A stretch of 51,044 nucleotides of DNA from a virus: positions 1 to 51,044 of the IMG/VR virus record IMGVR_UViG_3300017771_000014; one strand, given 5' to 3'. The notes beneath the pieces were generated by a model that saw only the letters and a program-made list of their open reading frames with translations, was not told the origin of the DNA and did not search any database. Of the stretch, positions 1 through 51,044 are shown one piece after another. The stretch's first letter is position 1, and each line of letters opens with the position of its first letter. Both the position numbers and the translations under genes were made by a program.

Positions 1-2670
1 ATTCGCAATGGTCCAGTAAACTTATACTATGATAGTTCCAAGAAATTTGAAACCACATCTGATGGTGTAAAGATTACTGGTGGTATTCAAGATGCTGATG
101 GTCATGTAGGTGCTGCTGGATCGCTTTTAAGTTCTACTGGTAGTGCTTTAGATTGGGTAAGTCCTCAAAGTGGTGCTCAGGGAACTATAGGATCCACTGG
201 TTCTAATGGTTCTACAGGTGCTCAAGGTACTACAGGAACAGCGGCAGGTGGAGCAACTGGCGTTGACTATAACGACAACGTAAAGGTTCGTTTTGGAACT
301 GGTAATGATTTAGAGATTTACCATGATGGAGCAAATAGTTACATAAGTGATCAGGGAACAGGAGATTTAAGACTTTCCGGAAATGTTGTTAAATTTAACA
401 ACCAGAATAATACTGCCACCATGGTCAAGGCAACTGAAGGTGGTGCAGTAGAACTTAATTATGACAACTCCAAGAAACTTGAAACCACTTCTGCTGGTGT
501 TGATATTACTGGTGATTTAACTCTTACAGATACTGATGCTGGAAGTTCTGCTGGTCCGGAACTAAAACTATTCAGAAATAGTGCATCACCAGCAGACGCA
601 GATTATCTGGGACAGATTAAGTTTGCTGGAGAAAGTGATACTGGTGTAGAGAGAAACTATGCCAAGATCACTGGTAAGATTAGTGATGCAAGTAATGGCA
701 CTGAAGATGGTATTATTGAGTTTGCTCATATTAAGGCGGGTTCTCAAAACATCAGTGGAAGATGGAATAGCACAGAACTCCAACTTCTCAACGGTACTCA
801 TCTAAGTCTGGGTGATAGTCAAGAACTAAGACTTGGTGCAAGTGATGATCTCAAGATTTATCATGATGGGACTAATTCAGCAATTCAGAATGCAACAGGT
901 TATCTCTATTTGTATGGTGGATCAAATAATATCTACCTTAGAGCTAAAAATGATGAAGATGGAGTTATCGTAAAACCAAACGGTGCGATAGAACTTTACT
1001 ACGATAACTCCAAGAAATTTGAAACTGTCACTGGTGGTATCTCAGTAACTGGTGACATTACTTGTACACAACATATAGATCTGGGAGATAGTCAAGAAAT
1101 CAGACTTGGTGCAAGTGATGATCTAAAACTTTATCATGATGGAACCAACTCTTACATTAAAGACGCTGGAACAGGACAACTAGTCATTGACGGCAATGCT
1201 GTAATCCTTCAGTACAATGCAGCCTCAAAACTTACAACCACCAGTTCTGGTGTCACAGTAACCGGTACAGCCAACGCTACTGGTATTGATGTAACAGGTC
1301 ATGTTGAGAATGATAGTTTAAATGTTGCTGGTATCGCAACGGCTCAGTATATATCCGTTGATGGTACTTTATTCCTTGATGGTGGTACTTCTGTTTCCAG
1401 TATGGTGAGTAAAAGCACCAATGGTAGTCTTCGAATTAAAGTTCTTAATCAAGGTGGTGGAAATAGTGCAGAACTTATTCAACTTAGAGGAACAGGTAAT
1501 TTAATCAGTGCAAACTTTAAACCAGACTCTGGTGTTCAGTTATATGGTAGAACTGGATCCAACTCTGCTGAGATTAAATTAGAAACTAATAGCACTGGTG
1601 TAAAAGTAACTAGTGGACTTCAGGATAAAGATGGTGATCTTGGAACTTCTGGTCAGGTCTTAAGTTCTACTGGATCTCAAGTTAACTGGGTTGATGCAGA
1701 TTCAGGACCTCAGGGAACTACAGGTTCCGCTGGTTCTAATGGATCTAATGGTTCCAATGGTTCTAATGGTGCTCAGGGAACTACAGGTTCCGCTGGTTCT
1801 AATGGATCTAATGGTTCCAATGGTTCTAATGGTGCTCAGGGAACTACAGGTTCCGCTGGATCCAATGGTTCCAATGGATCTAATGGTTCTAATGGTGCTC
1901 AGGGAACTACAGGTTCCGCTGGATCTAATGGTTCCAATGGATCTACAGGTTCTACAGGTGCTCAGGGAACTACAGGTTCCACAGGTGCAACTGGATCTGT
2001 ATCGGTATCCAATAACTCAAACAATAGAGTTATAACTGCAACTGGTGGAGCAACTGCAAACGCAGAATCTGAATTGACATTTGATGGAACTGTATTAGAG
2101 ACACCTGCACTTGAATTTAGAGGTGTAGGTGGCAACTCCAGTGTTTCTGCTAGGAGTTATGCAATTTACCAAGAGTCTGGGGCATGGTCAAGCCCTTATC
2201 CAGATTTGGTTATTGCATACCATACTGGTATTAAGATTGGTGGACATAAAAATTATAATGGCACAAGATTTTATAATGATTCACCTGGAACCGGAACACA
2301 AATATTCTCTGTTGGAAATGGGGATGATAACGTTAGAGTCCTTAATAATTTGATTGTTTCTGGAACAGTTACAGCAAACTCTGACATAACACTCAAGAAA
2401 AATATTACTACTATTGATAATGCCCTTGATAAAGTTTGCAATCTACGTGGTGTTGAGTTTGATTATATTGCAAATGATGAGCATAATATCGGTGTTATTG
2501 CACAAGAAGTTGAAAAAGTTTTACCTGATATTATTCACACTGATGCAAAAACTGATCTTAAAACTGTTGCTTATAGTAACTTGACTGCTGTTCTTATTGA
2601 AGCAGTTAAGGAACTCAAGAAAGAAAATGATGCACTAAGTGCTCGCATTCAATCACTTGAGGACATGTGA
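1..2670 (+). CDS. Tail fibre with collagen-like repeats and C-terminal S74 chaperone domain, 5' partial
   Basis: The frame is open from base 1, so the gene starts upstream; 889 codons are visible and the ATG at 421 is internal. The chain contains repeated beta-rich fibre units with the pattern DLxIYHDGxNSYI (near 310, 860 and 1125), then Gly-x-y collagen-like repeats (1705-2000). It ends with a Peptidase_S74 intramolecular chaperone starting near 2380, with LKKNITTIDNALDKV followed by IGVIAQEVE. In that family the domain folds the trimeric fibre and is then usually cut off. The last residues look like a coiled coil. The product is probably a long tail fibre or receptor-binding fibre. The next gene is a second fibre with a near-identical end. 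Fibre identity is firm; which fibre it is (proximal, distal or side) cannot be told. Confidence 0.9.
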   Translation: MRNGPVNLYYDSSKKFETTSDGVKITGGIQDADGHVGAAGSLLSSTGSALDWVSPQSGAQGTIGSTGSNGSTGAQGTTGTAAGGATGVDYNDNVKVRFGTGNDLEIYHDGANSYISDQGTGDLRLSGNVVKFNNQNNTATMVKATEGGAVELNYDNSKKLETTSAGVDITGDLTLTDTDAGSSAGPELKLFRNSASPADADYLGQIKFAGESDTGVERNYAKITGKISDASNGTEDGIIEFAHIKAGSQNISGRWNSTELQLLNGTHLSLGDSQELRLGASDDLKIYHDGTNSAIQNATGYLYLYGGSNNIYLRAKNDEDGVIVKPNGAIELYYDNSKKFETVTGGISVTGDITCTQHIDLGDSQEIRLGASDDLKLYHDGTNSYIKDAGTGQLVIDGNAVILQYNAASKLTTTSSGVTVTGTANATGIDVTGHVENDSLNVAGIATAQYISVDGTLFLDGGTSVSSMVSKSTNGSLRIKVLNQGGGNSAELIQLRGTGNLISANFKPDSGVQLYGRTGSNSAEIKLETNSTGVKVTSGLQDKDGDLGTSGQVLSSTGSQVNWVDADSGPQGTTGSAGSNGSNGSNGSNGAQGTTGSAGSNGSNGSNGSNGAQGTTGSAGSNGSNGSNGSNGAQGTTGSAGSNGSNGSTGSTGAQGTTGSTGATGSVSVSNNSNNRVITATGGATANAESELTFDGTVLETPALEFRGVGGNSSVSARSYAIYQESGAWSSPYPDLVIAYHTGIKIGGHKNYNGTRFYNDSPGTGTQIFSVGNGDDNVRVLNNLIVSGTVTANSDITLKKNITTIDNALDKVCNLRGVEFDYIANDEHNIGVIAQEVEKVLPDIIHTDAKTDLKTVAYSNLTAVLIEAVKELKKENDALSARIQSLEDM
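1705..1998 (+). repeat. Tandem 63-bp collagen-like repeats in fibre gene
   Basis: Four 63-bp units start at 1705, 1768, 1831 and 1894, followed by a partial unit from 1957. Each encodes 21 residues of Gly-x-y built from GAQGTTG and repeated GSN triplets. The units differ mainly by TCT/TCC/TCA and GGT/GGA codon swaps. Such arrays can gain or lose units by recombination and so change fibre length. Confidence 0.9.
2566..2615 (+). repeat. 50-bp repeat, copy 1, in fibre chaperone domain
   Basis: This 50-base stretch near the end of the first fibre matches 5468-5517 at 49 of 50 positions. It encodes the NLTAVLIEAVKEL part of the S74 domain. The near-identity exceeds what protein conservation needs, suggesting recent exchange between the two fibre genes. 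Confidence 0.8.
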
Positions 2671-2677
2671 TTTACAT

Positions 2678-2685
2678 TATAAATA
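2678..2685 (+). promoter_or_regulatory. T4-type late promoter TATAAATA
   Basis: TATAAATA lies in the AT-rich gap after the first fibre stop, 49 bases before the ATG of the second fibre. T4 late promoters consist of this -10 element alone and are read with the phage late sigma factor and sliding clamp. Its place ahead of a structural gene fits. Confidence 0.75.
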
Positions 2686-2734
2686 TATATTATAAAGAAT
2701 AAGCGTCCAAGTTCTATTCCGTAGTACAATAATC

Positions 2735-5572
2735 ATGGCGAGAAAGGTTTTTCCTAGTAATCCAAATACTAACGATGTTTTTACCTCAGGTAGAGGTAAA
2801 AAATTCCTGTGGAATGGTAAAGTTTGGAAACGAACTCAGGACACTAATGTAGAGTCTATGACTCTAGACTCTAGTGCTGATGAGAAACTTGCACTGCATG
2901 GAAGTGATAATCCGACGATACGCTTTAGAGAAGGATCTAACGATAAGGGTAATCTCCATTGGAAGGCATCCACTGGAGAGATGAGACTGGTTAATGAAGA
3001 ATCATCTCAAGAACTTAGACTCGGATCCAGTGGCGTAACAGTAACAGGTGACTTAGATGTTACTGGAAACCTTGAAGTTACTGGAACCACAACCTTTAAT
3101 GGTGGAACATTAACTCTTGGTGATTCTGCTACGGATAATGTTGTATTCGGCGCGGACGTTAACTCTAGCATTACTCCTAATACTGATGATACTTATGATT
3201 TGGGTTCATCATCTAAAGAATGGCGCAATCTCTATATTGATGGGACTGCAAATATTGATACATTAAATGCTGATTCTTCTACTTTAACCACTGTTGATAT
3301 TAATGGTGGTAGTATTGATGGTGCTAGGATTGGTTCTAACTCTGCTTCTTCTGGTGCATTTACAACTTTATCTGCAAGTAGTGCAGCAACTTTTAATGGT
3401 AACGTTGATCTAGGTAACGCAACTAGCGACACCATCACCGCTACAGGACGTTTTGATAGTGATCTAGTTCCTAGTACAGACAGTGCTAATGCTCTGGGTA
3501 CTACTGCTCTACGATGGTCTAATCTTTTTATTGATGCTGCTACAGTTACTGACGATGTTTCTATTGGTGGCAACCTGGAAGTCATCGGTAATGCTAATAT
3601 CACTGGAACTCTAACATATGAAGATGTAACTAATATTGATTCTGTTGGTATTGTCACTGCTCGCTCTGGTCTTGTTGTAAGTTCTGGTGGTGCTAACATT
3701 ACTGGTGGTATCACGGGTGCTCTGACCGGTAATGTAACTGGTAACGCTGATACTGCAACAACCTTAGAAACTTCCAGAACTCTTTCCATCTCTGGTGCTG
3801 GTACTGGAAGTGCATCATTTAATGGTGGTGCAAATGCAGACATAGCGTTAACCCTTGCAGATAGTGGTGTTACTGCCGGAACTTATGGTTCTAGTTCTGC
3901 TATTCCCGCTATTACTGTTGATGCAAAAGGTTTAGTCACTTCTGCAAGTACGACTGCTATTGATAGTACGTCCATTAGTAATGGAGGTGAATCAGTTTCA
4001 GTTTCAAGTGGTGGTCAAATCACATCTAGTGCAAACCACGACTTCTCATCGGGCATTGATGTTGCTGGAAACATAACTCTTGGTGATAATGATGAAATTC
4101 GATTTGGTGATGATAATGATGCCAAAATCAACGTTGATGGCAGTCAGAACTTCGTTATGCAAGGTAATGGAACCACATATTTAAGAGGTTCTACTGTTAT
4201 TATTGGTGCCAATGGTGGTTCTGGTGGATTTGAGACTGCAATTAGAGTTACTGAGGTTAGTTCTACTACATCTCAAGTAGAACTTTATTATGATAATTCT
4301 TTAGTTCTTGAAACTGTTAGTACTGGTGTTGATCTAACAGGTAATCTTACAGTTAGTGGCACTGTTGACGGTCGTGACATTGCTACCGATGGTTCAAAAC
4401 TAGATGGTATTGAAGCATCAGCAGATGTAACTGACGCAACAAACGTCAATGCAGCCGGTGCTGTGATGAACAGTGATACTAGTACTGGATCTATGAGTTT
4501 TGTTGTTGATGAAGATAATATGTCTTCCAACTCAGCAACAAAAGTTCCAACCCAACAATCGGTCAAAAATTATGTTGATACTGAAGTTGCTGGTGTTATT
4601 GACTCTGCACCTGGAGCACTTAATACACTAAATGAGTTAGCAGCAGCTCTTGGTGATGATGCAAGTTTCTCCACAACAGTAACTAATAGTATTGCTACTA
4701 AGTTACCAAAATCTGGTGGTCAGATGACAGGGAACATAACGTTCTCTGGGTCACAAACTGTTGATGGAAGAGATTTATCTTCTGATGGTTCAAAACTAGA
4801 TGGTATTGAGTCAGGTGCAACTGCAGATCAAACTGCTGCTGAGATTCGTTCATTAGTTGAGTCTGCATCTGATTCCAATGTATTCACAGATGCTGATCAT
4901 AGCAAACTAAATGGTATTGCTGCAAGTGCTACTAACGTCACCAACAACAACCAAATTACTAACGGTGCTGGTTATATCACTGGGTTCGATATAACTACGC
5001 AGACAGATAGTAAGTACCTAAGGTCTAATACTGCTGACACTGCCTCTGGTGACATCACCTTCTCTGGTGGTGCCGGTGCAGTGAGTATCGCCGCCGGTAG
5101 CGACATACGTTTTACCTCTGGTAACTGGACTGGAGATTATGCAGGCAAGATCCAGTATCACTCCAACCACATGTACATCCAGTACAACAGCAACGTTTAC
5201 TTTCGGAACTCTGGTGGTTCCAATGTTGCTAATATTGACAATTCAGGCAACCTGGGCGTCTCTGGTCAAGTCACTGCAAGTTCTGATGTAAGACTTAAGA
5301 AAAATATTACCACAATTGATAATGCTCTTGATAAAGTTCTCAACTTACGTGGTGTAGAGTTTGATTATAAAGAGAATGATGTACATTCTATTGGTGTCAT
5401 CGCACAAGAGGTTGAGGAAGTCTTGCCAGACCTGGTTCATACCGATGAAGAAGATAATTTTAAATCAGTTGCTTATGGTAACTTGACTGCTGTTCTTATT
5501 GAAGCAGTTAAGGAACTAACTGCTGAAGTTAACACACTTAAAGCAGAACTAAATACAATTAAAGGAGAATAA
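2735..5572 (+). CDS. Large tail fibre protein with C-terminal S74 chaperone domain
   Basis: The 945 aa protein begins with MARKVFPSNPNTNDVF, a short attachment-like N-terminus, then many beta-rich repeats containing VTGDLDVTGNLEVTG-like strings and two DGRDIATDGSKLDGIE-like units (near 4365 and 4760). The Peptidase_S74 domain occupies about the last 110 residues: SDVRLKKNITTIDNALDKV, FDYKENDVHSIGVIAQEVE, and a final coiled coil. It lies behind a late promoter and is probably a virion fibre used in host recognition. Its end is nearly the same as that of the preceding fibre, so the two may share a folding module or exchange tips by recombination. Confidence 0.9.
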   Translation: MARKVFPSNPNTNDVFTSGRGKKFLWNGKVWKRTQDTNVESMTLDSSADEKLALHGSDNPTIRFREGSNDKGNLHWKASTGEMRLVNEESSQELRLGSSGVTVTGDLDVTGNLEVTGTTTFNGGTLTLGDSATDNVVFGADVNSSITPNTDDTYDLGSSSKEWRNLYIDGTANIDTLNADSSTLTTVDINGGSIDGARIGSNSASSGAFTTLSASSAATFNGNVDLGNATSDTITATGRFDSDLVPSTDSANALGTTALRWSNLFIDAATVTDDVSIGGNLEVIGNANITGTLTYEDVTNIDSVGIVTARSGLVVSSGGANITGGITGALTGNVTGNADTATTLETSRTLSISGAGTGSASFNGGANADIALTLADSGVTAGTYGSSSAIPAITVDAKGLVTSASTTAIDSTSISNGGESVSVSSGGQITSSANHDFSSGIDVAGNITLGDNDEIRFGDDNDAKINVDGSQNFVMQGNGTTYLRGSTVIIGANGGSGGFETAIRVTEVSSTTSQVELYYDNSLVLETVSTGVDLTGNLTVSGTVDGRDIATDGSKLDGIEASADVTDATNVNAAGAVMNSDTSTGSMSFVVDEDNMSSNSATKVPTQQSVKNYVDTEVAGVIDSAPGALNTLNELAAALGDDASFSTTVTNSIATKLPKSGGQMTGNITFSGSQTVDGRDLSSDGSKLDGIESGATADQTAAEIRSLVESASDSNVFTDADHSKLNGIAASATNVTNNNQITNGAGYITGFDITTQTDSKYLRSNTADTASGDITFSGGAGAVSIAAGSDIRFTSGNWTGDYAGKIQYHSNHMYIQYNSNVYFRNSGGSNVANIDNSGNLGVSGQVTASSDVRLKKNITTIDNALDKVLNLRGVEFDYKENDVHSIGVIAQEVEEVLPDLVHTDEEDNFKSVAYGNLTAVLIEAVKELTAEVNTLKAELNTIKGE
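5468..5517 (+). repeat. 50-bp repeat, copy 2, in fibre chaperone domain
   Basis: Second copy of the 2566-2615 segment, with one mismatch in 50 (TATAGTAAC versus TATGGTAAC). It lies in the last part of the S74 domain of the second fibre. Confidence 0.8.
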
Positions 5573-5578
5573 TTAACA

Positions 5579-5944
5579 ATGGCACTATTAAGAGACTATG
5601 AGGTACCAAATACTGGGTTGACCGTTACTGGTGCTTATCATGTCATTTCTTCAATTAAATTAAATAAAAGAACTACAGAAGTTCCCGATCCTATTGGACA
5701 TCCAGTATCAGAAAGAGATTCAAGTAACGCAATTCATTGGGAAGCGGGATACGTCGCAGTAGTTACTGTTGATGTATATGCAACAGAAGCAGCAAGAACT
5801 GGTGGTAAGGTTGCTGTAGGAAAAATTGGACCTGTTACAGAATACACATTTATGTTTGACACCACAGCAAGTGATGGTATAATGGAACAAGCATATGCAT
5901 ATTTGAAGACGACTACGTACTATTCAACAGCGTCTGACGCATAA
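5579..5944 (+). CDS. Small conserved protein, probably structural or fibre-associated
   Basis: The 121 aa protein starts 6 bases after the fibre stop, with AAAGGAGAA as a strong ribosome site. The sequence is beta-rich with no cysteine and no membrane segment; it contains a GYVAVVTVDVYATEAARTGG strand region. Coupling to the fibre gene and its late-gene position suggest a virion or fibre-assembly role, but I recognise no named family. The function is not established. Confidence 0.75.
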   Translation: MALLRDYEVPNTGLTVTGAYHVISSIKLNKRTTEVPDPIGHPVSERDSSNAIHWEAGYVAVVTVDVYATEAARTGGKVAVGKIGPVTEYTFMFDTTASDGIMEQAYAYLKTTTYYSTASDA

Positions 5945-5945
5945 G

Positions 5946-5953
5946 CATAAATA
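5946..5953 (+). promoter_or_regulatory. T4-type late promoter CATAAATA
   Basis: CATAAATA lies just after the stop of the preceding gene and 26 bases before the ATG at 5980. It fits the NATAAATA pattern seen at other positions in this window. Confidence 0.55.
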
Positions 5954-5979
5954 TAACGAATTGATTTTTATTAAAACCA

Positions 5980-6207
5980 ATGACTGTAGACATGACCGAG
6001 CAGCAGGTTCATCTATCTAACCTCCTGCAACAAAGACGAGAAGTTAGTGCAAAGATTGAGTCTCTACAGAAGGATGTTACTTCTGCAAGAGAATACTATT
6101 TCCGAGTACAAGGAGCGATTGAATATCTCCAGCAAACAGGTACTGTTCTACCTGAACCAGAACCAGTGGAAGAAGAACCTGCGGTAGAACCAGAAGTAGT
6201 TGAGTGA
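5980..6207 (+). CDS. Small coiled-coil protein
   Basis: The 75 aa protein has a heptad-like helix over residues 5-50 (QVHLSNLLQQRREVSAKIES onward) and an acidic proline/glutamate tail (PEPEPVEEEPAVEPEVVE). It has no enzymatic motif. Similar short coiled coils are common in cyanophage accessory regions. It sits behind a late-type promoter between the fibre genes and the glycan operon. The function is unknown. Confidence 0.75.
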   Translation: MTVDMTEQQVHLSNLLQQRREVSAKIESLQKDVTSAREYYFRVQGAIEYLQQTGTVLPEPEPVEEEPAVEPEVVE

Positions 6208-6233
6208 TTCCTTTATAATTAATTTTTCATATC

Positions 6234-7238
6234 ATGCCAGTAGATGTAAATAATTTCGCAAAGATTGCGATTGAAGGTGGTGGTAGTGTGCATCCTTTAG
6301 TCATCCCCTCAAGTCACTTGAAGGGTCCTTCACTAACAAACCCTTGTGTGTATAATGATAATGGGAAGATTTTAGTTAATCTTCGCAATATTAACTATAC
6401 ATTGTATCATGCGGAAAAGAAAAAATACGAGCACCATTGGGGTCCGTTAGTATACATTCACCCTGAGAATGACATGCATCTCAGGACTTGGAATGTCATG
6501 TGTGAAATGGATTCTCAGATGAGAATCAAATCATATAATCATGTTGATACTTCTAAGTTTCCTGACAAGCAACTTTGGGACTTCGTTGGTCTTGAAGATT
6601 GTCGGATCGTTAGATGGGACGGTAAACTTTATATGACTGGAGTCCGTAGAGATTTGGATCCTACTGGAAGAGGTAGGATGGAGTTATCTGAAGTTGAATT
6701 TGTTGATGGAAAGGTTGTTGAAGTAGCACAGTATCGCATCCCCACTCCCGGAAGTCATGTTGACGAGGGTTCATACTGTGAAAAGAATTGGATGCCAATT
6801 CTGGATATGCCATATCATTTCATTAAGTGGACTAATGGAACTGAGGTCGTTCGTTTTGACCTGGAAACGAAACAAACCGAGAAAGTAGTTTTGACTGATT
6901 TTGTGGATCATGGTACAATGGATCTTCGGGGTGGATCACAAGTTATTCCTTTTGGAAATGATGGACATAGATTCTGCCTCACTCATGAAACTCATTTAAA
7001 ATGGAGTGATGCCGGTAGGAAGGATGCGACTTACAGGCACCGATTTATCGTTTGGGATAAAGATTGGAACATTGTAAAGATCAGCAGATTATTCTCATTT
7101 TTTAATGCTGAGATTGAATTTGCTGTCGGTATGTGTGAGAGTGGCAATGATTATTTGATTACCACTGGATTCCAAGACAATGCTGCATATCTCTTGAAAG
7201 TTTCTAAGGACTTCGTTCGTGATTTTATTTTTGAATGA
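6234..7238 (+). CDS. Beta-propeller glycosidase/phosphorylase-like protein (GH130/GH43-like fold)
   Basis: The 334 aa protein has repeated blades and the signature FVGLEDCRIVRWDGKLYMTG around residues 117-136. A GLED-R strand of this type is typical of five-bladed propeller enzymes that act on oligosaccharides (GH130 mannoside phosphorylases, GH43/GH32). Other blades carry HVDEGSYCEKNWMPI and DLRGGSQVIPF. There is no signal peptide. Its stop overlaps the start of a putative glycosyltransferase by 4 bases, placing it in the glycan operon. It may cleave or phosphorolyse a glycan, or be a sugar-binding propeller; the exact family is inferred from the motif only. Confidence 0.6.
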   Translation: MPVDVNNFAKIAIEGGGSVHPLVIPSSHLKGPSLTNPCVYNDNGKILVNLRNINYTLYHAEKKKYEHHWGPLVYIHPENDMHLRTWNVMCEMDSQMRIKSYNHVDTSKFPDKQLWDFVGLEDCRIVRWDGKLYMTGVRRDLDPTGRGRMELSEVEFVDGKVVEVAQYRIPTPGSHVDEGSYCEKNWMPILDMPYHFIKWTNGTEVVRFDLETKQTEKVVLTDFVDHGTMDLRGGSQVIPFGNDGHRFCLTHETHLKWSDAGRKDATYRHRFIVWDKDWNIVKISRLFSFFNAEIEFAVGMCESGNDYLITTGFQDNAAYLLKVSKDFVRDFIFE

Positions 7239-7951
7239 AAGTAGCGGTATGTATTTCTGGGGGTATTAGATATCCTCACATTGGGTTGGAAAGTATAAAA
7301 AATGTATCTTCTGATGACATCACCATCTTTATTCATACGTGGAGAGTTGGTGATACGGGAGATTTTATTTCTTCCCTTGCGGATACTCAGTATAAAGAGT
7401 TAGATAAGACTATAACTAATGATCTTAGTGTGGTTAATTGGTATCCATATACTATACTCAATCTCGAAGACTTTTCCTATAGGAAAATTGGATTTGAAAA
7501 CCAAAAAAAGGCGCTAAAATTCTCCGGCCAAATTCGGGATGATATAGGTCCAATAAGTATGCATTACTCAATTCATGCTGCTAATGAATTGAAGAAGCAA
7601 TATGAACGTGAAAATAGCATGAAATTTGATTGTGTTATTAGAATGCGTTTCGATAGTGACTTTGAGGGGAAAATGTTAGATGTATCTAAATGTTCTGATG
7701 GTTTATACATTCCTGAAGGTGAAGACTGGTTGGGTGGTATAAATGATCAATTTGCTTTAGGGTCTTCTGAGAGTATGGATATATACTCTAATCTTATTAA
7801 CAATCTTGAATCGCTTCAAGATGGTGATTATCATCCTGAGTCTCTTTTGAGAAACTATTTGAATAAACAGAATGTAAAAGTTGAAAGATTTGATTTTTGT
7901 GTTAGAATCAATAATAAGATTGATTTTCGTCGAGTAATGTTTGGAGAGTAA
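7235..7951 (+). CDS. Putative GT-A type glycosyltransferase (paralogue family of three)
   Basis: The 238 aa protein starts MKVAVCISGGIRYP, contains FIHTW near residue 34 and a VIRMRFDSDFEG segment with a DSD triad at 140-142, then GGINDQFALGSSESMDIYSN and HPESLLRNYL. A DxD-like acidic triad after a hydrophobic strand is typical of GT-A glycosyltransferases. The same layout recurs in the genes at 34112-34828 and 36499-37212. The last domain of the 1026 aa protein (WavE-like) shows a similar arrangement. It is coupled by ATGA overlap to the upstream propeller gene and abuts the nucleotidyltransferase. The donor and acceptor are unknown. Confidence 0.6.
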   Translation: MKVAVCISGGIRYPHIGLESIKNVSSDDITIFIHTWRVGDTGDFISSLADTQYKELDKTITNDLSVVNWYPYTILNLEDFSYRKIGFENQKKALKFSGQIRDDIGPISMHYSIHAANELKKQYERENSMKFDCVIRMRFDSDFEGKMLDVSKCSDGLYIPEGEDWLGGINDQFALGSSESMDIYSNLINNLESLQDGDYHPESLLRNYLNKQNVKVERFDFCVRINNKIDFRRVMFGE

Positions 7952-8668
7952 ATGAACATTGTTATACCCATGGCTGGGGAGGGCACAAGATTCCCCAGAG
8001 ACAAATATCAGGTCCCTAAACCTCTAATTGAGATTGAAGGGAAACCTATGGTTCAGCATATGGTTGAATCGATGGATCTTGATGGTAGGTATCATTTTGT
8101 TATTCGTCAAGATTCATTTTACTTTCAAATATATGAACTATTAAAAAGTATTACTCCCGACTGTAAAATTGTAACGGTTGAGGAAACTACCGGTGGTCCT
8201 GCTTGCACATCTCTTTTATTTGAACGAGATATCTCAAACGATCAGGAGTTGGTCATTGCAAATTGTGATCAAATAATGTGGTGGGATTCTGGACTTTTCT
8301 TGCAAACTGCTAGATATTATAAGTATGACGGTGTTTTTGTGACTTACACGTCCGATACGCCAAAAAATAGTTATTGCAAAATTAATAAAAATGGTCTAGT
8401 ATATGAAGTGAAGGAAAAGGAAGTCATTAGCGACATTTCTTTGACTGGTATTCATTATTGGCGCAAGGGTTGTTATTTTGTTGAAAGTGCTAAAGCAATG
8501 ATTGATGTAAATGATACTGCACCAAATGGTGAATTTTATGTTGCACCAACTTATAATCACATGATTAATAAGTTTGGAAAGAGAGTTGGTATTCATCATA
8601 TTCCCAACTGGCAACACAATCCAGTTGGGGTTCCAGATGATCTTAGTACATATATTAAAAAACTATGA
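7952..8668 (+). CDS. Sugar (or small-molecule) nucleotidyltransferase
   Basis: The 238 aa protein begins MNIVIPMAGEGTRFPRDKYQ followed by VPKPLIEIEGKPMVQH, the NTP_transferase signature (GxGTRF...PKP) that binds an NTP and a sugar phosphate. FERDISNDQELVIANCDQIM carries the metal-binding Asp near residue 108. The size is that of single-domain capsule and LPS nucleotidyltransferases (compare the Campylobacter capsule group) rather than the larger RmlA. The gene starts immediately after the preceding stop and overlaps the cupin gene by 4 bases. It probably activates a phosphorylated sugar or alcohol for surface glycan assembly; the substrate cannot be read from sequence. Confidence 0.8.
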   Translation: MNIVIPMAGEGTRFPRDKYQVPKPLIEIEGKPMVQHMVESMDLDGRYHFVIRQDSFYFQIYELLKSITPDCKIVTVEETTGGPACTSLLFERDISNDQELVIANCDQIMWWDSGLFLQTARYYKYDGVFVTYTSDTPKNSYCKINKNGLVYEVKEKEVISDISLTGIHYWRKGCYFVESAKAMIDVNDTAPNGEFYVAPTYNHMINKFGKRVGIHHIPNWQHNPVGVPDDLSTYIKKL

Positions 8669-8991
8669 AAGTTACAAGATTATCTGATTATACTAGAGGA
8701 TGGGTCATTGGGGACTTTGAACCATCTATCCTAAGAACGGCAGACTTTGAAGTTGCTGTGCTTAATCACGTAAAAGGTGAAAAGTGGCCTTCACATTATC
8801 ATAAAGAAGCAGTAGAATATAATGTCTTGGTTTCTGGTAAAATGATAATGCATGATCAAGAACTCAATGCTGGTGATGTATTTGTCCTAGATAAATACGA
8901 AGTGGCAAATCCAATCTTTTTAGAAGATTGCACAGTTGTTTGTATAAAAACACCCTCCATACCATCGGACAAATTTGAGGTTACAAAATGA
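8665..8991 (+). CDS. Small cupin protein
   Basis: The 108 aa single cupin barrel has motif 1 as HYHKEAVEYNVLVSGKM (residues about 46-62) and motif 2 around LNAGDVFVLDKYE. The two His and the Glu of motif 1 are metal-ligand positions of cupin isomerases, epimerases and binding proteins. It overlaps the nucleotidyltransferase by 4 bases and the RuBisCO-like gene by 4 bases, so the three are translated together and probably act on the same substrate. It may be a sugar isomerase or epimerase or a sensor; not settled. Confidence 0.7.
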   Translation: MKVTRLSDYTRGWVIGDFEPSILRTADFEVAVLNHVKGEKWPSHYHKEAVEYNVLVSGKMIMHDQELNAGDVFVLDKYEVANPIFLEDCTVVCIKTPSIPSDKFEVTK

Positions 8992-10226
8992 AATTTTTTA
9001 GAGAACTTACTGATTTAGAACAAAATCGTTGCGTAGTTGCTACATTTTATATTGAAACATATGAAAGTGTTGGTAATCTTCGTGATGCTGCTTGGGCACT
9101 TGCAATTGGGCAAAGTGTAGGTAATCCGAAAGTCCGTAATCGTTGGGAAAGTGATGAACTTTTCGAACTCGCATCTTGTGTCATTTATGATGATGAGGAT
9201 AAACTAACTAACATGACTTCTGGTGAAGTTAAAATTGGTTTCCCTAAAGTGAACACTGACTGGGAAGGTGATGGAATTTCTCACCTGATGTGTCAGTTGA
9301 TGGGTGGACAACTCGATATTGATGTATTCAAAACTTGCCGACTTAGGAAACTTGACTTTCCTGCAGATGTGGAATCACATTTCCTAGGACCCAAGAATGG
9401 TATCGATGGTATTCGTAAATTTGTTGATCGTCATGATAAACCACTCTCTGGTGCTATTGTAAAACCAAAGACTGGTATCTCTCCTGAAACTCTTTCAGAG
9501 ATGGTAAAAGAACTACTTGATGGTGGTGTAGATTTTATCAAAGAGGATGAGATTCTATCAAATCCATCTTTCTGCCGTCTTGAGGATCGTGTAGAACTCA
9601 TTTCTAACATTGTTAATAATTGTGGTCGAGGCGTCATTTACTGTTTCTGTATAAATGGTGATCACCACACTATCCTTGATCGTGCAAAGTTTGTTGCAGA
9701 TAATGGTGGCAATGGTATTCATATTAATTTCTGGAGTGGACTTGGCGTCTATAACTCTGTAAGAAAGATGGATTTGCCACTATTTGTTCACTATCAGAAG
9801 AGTGGAGACAAGATTCTGACTGATAAGCGTCATAACTTTGGTATTGATTGGAGCGTTCTTTGTGATCTTGCAGGTCTATGTGGTGTTGACACTATCCATG
9901 CTGGTATGTGGGGTGGATACTTGAGTGATGATGAGGTAGAACTGAAAACTGTGATGGATACTTTACATCGAAGAAATGTTTTACCCGCACTCAGTTGTGG
10001 TATGCATCCAGGAATTGTTAACACCACTGCTGAAAAATTTGGAACTGACTTCCTGGCAAACTGTGGTGGAGCAGTTCATGGACACCCTGGTGGCACTCTC
10101 TCTGGTGCATTAGCAATGCGTCAGGCCATTGATAAGACTCCTGGGGCAGAATTCCGTGCTGCCATTGATAAGTGGGGATATGAGACTGGTGGAGGATCTC
10201 TCCCAGAGTGGGTTTTAGAGTTCTGA
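8988..10226 (+). CDS. RuBisCO-like protein (form IV RLP) encoded by phage
   Basis: The 412 aa protein covers the full large-subunit fold. The N-terminal domain spans residues 1-140 and the barrel domain 150-412. GAIVKPKTG (155-163) supplies K159 and K161, matching RuBisCO K175 and K177. GGVDFIKEDE (179-188) supplies K185, D187 and E188, matching the carbamylated K201, D203 and E204. H268 and H304 match H294 and H327; S336 and GG (360-361) match S379 and the phosphate-binding glycines. Loop 6 reads HAGMWGGYLS: the lysine that matches K334 and is needed for CO2 addition is replaced (Y311), and the H298 position is not His. It should therefore enolise or otherwise process a ketose-type phosphate rather than fix CO2. 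ATGA overlap with the cupin ties it to the nucleotidyltransferase operon. Family membership is firm; the reaction is unknown. Confidence 0.88.
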   Translation: MKFFRELTDLEQNRCVVATFYIETYESVGNLRDAAWALAIGQSVGNPKVRNRWESDELFELASCVIYDDEDKLTNMTSGEVKIGFPKVNTDWEGDGISHLMCQLMGGQLDIDVFKTCRLRKLDFPADVESHFLGPKNGIDGIRKFVDRHDKPLSGAIVKPKTGISPETLSEMVKELLDGGVDFIKEDEILSNPSFCRLEDRVELISNIVNNCGRGVIYCFCINGDHHTILDRAKFVADNGGNGIHINFWSGLGVYNSVRKMDLPLFVHYQKSGDKILTDKRHNFGIDWSVLCDLAGLCGVDTIHAGMWGGYLSDDEVELKTVMDTLHRRNVLPALSCGMHPGIVNTTAEKFGTDFLANCGGAVHGHPGGTLSGALAMRQAIDKTPGAEFRAAIDKWGYETGGGSLPEWVLEF

Positions 10227-10227
10227 T

Positions 10228-10713
10228 ATGATTATTATTGCCCATCGTGGAAATATAGACGGAATAAATCCTGAAAGGGAGAATAGTCCAGACTATATTG
10301 ACGAAGCGTTGGAAATGGGTTATGATGTAGAGATTGATATAAGATCAAAAAATAAAAGACTTTATCTTGGTCATGATAAGGCACAATACCCAGTAAATCT
10401 TGGATGGTTGTATAAAAATAGAGAAAGACTTTGGATTCACTGCAAAGATCGTGAATCTTTAGAGTTTTGCTCTTCTACAGTTATGAATTTGCATTATTTC
10501 TGGCATGATCGTGACAGTTATACACTAACAAGTAAAGCAATTGGTTGGGTTTTGATTGGACATTATTCATATCCAAATTCAATCATCGTATTACCAGAGT
10601 CCATTTCTTTATACAATAAATATGAGGGTAAATACGATAGGATTCTTGAGTCTCTGGGAATCTGTACAGATAAATGTAATTATTATCGGAAAGAATTAAA
10701 TGAAGTGGTCTGA
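10228..10713 (+). CDS. GDPD/PLC-like phosphodiesterase (TIM-barrel) domain protein
   Basis: The 161 aa protein opens IIIAHRGNIDGINPERENSP, then MGYDVEIDIRSKNKRLYLGHD. These are the HRG...EN, E-x-D and GHD motifs of glycerophosphodiester phosphodiesterases. It is shorter than bacterial GDPDs (about 240 aa) and ends after LWIHCKD and the later strands, so it is a compact form. It starts 1 base after the RuBisCO-like stop and overlaps the next gene by 14 bases. It could hydrolyse or transfer a phosphodiester-linked polyol in the same pathway; activity is inferred from the motifs. Confidence 0.7.
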   Translation: MIIIAHRGNIDGINPERENSPDYIDEALEMGYDVEIDIRSKNKRLYLGHDKAQYPVNLGWLYKNRERLWIHCKDRESLEFCSSTVMNLHYFWHDRDSYTLTSKAIGWVLIGHYSYPNSIIVLPESISLYNKYEGKYDRILESLGICTDKCNYYRKELNEVV

Positions 10714-11332
10714 AGATTTAGTAAAAGATATTAGAACTGGAACGCCTTTTGATGATTCTGATGGTGGGGTTCCACATCCGAGAGGATATGGTCATACTTT
10801 TGATGCAAACGGTACAGCAGTTTATCCTAAAGAAGTTACTGACTGTAATCGTCTTGCTCTGATGCAGAACTTTATGACTATTCGTGATAACTGCAATGCC
10901 ATTCTTGAAATTGGAATTGGGCGAAACTTGCAAGAGTCATTTTGTTATGTTTTCTTCAATAGTAAGAAACCAGAGTGTAAGTATGTTGGACTTGATATTG
11001 AAGATCGCTCATTTTTGAATGGTGAAGCACCTAATGTTCATACCTTTATGGACGATAGTTCAAACTATGATGATAATCTTGAAAGATTTAAGAGTCTAGG
11101 AATCAAAAAATTTGATTTCATTTTTATTGATGGTTGGCATAGTATCAATCAAGTTTTGAGAGATTGGGAATATAGTAATCTTCTGTCTGATCATGGCATC
11201 ATTGGATTCCATGACACCTCTTGTCATCCTGGACCACATAATTTTATTAATAACCTAGATACTGACAAATGGGAAGTTGTTCCAAACTGCTGCCCAGATG
11301 ATTGGGGTATTGGATTTGTTCGCAAAAAGTGA
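10700..11332 (+). CDS. Class I SAM-dependent methyltransferase (Methyltransf_24-like)
   Basis: The 210 aa protein has a Rossmann-type motif I AILEIGIGRN, motif II acidic end YVGLDIEDRS, and FDFIFIDGWHSINQVLRDWE then GIIGFHDTS, typical of Methyltransf_24 and cephalosporin-hydroxylase-like proteins found in LPS and capsule clusters. The FIDGWHS segment often holds a metal ligand in this group. It lies in the glycan operon directly before the large glycosyltransferase. It probably methylates (or possibly hydroxylates) a sugar; the target is unknown. Confidence 0.7.
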   Translation: MKWSEDLVKDIRTGTPFDDSDGGVPHPRGYGHTFDANGTAVYPKEVTDCNRLALMQNFMTIRDNCNAILEIGIGRNLQESFCYVFFNSKKPECKYVGLDIEDRSFLNGEAPNVHTFMDDSSNYDDNLERFKSLGIKKFDFIFIDGWHSINQVLRDWEYSNLLSDHGIIGFHDTSCHPGPHNFINNLDTDKWEVVPNCCPDDWGIGFVRKK

Positions 11333-11335
11333 GTT

Positions 11336-14300
11336 ATGAATGTATCGTTGATTTGTGCTTGTAAGAATCGTTACGATGCCTTACGAGTGTCTTTGAGTTC
11401 GTGGTTGGCATTTGATGAAATTAAGGAGATTATTATTGTTGATTGGAGTTCTGATAACTCAATCACTGATCTCCTAAATCTTGATGGTCGAATTAAAATC
11501 ATTGAAGTACCTAATCAAAAATACTTTAATCAACCACAACCGTTGAATTTAGCACTCAGTCAAGCAACTGGGGATTATATTTTGAAGGTTGATTCTGATT
11601 ATATTATTAATCCATATTACAACTTCTTTGATAAGTATACTCCTGGAGATGGTGAATTCCTTTCAGGAAAATCGAGTTATGATCCTCCAGAGGTTTTTGA
11701 TGAATCAATAGGTGCATATGTTTGCAACTTTGGTGATATGGTAGTCGAAGAGATACGTGATTACTGTAATAATTACAGTCCTTGGTTCATGTATCTTACT
11801 GGTCTTTTGATGCTCAAACGAAAAGACATGATTGCCGTTGGTGGATATAATGAAAATCTTGGAAAATATTATTCTTATGAAGATGATGAGATCTTCCGTA
11901 GATTAAGTCTTTATGGTTTAAAGCAGAATAAAATTTTCTGTGACCACTATTTGACACATCTTCCCCACCAAGATATCAAAAGAATTGAAAATTTTGAGGG
12001 ATATGATTCAGTAGATAGGCAAAACTGCATCAATAATATGAGGTCTTCATATTCTACTGAGGGTGAAACAATCGCTCAGGCAGAGTATGCAATGGCATCA
12101 TTCCATACCTCAAGAAATAAAGAGTTTACTGATCAAGTTACAGAGTATAAGGTAGATAATAAAACTTTTTGGGAAGTTGAGTCCCTTGGAGACAATCACT
12201 ATAAAGCAAAAATGAAATCATCATCAAAACTGGAAAACTTTCCCACTTCTTACTATATTAGTTTAGAGGAAAGTGTAGATCGTCAAGAAAGTCTCAAGAG
12301 TCAATTCTCTGAGTATGGTGTTACCAATTTGAATGGAATTATTTCCAAGCGATTTGATGAATGTGATGATAAAGTAATTGGTGAACAACTCCATATTCTT
12401 GATGGTGGAACCATTGGATGTAATGTTTCTCACTTGAAGGCAATTAAACATTGGTATGAAAATACGAGTGAAGACTATGGATTCTTCTGTGAAGATGATT
12501 TATCACTGGAACCAGTTCAATATTGGAACTTTACTTGGAGTGATTTTGTAAATAATCTTCCATCAGACTGGGGATGTGTACAACTTTGCTCTATTCGATC
12601 AACTCAAATTGACGTAAAAATGCGAGAAAGATCAATGTATGATTGGTCTGTGACTGCATACATTATTACTCGTGATTATGCTAAGAAAATTATTGATCGT
12701 TATATCCGTGAAGATAGTTTTGATTTGACTATTCCTGGCACGATCTTTTATCCTATGCCAGAAACTGTTCTTTTCTATGATATTGGAAAGGTATATGCAG
12801 TTGATCTATTTGTTGAAGATCAAGAATTTAATTCTACATTTACTGAAACTGCTGGAATTGAAGGTGGTAGAAAAGATCATCATGTTGAAAGTTATGAACA
12901 TGTTATAAATTGGTGGAAAAGTAATTCACAAACCACTGCATATCAACTTTTGGGAATTCGTGATCCAGAGGAACAATTTACTGGAACTACTGATCTTGAA
13001 AAGATATTAGTGACATACTCCATGGATACGGAGAATGCAAAGAATAACTTTGATATGGGTGTTTGGTATGAAAATGATGGTCACACTGCACCAGCACTTT
13101 CATATTATCTCAGAGCAGCAGAAAGATCTGAAGATATCGATCTTACATATGAATCATTGATTCGTGGTTCTTATTGCTATGAGAAGCAGGGGACTCGTGA
13201 TGGAAGTTCTAAATCAATGCTACAACAAGCATTGATGGTTCATCCACATAGACCAGAAGCATATTTTCTTTTAGCAAGATTTGCTGAAAAGCGTGAATGG
13301 TGGCAAGATGCGTACATTTATGCATGTCAAGGATTAGAATATGTTGATCATGAATATCGTGATCTGTATACTGATGTTGATTATTCTGGTTCATATGCAC
13401 TATACTTTATTAAGTCACTATCTGGATGGCGTTGGGGTAAAGTTGATGAGGCAAGATCAATTTTAGTTGATCTGAAGCATAATTATGATCTCAATGATCA
13501 CTACAGACGTATTGTTGAAAATAATATTTCAGCATTTGGAGTTAAAGATGAACAGTATTATATCAAAAACTTCCTTGAGCAACGACGTGTTGAACAGGAA
13601 GAGCGATATGGAAAAGTCGCTGAGGTAACCGAAAAAAAGATTGATGTCGTACTTCAAGGGAAGTACGACTCAACAACAAGAGAAGTAATTAAATCTTACT
13701 TGCAGTTGCCATTTATTAATAATATCATTGTTTCTTGTTGGAAAACTGATGAGGAAGTTGAGATGGGTGATAGGATCAAAGTTGTTCGCAATGATGATCC
13801 AGAGACATGGGGGACTGACAATAGAAATCTTCAAATCGTTTCATCACGTAATGGTTTAAATCGTGTTACTACCGATGTCGCTGTTAAGATGAGGAGCGAC
13901 CAGATCTATACTCAAGAAAGTATGGAACGTATGATGAAGTTCTATTTTGATAACTGTGAACATGACAAGCAACTATTTGTTGCTGGAATGTATCCAAATT
14001 TACTGTTCCATCCCAGAGATCATGTATTCTGGGGTAAAACTAATTCACTAAAAAATCTATTTGGTACTCCACTTGAGATTGATGGATTTGGTGATAAGAG
14101 TAAGTTACCAAAGTCAGAATTATGGAAATATTATAAGTATTTTATTCGTACCGAGACATATATTGGTGGACACTACTGTTCCAGAATTGATCCTAGAGTA
14201 AAGAGACTCTTTGATGAACCACAAAAGTACCTCTATGATGAAGCGCCAGAGTGGAACTACGCTAAAGAACTGAGTGACGAGGTTGGTCGTAGAGTATTCA

Positions 14301-14416
14301 AATCATTCCCTAAGAGTGGAATTGATCTAGAGTGGCCCAAGAAGCAACTTGCTTCATATCCATACGATGATCAGGAGCAAGGATACTTTGAGCAATGGTA
14401 TGAGAATGGGTGTTGA
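11336..14416 (+). CDS. Multi-domain glycosyltransferase: GT2 - GT25-like - TPR - WavE-like
   Basis: The 1026 aa protein shows four parts. Residues 1-260 form a GT2 domain (LICACKNRYDALRVSLSSW; VDSD at 85-88; galactosyltransferase-like GGYNENLG and YEDDE). About 305-540 form a GT25-like domain (YYISLEESVDRQESL; GCNVSHLKAIKHW; CEDDLSLEP). About 560-760 form a helical TPR-like region (ALSYYLRAAER, SMLQQALMVHPHRPEAYFLL). About 777-1026 form a WavE-like domain (IDVVLQGKYDSTTREVIKSY, VAVKMRSDQIYT). The GT25-like part resembles the separate genes at 38970 and 39806. It follows the methyltransferase by 3 bases. A strong promoter starts at its stop codon. It probably adds two or more sugars to a phage or cell-surface glycan. 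Confidence 0.8.
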   Translation: MNVSLICACKNRYDALRVSLSSWLAFDEIKEIIIVDWSSDNSITDLLNLDGRIKIIEVPNQKYFNQPQPLNLALSQATGDYILKVDSDYIINPYYNFFDKYTPGDGEFLSGKSSYDPPEVFDESIGAYVCNFGDMVVEEIRDYCNNYSPWFMYLTGLLMLKRKDMIAVGGYNENLGKYYSYEDDEIFRRLSLYGLKQNKIFCDHYLTHLPHQDIKRIENFEGYDSVDRQNCINNMRSSYSTEGETIAQAEYAMASFHTSRNKEFTDQVTEYKVDNKTFWEVESLGDNHYKAKMKSSSKLENFPTSYYISLEESVDRQESLKSQFSEYGVTNLNGIISKRFDECDDKVIGEQLHILDGGTIGCNVSHLKAIKHWYENTSEDYGFFCEDDLSLEPVQYWNFTWSDFVNNLPSDWGCVQLCSIRSTQIDVKMRERSMYDWSVTAYIITRDYAKKIIDRYIREDSFDLTIPGTIFYPMPETVLFYDIGKVYAVDLFVEDQEFNSTFTETAGIEGGRKDHHVESYEHVINWWKSNSQTTAYQLLGIRDPEEQFTGTTDLEKILVTYSMDTENAKNNFDMGVWYENDGHTAPALSYYLRAAERSEDIDLTYESLIRGSYCYEKQGTRDGSSKSMLQQALMVHPHRPEAYFLLARFAEKREWWQDAYIYACQGLEYVDHEYRDLYTDVDYSGSYALYFIKSLSGWRWGKVDEARSILVDLKHNYDLNDHYRRIVENNISAFGVKDEQYYIKNFLEQRRVEQEERYGKVAEVTEKKIDVVLQGKYDSTTREVIKSYLQLPFINNIIVSCWKTDEEVEMGDRIKVVRNDDPETWGTDNRNLQIVSSRNGLNRVTTDVAVKMRSDQIYTQESMERMMKFYFDNCEHDKQLFVAGMYPNLLFHPRDHVFWGKTNSLKNLFGTPLEIDGFGDKSKLPKSELWKYYKYFIRTETYIGGHYCSRIDPRVKRLFDEPQKYLYDEAPEWNYAKELSDEVGRRVFKSFPKSGIDLEWPKKQLASYPYDDQEQGYFEQWYENGC

Positions 14417-14441
14417 CAAACTTTGAAAGATGACTTATAGT
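14413..14441 (+). promoter_or_regulatory. Sigma70-type early promoter
   Basis: TTGACA at 14413-14418 (overlapping the previous stop), a 17-bp spacer, and TATAGT at 14436-14441. This is close to consensus and lies in the longest non-coding gap of the window, so host RNA polymerase could start a transcript near 14448. Confidence 0.75.
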
Positions 14442-14519
14442 ATGAGAGTCGTTGAGATTCTTTGTTACTTCGAGACTCCGATACTACTCTTCTTTGGCTG
14501 GTGGGAGAGTAGTGGGTGA

Positions 14520-14549
14520 AAAGGTTAGAGAGTGGTGCCTCTAACCTTT
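14520..14549 (+). terminator. Strong 11-bp hairpin, terminator-like or ncRNA end
   Basis: AAAGGTTAGAG (14520-14530) pairs perfectly with CTCTAACCTTT (14539-14549) around an 8-base loop. Only three U follow on the 3' side, so termination may be weak. About 80 bases separate the expected start of the 14413 promoter transcript from this stem, so a short structured RNA is possible. The gap holds no tRNA-like fold. Confidence 0.5.
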
Positions 14550-14648
14550 ACCATCCATTCTACTATATAAACTATACAATTTTATTATGACTTCAAAAGA
14601 GAAACTTTTGTTTTGTGTGTCGTTTATATGGTTTATGCACTGGGGGAC

Positions 14649-15068
14649 ATGTCTGTCATCTATCATTCTGGAATCGGTTATTCTGAAAAACTCTGTGAGG
14701 ATGCTTCCTCTTGGTTTGTAAATAGATTTTATCCACGCCATAATCTGGACATTGATATAGTTCACAGTGGATTAGAAGAGGAACAAGTAGAAGGTTTTTG
14801 TGACGTGGAAGGTGAATATAACCGTCCACGTTCTTTTGTTATTGATATTAAATCAAACATGAAAGACGAATTGTATCTAAAAGTTCTATTTCATGAACTT
14901 ACTCATATGTCACAATGGATTGATGGTTCTCTTCGATACATTGATGGTAAAGTACATTACGATGGTGATGCTATAGAAAATTATGATTATGAATATCAAC
15001 CTCATGAGATAGAGGCGAGTGAATCTGAGGATATGTTGTACGATTTTTATCTGGCAGAACAGGTTTAA
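14649..15068 (+). CDS. Small SprT/zinc-metallopeptidase-like protein
   Basis: About 139 aa. LYLKVLFHELTHMSQWIDGS contains the zincin HELTH motif (two His ligands and the catalytic Glu), and a downstream acidic segment HEIEASESEDMLYDF could give the third ligand, as in gluzincin-like proteins. The start is uncertain: ATG 14649 gives MSVIYHSGIGY with GGGGGA close upstream, while ATG 14628 would add 7 residues. Downstream is the helicase, whose promoter begins inside this gene. The substrate is unknown; a host protein or a phage precursor are both possible. Confidence 0.65.
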   Translation: MSVIYHSGIGYSEKLCEDASSWFVNRFYPRHNLDIDIVHSGLEEEQVEGFCDVEGEYNRPRSFVIDIKSNMKDELYLKVLFHELTHMSQWIDGSLRYIDGKVHYDGDAIENYDYEYQPHEIEASESEDMLYDFYLAEQV

Positions 15069-15079
15069 TATGCTATAAT
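15051..15079 (+). promoter_or_regulatory. Extended -10 promoter before helicase gene
   Basis: TGCTATAAT ends at 15079, an extended -10 element with a perfect TATAAT (15074-15079). A weak -35 CTGGCA lies 17 bp upstream inside the metallopeptidase gene. The ATG of the helicase follows at 15101. Confidence 0.65.
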
Positions 15080-15100
15080 ACAAGCATACACAAAGGTTAC

Positions 15101-16342
15101 ATGCTCACTCTCCGTCCCCATCAACAAGAGGCACTGACAGAGATGACTCGCCATTCTAATGGTCAACTCATTATGCCGACTGGCGCGGGAAAGACATATG
15201 TCATGGTTGCAGATGCCATGGAGCAACTTAAGTCTGGACCTAAGACTTTCGTGGTTGTTGCTCCTCGTATCCTTCTAGCAACTCAACTGTGTGAGGATTT
15301 CATGCAGTTCCTTCCTGCGACCTGGGTTCATGTCTGTCATGCACATAGTGGTAAGAATGATTACTTCAACAGCACGAAGGCAGAAAAGATTGCTTTGTTC
15401 AACAATACCGCCCGCGCAGCATCTGAATCTTGCATCATTTTTACAACTTACAATTCATTGAAACGAATCGTTGAGTCTGGTATCAAAGTGGATACCGTCT
15501 ACTTCGATGAAGCACATAATAGTGTTAAGAAGTCTTTTTATCCTCCGACTAAGCAGATTGTATCTACTGCAGATCGGTCGTATCATTTTACGGCAACGCC
15601 AAAACACAGTGCGGTGTTTACTAAGGCGGGTATGAATGACTATGAGGTTTATGGGAACATCATTATGAATGTCCCTGCTCCAGAACTGATCGACAATGGA
15701 TCCATCCTCCCCCCAATGATCAATCCAATTGTCATGAACATGGAACGTGACAAGGAATATGGTGCAGAAAGGGACTGTATGACTCTCTTGGATACCATTA
15801 TCAACGGCGACAACATGCAGAAGGTGTTAGTGGCATCTCCCAACACCAAAGTCTTAATCCGTATGCTTGCAGAGACAGACTTCATGCCTGAGGTTCAGTC
15901 TTATGGGTATGACATTCTGTGGATTACCGCTAAGTATGGTGCATTTATCAACAACAATAAGGTAACTCGTAAAGAGTTCTTTGATACCTTGACAGCATAT
16001 GGTAAGGATTCTGATAAGAAGTTCATTGTTCTTCACTACAGCATTTTGTCTGAAGGTATTAACTGCCCTGGGTTGACAGCATGTGTTATGATGAGGCAGA
16101 TGGATATGATTCAAATGTGCCAGACTATTGGTCGGGTCATTCGTCTCCATCCTGAAGATGCAGAAAACATTCGTGACGGCAAGGTCGCTGCAGGTGACCT
16201 CAACAATTATGAAAAACCTTTCGGTCTCATTCATGTCCCTGTCTACTCAAATGTTGGTATCTCAACCGCACGTCGTCTACAGAACATTGTTGACACTGTA
16301 TTTGTACAAGGAAAACCTATTATCTCTACTATTAAAAGATGA
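15101..16342 (+). CDS. SF2 DEAD/DEAH-box helicase (UvsW/ResIII-like)
   Basis: The 413 aa protein carries the ordered SF2 motifs: LRPHQQEAL (Q-like), MPTGAGKT (motif I), FTTYNS, YFDEAHNS (II), FTATPKH (III), SEGINCPGL (V) and QTIGRVIR (VI). T4-like phages use UvsW for branch migration and the switch from origin- to recombination-dependent replication; cyanophages also carry related ResIII-type helicases. It is somewhat shorter than UvsW, so the role is given at family level. An extended -10 promoter precedes it. The next gene overlaps by 4 bases. Confidence 0.85.
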   Translation: MLTLRPHQQEALTEMTRHSNGQLIMPTGAGKTYVMVADAMEQLKSGPKTFVVVAPRILLATQLCEDFMQFLPATWVHVCHAHSGKNDYFNSTKAEKIALFNNTARAASESCIIFTTYNSLKRIVESGIKVDTVYFDEAHNSVKKSFYPPTKQIVSTADRSYHFTATPKHSAVFTKAGMNDYEVYGNIIMNVPAPELIDNGSILPPMINPIVMNMERDKEYGAERDCMTLLDTIINGDNMQKVLVASPNTKVLIRMLAETDFMPEVQSYGYDILWITAKYGAFINNNKVTRKEFFDTLTAYGKDSDKKFIVLHYSILSEGINCPGLTACVMMRQMDMIQMCQTIGRVIRLHPEDAENIRDGKVAAGDLNNYEKPFGLIHVPVYSNVGISTARRLQNIVDTVFVQGKPIISTIKR

Positions 16343-16896
16343 AAGTAAAGAAGGACTGGGAATCATATTGCACACTAGCGTATACGATTCTTAAATCAGC
16401 AGTTAAGTATTGGGGAAATCCTAGTTTTTATCGTCCTATTACAAGAGTGTTTTATATTACCGTGTTTGATTGTGGTATGCCCAATCCAACAGGACTCATC
16501 AGTGAGAATGCTCTAAATAATAAACTTGAGAAGAAGAAGACCGTCAGTGATCACTATCTTTCTCCTCAGTTTATCTGTAGAATGATCATGGACAATAGCA
16601 ATCTGTATTTACAGGATTACGATAAATTCAAGGATCTATTCTGGTTGGCAACTCAAACAATTGTAGTCACACAGCAAGAGAATGATAACCTTGCGGCATT
16701 GACAGAGAATGATGGTTTGAACTATACTGTCAATGTTCCCACCGATAAGAAGTATACACATCTTGGAATCAAACTATACAAACGTCCAGATGGTACTAAT
16801 AGGTGGGCAAATTCAGTTCCAGTGGATGGATACAAATTGGAGGTTCCTGAAGAACTATTAGATTATGAAAGGCAGTTTCTAGTTGATCAATTATGA
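16339..16896 (+). CDS. Unknown protein coupled to helicase
   Basis: The 185 aa protein has no motif I recognise. It is mixed alpha/beta with a cysteine pair region (SYCTLAYTIL, YITVFDCGMPNPTG), a VSDHYLSPQFICRMI segment and a basic KLYKRPDGTNRWANS turn. The ATGA overlap with the helicase and with the next gene suggests co-expression, so a role in DNA or RNA metabolism is possible but unproven. Confidence 0.7.
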   Translation: MKVKKDWESYCTLAYTILKSAVKYWGNPSFYRPITRVFYITVFDCGMPNPTGLISENALNNKLEKKKTVSDHYLSPQFICRMIMDNSNLYLQDYDKFKDLFWLATQTIVVTQQENDNLAALTENDGLNYTVNVPTDKKYTHLGIKLYKRPDGTNRWANSVPVDGYKLEVPEELLDYERQFLVDQL

Positions 16897-17480
16897 GTGA
16901 TGAATTTAGTTTAAGTGCACTCAACGAACGGATTGGGGAAGTAAAAAAGGAAAATGAAGAATCTACAGAGTTTACTCACAAGTTCTTAAAAGTTCTATTG
17001 CATAGGTATGACCTGAAAAAGTGTCTTCATGAAGATCATGTATTTGAAGACATTCCAAATGAAATTCTTGATACTCTACGTGGTGGAAACGTTCCATCTA
17101 AAACTGAAATTGCTAAACTTGATACCCCTACTCAGGACTTTTTCCTAAAAGATTGCGTTTTCATTTGCGGTCTTGCTGCCGCTCAATTCTATTCTGAGAA
17201 TGATGATCAGTATACGGAACTTGAACATGACACTTTTGAAGAGATCATGAAGATGCCTGATATGTCTCCAGGACATCACAGTGGATGTTATATCCTTGCT
17301 GCACTTACTCTACTCTTTTCTGATATCCCAGACCAAATGATGGTTGCTGCTATCACTAATAATTTTGAGTCGAGTGATGAGCAGATTGATGCGAATATGG
17401 ATTACTTTAATATGTTATGTGCTTGTCTTATTAGACGGCATATGGAGGACACTGCATACTATTTTAATGGAGGAAAATGA
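16893..17480 (+). CDS. Unknown helical protein
   Basis: The 195 aa acidic, mainly helical protein shows no recognised catalytic motif. Notable parts are an N-terminal charged helix, then DFFLKDCVFICGLAAAQFYS and SGCYILAALTLLFSDIP, which look like buried helices rather than membrane spans. It was tested against the T4 late sigma factor gp55 and does not fit. Start and stop overlap both neighbours by 4 bases. Confidence 0.7.
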   Translation: MSDEFSLSALNERIGEVKKENEESTEFTHKFLKVLLHRYDLKKCLHEDHVFEDIPNEILDTLRGGNVPSKTEIAKLDTPTQDFFLKDCVFICGLAAAQFYSENDDQYTELEHDTFEEIMKMPDMSPGHHSGCYILAALTLLFSDIPDQMMVAAITNNFESSDEQIDANMDYFNMLCACLIRRHMEDTAYYFNGGK

Positions 17481-17668
17481 AGAACATTGTTTATGTAACT
17501 CCCTTGTCCTGGACTGCAAAGGATAGGTTTGATGAAATGATGGATAAGTTTCATATGTGCAAAGTTATAGAAGAGACGAAGAAGCACTATCTTCTACGCT
17601 CATTAAATAAGAAATACATGTTCCACTGTCAGAAAGATGGGAACGAACACTGGAAAATTACAGTATAA
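17477..17668 (+). CDS. Small unknown protein
   Basis: 63 aa, beginning MKNIVYVTPLSWTAKDRFDE, with HYLLRSLNKKYMFHC and a final tryptophan strand. ATGA overlap with the gene before. It is alpha/beta with two cysteines and no motif. It probably belongs to the helicase transcript; the deoxysugar genes begin 4 bases later. Confidence 0.65.
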   Translation: MKNIVYVTPLSWTAKDRFDEMMDKFHMCKVIEETKKHYLLRSLNKKYMFHCQKDGNEHWKITV

Positions 17669-17671
17669 TAT

Positions 17672-18613
17672 ATGTCTGATATTATTGTCACAGGTGGTGC
17701 TGGGTTCATTGGTAGCAACTTTTTACATTATCTAAAGGGAGTAACAGATCAAAAGATCATTGTTCTTGATAATTTAACATATGCTTCAGATATTGGATTT
17801 TTACCAGCAACATCACAATTTGAATTTGTCTGGTGTGACATTACAAATGAGAACCATGTAGATCACATATTCAAAAAATATAAACCAAAGAAAGTATTCC
17901 ATTTTGCTGCTGAGAGTCATGTAGACAACTCCATTAAGAACTATAGACCATTTCTTGAATCTAATGTAGTTGGAACAATCAATCTACTGAATGCAAGTCT
18001 ATCAATTGATATTGAGAAGTTTCATCACATTTCTACAGATGAAGTATACGGAAGTCTTGGATTGAATGATGATAATATATTCACTGAAGAGACTCCATAT
18101 GACCCTAGGAACCCTTACAGCGCGAGTAAGGCAGCAGCAGACCATTATGTGAAGACATGGCACAATACCTACGGTCTTCCATATATTATTACTAATTGCA
18201 GTAATAATTATGGTAAGCATCAACATATTGAGAAACTGATTCCTAAAGTGATCTATAGGGCACTGAAGGATGAGGTAACTTACATGTATGGTGGTGGACA
18301 TCAGATCCGTGATTGGTTACATGTATGGGATCATGTTAGTGCCGTATGGACTCTGGAAGAGCATGGCATTTTAAATGATAATTTCAATATTGGTGGTGAC
18401 TGTGAATTATCTAATATGAATGTAACTAAGATGATATTAGATATTATGGGCAAGTCACATGACCTTGTAGGGGTCTCTGAGGGTCGTCCAGGGCAGGACT
18501 TGCGTTATGGTATGAGTTTTGCTAAACTGGAGAAACTTACTGGTTGGAGACCAAACATAGAGTTTAAAACTGGACTTGAAGAAACTGTTGATTGGTATTT
18601 GAAACAATGTTGA
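17672..18613 (+). CDS. rfbB: dTDP-glucose 4,6-dehydratase family (extended SDR)
   Basis: The 313 aa protein has TGGAGFIGSNF (NAD-binding glycine motif, 7-17), the active-site triad TDE at 122-124 in ISTDEVYGS, and the catalytic YxxxK at Y149 and K153 in PYSASKAA. ITNCSNNYG and the QIRDWLHVWDH region match the substrate-binding part of RmlB/RfbB. It converts an NDP-glucose to the 4-keto-6-deoxy sugar, the entry step to most deoxysugars. It is a little short of the usual 340-360 aa. It overlaps the next SDR by 7 bases, with the RfbH-type dehydrase next. Either dTDP- or another NDP-glucose could be used; the motif set favours the RmlB type. Confidence 0.88.
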   Translation: MSDIIVTGGAGFIGSNFLHYLKGVTDQKIIVLDNLTYASDIGFLPATSQFEFVWCDITNENHVDHIFKKYKPKKVFHFAAESHVDNSIKNYRPFLESNVVGTINLLNASLSIDIEKFHHISTDEVYGSLGLNDDNIFTEETPYDPRNPYSASKAAADHYVKTWHNTYGLPYIITNCSNNYGKHQHIEKLIPKVIYRALKDEVTYMYGGGHQIRDWLHVWDHVSAVWTLEEHGILNDNFNIGGDCELSNMNVTKMILDIMGKSHDLVGVSEGRPGQDLRYGMSFAKLEKLTGWRPNIEFKTGLEETVDWYLKQC

Positions 18614-19431
18614 GTGTGTATGGTGGAAAAACTGGGTGGATAGGGTCCAAGTTTGTTAACATGTATGGTCCTGGGGTTGTACTCCAAGAACGGGGTGAGT
18701 TTAAACCTAAAACTAAAGATATCCTTTACTTTGTATCTACGACACATAATTATAATATTCATGATGATGGACATTTCTGTGATGATGTGGATCTGAATTT
18801 AAAGTATCTGTGTCAAGTTCTTGAACACTGTAAATCTGAAGATATTACCTTTAACTTTATTAGTTCTTGGTTTGTTTATGGTAAAACATCAGATATGCCA
18901 GCGACTGAAGAGTCTCCATGTAATCCAACTGGATTCTATTCTATTACTAAGAAGTGTGCCGAAGATCTGATTAAGTCATTTTGTGGAACCTTTGGAGTTA
19001 AGTATAGGATTCTTAGATTGTGTAATGTCTTGGGGGATGATCCAAGAGCATCGAAGCGAAAGAATGCAGTTTCTTGGATGATTCAACAACTTAAAGAAGA
19101 TAAACCGATCAGTCTATACGACAATGGTTCTCATAAGAGAGACTTCCTCCATGTTGATGATGTATGTGAGGCAATTTGGGTGGTTACTAATAGAGGTGAA
19201 CTCAATGAGTGTTACAATATTGGTTCAGGACAGGGAACAACCTGCACAGAAATCGTGTATAATGCCTTTGAGAGACTACAATCTAAATCTCATATAACTA
19301 ACATTGATCCACCAAAATTCCACGATCAAGTCCAAACAAAACACTTCTGGATGGACACTAGTAAACTAAGTAAACTGGGATGGAAACCACGATTGAGTAC
19401 CTTTGAAATTGTGAAAAAATTATGTCTTTGA
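18607..19431 (+). CDS. NAD-dependent epimerase/dehydratase (SDR)
   Basis: 274 aa from ATG 18607, which overlaps the dehydratase stop. GGKTGWIGSKFV is a divergent TGxxGxxG dinucleotide motif, and SSWFVYGKT with YSITKK supplies the Ser and YxxxK of the SDR active site. KRDFLHVDDVCEAI and YNIGSGQGTT are typical extended-SDR segments. In context it most likely reduces or epimerises the keto sugar made by the dehydratase and the 3-dehydrase. It overlaps the next gene by 10 bases. Confidence 0.8.
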   Translation: MLSVYGGKTGWIGSKFVNMYGPGVVLQERGEFKPKTKDILYFVSTTHNYNIHDDGHFCDDVDLNLKYLCQVLEHCKSEDITFNFISSWFVYGKTSDMPATEESPCNPTGFYSITKKCAEDLIKSFCGTFGVKYRILRLCNVLGDDPRASKRKNAVSWMIQQLKEDKPISLYDNGSHKRDFLHVDDVCEAIWVVTNRGELNECYNIGSGQGTTCTEIVYNAFERLQSKSHITNIDPPKFHDQVQTKHFWMDTSKLSKLGWKPRLSTFEIVKKLCL

Positions 19432-20738
19432 ACACTAAAGTATCCGATTTTATCAGTGGTCTTCGTGATGACGGCGAAGATCTTTTTCCATATCTTGCAA
19501 ATAAAGATTGGGAATCGGGTAAACCAATTTACTATTCTGGTCCATACTGGGATGATAAAGAAGTTGCCGCGGCCATCACAACCCTACTCTCAGGTAAGTG
19601 GTTACCAGCAGGAGAAGAGGTGAATAAATTTGAGAGAGCATTTTCAAAAAGGTTTGAGTTTGATTACTCGGTCATGGTCAACTCTGGATCTTCTGCTAAC
19701 CTCGTAATGGTTGCTGCTCTGAAGAAATATTTTGGTTGGCAAGATGGAGATGAAATTATTGTTTGTGCTTGTGGATTTCCCACAACAATCAATCCCATCA
19801 TTCAGAATGGTTTGAAACCAGTTTTTGTAGATATTGATTATACCGATTTGAACTGGGATTTGAATCAGATTAAATCAAAAATCACTACAAGAACTAAGGC
19901 AGTATTTTCTTCACCCGTATTAGGTAATCCATATGATTTCGATGAATTTTTTAGTCTTCTTGACCGATATAACATTCATTATATTGCTGACAACTGCGAT
20001 TCTCTCGGTAGTAGGTGGAAAGGAGAATTTCTAACAAAGAGGGCAGTAGCAGCATCTTGTTCATTCTACCCAGCACATCATATCTCTACTATTGAGGGTG
20101 GTATGGTATCATCTAATATTGAAGAGGTTGTACAGATTGCACGTTCATTTGCCTGGTGGGGTCGTGGATGTTTCTGTGTGGGAGCACAGAATAAACTTGC
20201 TAATGGTGTTTGTGGTAATCGATTTGATCGTTGGTTGGAAGGTTATGATCGTGATGTAGATCATAAATATGTTTTTGGTGTTCAAGGGTATAACCTAAAA
20301 CCAGCGGATCTTCAGGGTTCAATTGGTCTTGTTCAACTTGAAAAACAAGATGAAATTCATCAGAAACGTCGTCATAACAAACAGAGACTTCATGAAATAT
20401 TTTCAGATATTCCTGGAGTAAGAGTGATTGATGAACGTGAAGATGCTGAAACCTCTTGGTTTGGCGTTCCTATTGTATATGAAGATGGTAAGCATTCTCT
20501 TGTAAAGCATCTTGAGGATAATGGTATTCAGACAAGGAATTACTTTGCTGGAAATATCCTTATGCATCCTGCTTATCGTCATATTGACGACGCTAAGAAT
20601 TATCCAAATGCTTGTAAAGTATTAGATAACGTATTTTTTGTCGGATGTTCCCCTGTCATTACCGACGAAATGATTGACTATATTGCTGAGATTGTGTTAC
20701 AATACAGGAGGAATACCGTAATTCATCATCGAGTATGA
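19422..20738 (+). CDS. rfbH: RfbH/AscC-type NDP-4-keto-6-deoxyglucose 3-dehydrase
   Basis: The 438 aa protein has the DegT/DnrJ fold, but the PLP-Lys is replaced by His (SFYPAHHIST, H220), the mark of the 3-dehydrases that make 3,6-dideoxyhexoses using PMP. The [2Fe-2S] ligands are also present: C192 then X57, C250, X1, C252, X11, C264. In Yersinia E1 the spacing is C-X57-C-X1-C-X7-C, so the last loop is 4 residues longer here. HKYVFGVQGYNLKPADLQG is the conserved downstream block. The gene follows the 4,6-dehydratase and SDR, forming a deoxysugar cassette. No E3-like reductase is seen in the window, so reducing power may come from host or phage ferredoxin. Confidence 0.9.
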   Translation: MSLNTKVSDFISGLRDDGEDLFPYLANKDWESGKPIYYSGPYWDDKEVAAAITTLLSGKWLPAGEEVNKFERAFSKRFEFDYSVMVNSGSSANLVMVAALKKYFGWQDGDEIIVCACGFPTTINPIIQNGLKPVFVDIDYTDLNWDLNQIKSKITTRTKAVFSSPVLGNPYDFDEFFSLLDRYNIHYIADNCDSLGSRWKGEFLTKRAVAASCSFYPAHHISTIEGGMVSSNIEEVVQIARSFAWWGRGCFCVGAQNKLANGVCGNRFDRWLEGYDRDVDHKYVFGVQGYNLKPADLQGSIGLVQLEKQDEIHQKRRHNKQRLHEIFSDIPGVRVIDEREDAETSWFGVPIVYEDGKHSLVKHLEDNGIQTRNYFAGNILMHPAYRHIDDAKNYPNACKVLDNVFFVGCSPVITDEMIDYIAEIVLQYRRNTVIHHRV

Positions 20739-20890
20739 CCAAAAAACAACATACAAATAAATCTGGGGACACTTTTGAGTGGGAAGAAACTGATGAAGTC
20801 CGTAAAGCAGTAGAAAGACTGCACCGTGATATTCGTAAACTTGAAATTGAAAACGCCAAAAAAGGCCGCGATTATGGAGTAGGTAAATGA
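20735..20890 (+). CDS. Small charged protein, 51 aa
   Basis: The ATG overlaps the RfbH stop. It is a highly charged, probably helical protein: TKKQHTNKSGDTFEWEETDE, then a helix VRKAVERLHRDIRKLEIENA. It has no motif. It fills what would otherwise be a gap and shares ATGA overlap with the following gene, supporting it as real. Confidence 0.65.
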   Translation: MTKKQHTNKSGDTFEWEETDEVRKAVERLHRDIRKLEIENAKKGRDYGVGK

Positions 20891-21111
20891 GACTATTAAC
20901 ACTTGAAGATTATCAAAAAGCAGGTGAGACATTTTGGCCAAAGTATTGGTATGTCGCTAAAGAACTTGGAGAGAATGCAAAATCAGAAGACATCCTTAAA
21001 GTTATGGAAGCAGTTGGTGGTATTGCAATGAAGTTTGCACTGGATGATAAAGAAGGGCCTTTTGGTTTTAACAAAAAGAAAGAGGATTCAAATGATTCAG
21101 ACAGCAACTGA
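20887..21111 (+). CDS. Small conserved-type protein, 74 aa
   Basis: MRLLTLEDYQKAGETFWPKY, then an acidic helix and a polar, serine/asparagine-rich tail (KKKEDSNDSDSN). It is helical with no catalytic motif. It overlaps the next gene by 20 bases. Gene size and packing are typical of cyanophage accessory genes. Confidence 0.65.
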   Translation: MRLLTLEDYQKAGETFWPKYWYVAKELGENAKSEDILKVMEAVGGIAMKFALDDKEGPFGFNKKKEDSNDSDSN

Positions 21112-21343
21112 TCAAGTAATCATCCCTGACGGCGCAGAACTTATTGATGAGTGCTTCTACGTCTGGGAAACTAGGTATGGATTGTATTCTACCATGACAA
21201 AACAAGGTCGTCAGATGATGACTGGTGCTACTAAAGATGGTGTCACTGTTATGACACGTTGGCATCTTAAGTGTGAGCAGGAAGGAACTCTTGATTTGTA
21301 TACTAGGATTGTTGGTAGTGCTTTTGTGGATGGTAAATTGTGA
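21092..21343 (+). CDS. Small unknown protein, 83 aa
   Basis: ATG 21092 is chosen because AGAGGATTCA precedes it; an upstream non-ATG start would overlap the previous gene more. The protein is alpha/beta: DQVIIPDGAELIDECFYVWE, then TMTKQGRQMMTGATKDG and a final LDLYTRIVGSAFVDGKL. No family is recognised. Confidence 0.65.
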   Translation: MIQTATDQVIIPDGAELIDECFYVWETRYGLYSTMTKQGRQMMTGATKDGVTVMTRWHLKCEQEGTLDLYTRIVGSAFVDGKL

Positions 21344-21591
21344 TTCGTTCTGTCCGTATCTGGTTATGGGGTATAGTTTCTGAGTTGGAATATAACCTCT
21401 ATCCTTGGAAAACTGATTCCCCACCAGAATGGGTAGAAGATAGATATGTTCCACCACCAGATTATGAAAAAAACTTTAACGATGACTGGTTGAAATCACA
21501 TGATGATAAGATCACCCGTCTTCAAGATGAAATGTGCCAGGTTCAAAAGGAAATACATAAATTGCATATTCATTACGCAACTGGTGAATAA
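21340..21591 (+). CDS. Small unknown protein, 83 aa, GTG start
   Basis: The GTG at 21340 overlaps the preceding TGA. It has a tryptophan-rich N-terminus (SVRIWLWGIVSELEYNLYPW) and a C-terminal coiled coil (DDKITRLQDEMCQVQKEIHK). It could associate with membrane or with other proteins; no domain is known to me. Confidence 0.6.
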   Translation: MIRSVRIWLWGIVSELEYNLYPWKTDSPPEWVEDRYVPPPDYEKNFNDDWLKSHDDKITRLQDEMCQVQKEIHKLHIHYATGE

Positions 21592-21621
21592 TGTATGAAG
21601 ATCTAAACGAGGAGTTATCTA

Positions 21622-21819
21622 ATGCATGATCAGAATAGCATCGTCGATGCAGAAAATAAACAAGAAAAGTGGAACCGGGGTCTTGATATTTTCATGGAAT
21701 CTGTCATCAAACCAGATCCCGATTTAAGAGCGTGCGCTCATAATCAAAGATGCTACCATGAACTCATGGACATTAGGCAAGATGTCATCAATTATCTAAA
21801 TACTCTCAGATGGCATTGA
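21622..21819 (+). CDS. Small unknown protein, 65 aa
   Basis: A clear ribosome site GAGGAG (21609-21614) precedes the ATG. The sequence is helical and charged with a cysteine pair (RACAHNQRCYHELMD). No motif is recognised. Confidence 0.6.
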   Translation: MHDQNSIVDAENKQEKWNRGLDIFMESVIKPDPDLRACAHNQRCYHELMDIRQDVINYLNTLRWH

Positions 21820-21823
21820 TAAT

Positions 21824-22156
21824 GTGATAGTAGACAAACCTTGGGGATGGTATAAAGATCTTAAGAGAACTCCAAATTTAGTCGTAAAAGAAATCTACAT
21901 TAAACCATTTTCTAAATTCTCATTACAAAAACATTTCAACAGAGAAGAGTGTTGGTATGTTGTGAAAGGATATGGCAAATTAATCTTAGGTACACAGATA
22001 TACACTGTTGGACCTGGGGATTCTTATACTATTCAAAAAGAAGTAATTCATCGCCTTGAGGCATATTCTGATGGACTAACTTTTATAGAGGTTCAAAGAG
22101 GTGACTGTACAGAAGTAGACATTGTACGTATCGAAGATGACTATGGAAGATCTTAA
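21824..22156 (+). CDS. ManC-type cupin (mannose-6-phosphate isomerase type II C-terminal domain)
   Basis: 110 aa from a GTG start. KPWGWYKDL, then SLQKHFNREECWYVVKGYGK and VGPGDSYTIQKEVIHRLEAY. The sequence matches the cupin half of bifunctional GMP/ManC enzymes, with HxxxxE and the final H as metal ligands. Standing alone it could isomerise mannose-6-phosphate and fructose-6-phosphate and supply a sugar precursor to the glycan genes. It stands apart from those genes, among small unknowns. Confidence 0.75.
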   Translation: MIVDKPWGWYKDLKRTPNLVVKEIYIKPFSKFSLQKHFNREECWYVVKGYGKLILGTQIYTVGPGDSYTIQKEVIHRLEAYSDGLTFIEVQRGDCTEVDIVRIEDDYGRS

Positions 22157-22202
22157 CTTCCCATATATATAAATTGGAATACGAAGAATCGCTCGTTTTT
22201 CT

Positions 22203-22352
22203 ATGACATTACCAAAAGACGGAATAAAACTTACAGATAATCAAATCTACAGCATTGAAAACGCTGTAGATGAAGCAGGAATTCAACAAATCCATCCAGA
22301 TAAAATGGAAAGTTTTGCAGAATATCTGGTAGAAAAACTTAGAGAAGAATGA
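22203..22352 (+). CDS. Small acidic protein, 49 aa
   Basis: Starts MTLPKDGIKLTDNQIYSIE and ends YLVEKLREE. Helical, acidic, no motif. It shares an ATGA overlap with the next gene, which supports it. Confidence 0.6.
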   Translation: MTLPKDGIKLTDNQIYSIENAVDEAGIQQIHPDKMESFAEYLVEKLREE

Positions 22353-22519
22353 AGATAGAAACACAATACGCATTTGAAGTCATCAAAAGGTCCATTATTA
22401 ATGATATGGATGAACCCCTTGATGAACTCGAAAGAAAGGTATATGAGTTGTTGGATACAATAGCAGATATCCAAGTTACTAAACTCATGTTCGACAACGG
22501 TAACTATGAAGAGACTTGA
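22349..22519 (+). CDS. Small acidic helical protein, 56 aa
   Basis: MKIETQYAFEVIKRSIINDM, then DEPLDELERKVYELLDTIAD and a short tail. It is probably one long helix. Its last codons contain the -35 element of the 22516 promoter. Confidence 0.6.
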   Translation: MKIETQYAFEVIKRSIINDMDEPLDELERKVYELLDTIADIQVTKLMFDNGNYEET

Positions 22520-22544
22520 CAAATGTCTAAGAGTCCATTAAGAT
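22516..22544 (+). promoter_or_regulatory. Sigma70-type early promoter
   Basis: TTGACA at 22516-22521, 17-bp spacer, TAAGAT at 22539-22544. It overlaps the end of the preceding gene and lies 23 bases before the ATG at 22568, heading a run of small genes. Confidence 0.7.
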
Positions 22545-22567
22545 GATTGAGTAGTTTATTGGTACCG

Positions 22568-22801
22568 ATGAAGCACTCCTATATCATCGAACACTTCGTT
22601 CCATATCCTCAGTCCGAATCTGGCGGTGTCTGGTTTGTCATCGCTGAGGATAACGAAGAATGTTACGATCTTATCGTTGGCGAAGATGGTGATTTTAACA
22701 CCGAGCATTATTCCGATCTTCGTAGTAAAATTATGAATGCCGTTTCGTATCCACTTGCAGGTGAACCACAGTCCAAAGTTGTACTATCGTTTTTAACTTG
22801 A
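22568..22801 (+). CDS. Small protein, 77 aa
   Basis: The first gene after the 22516 promoter; ATG 22568 fits the expected transcript start, while an upstream TTG would lie before it. The sequence is a compact alpha/beta protein: SYIIEHFVPYPQSESGGVWF, VIAEDNEECYDLIVGEDGDF. No family recognised. Confidence 0.65.
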   Translation: MKHSYIIEHFVPYPQSESGGVWFVIAEDNEECYDLIVGEDGDFNTEHYSDLRSKIMNAVSYPLAGEPQSKVVLSFLT

Positions 22802-22803
22802 TC

Positions 22804-22971
22804 ATGGAAGAGCAAAAGTTTTACAAACTCGTAGAGGAAGGTACAAACGGGTGGCATCCTCCCACTGAAGCAGATTATCGACTTACTAAAGATCAAGTAA
22901 GTGCGAGGTATAATGAACTTGTTGGGGACGGTGTTTCCCCTGATCGACTCAAAGTTGTTCGCGTTTCTTGA
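22804..22971 (+). CDS. Small protein, 55 aa
   Basis: MEEQKFYKLVEEGTNGWHPP, then LTKDQVSARYNELVGDGVSP and LKVVRVS. It reads like a small winged or SPOR-like alpha/beta unit, but no family is certain. It starts 2 bases after the previous stop and belongs to the same run. Confidence 0.6.
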   Translation: MEEQKFYKLVEEGTNGWHPPTEADYRLTKDQVSARYNELVGDGVSPDRLKVVRVS

Positions 22972-22973
22972 TT

Positions 22974-23141
22974 ATGTCACAAACTGAATTCATTCTAAAG
23001 TTGGAAAATTACTGGTGTGAGCGTATGACTCAACTGGTTGAAGAGAATCGTATCGCTGATGCGGATGCCTTGTATTCTGAGTTTGCTATTGATGGTGATG
23101 ACCCAACTGAGTGGTTTTATGCCAAATATCTAAATAGTTAA
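22974..23141 (+). CDS. Small acidic protein, 55 aa
   Basis: MSQTEFILKLENYWCERMTQ, VEENRIADADALYSEFAIDG, ending WFYAKYLNS. Helical, aromatic and acidic. It starts 2 bases after the preceding stop. Unknown function. Confidence 0.6.
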   Translation: MSQTEFILKLENYWCERMTQLVEENRIADADALYSEFAIDGDDPTEWFYAKYLNS

Positions 23142-23157
23142 TCATACTAGTAGTAAA

Positions 23158-23472
23158 ATGAAATCCCTTCGTCTTTTCTTAGAAGATGCCAGTAGAGATA
23201 CTTCTCTAGAAAAACTAAAGTCCAAAAGGGCAAAGGCGGCAGACAAGACTCAAAGGACTAGGGATGAGTTTTATAAGAGTGCCGAAGAAAACAAGAAAAG
23301 GGCACAGTCGGATATTGATTCTGTCTCAAAACAAGGTGACTCTGAGCGTAAACTTAGCGATTCCAAGGCAAAGGATGAAAAGCAAAGAGTTGCGGGGGAA
23401 AGAGCAAAAGCAGCAGAATTTAGACAGAAGTTAAGTACTGCAGTGAAGACTTTGAAAGGGGAAGATGGCTAA
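23158..23472 (+). CDS. Lysine/glutamate-rich coiled-coil protein, 104 aa
   Basis: Starts MKSLRLFLEDASRD, an N-terminus style seen in several T4-like cyanophage proteins, followed by a highly charged helix over nearly all of its length (KLKSKRAKAADKTQRTRDEF and beyond). It could be a scaffold or internal virion protein, but this is inference. It overlaps the next gene by 8 bases. Confidence 0.65.
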   Translation: MKSLRLFLEDASRDTSLEKLKSKRAKAADKTQRTRDEFYKSAEENKKRAQSDIDSVSKQGDSERKLSDSKAKDEKQRVAGERAKAAEFRQKLSTAVKTLKGEDG

Positions 23473-23875
23473 GAACAAAGGGTCATTTCTTACAAGGCAA
23501 AGAGAGAAACTCAGAGTCCAAAGGGAAAGAAAGAGTAGGTTTGAAGAGGTACTAGACAATCTTCAAGGTAATGAAAGTTCTGATGCTTTGATGTTTCGTC
23601 TATTTGAAGCGGTACCAGAGAGTCCTAAGATACCACAACCAGGGAACTATTATTTCTTCATTTACAACGCTACTAAACCTGGAGATTACGATGAACACCC
23701 ACTGATAGCATGTACTGAACTGTTTGAGTGGGGATTTAAGGGAATAAATTTCCACTGGGGAACAGTCAGGACCTATGTTTGGCAGGGTTTAGGTACCGGA
23801 TTATATCAGGTTCAATCCACAGAACTTGAGATTTTGCAACAGATTCCATTTGAGAAATTTAAAACCAGATCATGA
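23465..23875 (+). CDS. Conserved cyanophage-type protein, 136 aa
   Basis: A basic N-terminal helix (TRQREKLRVQRERKSRFEEV), then PGNYYFFIYNATKPGDYDEH and PLIACTELFEWGFKGINFHW, an aromatic beta region. The layout recalls small structural or nuclease-like proteins of T4-like cyanophages that share a YYD-HPL pattern. Catalytic residues cannot be assigned. It is coupled to the coiled-coil gene upstream. Confidence 0.65.
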   Translation: MAKNKGSFLTRQREKLRVQRERKSRFEEVLDNLQGNESSDALMFRLFEAVPESPKIPQPGNYYFFIYNATKPGDYDEHPLIACTELFEWGFKGINFHWGTVRTYVWQGLGTGLYQVQSTELEILQQIPFEKFKTRS

Positions 23876-23941
23876 ACAAGGTAGATATTAATTCTACGAT
23901 TTCATACACAGCAATGTAACTCAATCTTAATCCTCTTGAAT

Positions 23942-24229
23942 ATGCACTATACTCCTAAAGTAGATGATTATGTTATCTGGCATCATAATGGTTTAGTTCA
24001 TAAGGGATGGGTGTATTTTACTGATGATCAGTATATCACAATAGAGACAGGTATCAAACCAAAACCTAATTGTCAATATACAAAGAATGAGAAACACAAA
24101 TACATTCACACACTCTTACTATGTCATCCACACTATTGGAAAGACTTAGAGTATGTTCATACAAGAAAGAATAAGTATGGTAAAACTTTAGAAGATATGG
24201 ATACTTACAATCGGTTTGACGTGGTTTAG
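23942..24229 (+). CDS. Small unknown protein, 95 aa
   Basis: ATG 23942 is preferred to a TTG two codons upstream. YTPKVDDYVIWHHNGLVHKG is a compact beta barrel-like start, with repeated His and Tyr later (IHTLLLCHPHYWKDLEYVHT). No family known to me. It stands alone between two short gaps. Confidence 0.6.
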   Translation: MHYTPKVDDYVIWHHNGLVHKGWVYFTDDQYITIETGIKPKPNCQYTKNEKHKYIHTLLLCHPHYWKDLEYVHTRKNKYGKTLEDMDTYNRFDVV

Positions 24230-24242
24230 TTCCTTGATTAAA

Positions 24243-24250
24243 TATAAATG
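24243..24250 (+). promoter_or_regulatory. Possible late promoter TATAAATG
   Basis: One mismatch from the T4 late element TATAAATA, 15 bases before the ATG at 24266, in a short intergenic gap. Weak on its own. Confidence 0.35.
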
Positions 24251-24265
24251 AACTTAGGGTAAATT

Positions 24266-24619
24266 ATGGAAAGAGAATTTGATAGAGAGATATATTTAAA
24301 TAAAGAAAAATATGATGCCGCAGTTGAAGAAGAAACCAAACTAAAAAATGAATTGATATCTAAACGTGTAAAAGATATTAAGGATGGGATGGATTATAAT
24401 GAGAGGCAGTGGCGTCATTTTAGAAACTTTCTTAGAATGGAGATACGGATTGCGATTGCAAAGAATGATGGTGTAAATGATGAAGGATTGGAACTAATGA
24501 ATGGTTTAGCGGAAGAATTTTTTGATAAGTTTTTGGTTTCTGCTGGTGTAAGATTAACTCCTGGAGTTAGTGCGGAGTATCATGCCGAATCTACTTTGAG
24601 AGGAGAAGGAAAAATTTAA
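24266..24619 (+). CDS. Charged helical protein, 117 aa
   Basis: MEREFDREIYLNKEKYDAAV, then a long helix with DIKDGMDYNERQWRHFRNFL and a non-helical end rich in Gly/Ser. No catalytic motif. It starts a run of genes that continues through the P-loop protein and oxygenase, with only 2 bases to the next start. Confidence 0.6.
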   Translation: MEREFDREIYLNKEKYDAAVEEETKLKNELISKRVKDIKDGMDYNERQWRHFRNFLRMEIRIAIAKNDGVNDEGLELMNGLAEEFFDKFLVSAGVRLTPGVSAEYHAESTLRGEGKI

Positions 24620-24621
24620 TT

Positions 24622-25272
24622 ATGAAAAAACTCATTATTATTACTGGTCCTCAAGGATCTGGAAATCATTTCTTCAGTAGAGTTTTTAGTACACATCCTA
24701 AAGTTGGTGGATGGAAAGAACTTCTTGACAAGTATTGGGTTCCAAGTGATGAAGAATATTTTGCAAAATATTGGGTAAATCCAGAAGAACTTACTAAAGA
24801 ATTATTTGATGGATATGACTATTGGGTAGCAAATGTTAGTTGTCCATTTGTATATGATGGAGAACTTCAAATGCCAAAGATTAATGAGTTTGCCAATAAA
24901 TGTCAGTATCTTGGTATTGATGTTCAGATTTGTATTATTGTGAGAGATCAAAATATCAATTGTGAGCAACAGAGACGTGTTCGCGGAGGTCCGACACTCT
25001 CAACTGCAATGGAGTATTATCATAAAGAAATCTTTGGGCATGGGTTCAAAGTTCATTTCTTAGATAATGAGGCATTCTTTTTACACAGAGAATACTATCT
25101 TAAATGGGTTAGTGAGTTGTTAGATTTTCCTATTGATTATGATAACCCAGACATCTTCAAATTTATTACAGAAGACCCAAATAAAAAGTATGTTAAATAC
25201 GTTGATAACTATTGGTTAGACAAAGAGGTCTGGCAAGGAATACAAGAAATGGAGGTAAGATATGGATCATGA
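24622..25272 (+). CDS. P-loop, sulfotransferase-like protein (copy 1)
   Basis: The 216 aa protein starts KKLIIITGPQGSGNHFFSRV: a GPQGSGN phosphate-binding loop at residues 9-15 followed by FSTHPKVGGWKELLDKYW. Later blocks are VQICIIVRDQNINCEQQRRV and PNKKYVKYVDNYWLD. The same blocks occur in the gene at 32912-33538 (GPQGSGNHLWSK, HPKVYGWKSLLDNYW, AVIGRDQNILYNQQ). The strand-loop-helix start and the later Arg/Gln block resemble PAPS sulfotransferases, but a kinase-like role cannot be excluded. It overlaps the oxygenase gene by 11 bases. Confidence 0.6.
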   Translation: MKKLIIITGPQGSGNHFFSRVFSTHPKVGGWKELLDKYWVPSDEEYFAKYWVNPEELTKELFDGYDYWVANVSCPFVYDGELQMPKINEFANKCQYLGIDVQICIIVRDQNINCEQQRRVRGGPTLSTAMEYYHKEIFGHGFKVHFLDNEAFFLHREYYLKWVSELLDFPIDYDNPDIFKFITEDPNKKYVKYVDNYWLDKEVWQGIQEMEVRYGS

Positions 25273-26059
25273 AATGCATGATTTATTTCCTTTGGGAATT
25301 TACAGGGGACCAGTTAGTTGTCATGAAAAGTTAAAAGAACAGTATTTTAATTCCAGACTGTCTAAAGAATATAGAGAATTAGAAAGAAAGATTCCTGTAT
25401 ATATGATTCAGACCAACCCCAGATGGGCAATTCTTTATGAATCTCTTCGTGAAAATTTTAATGCCTATTGTGATTATATGGGCATAAATCATGAAAGAAT
25501 TATGTTTCATGTAACAAGATCTTGGTATGATCATAGAGAACCAGATAGTAATCAAACTACAGAATTGAATGATGTTCGATATGATTTGAACAATAGTGGC
25601 AAAACAGAGGAAGAACTAAAAGAGGGTTTAGGGTGGGGAAATATTAGAGAACTTCCCGTCATTCCACATCACCATCAACCATCAGACTTATCATTTGTGT
25701 ATTATCTGTCCTCTAATGATACATCTGATAAGTTGTATATTGAAAATGGATATTCTAATCAAAATAATCCCGACGCCTTATTGGAAACTTCTTTCTCACA
25801 CAACAAAAAAACTGGATATATTAAGGAGTGGAATAAGTATAATACACAGTATCATACATTCGATCCAATTGAAGGAAAGGTAATTATTTTTCCATCTCAT
25901 TTATATCATTATGCTAGACGATTCACTATGAGAGAAGGGTATCGTGTGGCAGTTTCTGGAGATGTTACAATTACATCAAGTGAGACTAAATATGAATTTG
26001 GAATAGACATGTACAATTCTCAAGTATTGACCCACCCAAGATTTTGGAAGCAGTTATGA
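25262..26059 (+). CDS. 2-oxoglutarate/Fe(II)-type dioxygenase
   Basis: The 265 aa protein has a double-stranded beta-helix pattern: HHHQPSDLSFVYYLSSN gives the first metal site region, and VIIFPSHLYHYARRF supplies the distal His, with Arg and YRVAVSGDV after it for 2OG binding. This resembles the 2OG-FeII_Oxy_5 group frequent in cyanophages. Substrates of phage members are unknown; proteins, glycans and nucleic acids have all been proposed for the superfamily. It is coupled to the P-loop gene and overlaps the next start by 4 bases. Confidence 0.75.
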   Translation: MDHEMHDLFPLGIYRGPVSCHEKLKEQYFNSRLSKEYRELERKIPVYMIQTNPRWAILYESLRENFNAYCDYMGINHERIMFHVTRSWYDHREPDSNQTTELNDVRYDLNNSGKTEEELKEGLGWGNIRELPVIPHHHQPSDLSFVYYLSSNDTSDKLYIENGYSNQNNPDALLETSFSHNKKTGYIKEWNKYNTQYHTFDPIEGKVIIFPSHLYHYARRFTMREGYRVAVSGDVTITSSETKYEFGIDMYNSQVLTHPRFWKQL

Positions 26060-26355
26060 CTAAATTTCTGTATATAATTGATTATTGGGTTCCTGGATAT
26101 GTTGGTGCAATCAATTTAATTTCGGGATCGGATAGGGGGGCATATGATATAATAGCAGAAAAAAAACTTGTAGATTTTGTTGGTGAATATTATACTGATA
26201 TAAAATCAGATTATGAATATGACCCAAAATATGCACCAATAATTGTTAGAAATATTTTAAAAGCACAGAGATTCCCATTAGCACCCGCTTTTATGGGATC
26301 TAAATGCTTTTTTTCTGGTATTGTTCATTTCACATCCTCTAAGATAAATGAATGA
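26056..26355 (+). CDS. Unknown protein, 99 aa, AT-rich gene
   Basis: ATG 26056 overlaps the oxygenase stop and is preferred over an upstream in-frame start. TKFLYIIDYWVPGYVGAINL, then acidic helices and CFFSGIVHFTSS. No motif. From here to 28086 the DNA is visibly richer in A/T than its neighbours, with AAA, AAT and ATA codons dominating, which suggests a separately acquired block. Confidence 0.6.
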   Translation: MTKFLYIIDYWVPGYVGAINLISGSDRGAYDIIAEKKLVDFVGEYYTDIKSDYEYDPKYAPIIVRNILKAQRFPLAPAFMGSKCFFSGIVHFTSSKINE

Positions 26356-27241
26356 GAAGTATGATCGTGGCATTTTATTATTATCATTAGAAAATAGTAA
26401 GTTCACAAGAGATATTAGCGATGAAATAGTTGGACTTAAGGAAAGAAAATCGAATTCACATGCACCTCCAGATAAACACTCCTTTATTACTAATGATTTG
26501 AATAGATTTGACCATCATGTTTCTAAAGAACATGTTTTACATGGTCAATACAATTATTTCATGGATTTGAATAGATATTCTAAAAATGTCATAATAGTAG
26601 AATTTCCTCAAGGAACAGGAGGATCATTCTTAATAAGTTGTTTAAATTTATCTGATGATGTGGCAAAATATATTTCTAAAGATGATAAAAAAAGTTATAT
26701 TAAAACATTAATTTCTAAAAGTGACTCATTCACATCTTGGTTTGATCCTATTAATTTTTCATTTAGTTGGGATACAATCGAAGTTGAGAAATCAATAAAC
26801 AATAATGAATTTATATTCATCCTAACACACCATTACGATCAACAAAAATTGCAGGGATGTACACCAACTAAAAATTTCTTGAACTTTTTTCATAATGCAA
26901 AAGTAGTGAGATTTGAAAACTGGATTTCATTTTATGTTATTAGAAAATATTTTCCAAAAACATCATTTGATGAATATCTCAAATTAACTCCCGAAAAAAG
27001 AAAAGAATTGTTTTCATCTATTGATACGAAGAGTGATCTGAATCTAATAAATCATTTGAATGCACATAAAAATATTGCTGATTATACATGGGATACATCA
27101 AACTTTTTTAATAGAAAACGTTTTTTAAATGGTATAAAAAAACTATATGATGATATTGGATTATCTGGTTTTGATGATGAGTTAATTGGTTGGTATTATG
27201 ATCAATGGATTGTTTTTATGAGAAATTGGGCAGAATCATGA
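26348..27241 (+). CDS. Unknown protein, possible P-loop transferase; paralogue of next gene
   Basis: The 297 aa protein contains VIIVEFPQGTGGSFLISCLN LSDDV (about 77-101), a Gly-rich strand-loop-helix that could bind phosphate, then FIFILTHHYDQQ, NAKVVRFENW, YTWDTSNFFN and GFDDELIGWYYDQW. The next gene has the same blocks in the same order (GGNFLCTS, VIAHGWQKS, YTWNADNYLN, GYNEDLLSWHYTKW), so the two are tandem paralogues. The layout resembles sulfotransferase-type enzymes, but this is a guess. The gene is AT-rich. Confidence 0.65.
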   Translation: MNEKYDRGILLLSLENSKFTRDISDEIVGLKERKSNSHAPPDKHSFITNDLNRFDHHVSKEHVLHGQYNYFMDLNRYSKNVIIVEFPQGTGGSFLISCLNLSDDVAKYISKDDKKSYIKTLISKSDSFTSWFDPINFSFSWDTIEVEKSINNNEFIFILTHHYDQQKLQGCTPTKNFLNFFHNAKVVRFENWISFYVIRKYFPKTSFDEYLKLTPEKRKELFSSIDTKSDLNLINHLNAHKNIADYTWDTSNFFNRKRFLNGIKKLYDDIGLSGFDDELIGWYYDQWIVFMRNWAES

Positions 27242-28086
27242 GAGGAGTACATATAGAATTTTTAGGAAATACTAATGCACTGTACATAAATCAATATAAT
27301 CACTTTATTGATAATACTAAAAACTATCAAAATTCATATCAATGTGATGATGTAATGGGATATAAATTTACGCATGAATTTGATTGTATAGATGCTATTA
27401 TGATGAATGTTGATAGAAGCAAAGCAAAAAAATTATTGGGGTGTGTTTATCCTCCCAATGTAGGAGGTAATTTTTTGTGTACTTCATTATCTCTTAGTAG
27501 TGATGTTTTACCATCTTTTAGTTTAAAACAAAAGATTGATTTTATATGTAAACATTACTCTGATTGTTTGAAGAGTGAAAAGTGGTTTGATTTAAATATT
27601 TGTCCAGTTTCAGAAAAAAGAATTAATAATAATGAATGGTGTTTTGTTATTGCACATGGATGGCAAAAAAGTAGACATAGAAATGCTGAACCATATTATA
27701 GTTTTTATCCTAATGCGAGGTTTTTAAAAATTAAAAATACTAATAAATTTAGAATGTTTAGACTTCATGGAAAATCATTAGGACTAACTTTTAGTCAAGT
27801 ATCTAAAATGGATATTGATCAGATAAATTCAAAATTAAATTTTAGAAATTATTCATATAAAATTCTTAATGTGTTTCAAGATCACATTGATGGTGAAGAA
27901 GAGTTAAATCAAGATGTATATGATTATACTTGGAATGCAGATAATTATTTGAATTTGGATTTATTCTTGATGTCTATTAAAAAATTGTATAATGATCTTG
28001 AATTGTCTGGATACAATGAAGATTTGCTTTCCTGGCACTATACTAAATGGGTGGCACTAAATGACGTTTTATATTTTAATAAATAA
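27238..28086 (+). CDS. Unknown protein, diverged tandem paralogue of previous gene
   Basis: 282 aa from ATG 27238, which overlaps the previous TGA. Shared blocks with the 26348 protein: LGCVYPPNVGGNFLCTSLSL, INNNEWCFVIAHGW, NARFLKIKN, YTWNADNYLNLDLF and the closing GYNEDLLSWHYTKW. Overall similarity is low outside these blocks, so the duplication is old. No family can be named with confidence. A late-type promoter overlaps its end. Confidence 0.65.
   Translation: MRGVHIEFLGNTNALYINQYNHFIDNTKNYQNSYQCDDVMGYKFTHEFDCIDAIMMNVDRSKAKKLLGCVYPPNVGGNFLCTSLSLSSDVLPSFSLKQKIDFICKHYSDCLKSEKWFDLNICPVSEKRINNNEWCFVIAHGWQKSRHRNAEPYYSFYPNARFLKIKNTNKFRMFRLHGKSLGLTFSQVSKMDIDQINSKLNFRNYSYKILNVFQDHIDGEEELNQDVYDYTWNADNYLNLDLFLMSIKKLYNDLELSGYNEDLLSWHYTKWVALNDVLYFNK
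28078..28085 (+). promoter_or_regulatory. T4-type late promoter AATAAATA
   Basis: AATAAATA lies at the end of the AT-rich paralogue gene, 24 bases before the ATG at 28110. It fits NATAAATA and heads a gene that ends in a strong terminator, so it defines a probable single-gene late transcript. Confidence 0.55.
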
Positions 28087-28109
28087 AACATAGGATAATA
28101 CAAAAACAA

Positions 28110-29102
28110 ATGGATAGCATGAACCTTAACGAGGCATACGCTTCAGTATATCTGGAAGAGGACTTTGATACTCTTCTTGACGATATCTCCGACGAAGAAC
28201 TCTCTGAAATTGTAGAGGAGGTTGTTACTTCTACGATCGAAGAGGGATATGAATTAGAGGAGATTGAAGAGTGTTTTGGTGATACTCTATTTGATCAGGT
28301 GATTTCCGAAGCAAGAGTTGATATGGCAGCTCGTGCAGCAAAACGTAAGGCGGATATGGCAGCGTCTGAGAAGTCTGCAAAGGCAGCAAGAAAGGCGGGT
28401 GCAGGCGTTGTTGCTAAAGAAAAGAGAGCAGAGACAAGAGCAAGAGTTAAGGCAGCAGTAAAATCTGGCATTGATAAAGCAAAGGCAACTTCTGGTCAAG
28501 CGGTAAAGAAAGCAAAAGAATCAGGTAGAGAAGCAAAGTTCCAAGCAGTTGACAAGAAAGTTGCTGCATACGCAAACAAGCGTAAACTTGATAATGCTCC
28601 TGGTCTTAAAGCAAGATCCAAGGATCCTGAGAAGCGTAGAGGTCTAAGAGCAAAGGTTGCTAAAGACATCGCATCCAGAGTCAAGGATAAAGTGAAGAGT
28701 ATGAAGGATAAGGTATCCAAAGCAGTATCCGATACTAAGGGTAAGGCAGTTAAGGCAGCATCTGATGTTGCAGTAAAGGCATACAACAAAGGCAGAGAAG
28801 TCAAGCAAGCAGCTTCCGACGCTAAGAACAAAGCAGGAGCAACCATTAACAGACAAGCAGTTAAGGCAGCAAGAGCAACTGCTAAAGCTGAGGGAGGTGT
28901 TAAGAGTGCGCTTGGTAAGGTTGCACGTAAGGTTGCCGATAAGGCAGGTAAGGCAGCATCCAAACTGGGTGAAGAGACCGACTCCTTTGATATTGTCCTA
29001 AACTATCTCATCACTGAAGGACATGCTGAGACCGAAGAGGCAGCAATCAAGATTATGGCAACTATGAGCGATGAGTGGAGAACTGAAATCCTAGAAAAGT
29101 GA
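28110..29102 (+). CDS. Lysine/alanine-rich basic protein (histone H1-like), candidate virion internal protein
   Basis: The 330 aa protein has three parts. An acidic N-terminus (residues 1-65, starting DSMNLNEAYASVYLEEDFDT) leads to a Lys/Ala/Arg-rich middle (about 70-285) made of short repeats such as KAKATSGQAVKKAKESGREA and KDKVKSMKDKVSKAVSDTKG. An acidic folded end (SFDIVLNYLITEGHAETEEA onward) closes it. A charged core flanked by acidic ends suggests DNA binding in the capsid, perhaps after cleavage by the prohead protease. It has its own late-type promoter and a strong terminator. The role is inferred from composition. Confidence 0.7.
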   Translation: MDSMNLNEAYASVYLEEDFDTLLDDISDEELSEIVEEVVTSTIEEGYELEEIEECFGDTLFDQVISEARVDMAARAAKRKADMAASEKSAKAARKAGAGVVAKEKRAETRARVKAAVKSGIDKAKATSGQAVKKAKESGREAKFQAVDKKVAAYANKRKLDNAPGLKARSKDPEKRRGLRAKVAKDIASRVKDKVKSMKDKVSKAVSDTKGKAVKAASDVAVKAYNKGREVKQAASDAKNKAGATINRQAVKAARATAKAEGGVKSALGKVARKVADKAGKAASKLGEETDSFDIVLNYLITEGHAETEEAAIKIMATMSDEWRTEILEK

Positions 29103-29123
29103 TTTTAATTACTATATAACTAT

Positions 29124-29150
29124 AAGAGACTCGAAAGAGTCTCTTTTTTT
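29124..29150 (+). terminator. Rho-independent terminator
   Basis: AAGAGACTC (29124-29132), GAAA tetraloop, GAGTCTCTT (29137-29145), then a T run to 29150: a perfect 9-bp stem with U tail. It ends the basic-protein transcript and separates it from the deformylase gene. Confidence 0.9.
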
Positions 29151-29165
29151 ATGTTTGAGGTCGAT

Positions 29166-29606
29166 ATGTTAGAAATTAGGAAGGATGGAGATAAAATTTT
29201 AACACAAAAAGCGAAACGTGTTACTCGCGTAGATGATGCAGTAAGAAATATATGCTGCTCAATGATTCAAACTATGCATTCTGCGAATGGTGTTGGATTA
29301 TCTGGGAATCAGGTTGGTATATTAAAAAGAATAATTGTTTTTCTTGATGGTCATGAAGAACGAGTGATGATCAACCCTGAGATTACAAACGCATCAATAG
29401 AAATGTGTACATTTATGGAAGGTTGTTTAAGTTTTCCTGAGATGTACTTAGATATAAGAAGACCAAAAATAATTACATTAAAGTATAGAAATATGAAAGG
29501 GAAACCACATATTGAGCAATTTACAGACTTTACTGCCAGAGTGATTCAGCATGAGATTGATCACTTAGATGGGATAGTATTCACAGAACGTTCCCAGACT
29601 GCATAG
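29166..29606 (+). CDS. def: Peptide deformylase
   Basis: 146 aa from ATG 29166, chosen because GAGG lies just upstream; the ATG at 29151 abuts the terminator T run with no ribosome site. All three family motifs are present: GVGLSGNQ (42-49, GxGLxxxQ), EGCLSFP (85-91, with metal-ligand C87) and QHEIDHLDG (128-136, HExxH). It removes the formyl group from nascent proteins; cyanophage versions are thought to favour photosystem proteins such as D1. It is shorter than bacterial enzymes at the C-terminus, as usual for cyanophages. Its 3' end overlaps the convergent methyltransferase gene by 46 bases. Confidence 0.92.
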   Translation: MLEIRKDGDKILTQKAKRVTRVDDAVRNICCSMIQTMHSANGVGLSGNQVGILKRIIVFLDGHEERVMINPEITNASIEMCTFMEGCLSFPEMYLDIRRPKIITLKYRNMKGKPHIEQFTDFTARVIQHEIDHLDGIVFTERSQTA

Positions 29607-30100
29607 ATTCTATTGCAGTTATCCCACTTTAGATCAGTCACTTCAAAACCAAACATCTCTGCAAATTTCCTGTGTTTATCAAAAGTCCATGGAAAAAAAT
29701 CAATTTGATTGCAGTCCTCATGTAGATGATCATTTTGTCCTGGATTCGATCTCCAATAAATCCTTGCATTTGGTTTCAAAAGGTTTACAACTCGGTCTAT
29801 CTGTGATATGATTATATCAAAAGATCCAAAGTTGATACTACCTAAACAAAAGGCAACATCAAACTTTTCATCTGTAGTGAATTCCTCTATCGTAATATTG
29901 TAGTCTGCTTCATCATACGCTGGGTCGATGCCAACTAAATTCTTTATTTTTCCCTTGAATGGATTTGGTCCACATCCAACATCAACTACGAATTCTTCAT
30001 CAAATACCTTATCGATAAGAGACCAACCACAGAACTCATATTTGTCAAGATCGCTGTTCCAGTTATTTTTGAAGTATTTGTTTAAAAACTCTTGATTCAT
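29561..30100 (-). CDS. Class I SAM-dependent methyltransferase
   Basis: The 179 aa protein has motif I VVDVGCGPNPFKG, the following acidic end NLVGIDPAYDEAD and FDVAFCLGSINFGSFDIIIS, then the strand LLKPNARIYWRSNPG. It fits the Methyltransf_11/small-molecule group. It is a single minus-strand gene between two plus-strand blocks. Its 3' end lies inside the deformylase coding end. The substrate is unknown. Confidence 0.75.
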   Translation of the reverse strand: MNQEFLNKYFKNNWNSDLDKYEFCGWSLIDKVFDEEFVVDVGCGPNPFKGKIKNLVGIDPAYDEADYNITIEEFTTDEKFDVAFCLGSINFGSFDIIISQIDRVVNLLKPNARIYWRSNPGQNDHLHEDCNQIDFFPWTFDKHRKFAEMFGFEVTDLKWDNCNRIYAVWERSVNTIPSK

Positions 30101-30128
30101 TATAGATACCTATGTACATTAATTTATA

Positions 30129-31352
30129 ATGATGAATACAACCTTTTGTATGGCACCATGGGTAAATATTGGAGTTGTTCCCAATGGAGAATATACATTG
30201 TGTTGCGTTTCCACAAATTATGACGATGGGGGGATTGAAGGGGATCCTTTTCTGGATCAAAGAGAATTTTGTGAGGGTGATAAAGAAAATAAATTATATA
30301 TTGGATCTCTCCATGATAATACTTTGGAGGAAATATGGAATAATGATAAGATGAGAGACATCCGAATTAAGATGTTGAAAGGTGAACCTGTGGGTAATTG
30401 CGAGGTATGTTATTATTCTGAGTCAATTACTGGATTATCTGAGAGAACTCGATATGAACGTATATATTATAATTCACATAAAGATAAAGTATTACAAACT
30501 AAACCTGATGGATCTGTACCGTTTGAACCAGTGTCGTGGGATCTTCGTTTAACAAATACCTGTAATTTTAAATGTAGGGACTGTTGTACTGATTTGAGTT
30601 CTAGTTGGGAAGAGGAATCCCGAAGATTAAATGTAGATGTAAGTGCTCCAAAAACTGACGAACAAAAAGTTCTCAATGAACTTGAACCAATATATGATTA
30701 TGTAGAAGAAGTTTATTTTGCTGGTGGAGAACCTTTAATTTCAGATCATCATTATCATATAATTGATAAATTATTGGAAAAAGATTTACGCCCAACCATA
30801 AGATACAATACAAATTTAAGTACTCTCACTTACAAAGGTAGAGATATTATTGATATTTGGAAAAACTTCCCAAATATTGAACTTTTTGTTAGTTTTGATG
30901 GTATTGGAAAACGTGGAGAATTAATTCGAAAGGGATTTGATTCTAAAAGATTCATAAAAAATATACTAAGAATACAAAAAGAATTACCACATCTTCAAAT
31001 AAATTATAATTTTGTTGTTTATATTTTGAATGCATATCATTTTGTGGATGCACATGAATTTATGGTAGATCATGGAATACTTCGCAGTTTTGATTCTATA
31101 TCATTCACGTTATTGAAAGATCCACAATATTTAAGGATTACCACATTAGATTCGGAAAGTAAAAAAGAAGTTCTTGAAATAATTACAAAGAGTAGATTTC
31201 GTTCAAATTATGACATGATATATAAATTTTTATTGAAGGAAGATAATAGCAGTTATATTCCACAATTTAAATTCATGACTGATGGTTTGGATGCAGTTAG
31301 GAATGAAAATACATTAGAAATTATTCCAGAGTTGCATAGATTATTGAAATGA
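30129..31352 (+). CDS. Twitch-domain radical SAM protein (copy 1)
   Basis: The 407 aa protein opens with a twitch/SPASM-like block (FCMAPWVNIGVVPNGEYTLCC; cysteines C7, C25, C26, C91, C94), probably holding an auxiliary Fe-S cluster. The radical SAM core has C145-x3-C149-x2-C152 in TCNFKCRDCC and YFAGGEPL as the GGE motif. The twitch part precedes the core, the reverse of most SPASM enzymes. It shares this plan with the gene at 37801-38973. These proteins are frequent in cyanophages with unknown substrates; a peptide or glycan target is possible. Its stop overlaps the sulfotransferase-like gene by 4 bases. Confidence 0.85.
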   Translation: MMNTTFCMAPWVNIGVVPNGEYTLCCVSTNYDDGGIEGDPFLDQREFCEGDKENKLYIGSLHDNTLEEIWNNDKMRDIRIKMLKGEPVGNCEVCYYSESITGLSERTRYERIYYNSHKDKVLQTKPDGSVPFEPVSWDLRLTNTCNFKCRDCCTDLSSSWEEESRRLNVDVSAPKTDEQKVLNELEPIYDYVEEVYFAGGEPLISDHHYHIIDKLLEKDLRPTIRYNTNLSTLTYKGRDIIDIWKNFPNIELFVSFDGIGKRGELIRKGFDSKRFIKNILRIQKELPHLQINYNFVVYILNAYHFVDAHEFMVDHGILRSFDSISFTLLKDPQYLRITTLDSESKKEVLEIITKSRFRSNYDMIYKFLLKEDNSSYIPQFKFMTDGLDAVRNENTLEIIPELHRLLK

Positions 31353-31960
31353 AACTTCCAGATAGATTATTTTTTACAGGTGTTCCTGGATCAAGATGGA
31401 GTGGTATTTCTCAGAATTTGGAACTACTTGATGGTGTCAATATAAGTGATCAAAACTTTGAACGGGAGTATGATCACCACGGATTCACTGGACATAAGGG
31501 TGCTTATTTTGGCACTGGTATGGAATTCAAACCAGTCTTAAATGAAGATTATATTGATGGTGCTTGGGAATATCCTGATGCTGGATGTAAGATTGTAAAA
31601 AGTCATGAGTGGGCATACCATTTAAAATCAATCTCTGAGATCTTCCCTGATGACTGGATTATGATGGTATATCGACCAGAGATGAGCAGTTATGCCTGGT
31701 GGCACGAGGCGGGTGGGTTTGGAATTCAATACCCAGACTACAGTTATTATCAAAACAGTTCTATAATGATGGCAGAGATCATCCAACAGAATGCTAAAAT
31801 TTTGGAATTCGGTCGAAAGATGGATTGCGCTTGGAATTATTTCACATCTGATTGGGTATTTGATAATTTTGGTCAGCGAATTATAGTGAAAGATACCAAA
31901 TCAGATATACTCGTTACGGTAATAAAATCACTAAATACCTATGAATTTACCCAATTATAG
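31349..31960 (+). CDS. Sulfotransferase-like protein
   Basis: 203 aa. DRLFFTGVPGSRWSGISQNL is a strand-loop-helix like the 5'-phosphosulfate loop, and CKIVKSHEWAYHLKSISEIF then PDDWIMMVYRPEMSSYAWWH corresponds to the 3'-phosphate-binding block (VYR...W) of sulfotransferases. The loop lacks a classical Walker A lysine, as allowed in that superfamily. It is coupled to the radical SAM gene. If active it would transfer sulfate from PAPS to a glycan or protein; weak family support. Confidence 0.5.
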   Translation: MKLPDRLFFTGVPGSRWSGISQNLELLDGVNISDQNFEREYDHHGFTGHKGAYFGTGMEFKPVLNEDYIDGAWEYPDAGCKIVKSHEWAYHLKSISEIFPDDWIMMVYRPEMSSYAWWHEAGGFGIQYPDYSYYQNSSIMMAEIIQQNAKILEFGRKMDCAWNYFTSDWVFDNFGQRIIVKDTKSDILVTVIKSLNTYEFTQL

Positions 31961-31972
31961 GTGATAAAAACA

Positions 31973-32641
31973 ATGTTAACTGGAAAAGAATTCGTATCAA
32001 AAATTAGAGAGGGCAATGCGGAACTCTTTGCCCAGTCCCGTGATAATGTTCGCCGTTTCTTTGCTTCTAACCCAAGTCAAGAGCACATGGTAGAGCACTT
32101 CCGTGGACGCATGGTAAACGAGGCAGCAAACATGAGAGCAATCTCTGCTGAGATCGCTGCTGCTCCTGCATCTATGGATGTAACTGAGTTGGAACTACTC
32201 ACTAAGCAAGCACAAGATGAAGCAAAGCACTTCCGCATGGTTAAGGAAGTCATCGAGCATATCTCTGGAGAAGAAGTAGACGTAGAGGCAGCATTTGCTG
32301 CTGAAGCTGCTGCTCCTCAGGCAAAGGGTGCATCCCTCCTCGACAAGTATGAGGCGTCTTCTGATCCTGCTGCTCTCGCTGCATACCAACTCGTCGCAGA
32401 AGGTCGTGCAGAAGCAGTCTGGGCAGAGATGGCAGAGTGTGTAGAGGATCAGTTCATCGCTACCCGATATGCAGCAATTGCTAAGGACGAAGGATTCCAC
32501 TCCAATATCGGTGGTTGGAAACTTGAGCAACTAGTAGAAGGTACTTCTGATCTCCAGGATCGCATTCTAGCAATGGTTGAGCAAATGCGTACAGATCTAC
32601 TTGAAATCAGTAACCAGAATACTGCTGTTCCTGCTATGTAA
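31973..32641 (+). CDS. Ferritin-like di-iron protein
   Basis: 222 aa from ATG 31973 (AGGTGA lies 9 bases upstream); a GTG at 31961 would add four residues. Two ExxH units (E83-H86 in QDEAKHF; E173-H176 in KDEGFHSN) and Glu residues at 50 and 152-158 give the four-helix di-iron carboxylate pattern. An Ala/Glu-rich linker (about 95-120) joins the halves. Such proteins include oxygenases, aldehyde decarbonylases and iron stores; which applies cannot be told. Codon use is GC-richer than the AT-rich genes upstream. Confidence 0.7.
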   Translation: MLTGKEFVSKIREGNAELFAQSRDNVRRFFASNPSQEHMVEHFRGRMVNEAANMRAISAEIAAAPASMDVTELELLTKQAQDEAKHFRMVKEVIEHISGEEVDVEAAFAAEAAAPQAKGASLLDKYEASSDPAALAAYQLVAEGRAEAVWAEMAECVEDQFIATRYAAIAKDEGFHSNIGGWKLEQLVEGTSDLQDRILAMVEQMRTDLLEISNQNTAVPAM

Positions 32642-32647
32642 TAAATA
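32640..32647 (+). promoter_or_regulatory. T4-type late promoter AATAAATA
   Basis: AATAAATA overlaps the ferritin-like stop and lies 10 bases before the ATG at 32658. Good match to the late element, although the leader would be very short. Confidence 0.5.
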
Positions 32648-32657
32648 ATACGTCATT

Positions 32658-32912
32658 ATGTACTCTCGTGAATTGAACAGAAAAAAGAAGGATAATACAA
32701 CAATCGTTAAGTGGGTCAGTGCTTGTGTAATACTAATCGCGATGGTATTTCACGTTTTAGGACTGACCCCTTGGAATAGCATCTTACAATTAGTAGGCGC
32801 GTCCGGTTGGACGTATGTCGGTATAAAGTGGAAGGAGCGTTCAATCATTTTGAACTTCCTTCCACAATTTTTTATTATCATTCCTGGATTGATTTACCTA
32901 TTTGTAAAATAA
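32658..32912 (+). CDS. Small membrane protein with two or three TM segments
   Basis: 84 aa. A basic N-terminus (YSRELNRKKKDN) precedes hydrophobic segments around 20-38 (VSACVILIAMVFHVLG), 40-56 and 64-84 (NFLPQFFIIIPGLIYLFV). It probably sits in the inner or thylakoid membrane with the N-terminus inside. The stop overlaps the next ATG by one base. Confidence 0.75.
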   Translation: MYSRELNRKKKDNTTIVKWVSACVILIAMVFHVLGLTPWNSILQLVGASGWTYVGIKWKERSIILNFLPQFFIIIPGLIYLFVK

Positions 32913-33538
32913 TGAGAAATATGTTAATTTTAACTGGTCCTCAGGGGTCAGGTAATCATCTTTGGTCGAAGATTCTCTCCCTTCACCCAAAGGTATATGG
33001 TTGGAAGTCTTTACTTGATAATTATTGGGAAGCACATAGATTCTCAGAACCGTTTTGTGAATGTTGGAAAAATCCATCAAAATTAAGTGAGTTTAATTGG
33101 AAACAGTCCCAGTTTTATTTTACTAGTATCAGTGTGCCACTTGGAATCAAAGAAAAGAAGTGGGCACCAAATATTTTAGAATTTAAACAAGCAGCGGAAG
33201 ATTGTGGAGTCAATGTTCAGATCGCTGTTATAGGAAGAGATCAAAATATTCTTTATAATCAACAATCCAGACTAAGAGGTGAGCATACACTTCTAGAGTT
33301 TATGGAACAATTGAATAGTATTCCAGACGCGACTTACTTAAGTTATGAGTTGCTATACTTATACAAAGAGAAATATTTACAGTCTCTACATTTAAATATT
33401 CCAATTTGCTACTACAGTGATCAGGTTAGTAAAATCTTAGAGAAAGATGCTAACGAAAAATATGTTCACTACGTTGATGAAAATCTGTTAGACAATTGTA
33501 ATAAGACTGGTGTTGGGATTACTGAAGCACCGAAGTAA
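32912..33538 (+). CDS. P-loop, sulfotransferase-like protein (copy 2)
   Basis: 208 aa from ATG 32912, which shares one base with the previous stop. RNMLILTGPQGSGNHLWSKI matches the loop of the 24622 protein at the same residue numbers, and later blocks (HPKVYGWKSLLDNYW, AVIGRDQNILYNQQSRLRG, DANEKYVHYVDENLLD) also match. The two copies stand 8 kb apart on the same strand. Its 3' end overlaps the convergent HAD gene by 20 bases. Confidence 0.6.
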   Translation: MRNMLILTGPQGSGNHLWSKILSLHPKVYGWKSLLDNYWEAHRFSEPFCECWKNPSKLSEFNWKQSQFYFTSISVPLGIKEKKWAPNILEFKQAAEDCGVNVQIAVIGRDQNILYNQQSRLRGEHTLLEFMEQLNSIPDATYLSYELLYLYKEKYLQSLHLNIPICYYSDQVSKILEKDANEKYVHYVDENLLDNCNKTGVGITEAPK

Positions 33539-34115
33539 TCTCCATGACTAGACTTTGATTCACATCTTTTCTACTTTCAACTTCAAGTAGATGGGCACCA
33601 CTGTCGCGTGCTCCTTGACGCCCAAGTTCACTGTCTTCTATAATAACAGTATTTTTTGGTAATGCATTGAGTAATGTCATACACTTCCAATACATTTCTG
33701 GAAATGGTTTTGTACGCATGACATCTTGATTTGAAACAAACAAATCAACATATTTCATTATACCAAGTCTTTCAATAATAATTTTTACTGTATTTCTTAT
33801 GCTATTTGATGCAACAGCAATTTGATATCCCTTTTCTTTCAATTGTGACATAATATGTATTAAATCTCTATCGGTTTTTACATAATCACTTAATACCCTG
33901 TAAGTTTCATTTTGCTTCTTATTCCATATTTCTTTATGTAAATATTCTGGAACTCCAATAACTTTCAATTTACCTTTTGTTGACAATCCCTTGCATTCTG
34001 TATCGTGAAACTCTCTGGATACTCTATATTCACCTAGAGCAGAATTTAATGCTTCGAAGTGATAGTCTTCACTATCAATTAAAACACCATCCATGTCAAA
34101 GATTACAAGTTTCAT
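33519..34115 (-). CDS. HAD-superfamily phosphatase/phosphomutase (beta-PGM-like)
   Basis: 198 aa. MKLVIFDMDGVLIDSEDYHF has the DxDG nucleophile motif (D7, D9), QIAVASNSIRNT is motif II, KPFPEMYW motif III (Lys), and VIIEDSELGRQGA motif IV. A helical cap lies between motifs I and II, as in beta-phosphoglucomutase and sugar phosphatases. It overlaps the glycosyltransferase-like gene upstream by 4 bases and probably interconverts or dephosphorylates a sugar phosphate for the minus-strand glycan operon. Confidence 0.82.
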   Translation of the reverse strand: MKLVIFDMDGVLIDSEDYHFEALNSALGEYRVSREFHDTECKGLSTKGKLKVIGVPEYLHKEIWNKKQNETYRVLSDYVKTDRDLIHIMSQLKEKGYQIAVASNSIRNTVKIIIERLGIMKYVDLFVSNQDVMRTKPFPEMYWKCMTLLNALPKNTVIIEDSELGRQGARDSGAHLLEVESRKDVNQSLVMEITSVLQ

Positions 34116-34828
34116 GTTAATGTCTCCCTCCCATTAATTCTAACTTTAAATGGAACCTCTTTGACATCTAATTTGGATAGATGCTCTTCAACTAAAGACT
34201 CTGGATGAAATTTTACATGTTGTAGATGAACCAAATTATGATATATTTCACAGTAATGATCCATCTGTTTAGAATCACCAATCGCAAATTGATCACTCAA
34301 TCCACCACAAGAATTAGTATTCTTTTCTAATGTAAGTGGATGATTTAACTGATCTAAGTGTATTTCTGTGGTTATATCGCTGTCAAATCTCATTCTCACA
34401 ACCTTATCAAAGGTCATATTATTTAACATTTCATACTTGACCTTCAATTGATTGCAAGTATATAGAGAATATGCCATGCTAATAAATCCAATATCCTTTC
34501 TTACATATGATGGAAATGATAATGAATTAAAATAATCTTCAAATTCTGGTTTTCGACTCTCAAAAGATTCTATTGTTATTCCTTCATAGTCATATCCATT
34601 TAGGACACTCATGTAATCTTTAGTACTTTCTATGAAATTTTCTTTTGCTTCTTCTGCACTATAACATGCAAATTTTTGTCTAGCAATATTACTCAAATAT
34701 GATTTTGCATCTTCTATTTTCCAAGTATGGATAAAAATTTTCAGATTGTTTGGGTGAAATCGCTTTAATGATTCTAATGATTTTTCAGGATATTTTATTC
34801 CTCCTGATATACAAATTGCAACTTTCAT
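34112..34828 (-). CDS. Putative GT-A type glycosyltransferase (paralogue 2)
   Basis: 238 aa, the same length and block order as the 7235-7951 protein: MKVAICISGGIKYPEKSLES, IFIHTW, VVRMRFDSDIT with a DSD triad, LSDQFAIGDSKQMDHY and HPESLVEEHL. It lies between the HAD gene and an oxygenase in the minus-strand operon with 4-base overlaps on both sides. Donor and acceptor are unknown. Confidence 0.6.
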   Translation of the reverse strand: MKVAICISGGIKYPEKSLESLKRFHPNNLKIFIHTWKIEDAKSYLSNIARQKFACYSAEEAKENFIESTKDYMSVLNGYDYEGITIESFESRKPEFEDYFNSLSFPSYVRKDIGFISMAYSLYTCNQLKVKYEMLNNMTFDKVVRMRFDSDITTEIHLDQLNHPLTLEKNTNSCGGLSDQFAIGDSKQMDHYCEIYHNLVHLQHVKFHPESLVEEHLSKLDVKEVPFKVRINGRETLT

Positions 34829-35337
34829 AAGTGTCCAGTGATTTGTAGTGTGTATCTGGGAACAACTCCCATATTTCCAGCAGCATGTGGTGCATCATGA
34901 TCCCACATTTGAACATCTCCTGCTCTCCAATTTAAAAGAGGAGATCCATTTAACTCAAAATAATGCCCCGACTGCCAATCTTCAAGAAATATGAGTGCTC
35001 TCTTGATGCGATGCTCTTTACCGACTAAATCAACGATCTTTGCATAACTCTTGTACTTATCTATATGAGTTGGTAACATTGTTCCTGGAATCATTCTATA
35101 GAATGTGCACCCAATGTCATTCCACCCATAATTATTTTTAAATGTGCTTGTTATAATAGATGTCCACTCTGGATGCTTTTCTCCAAAAGGACACATGTCT
35201 CCAGTTATTTTTTCAATGCCTAATGATTTCCATAGTTGAACATCTTCCAAATTTGAAAACTCTCTGTTATAGTAGTTTAGATGTTTATACTCATCATTCC
35301 AAAATGGATAAAACTTAACGATTGCGGGTGTTACCAT
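34825..35337 (-). CDS. 2OG-Fe(II)-type dioxygenase (aspartyl hydroxylase-like)
   Basis: 170 aa. CTFYRMIPGTMLPTHIDKYK gives HxD, and WDHDAPHAAGNMGVVPRYTL gives the distal His plus the 2OG-binding Arg. Between them lies RALIFLEDWQSGHYFELNGS. This is the compact core of AspH-like hydroxylases. It overlaps the nucleotide-sugar dehydrogenase by 23 bases, so the two are tightly coupled. The target is unknown. Confidence 0.75.
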   Translation of the reverse strand: MVTPAIVKFYPFWNDEYKHLNYYNREFSNLEDVQLWKSLGIEKITGDMCPFGEKHPEWTSIITSTFKNNYGWNDIGCTFYRMIPGTMLPTHIDKYKSYAKIVDLVGKEHRIKRALIFLEDWQSGHYFELNGSPLLNWRAGDVQMWDHDAPHAAGNMGVVPRYTLQITGHL

Positions 35338-36502
35338 AGTGGATTACTGTCAAATTATTGGACTTAAATTTTCTCCAGGGGTCTACAACGATACTTCCTG
35401 GGGGAATGTCAAAGTATAGCGAGTCTTCTGTACCATATGTAGTTGATGCACTGTGTGCTAGTAATACTACGCAAGGTTCTGTACCATTATATGGAATCCA
35501 ACTATCAACATATGTAACTCCCTTCCCAAGTTCTGAGCAGTAGTTTCCAACTAATAGACTATAACTTCCATCTACATATGGGACACCTGGTTTATATGCT
35601 TTTCCATGAATCACAATGTCCATGTCAAATTTGATAAGGAACTCTGCAAGGTTCTTTGCTTGTGCTTCTCTTGATTGCATGATACCTTCAAAGAAATCAT
35701 ATCCAAGATCTAATTTTTTAGATAAGTATCTCAGTGCAATATTGTCTCTGGGATGACATGCACCACCATCACCCATACCTGCGGTCATATAATTTTTACT
35801 TAATATTCTGGTAACTCCTAAACATAGAGCATTAGTGACAACATCAACATTGATATTACCTTGCTTCTGTGCAACATCTTGAATCATGTTGACAAAACTT
35901 ATTTTGCTACTGACAAATGTGTTATAGAAAACTTTTATTGACTCACACTCATCCCATGTTCCCACGACATATGGTGGATCATTGTCCATTATAGTCTTGT
36001 AAAATTCAATTAGTTCTTTTGCATCACCAGTTTCTTCACCGTCCTCAGTTCCAATCATAATCATCTCGGGATTCACCATGTCCCAAGACACAGTTCCCAT
36101 AGCAATTAGATAAGGATTGTATATAAACCTAGCATTGGTGATTAGTGGTCTCAGTTGCTCCCTAGTAGTTCCAGGTAATACTGTAGAGATTAGAACAACG
36201 AGTTGCCCATTAGCATATTTGTTTACTTGCTCCAGACAATTCTTTACGATTGAATAATCGAAATCTTTTGGTTCTAGGTGCATACATGGCGAACTACCAT
36301 CATACTCTGGATGGTGTGGAGTCGGCACAGCGATGAATACTATTTCACTTTTTCCAACAACTGTTGCAATATCTGGGCATATTTTTATATCTTTACTGTG
36401 ATTTTTTAATATATCATATCCAAACACATTGTGACCCTTCTTTGCTATTTCCAAAGAACAAGGCATACCCAATTTACCCAAACCAATAAATCCAATATTC
36501 AT
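35315..36502 (-). CDS. UDP-glucose/GDP-mannose dehydrogenase family
   Basis: 395 aa. MNIGFIGLGKLGMPCSLEIA is the NAD-binding GxGxxG, FIAVPTP and ISTVLPGTT are family blocks, and GMGDGGACHPRDNIAL carries the catalytic Cys (usual form GGxCxPKD). The C-terminal domain has IHGKAYKPGVPYVDGSYSLL. It oxidises a nucleotide sugar to its uronic acid. The catalytic block is divergent (CHPRD for CFPKD), so the substrate may not be UDP-glucose. It lies mid-operon on the minus strand. Confidence 0.85.
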   Translation of the reverse strand: MNIGFIGLGKLGMPCSLEIAKKGHNVFGYDILKNHSKDIKICPDIATVVGKSEIVFIAVPTPHHPEYDGSSPCMHLEPKDFDYSIVKNCLEQVNKYANGQLVVLISTVLPGTTREQLRPLITNARFIYNPYLIAMGTVSWDMVNPEMIMIGTEDGEETGDAKELIEFYKTIMDNDPPYVVGTWDECESIKVFYNTFVSSKISFVNMIQDVAQKQGNINVDVVTNALCLGVTRILSKNYMTAGMGDGGACHPRDNIALRYLSKKLDLGYDFFEGIMQSREAQAKNLAEFLIKFDMDIVIHGKAYKPGVPYVDGSYSLLVGNYCSELGKGVTYVDSWIPYNGTEPCVVLLAHSASTTYGTEDSLYFDIPPGSIVVDPWRKFKSNNLTVIHYGNTRNR

Positions 36503-37212
36503 AAAAACCTTGTGAAATCTATATTATTATTTTTATTAACTGGAAACTTAATTCTTTGGGGGGTAATATTATGTCTATCTAATTGTTGTTTTAAAATTTC
36601 TTCTCCACAATAGACACAATCAGTCAAGTCATGTATGTCTTGATATACGTTGGAATATATATCCATGGTTTTGGAAGATCCAATAGCAAATTGATCATTA
36701 ATACCATTATAATCAAAACGAGTATCAGGTATACATAGATCAAAATTCATAGTCTTCGTAAGATCTAATTTATCATTAATAAAATCACTATCCAAGCGCA
36801 TTCTAATTACTCTATCAAAAGTTATACCTTTCTGCTTTTCATACTGATATTTCAATTTGTTTGCTTGATATATGGAGTAGTACATTGACAGTACTCCTAT
36901 GTCATCTCTCAAATAGGAGTTAAATTTTAGATTGTTGTATAAAGATTTTATATCCTTATATACAACATCAAAATCATCTACTTGTATTTTTTCATATGGA
37001 TATTGAAATAAATTAAAATCGGTATCAATCATTTCCTTGATACCTTCTTTCTCTTCTAATCTGTGGATAGTTTTTAGAAATTTACCACTTTTCACATTTT
37101 TCCAAGTGTGAATAAAAATCTTTGTGTCGTTGGGTATAATTTTGCTGATACTTTTTAAACCCAGTTCTGGGTATCTAATTGATCCAGATACACAAATTGC
37201 TATGTTCATCAT
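36499..37212 (-). CDS. Putative GT-A type glycosyltransferase (paralogue 3)
   Basis: 237 aa; ATG at 37212 overlaps the upstream stop and is chosen over a farther in-frame start. MMNIAICVSGSIRYPELGLK, KIFIHTW, VIRMRLDSDF and INDQFAIGSSKTMDIYSN match the 7235 and 34112 proteins. The dehydrogenase gene overlaps its end. It is AT-rich relative to the dehydrogenase. Confidence 0.6.
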   Translation of the reverse strand: MMNIAICVSGSIRYPELGLKSISKIIPNDTKIFIHTWKNVKSGKFLKTIHRLEEKEGIKEMIDTDFNLFQYPYEKIQVDDFDVVYKDIKSLYNNLKFNSYLRDDIGVLSMYYSIYQANKLKYQYEKQKGITFDRVIRMRLDSDFINDKLDLTKTMNFDLCIPDTRFDYNGINDQFAIGSSKTMDIYSNVYQDIHDLTDCVYCGEEILKQQLDRHNITPQRIKFPVNKNNNIDFTRFL

Positions 37213-37820
37213 TTTGCGTGTAACCAACCAGTGCAAATATACTTTCTTTGATTTTTTGGTGGATAACCTCTATGCAAGAATGTCCATCCTGATGGAAATA
37301 ATACAATCCTTCCTTCTTTAGATCTTACTCTTGTTCCATCTATAAATTCAGTATATCCATCCTCTTCAATCGTGTTGAGATACCATATAAAGGTCATAGA
37401 TCTCTGTTCTTGATTTTGAACAACATTATCATCATGGTGCCACCTATATCCTGAATCTGGTTCATACCTTTGAATTTGATACCCAGTATCATAATATTCA
37501 TGCCAACCCACTTCAAATGTGGGAGCAATATCAGCGATATATTGTTCATACTCATGTAAACATTCAGTCAAAGAGTTTGAAAATACTTCATCTTCTTTTG
37601 GCCAATCTCCACTCATCGTAATCATTACATCCATGGTGTCTTTGATGTCTTTCCTTAGACCAGCACCTACATTCCCTGGTTTCATAGTTTTATCATGTTC
37701 AAACCTTTCGATGCAGTGTTTACAGAATTCTGAAGTTAAGACATTATCCTTTACCCATATAAAATCACTGATACTTGCATATCTTTTTAATCTTTCTTGG
37801 TCATTTTTTAACATAATCAA
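37209..37820 (-). CDS. 2OG-Fe(II)-type dioxygenase (prolyl 4-hydroxylase-like)
   Basis: 203 aa. QIQRYEPDSGYRWHHDDNVV contains the HxD site, then SMTFIWYLNTIEEDGYTEFI, and IVLFPSGWTFLHRGYPPKNQ with the distal His and KYICTGWL for 2OG. The family includes P4H-type hydroxylases. It overlaps the radical SAM gene by 20 bases, so these two are likely co-expressed, and the two enzymes may act on a common substrate. Confidence 0.8.
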   Translation of the reverse strand: MIMLKNDQERLKRYASISDFIWVKDNVLTSEFCKHCIERFEHDKTMKPGNVGAGLRKDIKDTMDVMITMSGDWPKEDEVFSNSLTECLHEYEQYIADIAPTFEVGWHEYYDTGYQIQRYEPDSGYRWHHDDNVVQNQEQRSMTFIWYLNTIEEDGYTEFIDGTRVRSKEGRIVLFPSGWTFLHRGYPPKNQRKYICTGWLHAK

Positions 37821-38973
37821 TAATACACTGCAATTCTGGAAAGGTTTTTAGGGTGTTTTCTCCTCTATCTATGTCTTTTTTTAGAGTATCTCTAAGAAAC
37901 CACTCATGTTTTTCATTCTCTATGGGGTGATCTAATTCTATTATGATATGTTTAAATTTATCATAGAGATCTACTCCTCTTGTGTCTTTGAAGTAATCTA
38001 TGTATGAATATAATTCTTTCTTTATTTCAGATCGTTCTTTTTCTGGGATCAATCGTAGATGATATCTGTCAAATTCAAAACTCAGCATAAAGTTTTGGTA
38101 TGCATACCTATTAGATATCCATCCAATTTGTGTCAGTCTTTCAATGATTTTGTGTAGTCTGAATATATTATAGCACGAAACTACAATATTTGTATCAACT
38201 TTAAAATTTTCTTTAGACAGTGTAATTAGATTCTTTTCTATAAGTTTCCACTTTGTTCCTTTTCTTAGGAACTCAGCACGATCATCTATCTCATCGATAC
38301 TTGCATGGACAACAAGTTTTTCTGGATTGAATTGTCTCCAGTAGTCTAATACTGACTTCCCTTTATATTTTAATACAGACATGTTGGTATTATACCATAT
38401 ATCAATATCTGTATTGCCTATTTCAATAATGCGGTCTAAAGTGTAATAATGTTCATCTGCAAGTAGAGTTTCACCACCAGCAAATTCCATAAACTCTAAA
38501 TTAGATGCGTGCTTATCAAGAAACTCATCTAAATTTAATGCCGAAGAACAATTCTTTTCCACATTGTTGTTTATTACACTACTCCAGTCTGGAATACAAT
38601 ATCTACAACTGAAGTTACATTTATTGCTCAACCTCCAATCCCAACCAACAATTTTTACCTCTTTTACTGATCCATCGTTATTTGTATTTTCTTTTACCTC
38701 AGAAAAATGTTTATTTAACATTCTATTGTATACGTCTCTTCTACTTTCCCCACCAAGATTCTCAACTTGCTGGCACAATCGACACCCCTCAGGAAGTTCT
38801 TCTTTGAACATATCAACCCTAAGTTTTTTCATCCTAGCACTGTTCCAAATTTCATCAACACTTTTTTGATGAACATTTCCCATAACGTCTTGATTGAAGC
38901 AGCATGGAGTAACATCTCCGTTGGGCAATGCCGCAAACCAAGTCCAAGGTGCAATGCAATGGGGGTTTTTCAT
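37801..38973 (-). CDS. Twitch-domain radical SAM protein (copy 2)
   Basis: 390 aa with the same plan as the 30129 gene. N-terminal twitch: CIAPWTWFAALPNGDVTPCC (C6, C24, C25) and GCRLCQQ (C64, C67). Core: KCNFSCRYC (C119, C123, C126) and EFAGGETLL. Similarity to copy 1 is clear in motifs but low elsewhere, so they are likely to act on different substrates. Its start overlaps the GT25-like gene by 4 bases. Confidence 0.85.
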   Translation of the reverse strand: MKNPHCIAPWTWFAALPNGDVTPCCFNQDVMGNVHQKSVDEIWNSARMKKLRVDMFKEELPEGCRLCQQVENLGGESRRDVYNRMLNKHFSEVKENTNNDGSVKEVKIVGWDWRLSNKCNFSCRYCIPDWSSVINNNVEKNCSSALNLDEFLDKHASNLEFMEFAGGETLLADEHYYTLDRIIEIGNTDIDIWYNTNMSVLKYKGKSVLDYWRQFNPEKLVVHASIDEIDDRAEFLRKGTKWKLIEKNLITLSKENFKVDTNIVVSCYNIFRLHKIIERLTQIGWISNRYAYQNFMLSFEFDRYHLRLIPEKERSEIKKELYSYIDYFKDTRGVDLYDKFKHIIIELDHPIENEKHEWFLRDTLKKDIDRGENTLKTFPELQCIIDYVKK

Positions 38974-39812
38974 ATTAGTTGAGATCTCTTAATATATCTA
39001 TCATTCGGTTTACCATAAGAGAAAAAGTCTTTTAGTGTATACTCATCTCTCAGTTCTGTCCACCACTTCCAATATGCTTTTCTTGTAAAATAAAGATCCT
39101 GCCTATCGTCTCTAACGTAATTTTCTTCATAACTCCCCATGTCCTCACTGACGGTTATTAGAGGAATTGAATATGTTCTGCCATTTTGGCAGACAAAGTA
39201 ATCTACGGTGGATCCTGGGAGTCTCATGGCATCTCTCCACCACCAATTACCATTATGATGATAAAAATTAAACTTTTCACCAACAGTATGCAACCTCAGC
39301 AATTTTTCTGCATATGGTCTATTAATCATACAAGGACCGTAGTCATGTCCAGGTAAAATGGGATGAAGGAAGCATGGTATAGTATGCATATTTTCAAAAC
39401 CCAACTGAATACAATCCCAATCATACGGAATATTATTCATTAAGTATTCCCAATCAAAGTGCCAATAATCTATTGGATATAAATCATAGTCATCTTCCAT
39501 CAAAATGCAGTATGGATCATCAGATGTGGTCAACCAATGCCTAATCATATCTAATGTTGACATTGCTGTAGCACACTCTACGCGATGACGCCTCTCCTGC
39601 TTATATAATCTATCCTGATCTTTATTATATCCTAAAACTAAATGTTTCCAACTATCAATTTCAGATGCTTTATATGTTGATGCAGAATATCTTTCATAAT
39701 TTGATATTTTATACTTATCAAACTGAGACTCCATCCAATCCACTTTATCTTTTCTGGAATCTAAATTTAAATAATATATTCTTGGTAAACCTTTTAATTT
39801 ATTTTCTACCAC
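38970..39812 (-). CDS. GT25-like glycosyltransferase (copy A)
   Basis: 280 aa. PRIYYLNLDSRKDKVDWMES is the family start, CILMEDDYDLYPIDYWHFDW the EDD metal site, and DYGPCMINRPYAEKLLRLHT the following block, as in LPS GT25 enzymes and procollagen galactosyltransferases. The next gene and part of the 1026 aa protein share these blocks (HFDW/TFDW before an NNIP or SYIP segment, then WDCIQL/WDCVQF). It overlaps both neighbours. Confidence 0.7.
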   Translation of the reverse strand: MVENKLKGLPRIYYLNLDSRKDKVDWMESQFDKYKISNYERYSASTYKASEIDSWKHLVLGYNKDQDRLYKQERRHRVECATAMSTLDMIRHWLTTSDDPYCILMEDDYDLYPIDYWHFDWEYLMNNIPYDWDCIQLGFENMHTIPCFLHPILPGHDYGPCMINRPYAEKLLRLHTVGEKFNFYHHNGNWWWRDAMRLPGSTVDYFVCQNGRTYSIPLITVSEDMGSYEENYVRDDRQDLYFTRKAYWKWWTELRDEYTLKDFFSYGKPNDRYIKRSQLI

Positions 39813-40633
39813 GAAGTTTGACCCTCACCAATTTTAAATAGCATGTCATTCACTTTTGAAGTATTGATTGCAAATATATCAGATAATTCATATTTACTTG
39901 CTTCATTCTTCCACCATTTTCTCACACAAGAATCTGCTACTATTGCGTGCTTATTGATGTGAGAATTATGTGCATCACTGAGATATTTTAATGCTCTGTT
40001 CGTAGTAAATAATGGTATTGAATATGTCACACCAATTTCATAAGGCACATAGTCTGGACTTTGATAGTAAAACTTTGGAAATGTGGGAGACATTCCATAG
40101 TTATCATGAAATTTTAATTTTCCATCAATCCAGTGAATATCGATTAATTTTTTTGCATATTTGCGGTTGATCATGTAACATGTTGCACCTTGATTGTTAT
40201 TCGTCCTACGGTGCAAATTCATCTGCATATATTTCAATCCCAAGATATGAAACTGAACACAATCCCAGTTCCGAGGAATATATGATATCAAAGTGTTCCA
40301 GTCAAACGTCCAATGTTCTACAAGATCAAAAGACAAATCATCTTCAAGTATCAGACAAGTTTCAGACACTTCTTGCTGATACCAATCAATAATACTATGA
40401 AGTTGATTTACTAAAATGGATGTATATCTTGGAGAGTGTGTGGGAGGAGTACTAATATAATCATCCCAATCGGATAATAGTTTTACTGCAGAATATGTTG
40501 ATGCAGATAACCTTTTATAATCTGTAATACCATACTTACTGAACTCCTCCTTCAGTAAGTTATTTCTTTTTGGTCTTTCATCTAAATTGATATAACGAAT
40601 ATGTGGGATTCCCCTCAACTTATTATGAATCAT
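39806..40633 (-). CDS. GT25-like glycosyltransferase (copy B)
   Basis: 275 aa; the ATG at 40633 shares an ATGA overlap with the upstream gene. HIRYINLDERPKRNNLLKEE, CLILEDDLSFDLVEHWTFDW and ATCYMINRKYAKKLIDIHWI match copy A. The two were probably created by tandem duplication and then diverged. Substrate unknown. Confidence 0.7.
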   Translation of the reverse strand: MIHNKLRGIPHIRYINLDERPKRNNLLKEEFSKYGITDYKRLSASTYSAVKLLSDWDDYISTPPTHSPRYTSILVNQLHSIIDWYQQEVSETCLILEDDLSFDLVEHWTFDWNTLISYIPRNWDCVQFHILGLKYMQMNLHRRTNNNQGATCYMINRKYAKKLIDIHWIDGKLKFHDNYGMSPTFPKFYYQSPDYVPYEIGVTYSIPLFTTNRALKYLSDAHNSHINKHAIVADSCVRKWWKNEASKYELSDIFAINTSKVNDMLFKIGEGQTSW

Positions 40634-41904
40634 ACTAACCAAGTAATAATTGAAAGGCGTTCACCTTTTGTTACTGGTCTAATTTCATGTGGATACATGA
40701 AGTTTGATGGGAATACTATTGCCGCACCTTTGGGTGGTTTATGCATCATAGTACCATCCCAGAAGCAAAACTCCCCACCTTCATAATCATCATTTAAAAT
40801 CAATGAGCATGATAGACTTCTTTGTTGAGTGATGAAACTATCTACATGTTGAGTATAGAATTGTCCTTCTTTATATCTGAGTAGTTGATATCCAGTATCA
40901 ATATTGATTACAAAGTGCTTAAAATCCTCATGATAGTTTTTGCTTACACTTGAAACCGATTCAAATAAACGATCATCTAATTCTTTCCTTAACTGACTAT
41001 TTCCAATGATCTCTTCACCACTTATAGAAATTTGATCGACATTTCTAATGCTAGGATCTATTCCACTACCAATCTGTGCTGGTTCCCACATATCACAGTT
41101 TGAATATTCTTTGGCGATTGCATCACAGAGATCTTCTGGTACAACATCATAATATACTTTTACATAATCTTCTAGTGTATTTGTTCCCGCCTCTTTAAAT
41201 TCTTTTACTACTTTCTTTTCTTGTAGCATTTCTAGACCATCCTCAGATATAACAATTTCCATGTTATCTGAAACTTGCGGTGTTTCTTCTATTATTCTTT
41301 CTTCTTCCTGAACTTCTTTGAGATTTAGATAATTTGTTATACCAGTCGTTGGTTTATTTTTATTTTCCGAATCAAATACGGAAAGTACTTTATCTCCTCT
41401 ACTTCTAACATAATGTAAAAAGCATTGAGTATACCAGTTACCCGTATATTCTTCTCTCCAATGTCTTGCAGTGCATCCAAGATAAATCATGGCATCTCCA
41501 GGTTTTAGAGATACTCTCACTTCTTTACCATCTGGTGTTTCAATCCAAATAGGCCAATCTTCATCACCATCAAGATTAACTGTTAGTGAAATTTCACACT
41601 CATTACGATCAGTATGTCCTTCAAGGGTGGCACCATTCTTATATACTCTGGCATAAGTATATGTTGGCAAAACAGTTTCTCCGATGGCAATACTCACCTC
41701 GGGACACTTCTGACACAATATCTCCAAAAATGGGAGATAGTTATATACAGATTCTGACTGGGGGACTTGATTATCTCCTTCTAAACCCTCTCTATATGCA
41801 AACTCCCTAAATTCATCAGAGAGTTCTTTAGCAGCACATGAATCAAGAAACCTTGGAATAATAGTGTAATTCTTAGACCAGAGTTCTTCTTTATATTGAG
41901 ACAT
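40630..41904 (-). CDS. Tandem two-domain 2OG-Fe(II)-type dioxygenase
   Basis: The 424 aa protein is a fusion. Domain 1 (about 1-190) has LEGHTDRNECEISLTVNLDG (HxD) and GDAMIYLGCTARHWREEYTG (distal His). A Glu/Ile-rich linker follows. Domain 2 (about 245-424) has FYTQHVDSFITQQRSLSCSL (HxD), YEGGEFCFWDG and FPSNFMYPHEIRPVTKGERL (distal His, Arg). Both sites look complete. It overlaps the GT25-like gene by 4 bases. Fusions of this type suggest two hydroxylations on the same or neighbouring positions. Confidence 0.85.
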   Translation of the reverse strand: MSQYKEELWSKNYTIIPRFLDSCAAKELSDEFREFAYREGLEGDNQVPQSESVYNYLPFLEILCQKCPEVSIAIGETVLPTYTYARVYKNGATLEGHTDRNECEISLTVNLDGDEDWPIWIETPDGKEVRVSLKPGDAMIYLGCTARHWREEYTGNWYTQCFLHYVRSRGDKVLSVFDSENKNKPTTGITNYLNLKEVQEEERIIEETPQVSDNMEIVISEDGLEMLQEKKVVKEFKEAGTNTLEDYVKVYYDVVPEDLCDAIAKEYSNCDMWEPAQIGSGIDPSIRNVDQISISGEEIIGNSQLRKELDDRLFESVSSVSKNYHEDFKHFVINIDTGYQLLRYKEGQFYTQHVDSFITQQRSLSCSLILNDDYEGGEFCFWDGTMMHKPPKGAAIVFPSNFMYPHEIRPVTKGERLSIITWLV

Positions 41905-41932
41905 AGTAAAAAAATAATGTAGATATTTTAAA

Positions 41933-42337
41933 TTATTCTGCGTTTTCTAAAGCAGAGATAATTGAGTCAAGATCAGTTTCTGTTAGATATGATTCTGCTG
42001 ATGCTGCTGCTGCTTCCGCCTCTGCCTCTGCTGCTGCTTCTTCTGCAGCAATCGCGTCTAATCTATTATTGAGGGCAGTGGTTGCTCCAACACCAAGGTT
42101 GTTCTCGGTAAGGTTTGTGATTTCAATGTTTGAACCCATGTTGGTTCCCCATGGACCAGAACAGAGTTCGATTTCACCTCTGTCTACAATCCACTGAATG
42201 GCGTGTACTGAAGTAGTATACCCCACATTTTCACAATGATAGGTTGGCACCCAAGACATGTCGCACCCACTAGCAGATTTATCATCCACACGGATGAGTC
42301 CATCATCTACAACTACTGTCAATCTTTGAATACTCAT
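41933..42337 (-). CDS. Small protein with Ala/Glu-rich coiled tail, 134 aa
   Basis: The N-terminal half is compact with aromatic strands (CDMSWVPTYHCENVGYTTSV, IQWIVDRGEIELCSGPWGTN). The C-terminal half is an AAAEAEAEAAAASAES-type helix. It overlaps the next gene by 4 bases. It resembles small cyanophage virion-associated proteins, but this is composition-based only. Confidence 0.65.
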   Translation of the reverse strand: MSIQRLTVVVDDGLIRVDDKSASGCDMSWVPTYHCENVGYTTSVHAIQWIVDRGEIELCSGPWGTNMGSNIEITNLTENNLGVGATTALNNRLDAIAAEEAAAEAEAEAAAASAESYLTETDLDSIISALENAE

Positions 42338-42672
42338 TGTTCTTCGTCCTCTCCTTCGGTCAGGTAATTGGTTAACGGAGTAACGGTAGTAGGAATCACT
42401 CCGTTATTTTTTAATGCCTCTTCAATATATATGCGTTTGTTTTGGTCATTCGCTTTTACAACTTCATTTCTGAATGATTCAACTGCTGATGCTGTTGATC
42501 TACCTTGTGTCGATGCTTCAATTACTAAAGAAGGAATCCACCCTACAGCACAACCCCACTCATTCATATCTTGACCAGTGTTTGGGTTATAACCCATAAT
42601 TTGCATATACCAAGCACATTTGTGCTCTACACAATTTTTCCTAATTAAAGGACACCACTTTTTTTCGCTCAT
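42334..42672 (-). CDS. Cysteine-rich small protein, 112 aa
   Basis: SEKKWCPLIRKNCVEHKCAW holds three cysteines in a CPL-x4-C-x4-C pattern and EWGCAVGWIPSLVIEA a fourth, which suggests a metal or Fe-S site. The rest is helical. A CATAAATA element lies just upstream on this strand. Function unknown. Confidence 0.65.
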   Translation of the reverse strand: MSEKKWCPLIRKNCVEHKCAWYMQIMGYNPNTGQDMNEWGCAVGWIPSLVIEASTQGRSTASAVESFRNEVVKANDQNKRIYIEEALKNNGVIPTTVTPLTNYLTEGEDEEQ

Positions 42673-42705
42673 GTCATTTAACTTGATTTAGAATCATTAT
42701 AACAG

Positions 42706-42713
42706 TATTTATG
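42706..42713 (-). promoter_or_regulatory. T4-type late promoter CATAAATA (minus strand)
   Basis: Read on the minus strand the element is CATAAATA, 33 bases before the ATG at 42672. It overlaps the stop of the adjoining fibre-tip gene. Confidence 0.5.
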
Positions 42714-43245
42714 AATGATTGCAAATGATCACATTTACATATTGTACAGCAAAACTTTGGTTAGCACTCACAGATCCACCACTGGAACTGGAGTTGGTAC
42801 CATGGTTATGTCCACTAGTACTACCCGCATTACCACTGCTAGGTCCACCAGGAGATGTAACTCCAAGGTTACCCGCAAAGGGTGATGGGGATGCTCCAGT
42901 AGCAGAGTTGCCACCACCATTATATGAGTGAGAGTGTGAAGCAGTGGTGTTGGTACTTAATGAAGTATTCCCAAGGTTGAATGATGTTGATACTGGAGCA
43001 TTGCCACTGACGTTTCTACTAGCAAAAGCACTGGTAAAACCATTGGATCCACCACTATTCGCACCAGTTCCAGATACAACTCTAAATGCTTTGTTGTTGT
43101 GACTGGTAATTTGACTCCATCCAGTAGGAGCAGATGAGCGGAACATCAGAGATCTAGAACTCTGCGCGAAACCACCATGATAAATGCTGTTTAGTGTGGT
43201 GCTATCATTAAATGTTACACCAGAGGAAGTTAATACAACTGCCAT
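42709..43245 (-). CDS. Fibre-tip/collar-like protein with HxH metal motifs (copy 1)
   Basis: 178 aa. Shared blocks with the next two genes: SSAPTGWSQITSHNNKAFRV, then VSGTG, a Gly/Ser/Asn-rich region with SHSHSYNGGG and GHNHGTNSS, and the end FAVQYVNVIIC. Paired HxH motifs in trimeric fibre tips bind metal in T4 gp12 and gp37. The small size and lack of an N-terminal shaft suggest a tip that attaches to another fibre. Confidence 0.75.
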   Translation of the reverse strand: MAVVLTSSGVTFNDSTTLNSIYHGGFAQSSRSLMFRSSAPTGWSQITSHNNKAFRVVSGTGANSGGSNGFTSAFASRNVSGNAPVSTSFNLGNTSLSTNTTASHSHSYNGGGNSATGASPSPFAGNLGVTSPGGPSSGNAGSTSGHNHGTNSSSSGGSVSANQSFAVQYVNVIICNHS

Positions 43246-43266
43246 AATTCTCCTTTAGTTTATAGA

Positions 43267-43794
43267 TCAAGTACCACTGTATGAACACAAAATAATGTCC
43301 ACATATTGAACGGCAAAGTTTAGACTGGTATTAAAACTACCGTTCGCACTTGCACCAGTTGGGTGACTATGCCCTCCACTATTTCCATAACCACCAGTAT
43401 TACTATTTCCTTGGCGAATAGTTATATTGCCGAAAAAAGGAGATGGTGATGCCATAGTTGTTCCGCCACCATTATTAATAGGGTGAGTGTGGGATGCCAT
43501 AGTATTGGTACTCATGCTATGGTTGCCAGTACTTTGGGAGTTGATAGAACAATTAAAGTTGGCACCAAGGTTTCTGCTTGCAAAGCATCCAGTGAAACTT
43601 TGGTTTCCACCAGTGCCACCACCAGTTCCAGATACAACTCTAAAGCATTTATTATTTTGGGATGTTACTTGTGACCACTCACTGGGAGCACTGGATAGGA
43701 AGAACAATGATACAGTTCCAGTGGGAAAATGATAGTTTCCGGTAGAAATATTATTACCAGAAAACTGTAGTTGTGTATTAGTAATAGTTGCCAT
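43267..43794 (-). CDS. Fibre-tip/collar-like protein with HxH metal motifs (copy 2)
   Basis: 175 aa. SSAPSEWSQVTSQNNKCFRV, SHTHPINNGGGTTMASPSPF, GGHSHPTGASANGSF and NFAVQYVDIILCSYSG. It has the same plan as its neighbours, with differences concentrated in the Gly/Ser-rich middle, where a receptor-binding surface would be. It is 21 bases from copy 1. Confidence 0.75.
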   Translation of the reverse strand: MATITNTQLQFSGNNISTGNYHFPTGTVSLFFLSSAPSEWSQVTSQNNKCFRVVSGTGGGTGGNQSFTGCFASRNLGANFNCSINSQSTGNHSMSTNTMASHTHPINNGGGTTMASPSPFFGNITIRQGNSNTGGYGNSGGHSHPTGASANGSFNTSLNFAVQYVDIILCSYSGT

Positions 43795-43806
43795 TATTTT
43801 TTTTCC

Positions 43807-44331
43807 TCAACTAAATGTGCAATAGATGACATTAATATATTGCACTCGCATATCGAGTCCAGAAGACCATCCTGCACTTGCAGAAACGCTCGCTGGGTGA
43901 CTATGTCCTCCACTGTTTCCTGCACCACCGCTGTTGCTGTTACCAGAATTGATTGCACTTATGTTGTTTGCAAATGGACTTGGAGATGCGGCAGTTGTAT
44001 CTCCAGCCTCTGTTGGATGAGAGTGTGAAGGCAATTGTGCGGTAGTGAGTGTGTGATTATTAACACCAGCACTAAATGGAACGTTAAAGTTTGCACTGTA
44101 CGTTCTATTAGTGAATGTTCCAGTGAAACTGTTAGATCCACCGGTTCCAGCACCAGTTCCACTGACAACTCTCATTGCCTTATTATCGTTGGATGTAACT
44201 TGAGACCATCCAGAAGGAGCAGAACTCTGATAAAAATATAATGGTGTATCTGATTGGGGTATCACGTCATATTTACTACTAATAGTAGTACTATCACTGA
44301 ACGTTACCCCACTGGATGTTAAAACCGCCAT
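43807..44331 (-). CDS. Fibre-tip/collar-like protein with HxH metal motifs (copy 3)
   Basis: 174 aa. SSAPSGWSQVTSNDNKAMRV, SHSHPTEAGDTTAASPSPFA, GGHSHPASVSASAGW and MRVQYINVIYCTFS. It is the first gene of the three on the minus strand, behind a perfect TATAAATA late element. Confidence 0.75.
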   Translation of the reverse strand: MAVLTSSGVTFSDSTTISSKYDVIPQSDTPLYFYQSSAPSGWSQVTSNDNKAMRVVSGTGAGTGGSNSFTGTFTNRTYSANFNVPFSAGVNNHTLTTAQLPSHSHPTEAGDTTAASPSPFANNISAINSGNSNSGGAGNSGGHSHPASVSASAGWSSGLDMRVQYINVIYCTFS

Positions 44332-44346
44332 GAATATACGTACATT

Positions 44347-45357
44347 TTATAATCTGTTAAAGTTATTTATAACTGAGGAAATTTTCTTATAAGTGTTTTT
44401 GGGTATGAAATATTGTTCCCAAATAATCCTGTTTTGTTTTTGTATAGCAATCAGTTCATCTCCTGTATGCGAATCGTGAAATTCTTTCACAACTTCTGCA
44501 ATATCATCAAAGTTTTTGGGTTTGATTCTAATACAGTTTGTATCATATGGGATTTCATTTTCAAATGGTAATATACAATCTGTATCAATCAGAATAGGTA
44601 TTCTGCCCATCATCAAAGATTCACCAAAACGGAATGAATAATTCCCACCTCCACGAACACACAAAGAATATAAGTTATCACTTATATTTTTGAAAAATTG
44701 TATTCTATCTTCTTTATTTCGTGCTCCCCAACCACCCCTCAAATTAAAATTGCATTCATTAGGAGCAGTTTCAAGTAAAATATTCACTATGTCTCTCCGT
44801 ATTCCATCATATTTGCCAGAACCAGAATAAACTCCTTTATCCGAAGTGTAAATGCACCCAGTAAATGAAATTGATAGTTTCGTTTTATATGTATATGGAT
44901 GTCCAACATCAATATTGACTGTTGGACATCCATATACATTTGATTTGGATTCGGATATAAACCCACTAGTCCGGAATATTAAACCACATTTTTCAGAAAT
45001 GTTTACCACTCCATTATTGTCTGTTCCAATGAAATATACAATTTTCTTTCCTAATTTTATTGCATGAGATATTTCACTCTTCCATTTTTCAAAATGTATT
45101 CCCGGATTATCATGGATACCACAAAATGGAACAACATATACGTCTGCTTCTTCCATAGAATTACAAAATTCATCCCCAACTTCATATATTGATTTAAATG
45201 CAATACGTGTTTCTGCATTTGCTACAGACATTAGTTTATCTTTGTACTCTTTGGGCAATAGAGAAAGGTAAAATGATGCATGTGGTAATCCATACATCCC
45301 ATGATCTCGCAACAAATGTATTGCATTAAATTCCTCAAGGTTGGTATAATATTTCAT
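44347..45357 (-). CDS. Exostosin-like glycosyltransferase (GT47-like)
   Basis: 336 aa. DVYVVPFCG, KLSISFTGCIYTSDKG, then YSLCVRGGGNYSFRFGESLM and MGRIPILIDTDCILPFENEI, the exostosin nucleotide-sugar block (CPRGxGxxxxRxxEAhxxGciPVi). The GT-B fold acts without a DxD motif. It lies upstream on the minus strand and may transfer a hexose or uronic acid; the nucleotide-sugar dehydrogenase at 35315 could supply the donor. Confidence 0.75.
   Translation of the reverse strand: MKYYTNLEEFNAIHLLRDHGMYGLPHASFYLSLLPKEYKDKLMSVANAETRIAFKSIYEVGDEFCNSMEEADVYVVPFCGIHDNPGIHFEKWKSEISHAIKLGKKIVYFIGTDNNGVVNISEKCGLIFRTSGFISESKSNVYGCPTVNIDVGHPYTYKTKLSISFTGCIYTSDKGVYSGSGKYDGIRRDIVNILLETAPNECNFNLRGGWGARNKEDRIQFFKNISDNLYSLCVRGGGNYSFRFGESLMMGRIPILIDTDCILPFENEIPYDTNCIRIKPKNFDDIAEVVKEFHDSHTGDELIAIQKQNRIIWEQYFIPKNTYKKISSVINNFNRL
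44364..44371 (-). promoter_or_regulatory. T4-type late promoter TATAAATA (minus strand)
   Basis: Perfect TATAAATA on the minus strand, inside the end of the exostosin-like gene and 33 bases before the ATG of fibre-tip copy 3. Same spacing to its gene as the 42706 element. Confidence 0.65.
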
Positions 45358-45388
45358 CTATATACAATATTGTAATAATTTTGTAACT

Positions 45389-45649
45389 ATGCATGATTTA
45401 AGAGGTGGATCAACACCAGAGTCAAATTCTCCCAGAGATGCTTCTGAGAAAGCATATAAGGCGTGCTTTGGTATATATCCTACTGACGATTACTCTTGGA
45501 AAGTATTCAAATTGGGATATGTTGCAGCATCTAAAGGAGATGCTGTGATGAGTGTCGCACCATCCCCTGGAAGAGTATTGAGTCAGAAGTTCCCAGATAC
45601 TGACATTCCTGGAATTCTACGCGATATTGCGTTAGAATTGGAGAAATAA
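45389..45649 (+). CDS. Small unknown protein, 86 aa
   Basis: A charged N-terminus (HDLRGGSTPESNSPRDASEK) is followed by a mixed region (YPTDDYSWKVFKLGYVAASK) and a final helix. It is the first plus-strand gene after the minus-strand block; only 31 bases separate the divergent starts. A late-type element overlaps its end. Confidence 0.6.
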   Translation: MHDLRGGSTPESNSPRDASEKAYKACFGIYPTDDYSWKVFKLGYVAASKGDAVMSVAPSPGRVLSQKFPDTDIPGILRDIALELEK

Positions 45650-45652
45650 ATA
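45645..45652 (+). promoter_or_regulatory. T4-type late promoter AATAAATA
   Basis: AATAAATA overlaps the stop of the preceding gene and lies 23 bases before the ATG at 45676, with AAGGAG between them. Confidence 0.55.
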
Positions 45653-45675
45653 CATTTGTAAGGAGATTGTTACAT

Positions 45676-45990
45676 ATGCTCTCTACCAAGTATAGATTAA
45701 GATTAGAAGGTATTTGTAGAAAAATTGCAAATAATGAGGAAGTGGGACTGCCCGACATGATTTGGGCAGAGAAGTTGGCAAAGAGTCATACTACTGCTCG
45801 CGATTGGTTACAACAAGCAAGAAGACAATCTTCTCAAGAAATTGAAGAAGGTAGCACAGACGATTTTCTGAATAGGATGGGATTAGGTGATCCCGACCCA
45901 TCCAATCATAAAACGGGATTTACTGATGCTGACGATATTAAGAGTTGGTTTCACCAGGATAAACCTGATGATTGGAGGCAGCGTGACTGA
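45676..45990 (+). CDS. Conserved cyanophage-type protein, 104 aa
   Basis: ATG 45676 follows AAGGAG; an upstream TTG would bury that site. MLSTKYRLRLEGICRKIANN, DMIWAEKLAKSHTTARDWLQ and KSWFHQDKPDDWRQRD. The helical N-terminal half with conserved Trp and Arg suggests nucleic-acid or protein binding. I recall similar proteins in T4-like cyanophages, with no known role. Confidence 0.75.
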   Translation: MLSTKYRLRLEGICRKIANNEEVGLPDMIWAEKLAKSHTTARDWLQQARRQSSQEIEEGSTDDFLNRMGLGDPDPSNHKTGFTDADDIKSWFHQDKPDDWRQRD

Positions 45991-46036
45991 GAAAATTATA
46001 AGAGAAAAAAAACTCTATCATTTACAAGGAGGAAAA

Positions 46037-46273
46037 ATGACAGCAGTAATTTACTCTAACGGAAGTCAAGAATGTGAAAGGATGGCATTACTTTTGAAGT
46101 CACTTGGTGGTGAATTTCTTGAATATAAACTAGGATACCATTTCACACAAAGGGGATTTGAGGCAGAATTTGGTGAAAATGCCGAATATCCACAAATTAA
46201 TATTGGGTTTAGGCATATTGGCAATATGAAAGAAACTTTACAACATTTGAAGGCAGAAGGCGCTTTTGTATGA
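46037..46273 (+). CDS. Glutaredoxin-like protein lacking a CxxC motif
   Basis: 78 aa behind an excellent AAGGAGG site. TAVIYSNGSQECERMALLLK has the strand-turn-helix of glutaredoxin, but the first Cys of the usual CxxC is Ser (SxxC: S-Q-E-C). YPQINIGFRHIGNMKETLQH corresponds to the cis-Pro and glutathione-binding region. A single-Cys (C-terminal) form would be unusual for a redox enzyme. It overlaps the next gene by 4 bases. Confidence 0.65.
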   Translation: MTAVIYSNGSQECERMALLLKSLGGEFLEYKLGYHFTQRGFEAEFGENAEYPQINIGFRHIGNMKETLQHLKAEGAFV

Positions 46274-46473
46274 TGGATTATGACGATTTTGTTAGTCGTG
46301 ATTTGGAATATTATATGGATATGGTTCGCCTTATTGACATTAAAGAAAAATATAGTATGAAGTTTACAGATGAAGAGAAGAAAATAAATAAATTCATGTT
46401 ACAAGTTCAAGAAAATAATAAGATAAATGCCTTACGGAATAAATTTGAAAAAATTTGGGACTCGGATGAATGA
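46270..46473 (+). CDS. Small charged helical protein, 67 aa
   Basis: MMDYDDFVSRDLEYYMDMVR, then KEKYSMKFTDEEKKINKFML. Acidic N-terminus and coiled middle. ATGA overlap with the redox-like gene. No motif. Confidence 0.6.
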   Translation: MMDYDDFVSRDLEYYMDMVRLIDIKEKYSMKFTDEEKKINKFMLQVQENNKINALRNKFEKIWDSDE

Positions 46474-46679
46474 ATCCTATTATCTTAATTGGTTGTTTTA
46501 CACCACTGGTTTTAATCTTTATTGTGATGAAACTTGCGGTATGGGTATCTGCAGTTAACACAGAAAACTCTTATGTCAGAAAAGAACCTCTACGAAAACG
46601 AGGACCCTTCGTGGCAGATGCATATGCAGACGTTGACGAAAAGGAAGAAGAATATGGAAATCGCACGGATTATCGATGA
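46470..46679 (+). CDS. Small single-span membrane protein, 69 aa
   Basis: NPIILIGCFTPLVLIFIVMK and LAVWVSAVNT form one long N-terminal membrane helix (about 3-27); the rest is a charged soluble tail (RKEPLRKRGPFVADAYADVD). It overlaps both neighbours. It could be a phage membrane peptide acting on host membranes; unproven. Confidence 0.65.
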   Translation: MNPIILIGCFTPLVLIFIVMKLAVWVSAVNTENSYVRKEPLRKRGPFVADAYADVDEKEEEYGNRTDYR

Positions 46680-46803
46680 TGCTCTCTATCAATACTATGT
46701 TGTGGAGCAAGGAAAACCTGTTCCTAATTGGAGATATGTGAAGGATGCTGATTGGTGGATAGAATATTTAAATAGTTTAGGACTTGACCCACGGAATAGA
46801 TAG
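46654..46803 (+). CDS. Small protein, 49 aa
   Basis: ATG 46654 follows AAGGAAGAAG and gives MEIARIIDDALYQYYVVEQG, then WRYVKDADWWIEYLNSLGLD. A longer frame from 46573 would overlap the membrane protein almost fully and is less likely. No motif. A promoter starts near its end. Confidence 0.6.
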   Translation: MEIARIIDDALYQYYVVEQGKPVPNWRYVKDADWWIEYLNSLGLDPRNR

Positions 46804-46812
46804 TGATATAAT
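46784..46812 (+). promoter_or_regulatory. Sigma70-type early promoter
   Basis: TTGACC at 46784-46789, 17-bp spacer, perfect TATAAT at 46807-46812. It lies 23 bases before the ATG at 46835. Confidence 0.75.
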
Positions 46813-46834
46813 ACCAATTACATGAACCCTTATT

Positions 46835-47032
46835 ATGGACTATAAACCATATTCGCCTGAGTGGCATCGTAAAAGATATCTGAAAGATGCGTTGGACAAG
46901 TATTTTGATGATTACGTTGAAAATGAAGTCATTCATGGTGACCTGATGGACATTCTATCCGATAGAATGTCTGTTGCTGTAAATGAGGTGAATAAGGTAT
47001 TGGATCTTAAGGGTAAATTTAAAGATTCTTGA
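46835..47032 (+). CDS. Small helical protein, 65 aa
   Basis: MDYKPYSPEWHRKRYLKDAL, YFDDYVENEVIHGDLMDILS, then a short basic end. It sits behind a strong early promoter and ends only 2 bases from the stop of the convergent amidinotransferase gene. Confidence 0.65.
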   Translation: MDYKPYSPEWHRKRYLKDALDKYFDDYVENEVIHGDLMDILSDRMSVAVNEVNKVLDLKGKFKDS

Positions 47033-47034
47033 CT

Positions 47035-47994
47035 TTAGATTCTCTCTAAGTCTAATGTAACACAATGAAAGCACCCACTAAGTGTTCTTGCTTGTCTCAT
47101 TGGTAGCATCGCACACTCAATACCATAAGATTCCAACACCTTGCGAGTAGGATGTTGATGTTCTTCTAATGCTACCAAGTCAGGAGACACACTGAAGAGG
47201 TTCATATTACACCAAGGGGAGCAATTATTGTACCCTGGGTAATGCCCAATGTCTACTGCATCTGGGCACCAGATGATATCCCAGTCTGAAAATGGTCCTG
47301 GTAAATCATTTTTGCTTTTGATTCGTGATGGATTTGCTAGTAGTAATCCTTCTCTCAAGAATGCCACAGTAGTGTCAATGTGCATATAACTATAGACATC
47401 TTTCAATAGATGCACTTTCTTATTCAATAGTGGTTCCACAACCTCCTTGGCACCTCTTACATTACCACTATTTGATACAAGATATAAGATATCATCATTT
47501 GCCTTCAGAATATTTGCAGCATCAAATGCAGGAGAGTGTTCTGTTAGAGCAAGAATGTTCTTTTCGCAAATACAATCGTCATCATACAATTCATCGTCAT
47601 AGGAGCACTCAACTCTCTTCAAATCATCAAAGTGATGTGCAATTGTTTTCCAGTCATCTTTTCTTGCATGTAATGGCATTGGTGCAGTAAATGCAACGTC
47701 ACCATGAGATACTACAACATCCCTAGGACAGAAACTATAATAATCGGTTGGTTCGATTGAAGGTCTGAGGACTTCTACACCTTCCGCAACTAAGAACTGT
47801 ACAAAAATCTCAAGATCTTCATTTGCCTCTTCAATTACCTGCAGAGGATATAATCCAGATGGAACATTGGATATATCACCTTTGTCTGCAAAGTTGATAT
47901 GACGATAACTCCTATCCATTAATGGCATACAAGCATAGTCTGCTCTACCAACAATTACCTTTTTAAGTTTATCCCATTCATTCGTACTTTTCAT
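47035..47994 (-). CDS. Amidinotransferase (AGAT/StrB family)
   Basis: 319 aa. NEWDKLKKVIVGRADYA is the family start. Catalytic residues fit the AGAT set: D158 in AFDAANILKA, H205 in YMHIDTTVAFL, and C311 in LSGCFHCVTLD (nucleophile). CPRDVVVSHGD and NSGNVRGA are other family blocks. The family moves an amidino group from arginine to an amine (glycine in AGAT, inosamine phosphate in StrB1). Its ATG overlaps the stop of the short aminotransferase-like gene, which would make the amine acceptor. A glycan or small-molecule guanidino group is a reasonable guess. Confidence 0.85.
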   Translation of the reverse strand: MKSTNEWDKLKKVIVGRADYACMPLMDRSYRHINFADKGDISNVPSGLYPLQVIEEANEDLEIFVQFLVAEGVEVLRPSIEPTDYYSFCPRDVVVSHGDVAFTAPMPLHARKDDWKTIAHHFDDLKRVECSYDDELYDDDCICEKNILALTEHSPAFDAANILKANDDILYLVSNSGNVRGAKEVVEPLLNKKVHLLKDVYSYMHIDTTVAFLREGLLLANPSRIKSKNDLPGPFSDWDIIWCPDAVDIGHYPGYNNCSPWCNMNLFSVSPDLVALEEHQHPTRKVLESYGIECAMLPMRQARTLSGCFHCVTLDLERI

Positions 47995-48578
47995 TTGAAT
48001 ACTGACATTGATGGCAAATAAGGATAATTACTTTGGTCCCATCTTTTTGGGATAGTGTCCTTACATTGTTTTAATTTACTGAGACCAAGTTGAGCAGTTT
48101 CTGGTGTCATATAGTAATGATATCCAACTGTGGATATGTCCTGAGTACTCCAAGGTGAATCATCAGATCTGCCATCATATACCATTTTACTCAAAGCATT
48201 ATATGCTCTTTTGTCATCTAAGAGTATGATTCCACCTCTACCCAAATTTAAATGTTTTTTGAATTGAAAACTTACGCACATGTAAGTTTTTGGAATATAT
48301 GAATCTCTTTTCCAAAGAACTGCTGCATCAATAATATTAGTGTTTCCAATATAATAATAGTCTTTCCAATCTTCATCTTTCCATTCCCATTCCAACCCAA
48401 GTTTTATTGCAGTAAATGGAACAGATATGTAAGTTCTTGTGGGAACAGTAATCCTAGTATATCCTTCGCATCTTAAACACAATTCTAATGCATGAGTACA
48501 AGAATCTGTTGCTATTGCATATGGACTACCAAAGAAGTCTGATATTTCACGTTCAAACTTCCTCACCACATGGAACAT
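47991..48578 (-). CDS. Short DegT/DnrJ/EryC1-type aminotransferase-like protein
   Basis: 195 aa, about half of the usual 370-440. Visible blocks: YAIATDSCTHALELCL (start of PLP site), IIDAAVLW (D84, pyridine-N contact) and SFQFKKHLNLGRGGIIL with K108 at the PLP-Lys position, then GYHYYMTPETAQLGLSKL. The C-terminal domain (about 130 aa) is absent, with no sign of a frameshift downstream, so it is a natural short form or a partial gene. Its stop overlaps the amidinotransferase start. Paired, they fit amination followed by amidino transfer. Confidence 0.75.
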   Translation of the reverse strand: MFHVVRKFEREISDFFGSPYAIATDSCTHALELCLRCEGYTRITVPTRTYISVPFTAIKLGLEWEWKDEDWKDYYYIGNTNIIDAAVLWKRDSYIPKTYMCVSFQFKKHLNLGRGGIILLDDKRAYNALSKMVYDGRSDDSPWSTQDISTVGYHYYMTPETAQLGLSKLKQCKDTIPKRWDQSNYPYLPSMSVFK

Positions 48579-48618
48579 AATGTAACTGATATAACTATAG
48601 TATATAACAAGAGTAAGG

Positions 48619-48768
48619 ATGCACGATTTCCTGGATAATTTAGCGAACGATCAATATCGTAAGATGCATCAAGAGAAGAAAGATGATAATATTGAATGGG
48701 ACATCGAAGAACTAAAAAGAGCAATTATTGAATCGGCAGAAATATATGACGACATCTTTGGCGGATGA
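48619..48768 (+). CDS. Small acidic protein, 49 aa
   Basis: MHDFLDNLANDQYRKMHQEK, a helix, then an acidic end (EWDIEELKRAIIESAEIYDD). AAGG lies directly before the ATG. It overlaps the CpeT-like start by 23 bases. No motif. Confidence 0.55.
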   Translation: MHDFLDNLANDQYRKMHQEKKDDNIEWDIEELKRAIIESAEIYDDIFGG

Positions 48769-49195
48769 ATTTATTGAAATGGTCTGTCACCATTGGCAGA
48801 ACTTACACCAAGCAAGATTTAGTCCAAATGAATTTGCACATATCCATGTAGAGTGGTTCACTCACAGAAAATGGTTATATTCAAAGCAATGGTATCATTG
48901 TAATGGTACAGTGTACAGAGAACGAGCATATGATGTGGAAGATCGTGGTAATCTCTTAATCTTGAGTAGTGAGAACTATCCAAAGTTCTGCATTTCCAAA
49001 ACTAATTATGGATTCTATGGGAAGACTGCAGATGGGGTCAAACTTCATGATGGTACCGAAATAGAATCGAAGTTATTCTTAAGTAACGTTAAGATGGAGG
49101 TTATAGATATAGGTAGACTCAACGGTAAACTGTTGTGGGGTGAAGTCCCTGGTCCCTTTATCTTCCATAAAAGTAATGGCATTTTTAGTACATAA
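48746..49195 (+). CDS. CpeT-like protein (phycobilin lyase family)
   Basis: About 149 aa from ATG 48746. LADEFIEMVCHHWQNLHQAR, EFAHIHVEWF, KQWYHCNGTVYRERAYDV and GFYGKTADGVKLHDGTEIES match the CpeT/CpcT pattern, as does the ending GRLNGKLLWGEVPGPFIFHK (family form DxG...WGxxxGPFxFxK). CpeT proteins attach phycoerythrobilin to phycobiliproteins, and phage versions are known in cyanophages. The match is by motif only, and key lyase residues were not verified. It overlaps the next gene by 20 bases. Confidence 0.65.
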   Translation: MTTSLADEFIEMVCHHWQNLHQARFSPNEFAHIHVEWFTHRKWLYSKQWYHCNGTVYRERAYDVEDRGNLLILSSENYPKFCISKTNYGFYGKTADGVKLHDGTEIESKLFLSNVKMEVIDIGRLNGKLLWGEVPGPFIFHKSNGIFST

Positions 49196-49874
49196 TCTAC
49201 CACCATATTTTGTATATGTAAGGAAGGAATTTCTATATGACCATCAGAAGGGTCATGGTGAATTAACAGAAGGAACTTGGATTTCAGTTAGAAGTGTACA
49301 ACACAAGGCATTATATTTTGAGACTCTTCTTCCAGAGTATGGTGCATTGTTCGATAAACTACCACTCAGTGCGTTCGTATGGAAGAAAGATGCCAACCCA
49401 GATGAGTTTCTCCCCCTAGACACCCTACAGTTATGGGATTGCTTTGACTATACTCTAACGGTAATTGAGAAACCACTCCTGAATCGATGTGAGTTCTTCG
49501 GAAAGGACCGCAAAATGCACGCAGGTCAGTATTGTTTCACAATCGACATGTGCCATGCAGAATCGTCTACACTGAACACAAACTACAGTGAGGATGATCC
49601 AGAGCACAAAACATTCAATGTGATTAAACTAGACAATGGTCAGTTTGCGGCACAACCAAACAATCGTGTTATCTGGAAAGACATGAGTCTTATTCCAGAA
49701 GACACCAAAATGCCCGATTTCAAGGTATGCACACAAAACTACCAGGTTGAGAACACAACCAAATGGTCTGTGGGTCATACTGATGAGTGGAATTACAGAT
49801 CACACAACGAAACCAATGACGACGGAACGGGAACTGAAGAACACTTCAGCGAGTACAAATCTCAAGATCACTGA
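49176..49874 (+). CDS. Conserved T4-like cyanophage protein, 232 aa
   Basis: From ATG 49176: MAFLVHNLPPYFVYVRKEFL, then GELTEGTWISVRSVQHKALY. It is beta-rich with FGKDRKMHAGQYCFTIDMCH and a polar C-terminus. I recall this type as widespread among T4-like cyanophages without known function. It overlaps the CpeT-like gene; a small membrane-protein gene starts inside its 3' end. Confidence 0.75.
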   Translation: MAFLVHNLPPYFVYVRKEFLYDHQKGHGELTEGTWISVRSVQHKALYFETLLPEYGALFDKLPLSAFVWKKDANPDEFLPLDTLQLWDCFDYTLTVIEKPLLNRCEFFGKDRKMHAGQYCFTIDMCHAESSTLNTNYSEDDPEHKTFNVIKLDNGQFAAQPNNRVIWKDMSLIPEDTKMPDFKVCTQNYQVENTTKWSVGHTDEWNYRSHNETNDDGTGTEEHFSEYKSQDH

Positions 49875-50016
49875 TACGAAGACGCTCAGTAGGTATCCAA
49901 TCCCACACCTTATAGGACTGGGGGTGGTGATCCTATCGGACTTTATGCTAATATATGCAGGATACGTTCATGGTCATATGAGCGTTGCTGCTGTTTGGAA
50001 GACTCTTCACCAATGA
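49816..50016 (+). CDS. Small membrane protein, 66 aa
   Basis: From ATG 49816 it overlaps the previous gene by 59 bases. TTERELKNTSASTNLKITDT is polar; PHLIGLGVVILSDFMLIYAG is one hydrophobic span. The overlap is long for this window, so the gene is only moderately supported. Confidence 0.55.
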   Translation: MTTERELKNTSASTNLKITDTKTLSRYPIPHLIGLGVVILSDFMLIYAGYVHGHMSVAAVWKTLHQ

Positions 50017-50171
50017 AACTGTCACCTCAGGAACTTAAGTATTTGAAAGTTGTGTTGGAGAGGACGACTTCCTACACCATTGCCCGTGGGGAACAGATTG
50101 ACTATCCTGGTCTGAGTCATAAAAAACTTCAAAACAAGGTAGAAAATGCTATTGCGAGGATGTACACATGA
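50013..50171 (+). CDS. Small helical protein, 52 aa
   Basis: MKLSPQELKYLKVVLERTTS, then a helix ending NKVENAIARMYT. Basic, no motif. ATGA overlap with both neighbours. Confidence 0.6.
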   Translation: MKLSPQELKYLKVVLERTTSYTIARGEQIDYPGLSHKKLQNKVENAIARMYT

Positions 50172-50581
50172 ACAAGGGCGACTTGGTACAATACCTTGGA
50201 TGCTCTATTGAGCAGGTACGATGGGGGAACAATGACGACCCCAGATCATATTTGATTGTGGGTAGAACCTACCAAATCGAGGAGGTGATTGTTCGCTCAC
50301 AACATACAAAGGTTAAACTTTGTAATACAATGGGAATGTTTAACTCCGTATGTTTCCATGTGATACAGAGTGGAGTAAATAGTTCACAGTTAAATTGGGA
50401 GTTTAACATGGATCCATCAGACATTGATCTAACAAGCACAGCAAAGTCTTTTGCATATGAGAAGATCGCAAGAGACATTGACAAGTGTAAAGATATTGTA
50501 GAATTACGGAATATCAGCAAATGCTATGCTAAACTGTATTTCAAACAACAAGAAACAATGACTATCATTGGACTAGCATGA
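50168..50581 (+). CDS. Conserved cyanophage-type protein, 137 aa
   Basis: MNKGDLVQYLGCSIEQVRWG and SYLIVGRTYQIEEVIVRSQH form an SH3-like barrel half, with a helical end (RDIDKCKDIVELRNISKCYA). Two-part plan with two cysteines in the second half. No catalytic site. ATGA overlap with the gene before and after. Confidence 0.65.
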   Translation: MNKGDLVQYLGCSIEQVRWGNNDDPRSYLIVGRTYQIEEVIVRSQHTKVKLCNTMGMFNSVCFHVIQSGVNSSQLNWEFNMDPSDIDLTSTAKSFAYEKIARDIDKCKDIVELRNISKCYAKLYFKQQETMTIIGLA

Positions 50582-50793
50582 CTCCAAAATTAAATGATCC
50601 AACTTACTTCACGAACACCAGTGATGAGTCATATGATCGCCATAATTACCGTGTCCGTCTTACTAATGGTAAAGGCATTGTCCTAGATGATTATGAGCAG
50701 GTTAGGGGTCTATGGTTTCAGTATGAGAAACAATTTTTAGATACTGTTGAAGTTCTAGATAAAAAAGCAACATCAAGTGGAGGTTTCAAATGA
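50578..50793 (+). CDS. Small conserved-type protein, 71 aa
   Basis: TPKLNDPTYFTNTSDESYDR, YRVRLTNGKGIVLDDYEQVR, then GLWFQYEKQFLDTVEVLDKK. Compact alpha/beta. No family known to me. ATGA overlaps on both sides. Confidence 0.6.
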   Translation: MTPKLNDPTYFTNTSDESYDRHNYRVRLTNGKGIVLDDYEQVRGLWFQYEKQFLDTVEVLDKKATSSGGFK

Positions 50794-51044
50794 ACAAAAA
50801 ATTAATGATTAAGTTGGTTGAAGAAAAACTTGACGAACTTATGAATGAAGTTGATGACCTGATGTCACTACAAGCAGAACTTAAGACACAAGAAAAGGAA
50901 CTTAATGCTCTGATAGCTTTTTCAGATAAATCAGTTTCTCAGGATTACTCATTTAACCTGGAAGATACTCTGGAATCTGTCAATGAAGACGTACACTCAA
51001 AGTACTATTATGACATTGGTCGCAATCGAACTTATGATGAGATG
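50790..51044 (+). CDS. Unknown charged protein, 3' partial
   Basis: 85 codons are visible before the window ends, and the frame is still open. NKKLMIKLVEEKLDELMNEV and a coiled-coil run (DLMSLQAELKTQEKELNALI), then an acidic segment. AGGTTTC lies just upstream and the ATG overlaps the preceding stop. Confidence 0.6.
   Translation, partial: MNKKLMIKLVEEKLDELMNEVDDLMSLQAELKTQEKELNALIAFSDKSVSQDYSFNLEDTLESVNEDVHSKYYYDIGRNRTYDEM

Follow-up and report, generated by a model that had tools for sequence, protein, structure and literature searches.

To our knowledge, the RuBisCO-like proteins (RLPs) with known roles serve salvage or catabolism. Members of the YkrW/MtnW group, the 2,3-diketo-5-methylthiopentyl-1-phosphate enolases of methionine salvage (structures 2zvi and 2oek), do not carboxylate; they have the carbamate site, Gly in place of Glu60, Lys at position 123, Ser at position 334 instead of the loop-6 Lys and a retained His294, and they lack Lys177. 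In the DeepYkr group, represented by RLP1 of Rhodopseudomonas palustris (3qfw) and the 5-methylthioribulose-1-phosphate (MTRu-1P) 1,3-isomerase of Rhodospirillum rubrum, the RLP carries Pro at the Trp66 position and neighbours a cupin that acts as a methylsulfurylase in methionine salvage; we know of no nucleotidyltransferase partner of a DeepYkr RLP. The R. palustris pair, rlp1 (RPA2169) and the neighbouring cupin gene RPA2170, belongs to methionine salvage (PMC5893883). The OiaX/nonphoto RLPs (3nwr, 3-oxo-isoapionate-4-phosphate decarboxylase) are catabolic, act on sugar-acid phosphates, keep His294 and Lys334 and lie mostly beside a four-carbon-acid sugar kinase; OiaX has Gly at position 123.

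A further clade, IV-GOS, was reportedly named in Tabita 2007. It is named as an unassigned RLP group from an ocean survey in PMC10173188, and the texts consulted mention neither a viral origin nor a nucleotidyltransferase link; the 2007 GOS paper placed many RuBisCO homologues on new branches. In viruses, rbcL has been reported as a carbon-fixation gene in several surveys (PMC8506154, PMC13390420, PMC12615777). A landfill study grouped viral RbcL with 'RbcL-like' proteins and also recorded rbcL among 100,000 random IMG/VR viruses (PMC12607003), and a mine-soil study reported carboxylation for one co-expressed viral rbcL.

Here we analyse an RLP gene in a 51,044-base stretch of viral DNA (IMG/VR virus record IMGVR_UViG_3300017771_000014, positions 1 to 51,044), the whole of which is called the window below. 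A sequence-only reading had recognised in it a full-length RuBisCO large-subunit homologue, linked to nucleotidyltransferase and cupin genes in a viral glycan setting, and this description holds.

An RLP gene within a phage glycan gene block

The RLP gene and its neighbours are arranged as follows:
7235-7951, plus strand: DUF7796-family protein, probable glycan enzyme (238 aa; Pfam 2.1e-9, phrog_13607)
7952-8668, plus strand: sugar-phosphate nucleotidyltransferase of the NTP_transf_3/GlmU/RmlA type (238 aa; phrog_3980, 6e-57)
8665-8991, plus strand: putative small single-domain cupin (108 aa; phrog_24762, weak Cupin_7 match at 4.5e-4)
8988-10226, plus strand: RLP (412 aa; clade signature E60G, N123G, H294Q, K334Y)
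10228-10713, plus strand: mini-GDPD, glycerophosphodiester-phosphodiesterase-like (161 aa; phrog_34507)
10700-11332, plus strand: Methyltransf_24-type methyltransferase (210 aa; Pfam 1.7e-6)
11336-14416, plus strand: multidomain glycosyltransferase, GT2 + GT25 + WavE (1026 aa; Pfam WavE 1.4e-11, Glycos_transf_2 2e-9, Glyco_transf_25 3e-5)

The cupin gene overlaps the nucleotidyltransferase gene upstream and the RLP gene downstream by four bases each, and the nucleotidyltransferase matches Pfam NTP_transf_3 just under the cut-off (1e-5). No RNA families or tRNAs were found in the window.

The RLP gene is genuine and kept under purifying selection. Its product matches Pfam RuBisCO_large at E = 9.3e-42, and comparison with those close viral homologues that give a finite dS yields dN/dS values of 0.04-0.07, so the protein has been maintained; a chance open reading frame or frameshift is ruled out by the same two results (E 9e-42 and dN/dS 0.04-0.07). 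Among PDB sequences, 99 match at E <= 1e-3, and all 60 of the 60 matches listed are RuBisCOs or RLPs. The AlphaFold model is confident (pLDDT 92.4, pTM 0.91) and has the RuBisCO fold: its best match among solved structures is the type III RuBisCO of Thermococcus kodakarensis (3a12, TM 0.86), a fold common to form III enzymes such as that of Pyrococcus horikoshii (2cwx), and form III enzymes rank highest, ahead of other RuBisCOs and 2oem, an MtnW enolase. Nothing RuBisCO-like was matched in the BFVD library of viral structures (best TMq 0.40), and no fusion of the RLP to any partner was found among the loci examined. Form III models are also the top RuBisCO match in NCBIfam; all RuBisCO models there lie far under cut-off (202.9 bits vs 497), as do those for MtnW (122 bits, cut-off 513) and OiaX (NF042437, 154 bits, cut-off 700).

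Elsewhere in the window, an RfbH-like CDP-sugar aminotransferase family protein (19422-20738; 3e-107, below cut-off) lies beside two NDP-sugar epimerases (17672-19431) in a second nucleotide-sugar block. Two radical-SAM-type proteins (30129-31352, and 37801-38973 on the minus strand) are encoded inside glycan gene blocks, the former with only distant phage relatives (20% identity, Vibrio phages). Separate parts of the protein encoded at 40630-41904 (minus strand) match PHROG families named 2OG-Fe(II) oxygenase and ferrochelatase, of which the latter label is doubtful.

Active-site residues

Residues were counted over the 110 clusters (90% identity) of the RLP family after alignment to RuBisCO numbering. 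In the window RLP, the alignment places four diagnostic elements:
9462-9470, plus strand: codons of K159-P-K161, equivalents of K175/K177
9540-9551, plus strand: codons of K185-E-D-E188, carbamate/Mg2+ site, equivalents of K201/D203/E204
9795-9797, plus strand: codon of Q270 at the His294 position, diagnostic of the clade
9918-9920, plus strand: codon of Y311 at the loop-6 Lys334 position

The window RLP reads KEDE (K185-E-D187-E188) where RuBisCO has KDDE (K201-D-D203-E204). Equivalents of Lys175, Lys177, Lys201, Asp203, Glu204, Ser379, Gly381 and Gly403 are invariant (110/110 clusters), with S336, G338 and G360/G361 of the window RLP aligning to S379, G381 and G403/G404; H304 corresponds to H327, which is His in 89 clusters and Gln in 21. 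All of these positions are held in common with form III RuBisCO, and at the residue level the clade has the predicted carbamate-site residues and Lys175 of RuBisCO forms I-III. Lys177 is retained as in true RuBisCOs, whereas the remaining RLP groups in the alignment have lost it.

Unlike form III RuBisCO, every cluster (110/110) has Glu60 replaced by Gly, Thr65 by Asn, Trp66 by Pro, Asn123 by Gly, His294 by Gln, Lys334 by Tyr and Gly380 by Cys. Loop 6 of the window RLP runs G-G-Y311, which bears out the earlier claim that the Lys needed for CO2 addition is missing. The same reading had correctly identified K159/K161, the KEDE block at 185-188, H304 and the phosphate-binding Gly/Ser, but its H268 does not correspond to His294: it matches the leading His of the HxHR motif, and the His294 position, two residues further on, is occupied by Q270. 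Further losses that it did not list are E60 (G41), T65/W66 (N46/P47) and N123 (G107). His is kept at position 294 in all reference RuBisCOs and RLPs aligned (form I, III, CPR-type, YkrW, DeepYkr, Photo and OiaX/nonphoto). The clade therefore lacks four residues of RuBisCO forms I-III (the loop-6 Lys334, Glu60, Asn123 and His294), and with a RuBisCO fold (TM 0.86) and essential residues replaced, the window RLP would classify as form IV in the broad sense.

A single, mostly viral clade

Scanning IMG/VR with the single RLP protein returned 245 relatives, and three further scans from divergent members returned overlapping sets of 166, 233 and 60. Together with one genome scan, these four scans gave the 110 clusters, of which 94 have viral and 16 cellular representatives. 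All nucleotidyltransferase-linked RLPs form one clade with 100/100 bootstrap/SH-aLRT support, present in 200/200 bootstrap trees and recovered by a quick tree method with 84 rows. The clade lies apart from forms I and III, CPR RuBisCO, YkrW, DeepYkr, Photo and OiaX/nonphoto RLPs, in a tree where form II is represented by CPR II/III-type sequences only and true form II/III-like RuBisCOs from the genome scan serve as outgroups; the RLP thus falls outside every RuBisCO clade included. The IV-GOS RLPs, considered here by description, could contain or equal the clade. Taken together, tree position, profile scores and residues indicate that the clade is neither RuBisCO nor YkrW, DeepYkr or OiaX, in keeping with the non-carboxylating RLP first suggested for the window.

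Cellular relatives from the genome scan are spread over SAR11, Legionella, Azospirillum, Patescibacteria, Verrucomicrobia, Elusimicrobia, a Sphingobacteriales MAG and nanoarchaea, and the protein that had seemed an isolated oddity is instead the phage branch of a widespread clade common to bacteria and archaea. Cellular copies are rare, occurring in 1/197 genomes sampled of the SAR11 order, 4/22 of the genus Legionella and 1/274 of the class Gammaproteobacteria (E <= 1e-60). A fifth Legionella match looks like a chorismate-synthase false positive and is left out of the genus count. Long contigs and isolate genomes (Legionella, Azospirillum and two SAR11 contigs, L084 of 232 kb and L095 of 167 kb) support true cellular copies, whereas the 3.3-kb contig of a Crocinitomicaceae MAG, whose RLP agrees with a viral one in the aligned columns, is probably of viral origin and was binned into the MAG. 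Divergent Bacteroidota PF00016 matches (L390-L407 and L409) belong to other RLP groups and lack the gene module described below; L408, fetched with that set, is a Legionella locus with RLP-NTP (NTP, nucleotidyltransferase).

A conserved module with a nucleotidyltransferase

The gene neighbourhood is conserved across the clade. Within 3.5 kb of the RLP, a nucleotidyltransferase, always of one family, is found in 106/110 clusters, the cupin in 72/110 and the mini-GDPD in 73/110. Of 97 RLPs whose flanks are long enough, 79 lie no more than 450 bp from a nucleotidyltransferase in the same orientation; for the remaining genes in these loci the figure is 87 of 1082 (8%). The window order is NTP-cupin-RLP-GDPD; elsewhere it is NTP-RLP in SAR11-like phages, RLP-NTP in Legionella and GDPD-RLP-cupin-NTP in Elusimicrobia and Azospirillum. 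As the order varies between lineages, it is the association that is conserved and not an inherited order. Four SAR11 loci (L092-L095) have a second, divergent nucleotidyltransferase across the RLP, giving NTP'-RLP-NTP. The other RLPs fetched mostly adjoin a four-carbon-acid sugar kinase, and no such kinase was recognised beside the window's clade in the loci examined.

The nucleotidyltransferase family profile finds the NDP-sugar pyrophosphorylase 4evw as its best PDB match (3.9e-36), followed by GlmU, RmlA and mannose-1-phosphate and heptose enzymes, which places it in this family; it is also closer to sugar-1-phosphate enzymes than to IspD. The family extends beyond the RLP clade, and RLP partners are not cleanly set apart in its tree, so the substrate of the RLP-partner nucleotidyltransferase may be only similar to that of its relatives. 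Since the 'other' rows of the tree include unlabelled partners from redundant loci, it is unusable as a co-phylogeny test. In the cupin, H44 and E51 are invariant and H46 nearly so, a His/Glu metal-type motif; PDB matches of the family profile are weak, mainly quercetinase and small sugar-isomerase-like cupins. The mini-GDPD has no Pfam match, and its invariant residues are H6-R7, E18-N19, E35-x-D37, G48-H49 and H71-x-K73. Its model (pLDDT 92; best match GDPD 7e0v, TMq 0.65, E 9e-4) places the HR, E-x-D and GH(D) catalytic motif on a shortened GDPD fold, so that 10228-10713 encodes a GDPD-like protein.

The same nucleotidyltransferase family occurs in the glycan cassettes of two isolated cyanophages in which no RLP was found. 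In Synechococcus phage SynMITS9220M01 (L114:5838-6995) it is fused to ribose-5-phosphate isomerase B (RpiB, Pfam 4.1e-33), annotated as 'phosphatase', directly upstream of a window-type cupin and near a window-type mini-GDPD. In Synechococcus phage S-SKS1 (L115:6001-7428) it is fused to DHBP synthase (RibB, 5.4e-65) in a glycan block near a transaldolase, and the record annotates only the DHBP synthase (riboflavin synthesis). HAD-NTP fusions in S-CAM9 and B23, and NTP-NTP fusions, also occur without an RLP. Ribulose 5-phosphate is acted on by both RpiB and DHBP synthase, and its bisphosphate by RuBisCO. On the simplest reading, the RLP would be an alternative to RpiB and DHBP synthase as the first step leading from the pentulose-phosphate pool to related nucleotidyltransferases.

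Viral carriers

Carriers of the RLP gene include T4-like phages, some of which are cyanophages. Of the contigs with the gene that were tested, 6/45 and 15/45 have the T4 capsid family gp23 and 7/45 the psbA/psbD family, and the 177-kb contig with the tree-sister of the window RLP has both gp23 and psbA-family genes. A chimeric or cellular origin is ruled out for the family by the occurrence of the module in scores of viral contigs and by gp23 and psbA/psbD. For the window it is rejected on phage-type tail fibres and a cyanophage-type helicase, which has 423 phage record matches, nearly all to cyanophages (best 54%). The window itself contains no capsid or psbA gene; we infer that it too derives from a T4-like phage, and the cyanophage label given to it at first is plausible in view of the sister contig and the helicase. 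No RLP was found in 50,697 isolated-phage records, a set from which records near the window were possibly left out. The two large proteins encoded at 421-2670 and 2735-5572 resemble tail fibres and have ends of the S74 chaperone type; collagen-like repeats occur in one of them.

Proposed function and alternatives

Based on residues and gene context, we consider it likely that the RLP clade acts in nucleotide-sugar (surface-glycan) synthesis and not in CO2 fixation, enolising or isomerising a ketose phosphate whose product the nucleotidyltransferase would activate. In terms of general RuBisCO chemistry, the residue pattern retains what is needed for Mg2+ binding and ketose phosphate enolisation and loses what is needed for CO2 addition and processing. 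The retained carbamylated-Lys/Mg2+ site, Lys175, Lys177 and P1 phosphate loops would make enolisation of a bound ketose phosphate possible, and because Lys334, His294, Glu60 and Asn123 are lost, no carboxylation, hydration or cleavage of the enediolate is expected. Re-protonation elsewhere would yield an isomerised or epimerised sugar phosphate, within this scheme probably from a pentulose phosphate; taken by itself, that specific substrate is a tentative assignment with less than even chances. The neighbouring nucleotidyltransferase would activate the product as an NDP derivative, to be used for a surface glycan by glycosyltransferases of the same block. The cupin would probably contribute another step, an isomerisation or a metal-dependent reaction, while the mini-GDPD would probably hydrolyse a phosphodiester. 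Counting against this scheme, roughly one cluster in three lacks the cupin, and a similar share lacks the GDPD. RuBisCO uses His294 in catalysis and every other RLP in the alignment keeps it, so its loss here could signal a reaction different from simple enolisation.

The same module could have another output, in which the RLP makes the phosphorylated precursor of a CDP-linked polyol or other phospho-alcohol that is then passed on by LicD-type phosphodiester transfer. In three Legionella species (L100, L102 and L103), a divergently oriented LicD-family gene (1e-42) adjoins RLP-NTP, which would be compatible with an NDP carrier that donates a phosphorylated group, and the frequency of the GDPD-like phosphodiesterase (73/110 clusters) points the same way. 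Yet LicD was found in Legionella alone, with no LicD motif in the first 80 viral loci; no polyol dehydrogenase was recognised in the module, and the affinity of the nucleotidyltransferase to sugar-1-phosphate enzymes over IspD also speaks against this output, which we regard as unlikely although the most probable of the alternatives. Methionine salvage, one of the roles raised initially, would resemble the MTA-isoprenoid shunt of R. rubrum and R. palustris, with the RLP as 5-methylthioribulose-1-phosphate 1,3-isomerase and the cupin as methylsulfurylase. The window does share the RLP-cupin adjacency of R. palustris and Pro at the Trp66 position. However, the viral clade is far from DeepYkr and has another active site (KEDE, xQK and Y334 in the window), without the signature D-D-H, A-H-P and R334; it is equally outside YkrW, whose Lys at position 123 it lacks. 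The cupin, unlike the nucleotidyltransferase, is missing from 38/110 clusters, and the gene block in the window is one for glycans, so that a salvage role is improbable.

A catabolic enzyme of the OiaX/nonphoto type, a decarboxylase or transcarboxylase of a sugar-acid phosphate, has slightly poorer prospects still: that group acts on phosphorylated sugar acids, the OiaX model does register the window RLP and Gly123 is shared, but the 154 bits fall far below 700, the RLP lies outside the OiaX/nonphoto clade with its retained H294 and K334, and a nucleotidyltransferase stands where the usual four-carbon-acid sugar kinase would be. Least credible of all is a true but divergent RuBisCO serving phage CO2 fixation, as the auxiliary metabolic gene reading of viral 'rbcL' in published surveys would have it. 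K175, K177, K201, D203 and E204 are all kept and form III models score best, but the replacement of Lys334, His294, Glu60 and Asn123 in every member, the low NCBIfam score and the separation from all RuBisCOs included argue strongly against it, and no phosphoribulokinase or other Calvin-cycle gene was recognised among the window proteins scanned.

Implications

On balance, we favour the view that nucleotide-sugar synthesis by this clade represents a new functional class of the RuBisCO superfamily, mostly in phages, that would supply a phosphorylated sugar for nucleotide activation and glycan decoration from a site with Gln294, Tyr334 and the carbamate/Mg2+ centre; it would be the first anabolic-glycan RLP known to us, and some viral 'rbcL' genes would encode the same enzyme. 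The size of the clade, its mostly viral membership and its tie to nucleotidyltransferases suggest that the RuBisCO scaffold has been put to biosynthetic use, and the natural substitutions offer a clean view of the RuBisCO site without His294 and Lys334. For marine microbes under phage infection, the module points to an unknown activated sugar.

The finding also bears on viral carbon fixation. Some published viral rbcL genes may belong to this clade; since the mine-soil study reported carboxylation by one co-expressed viral rbcL, not all such genes need do so. The Q294/Y334 signature provides a simple test for which viral rbcL genes can be real RuBisCO, and if our reading is true, some viral 'carbon-fixation' RuBisCO genes may have been misread.
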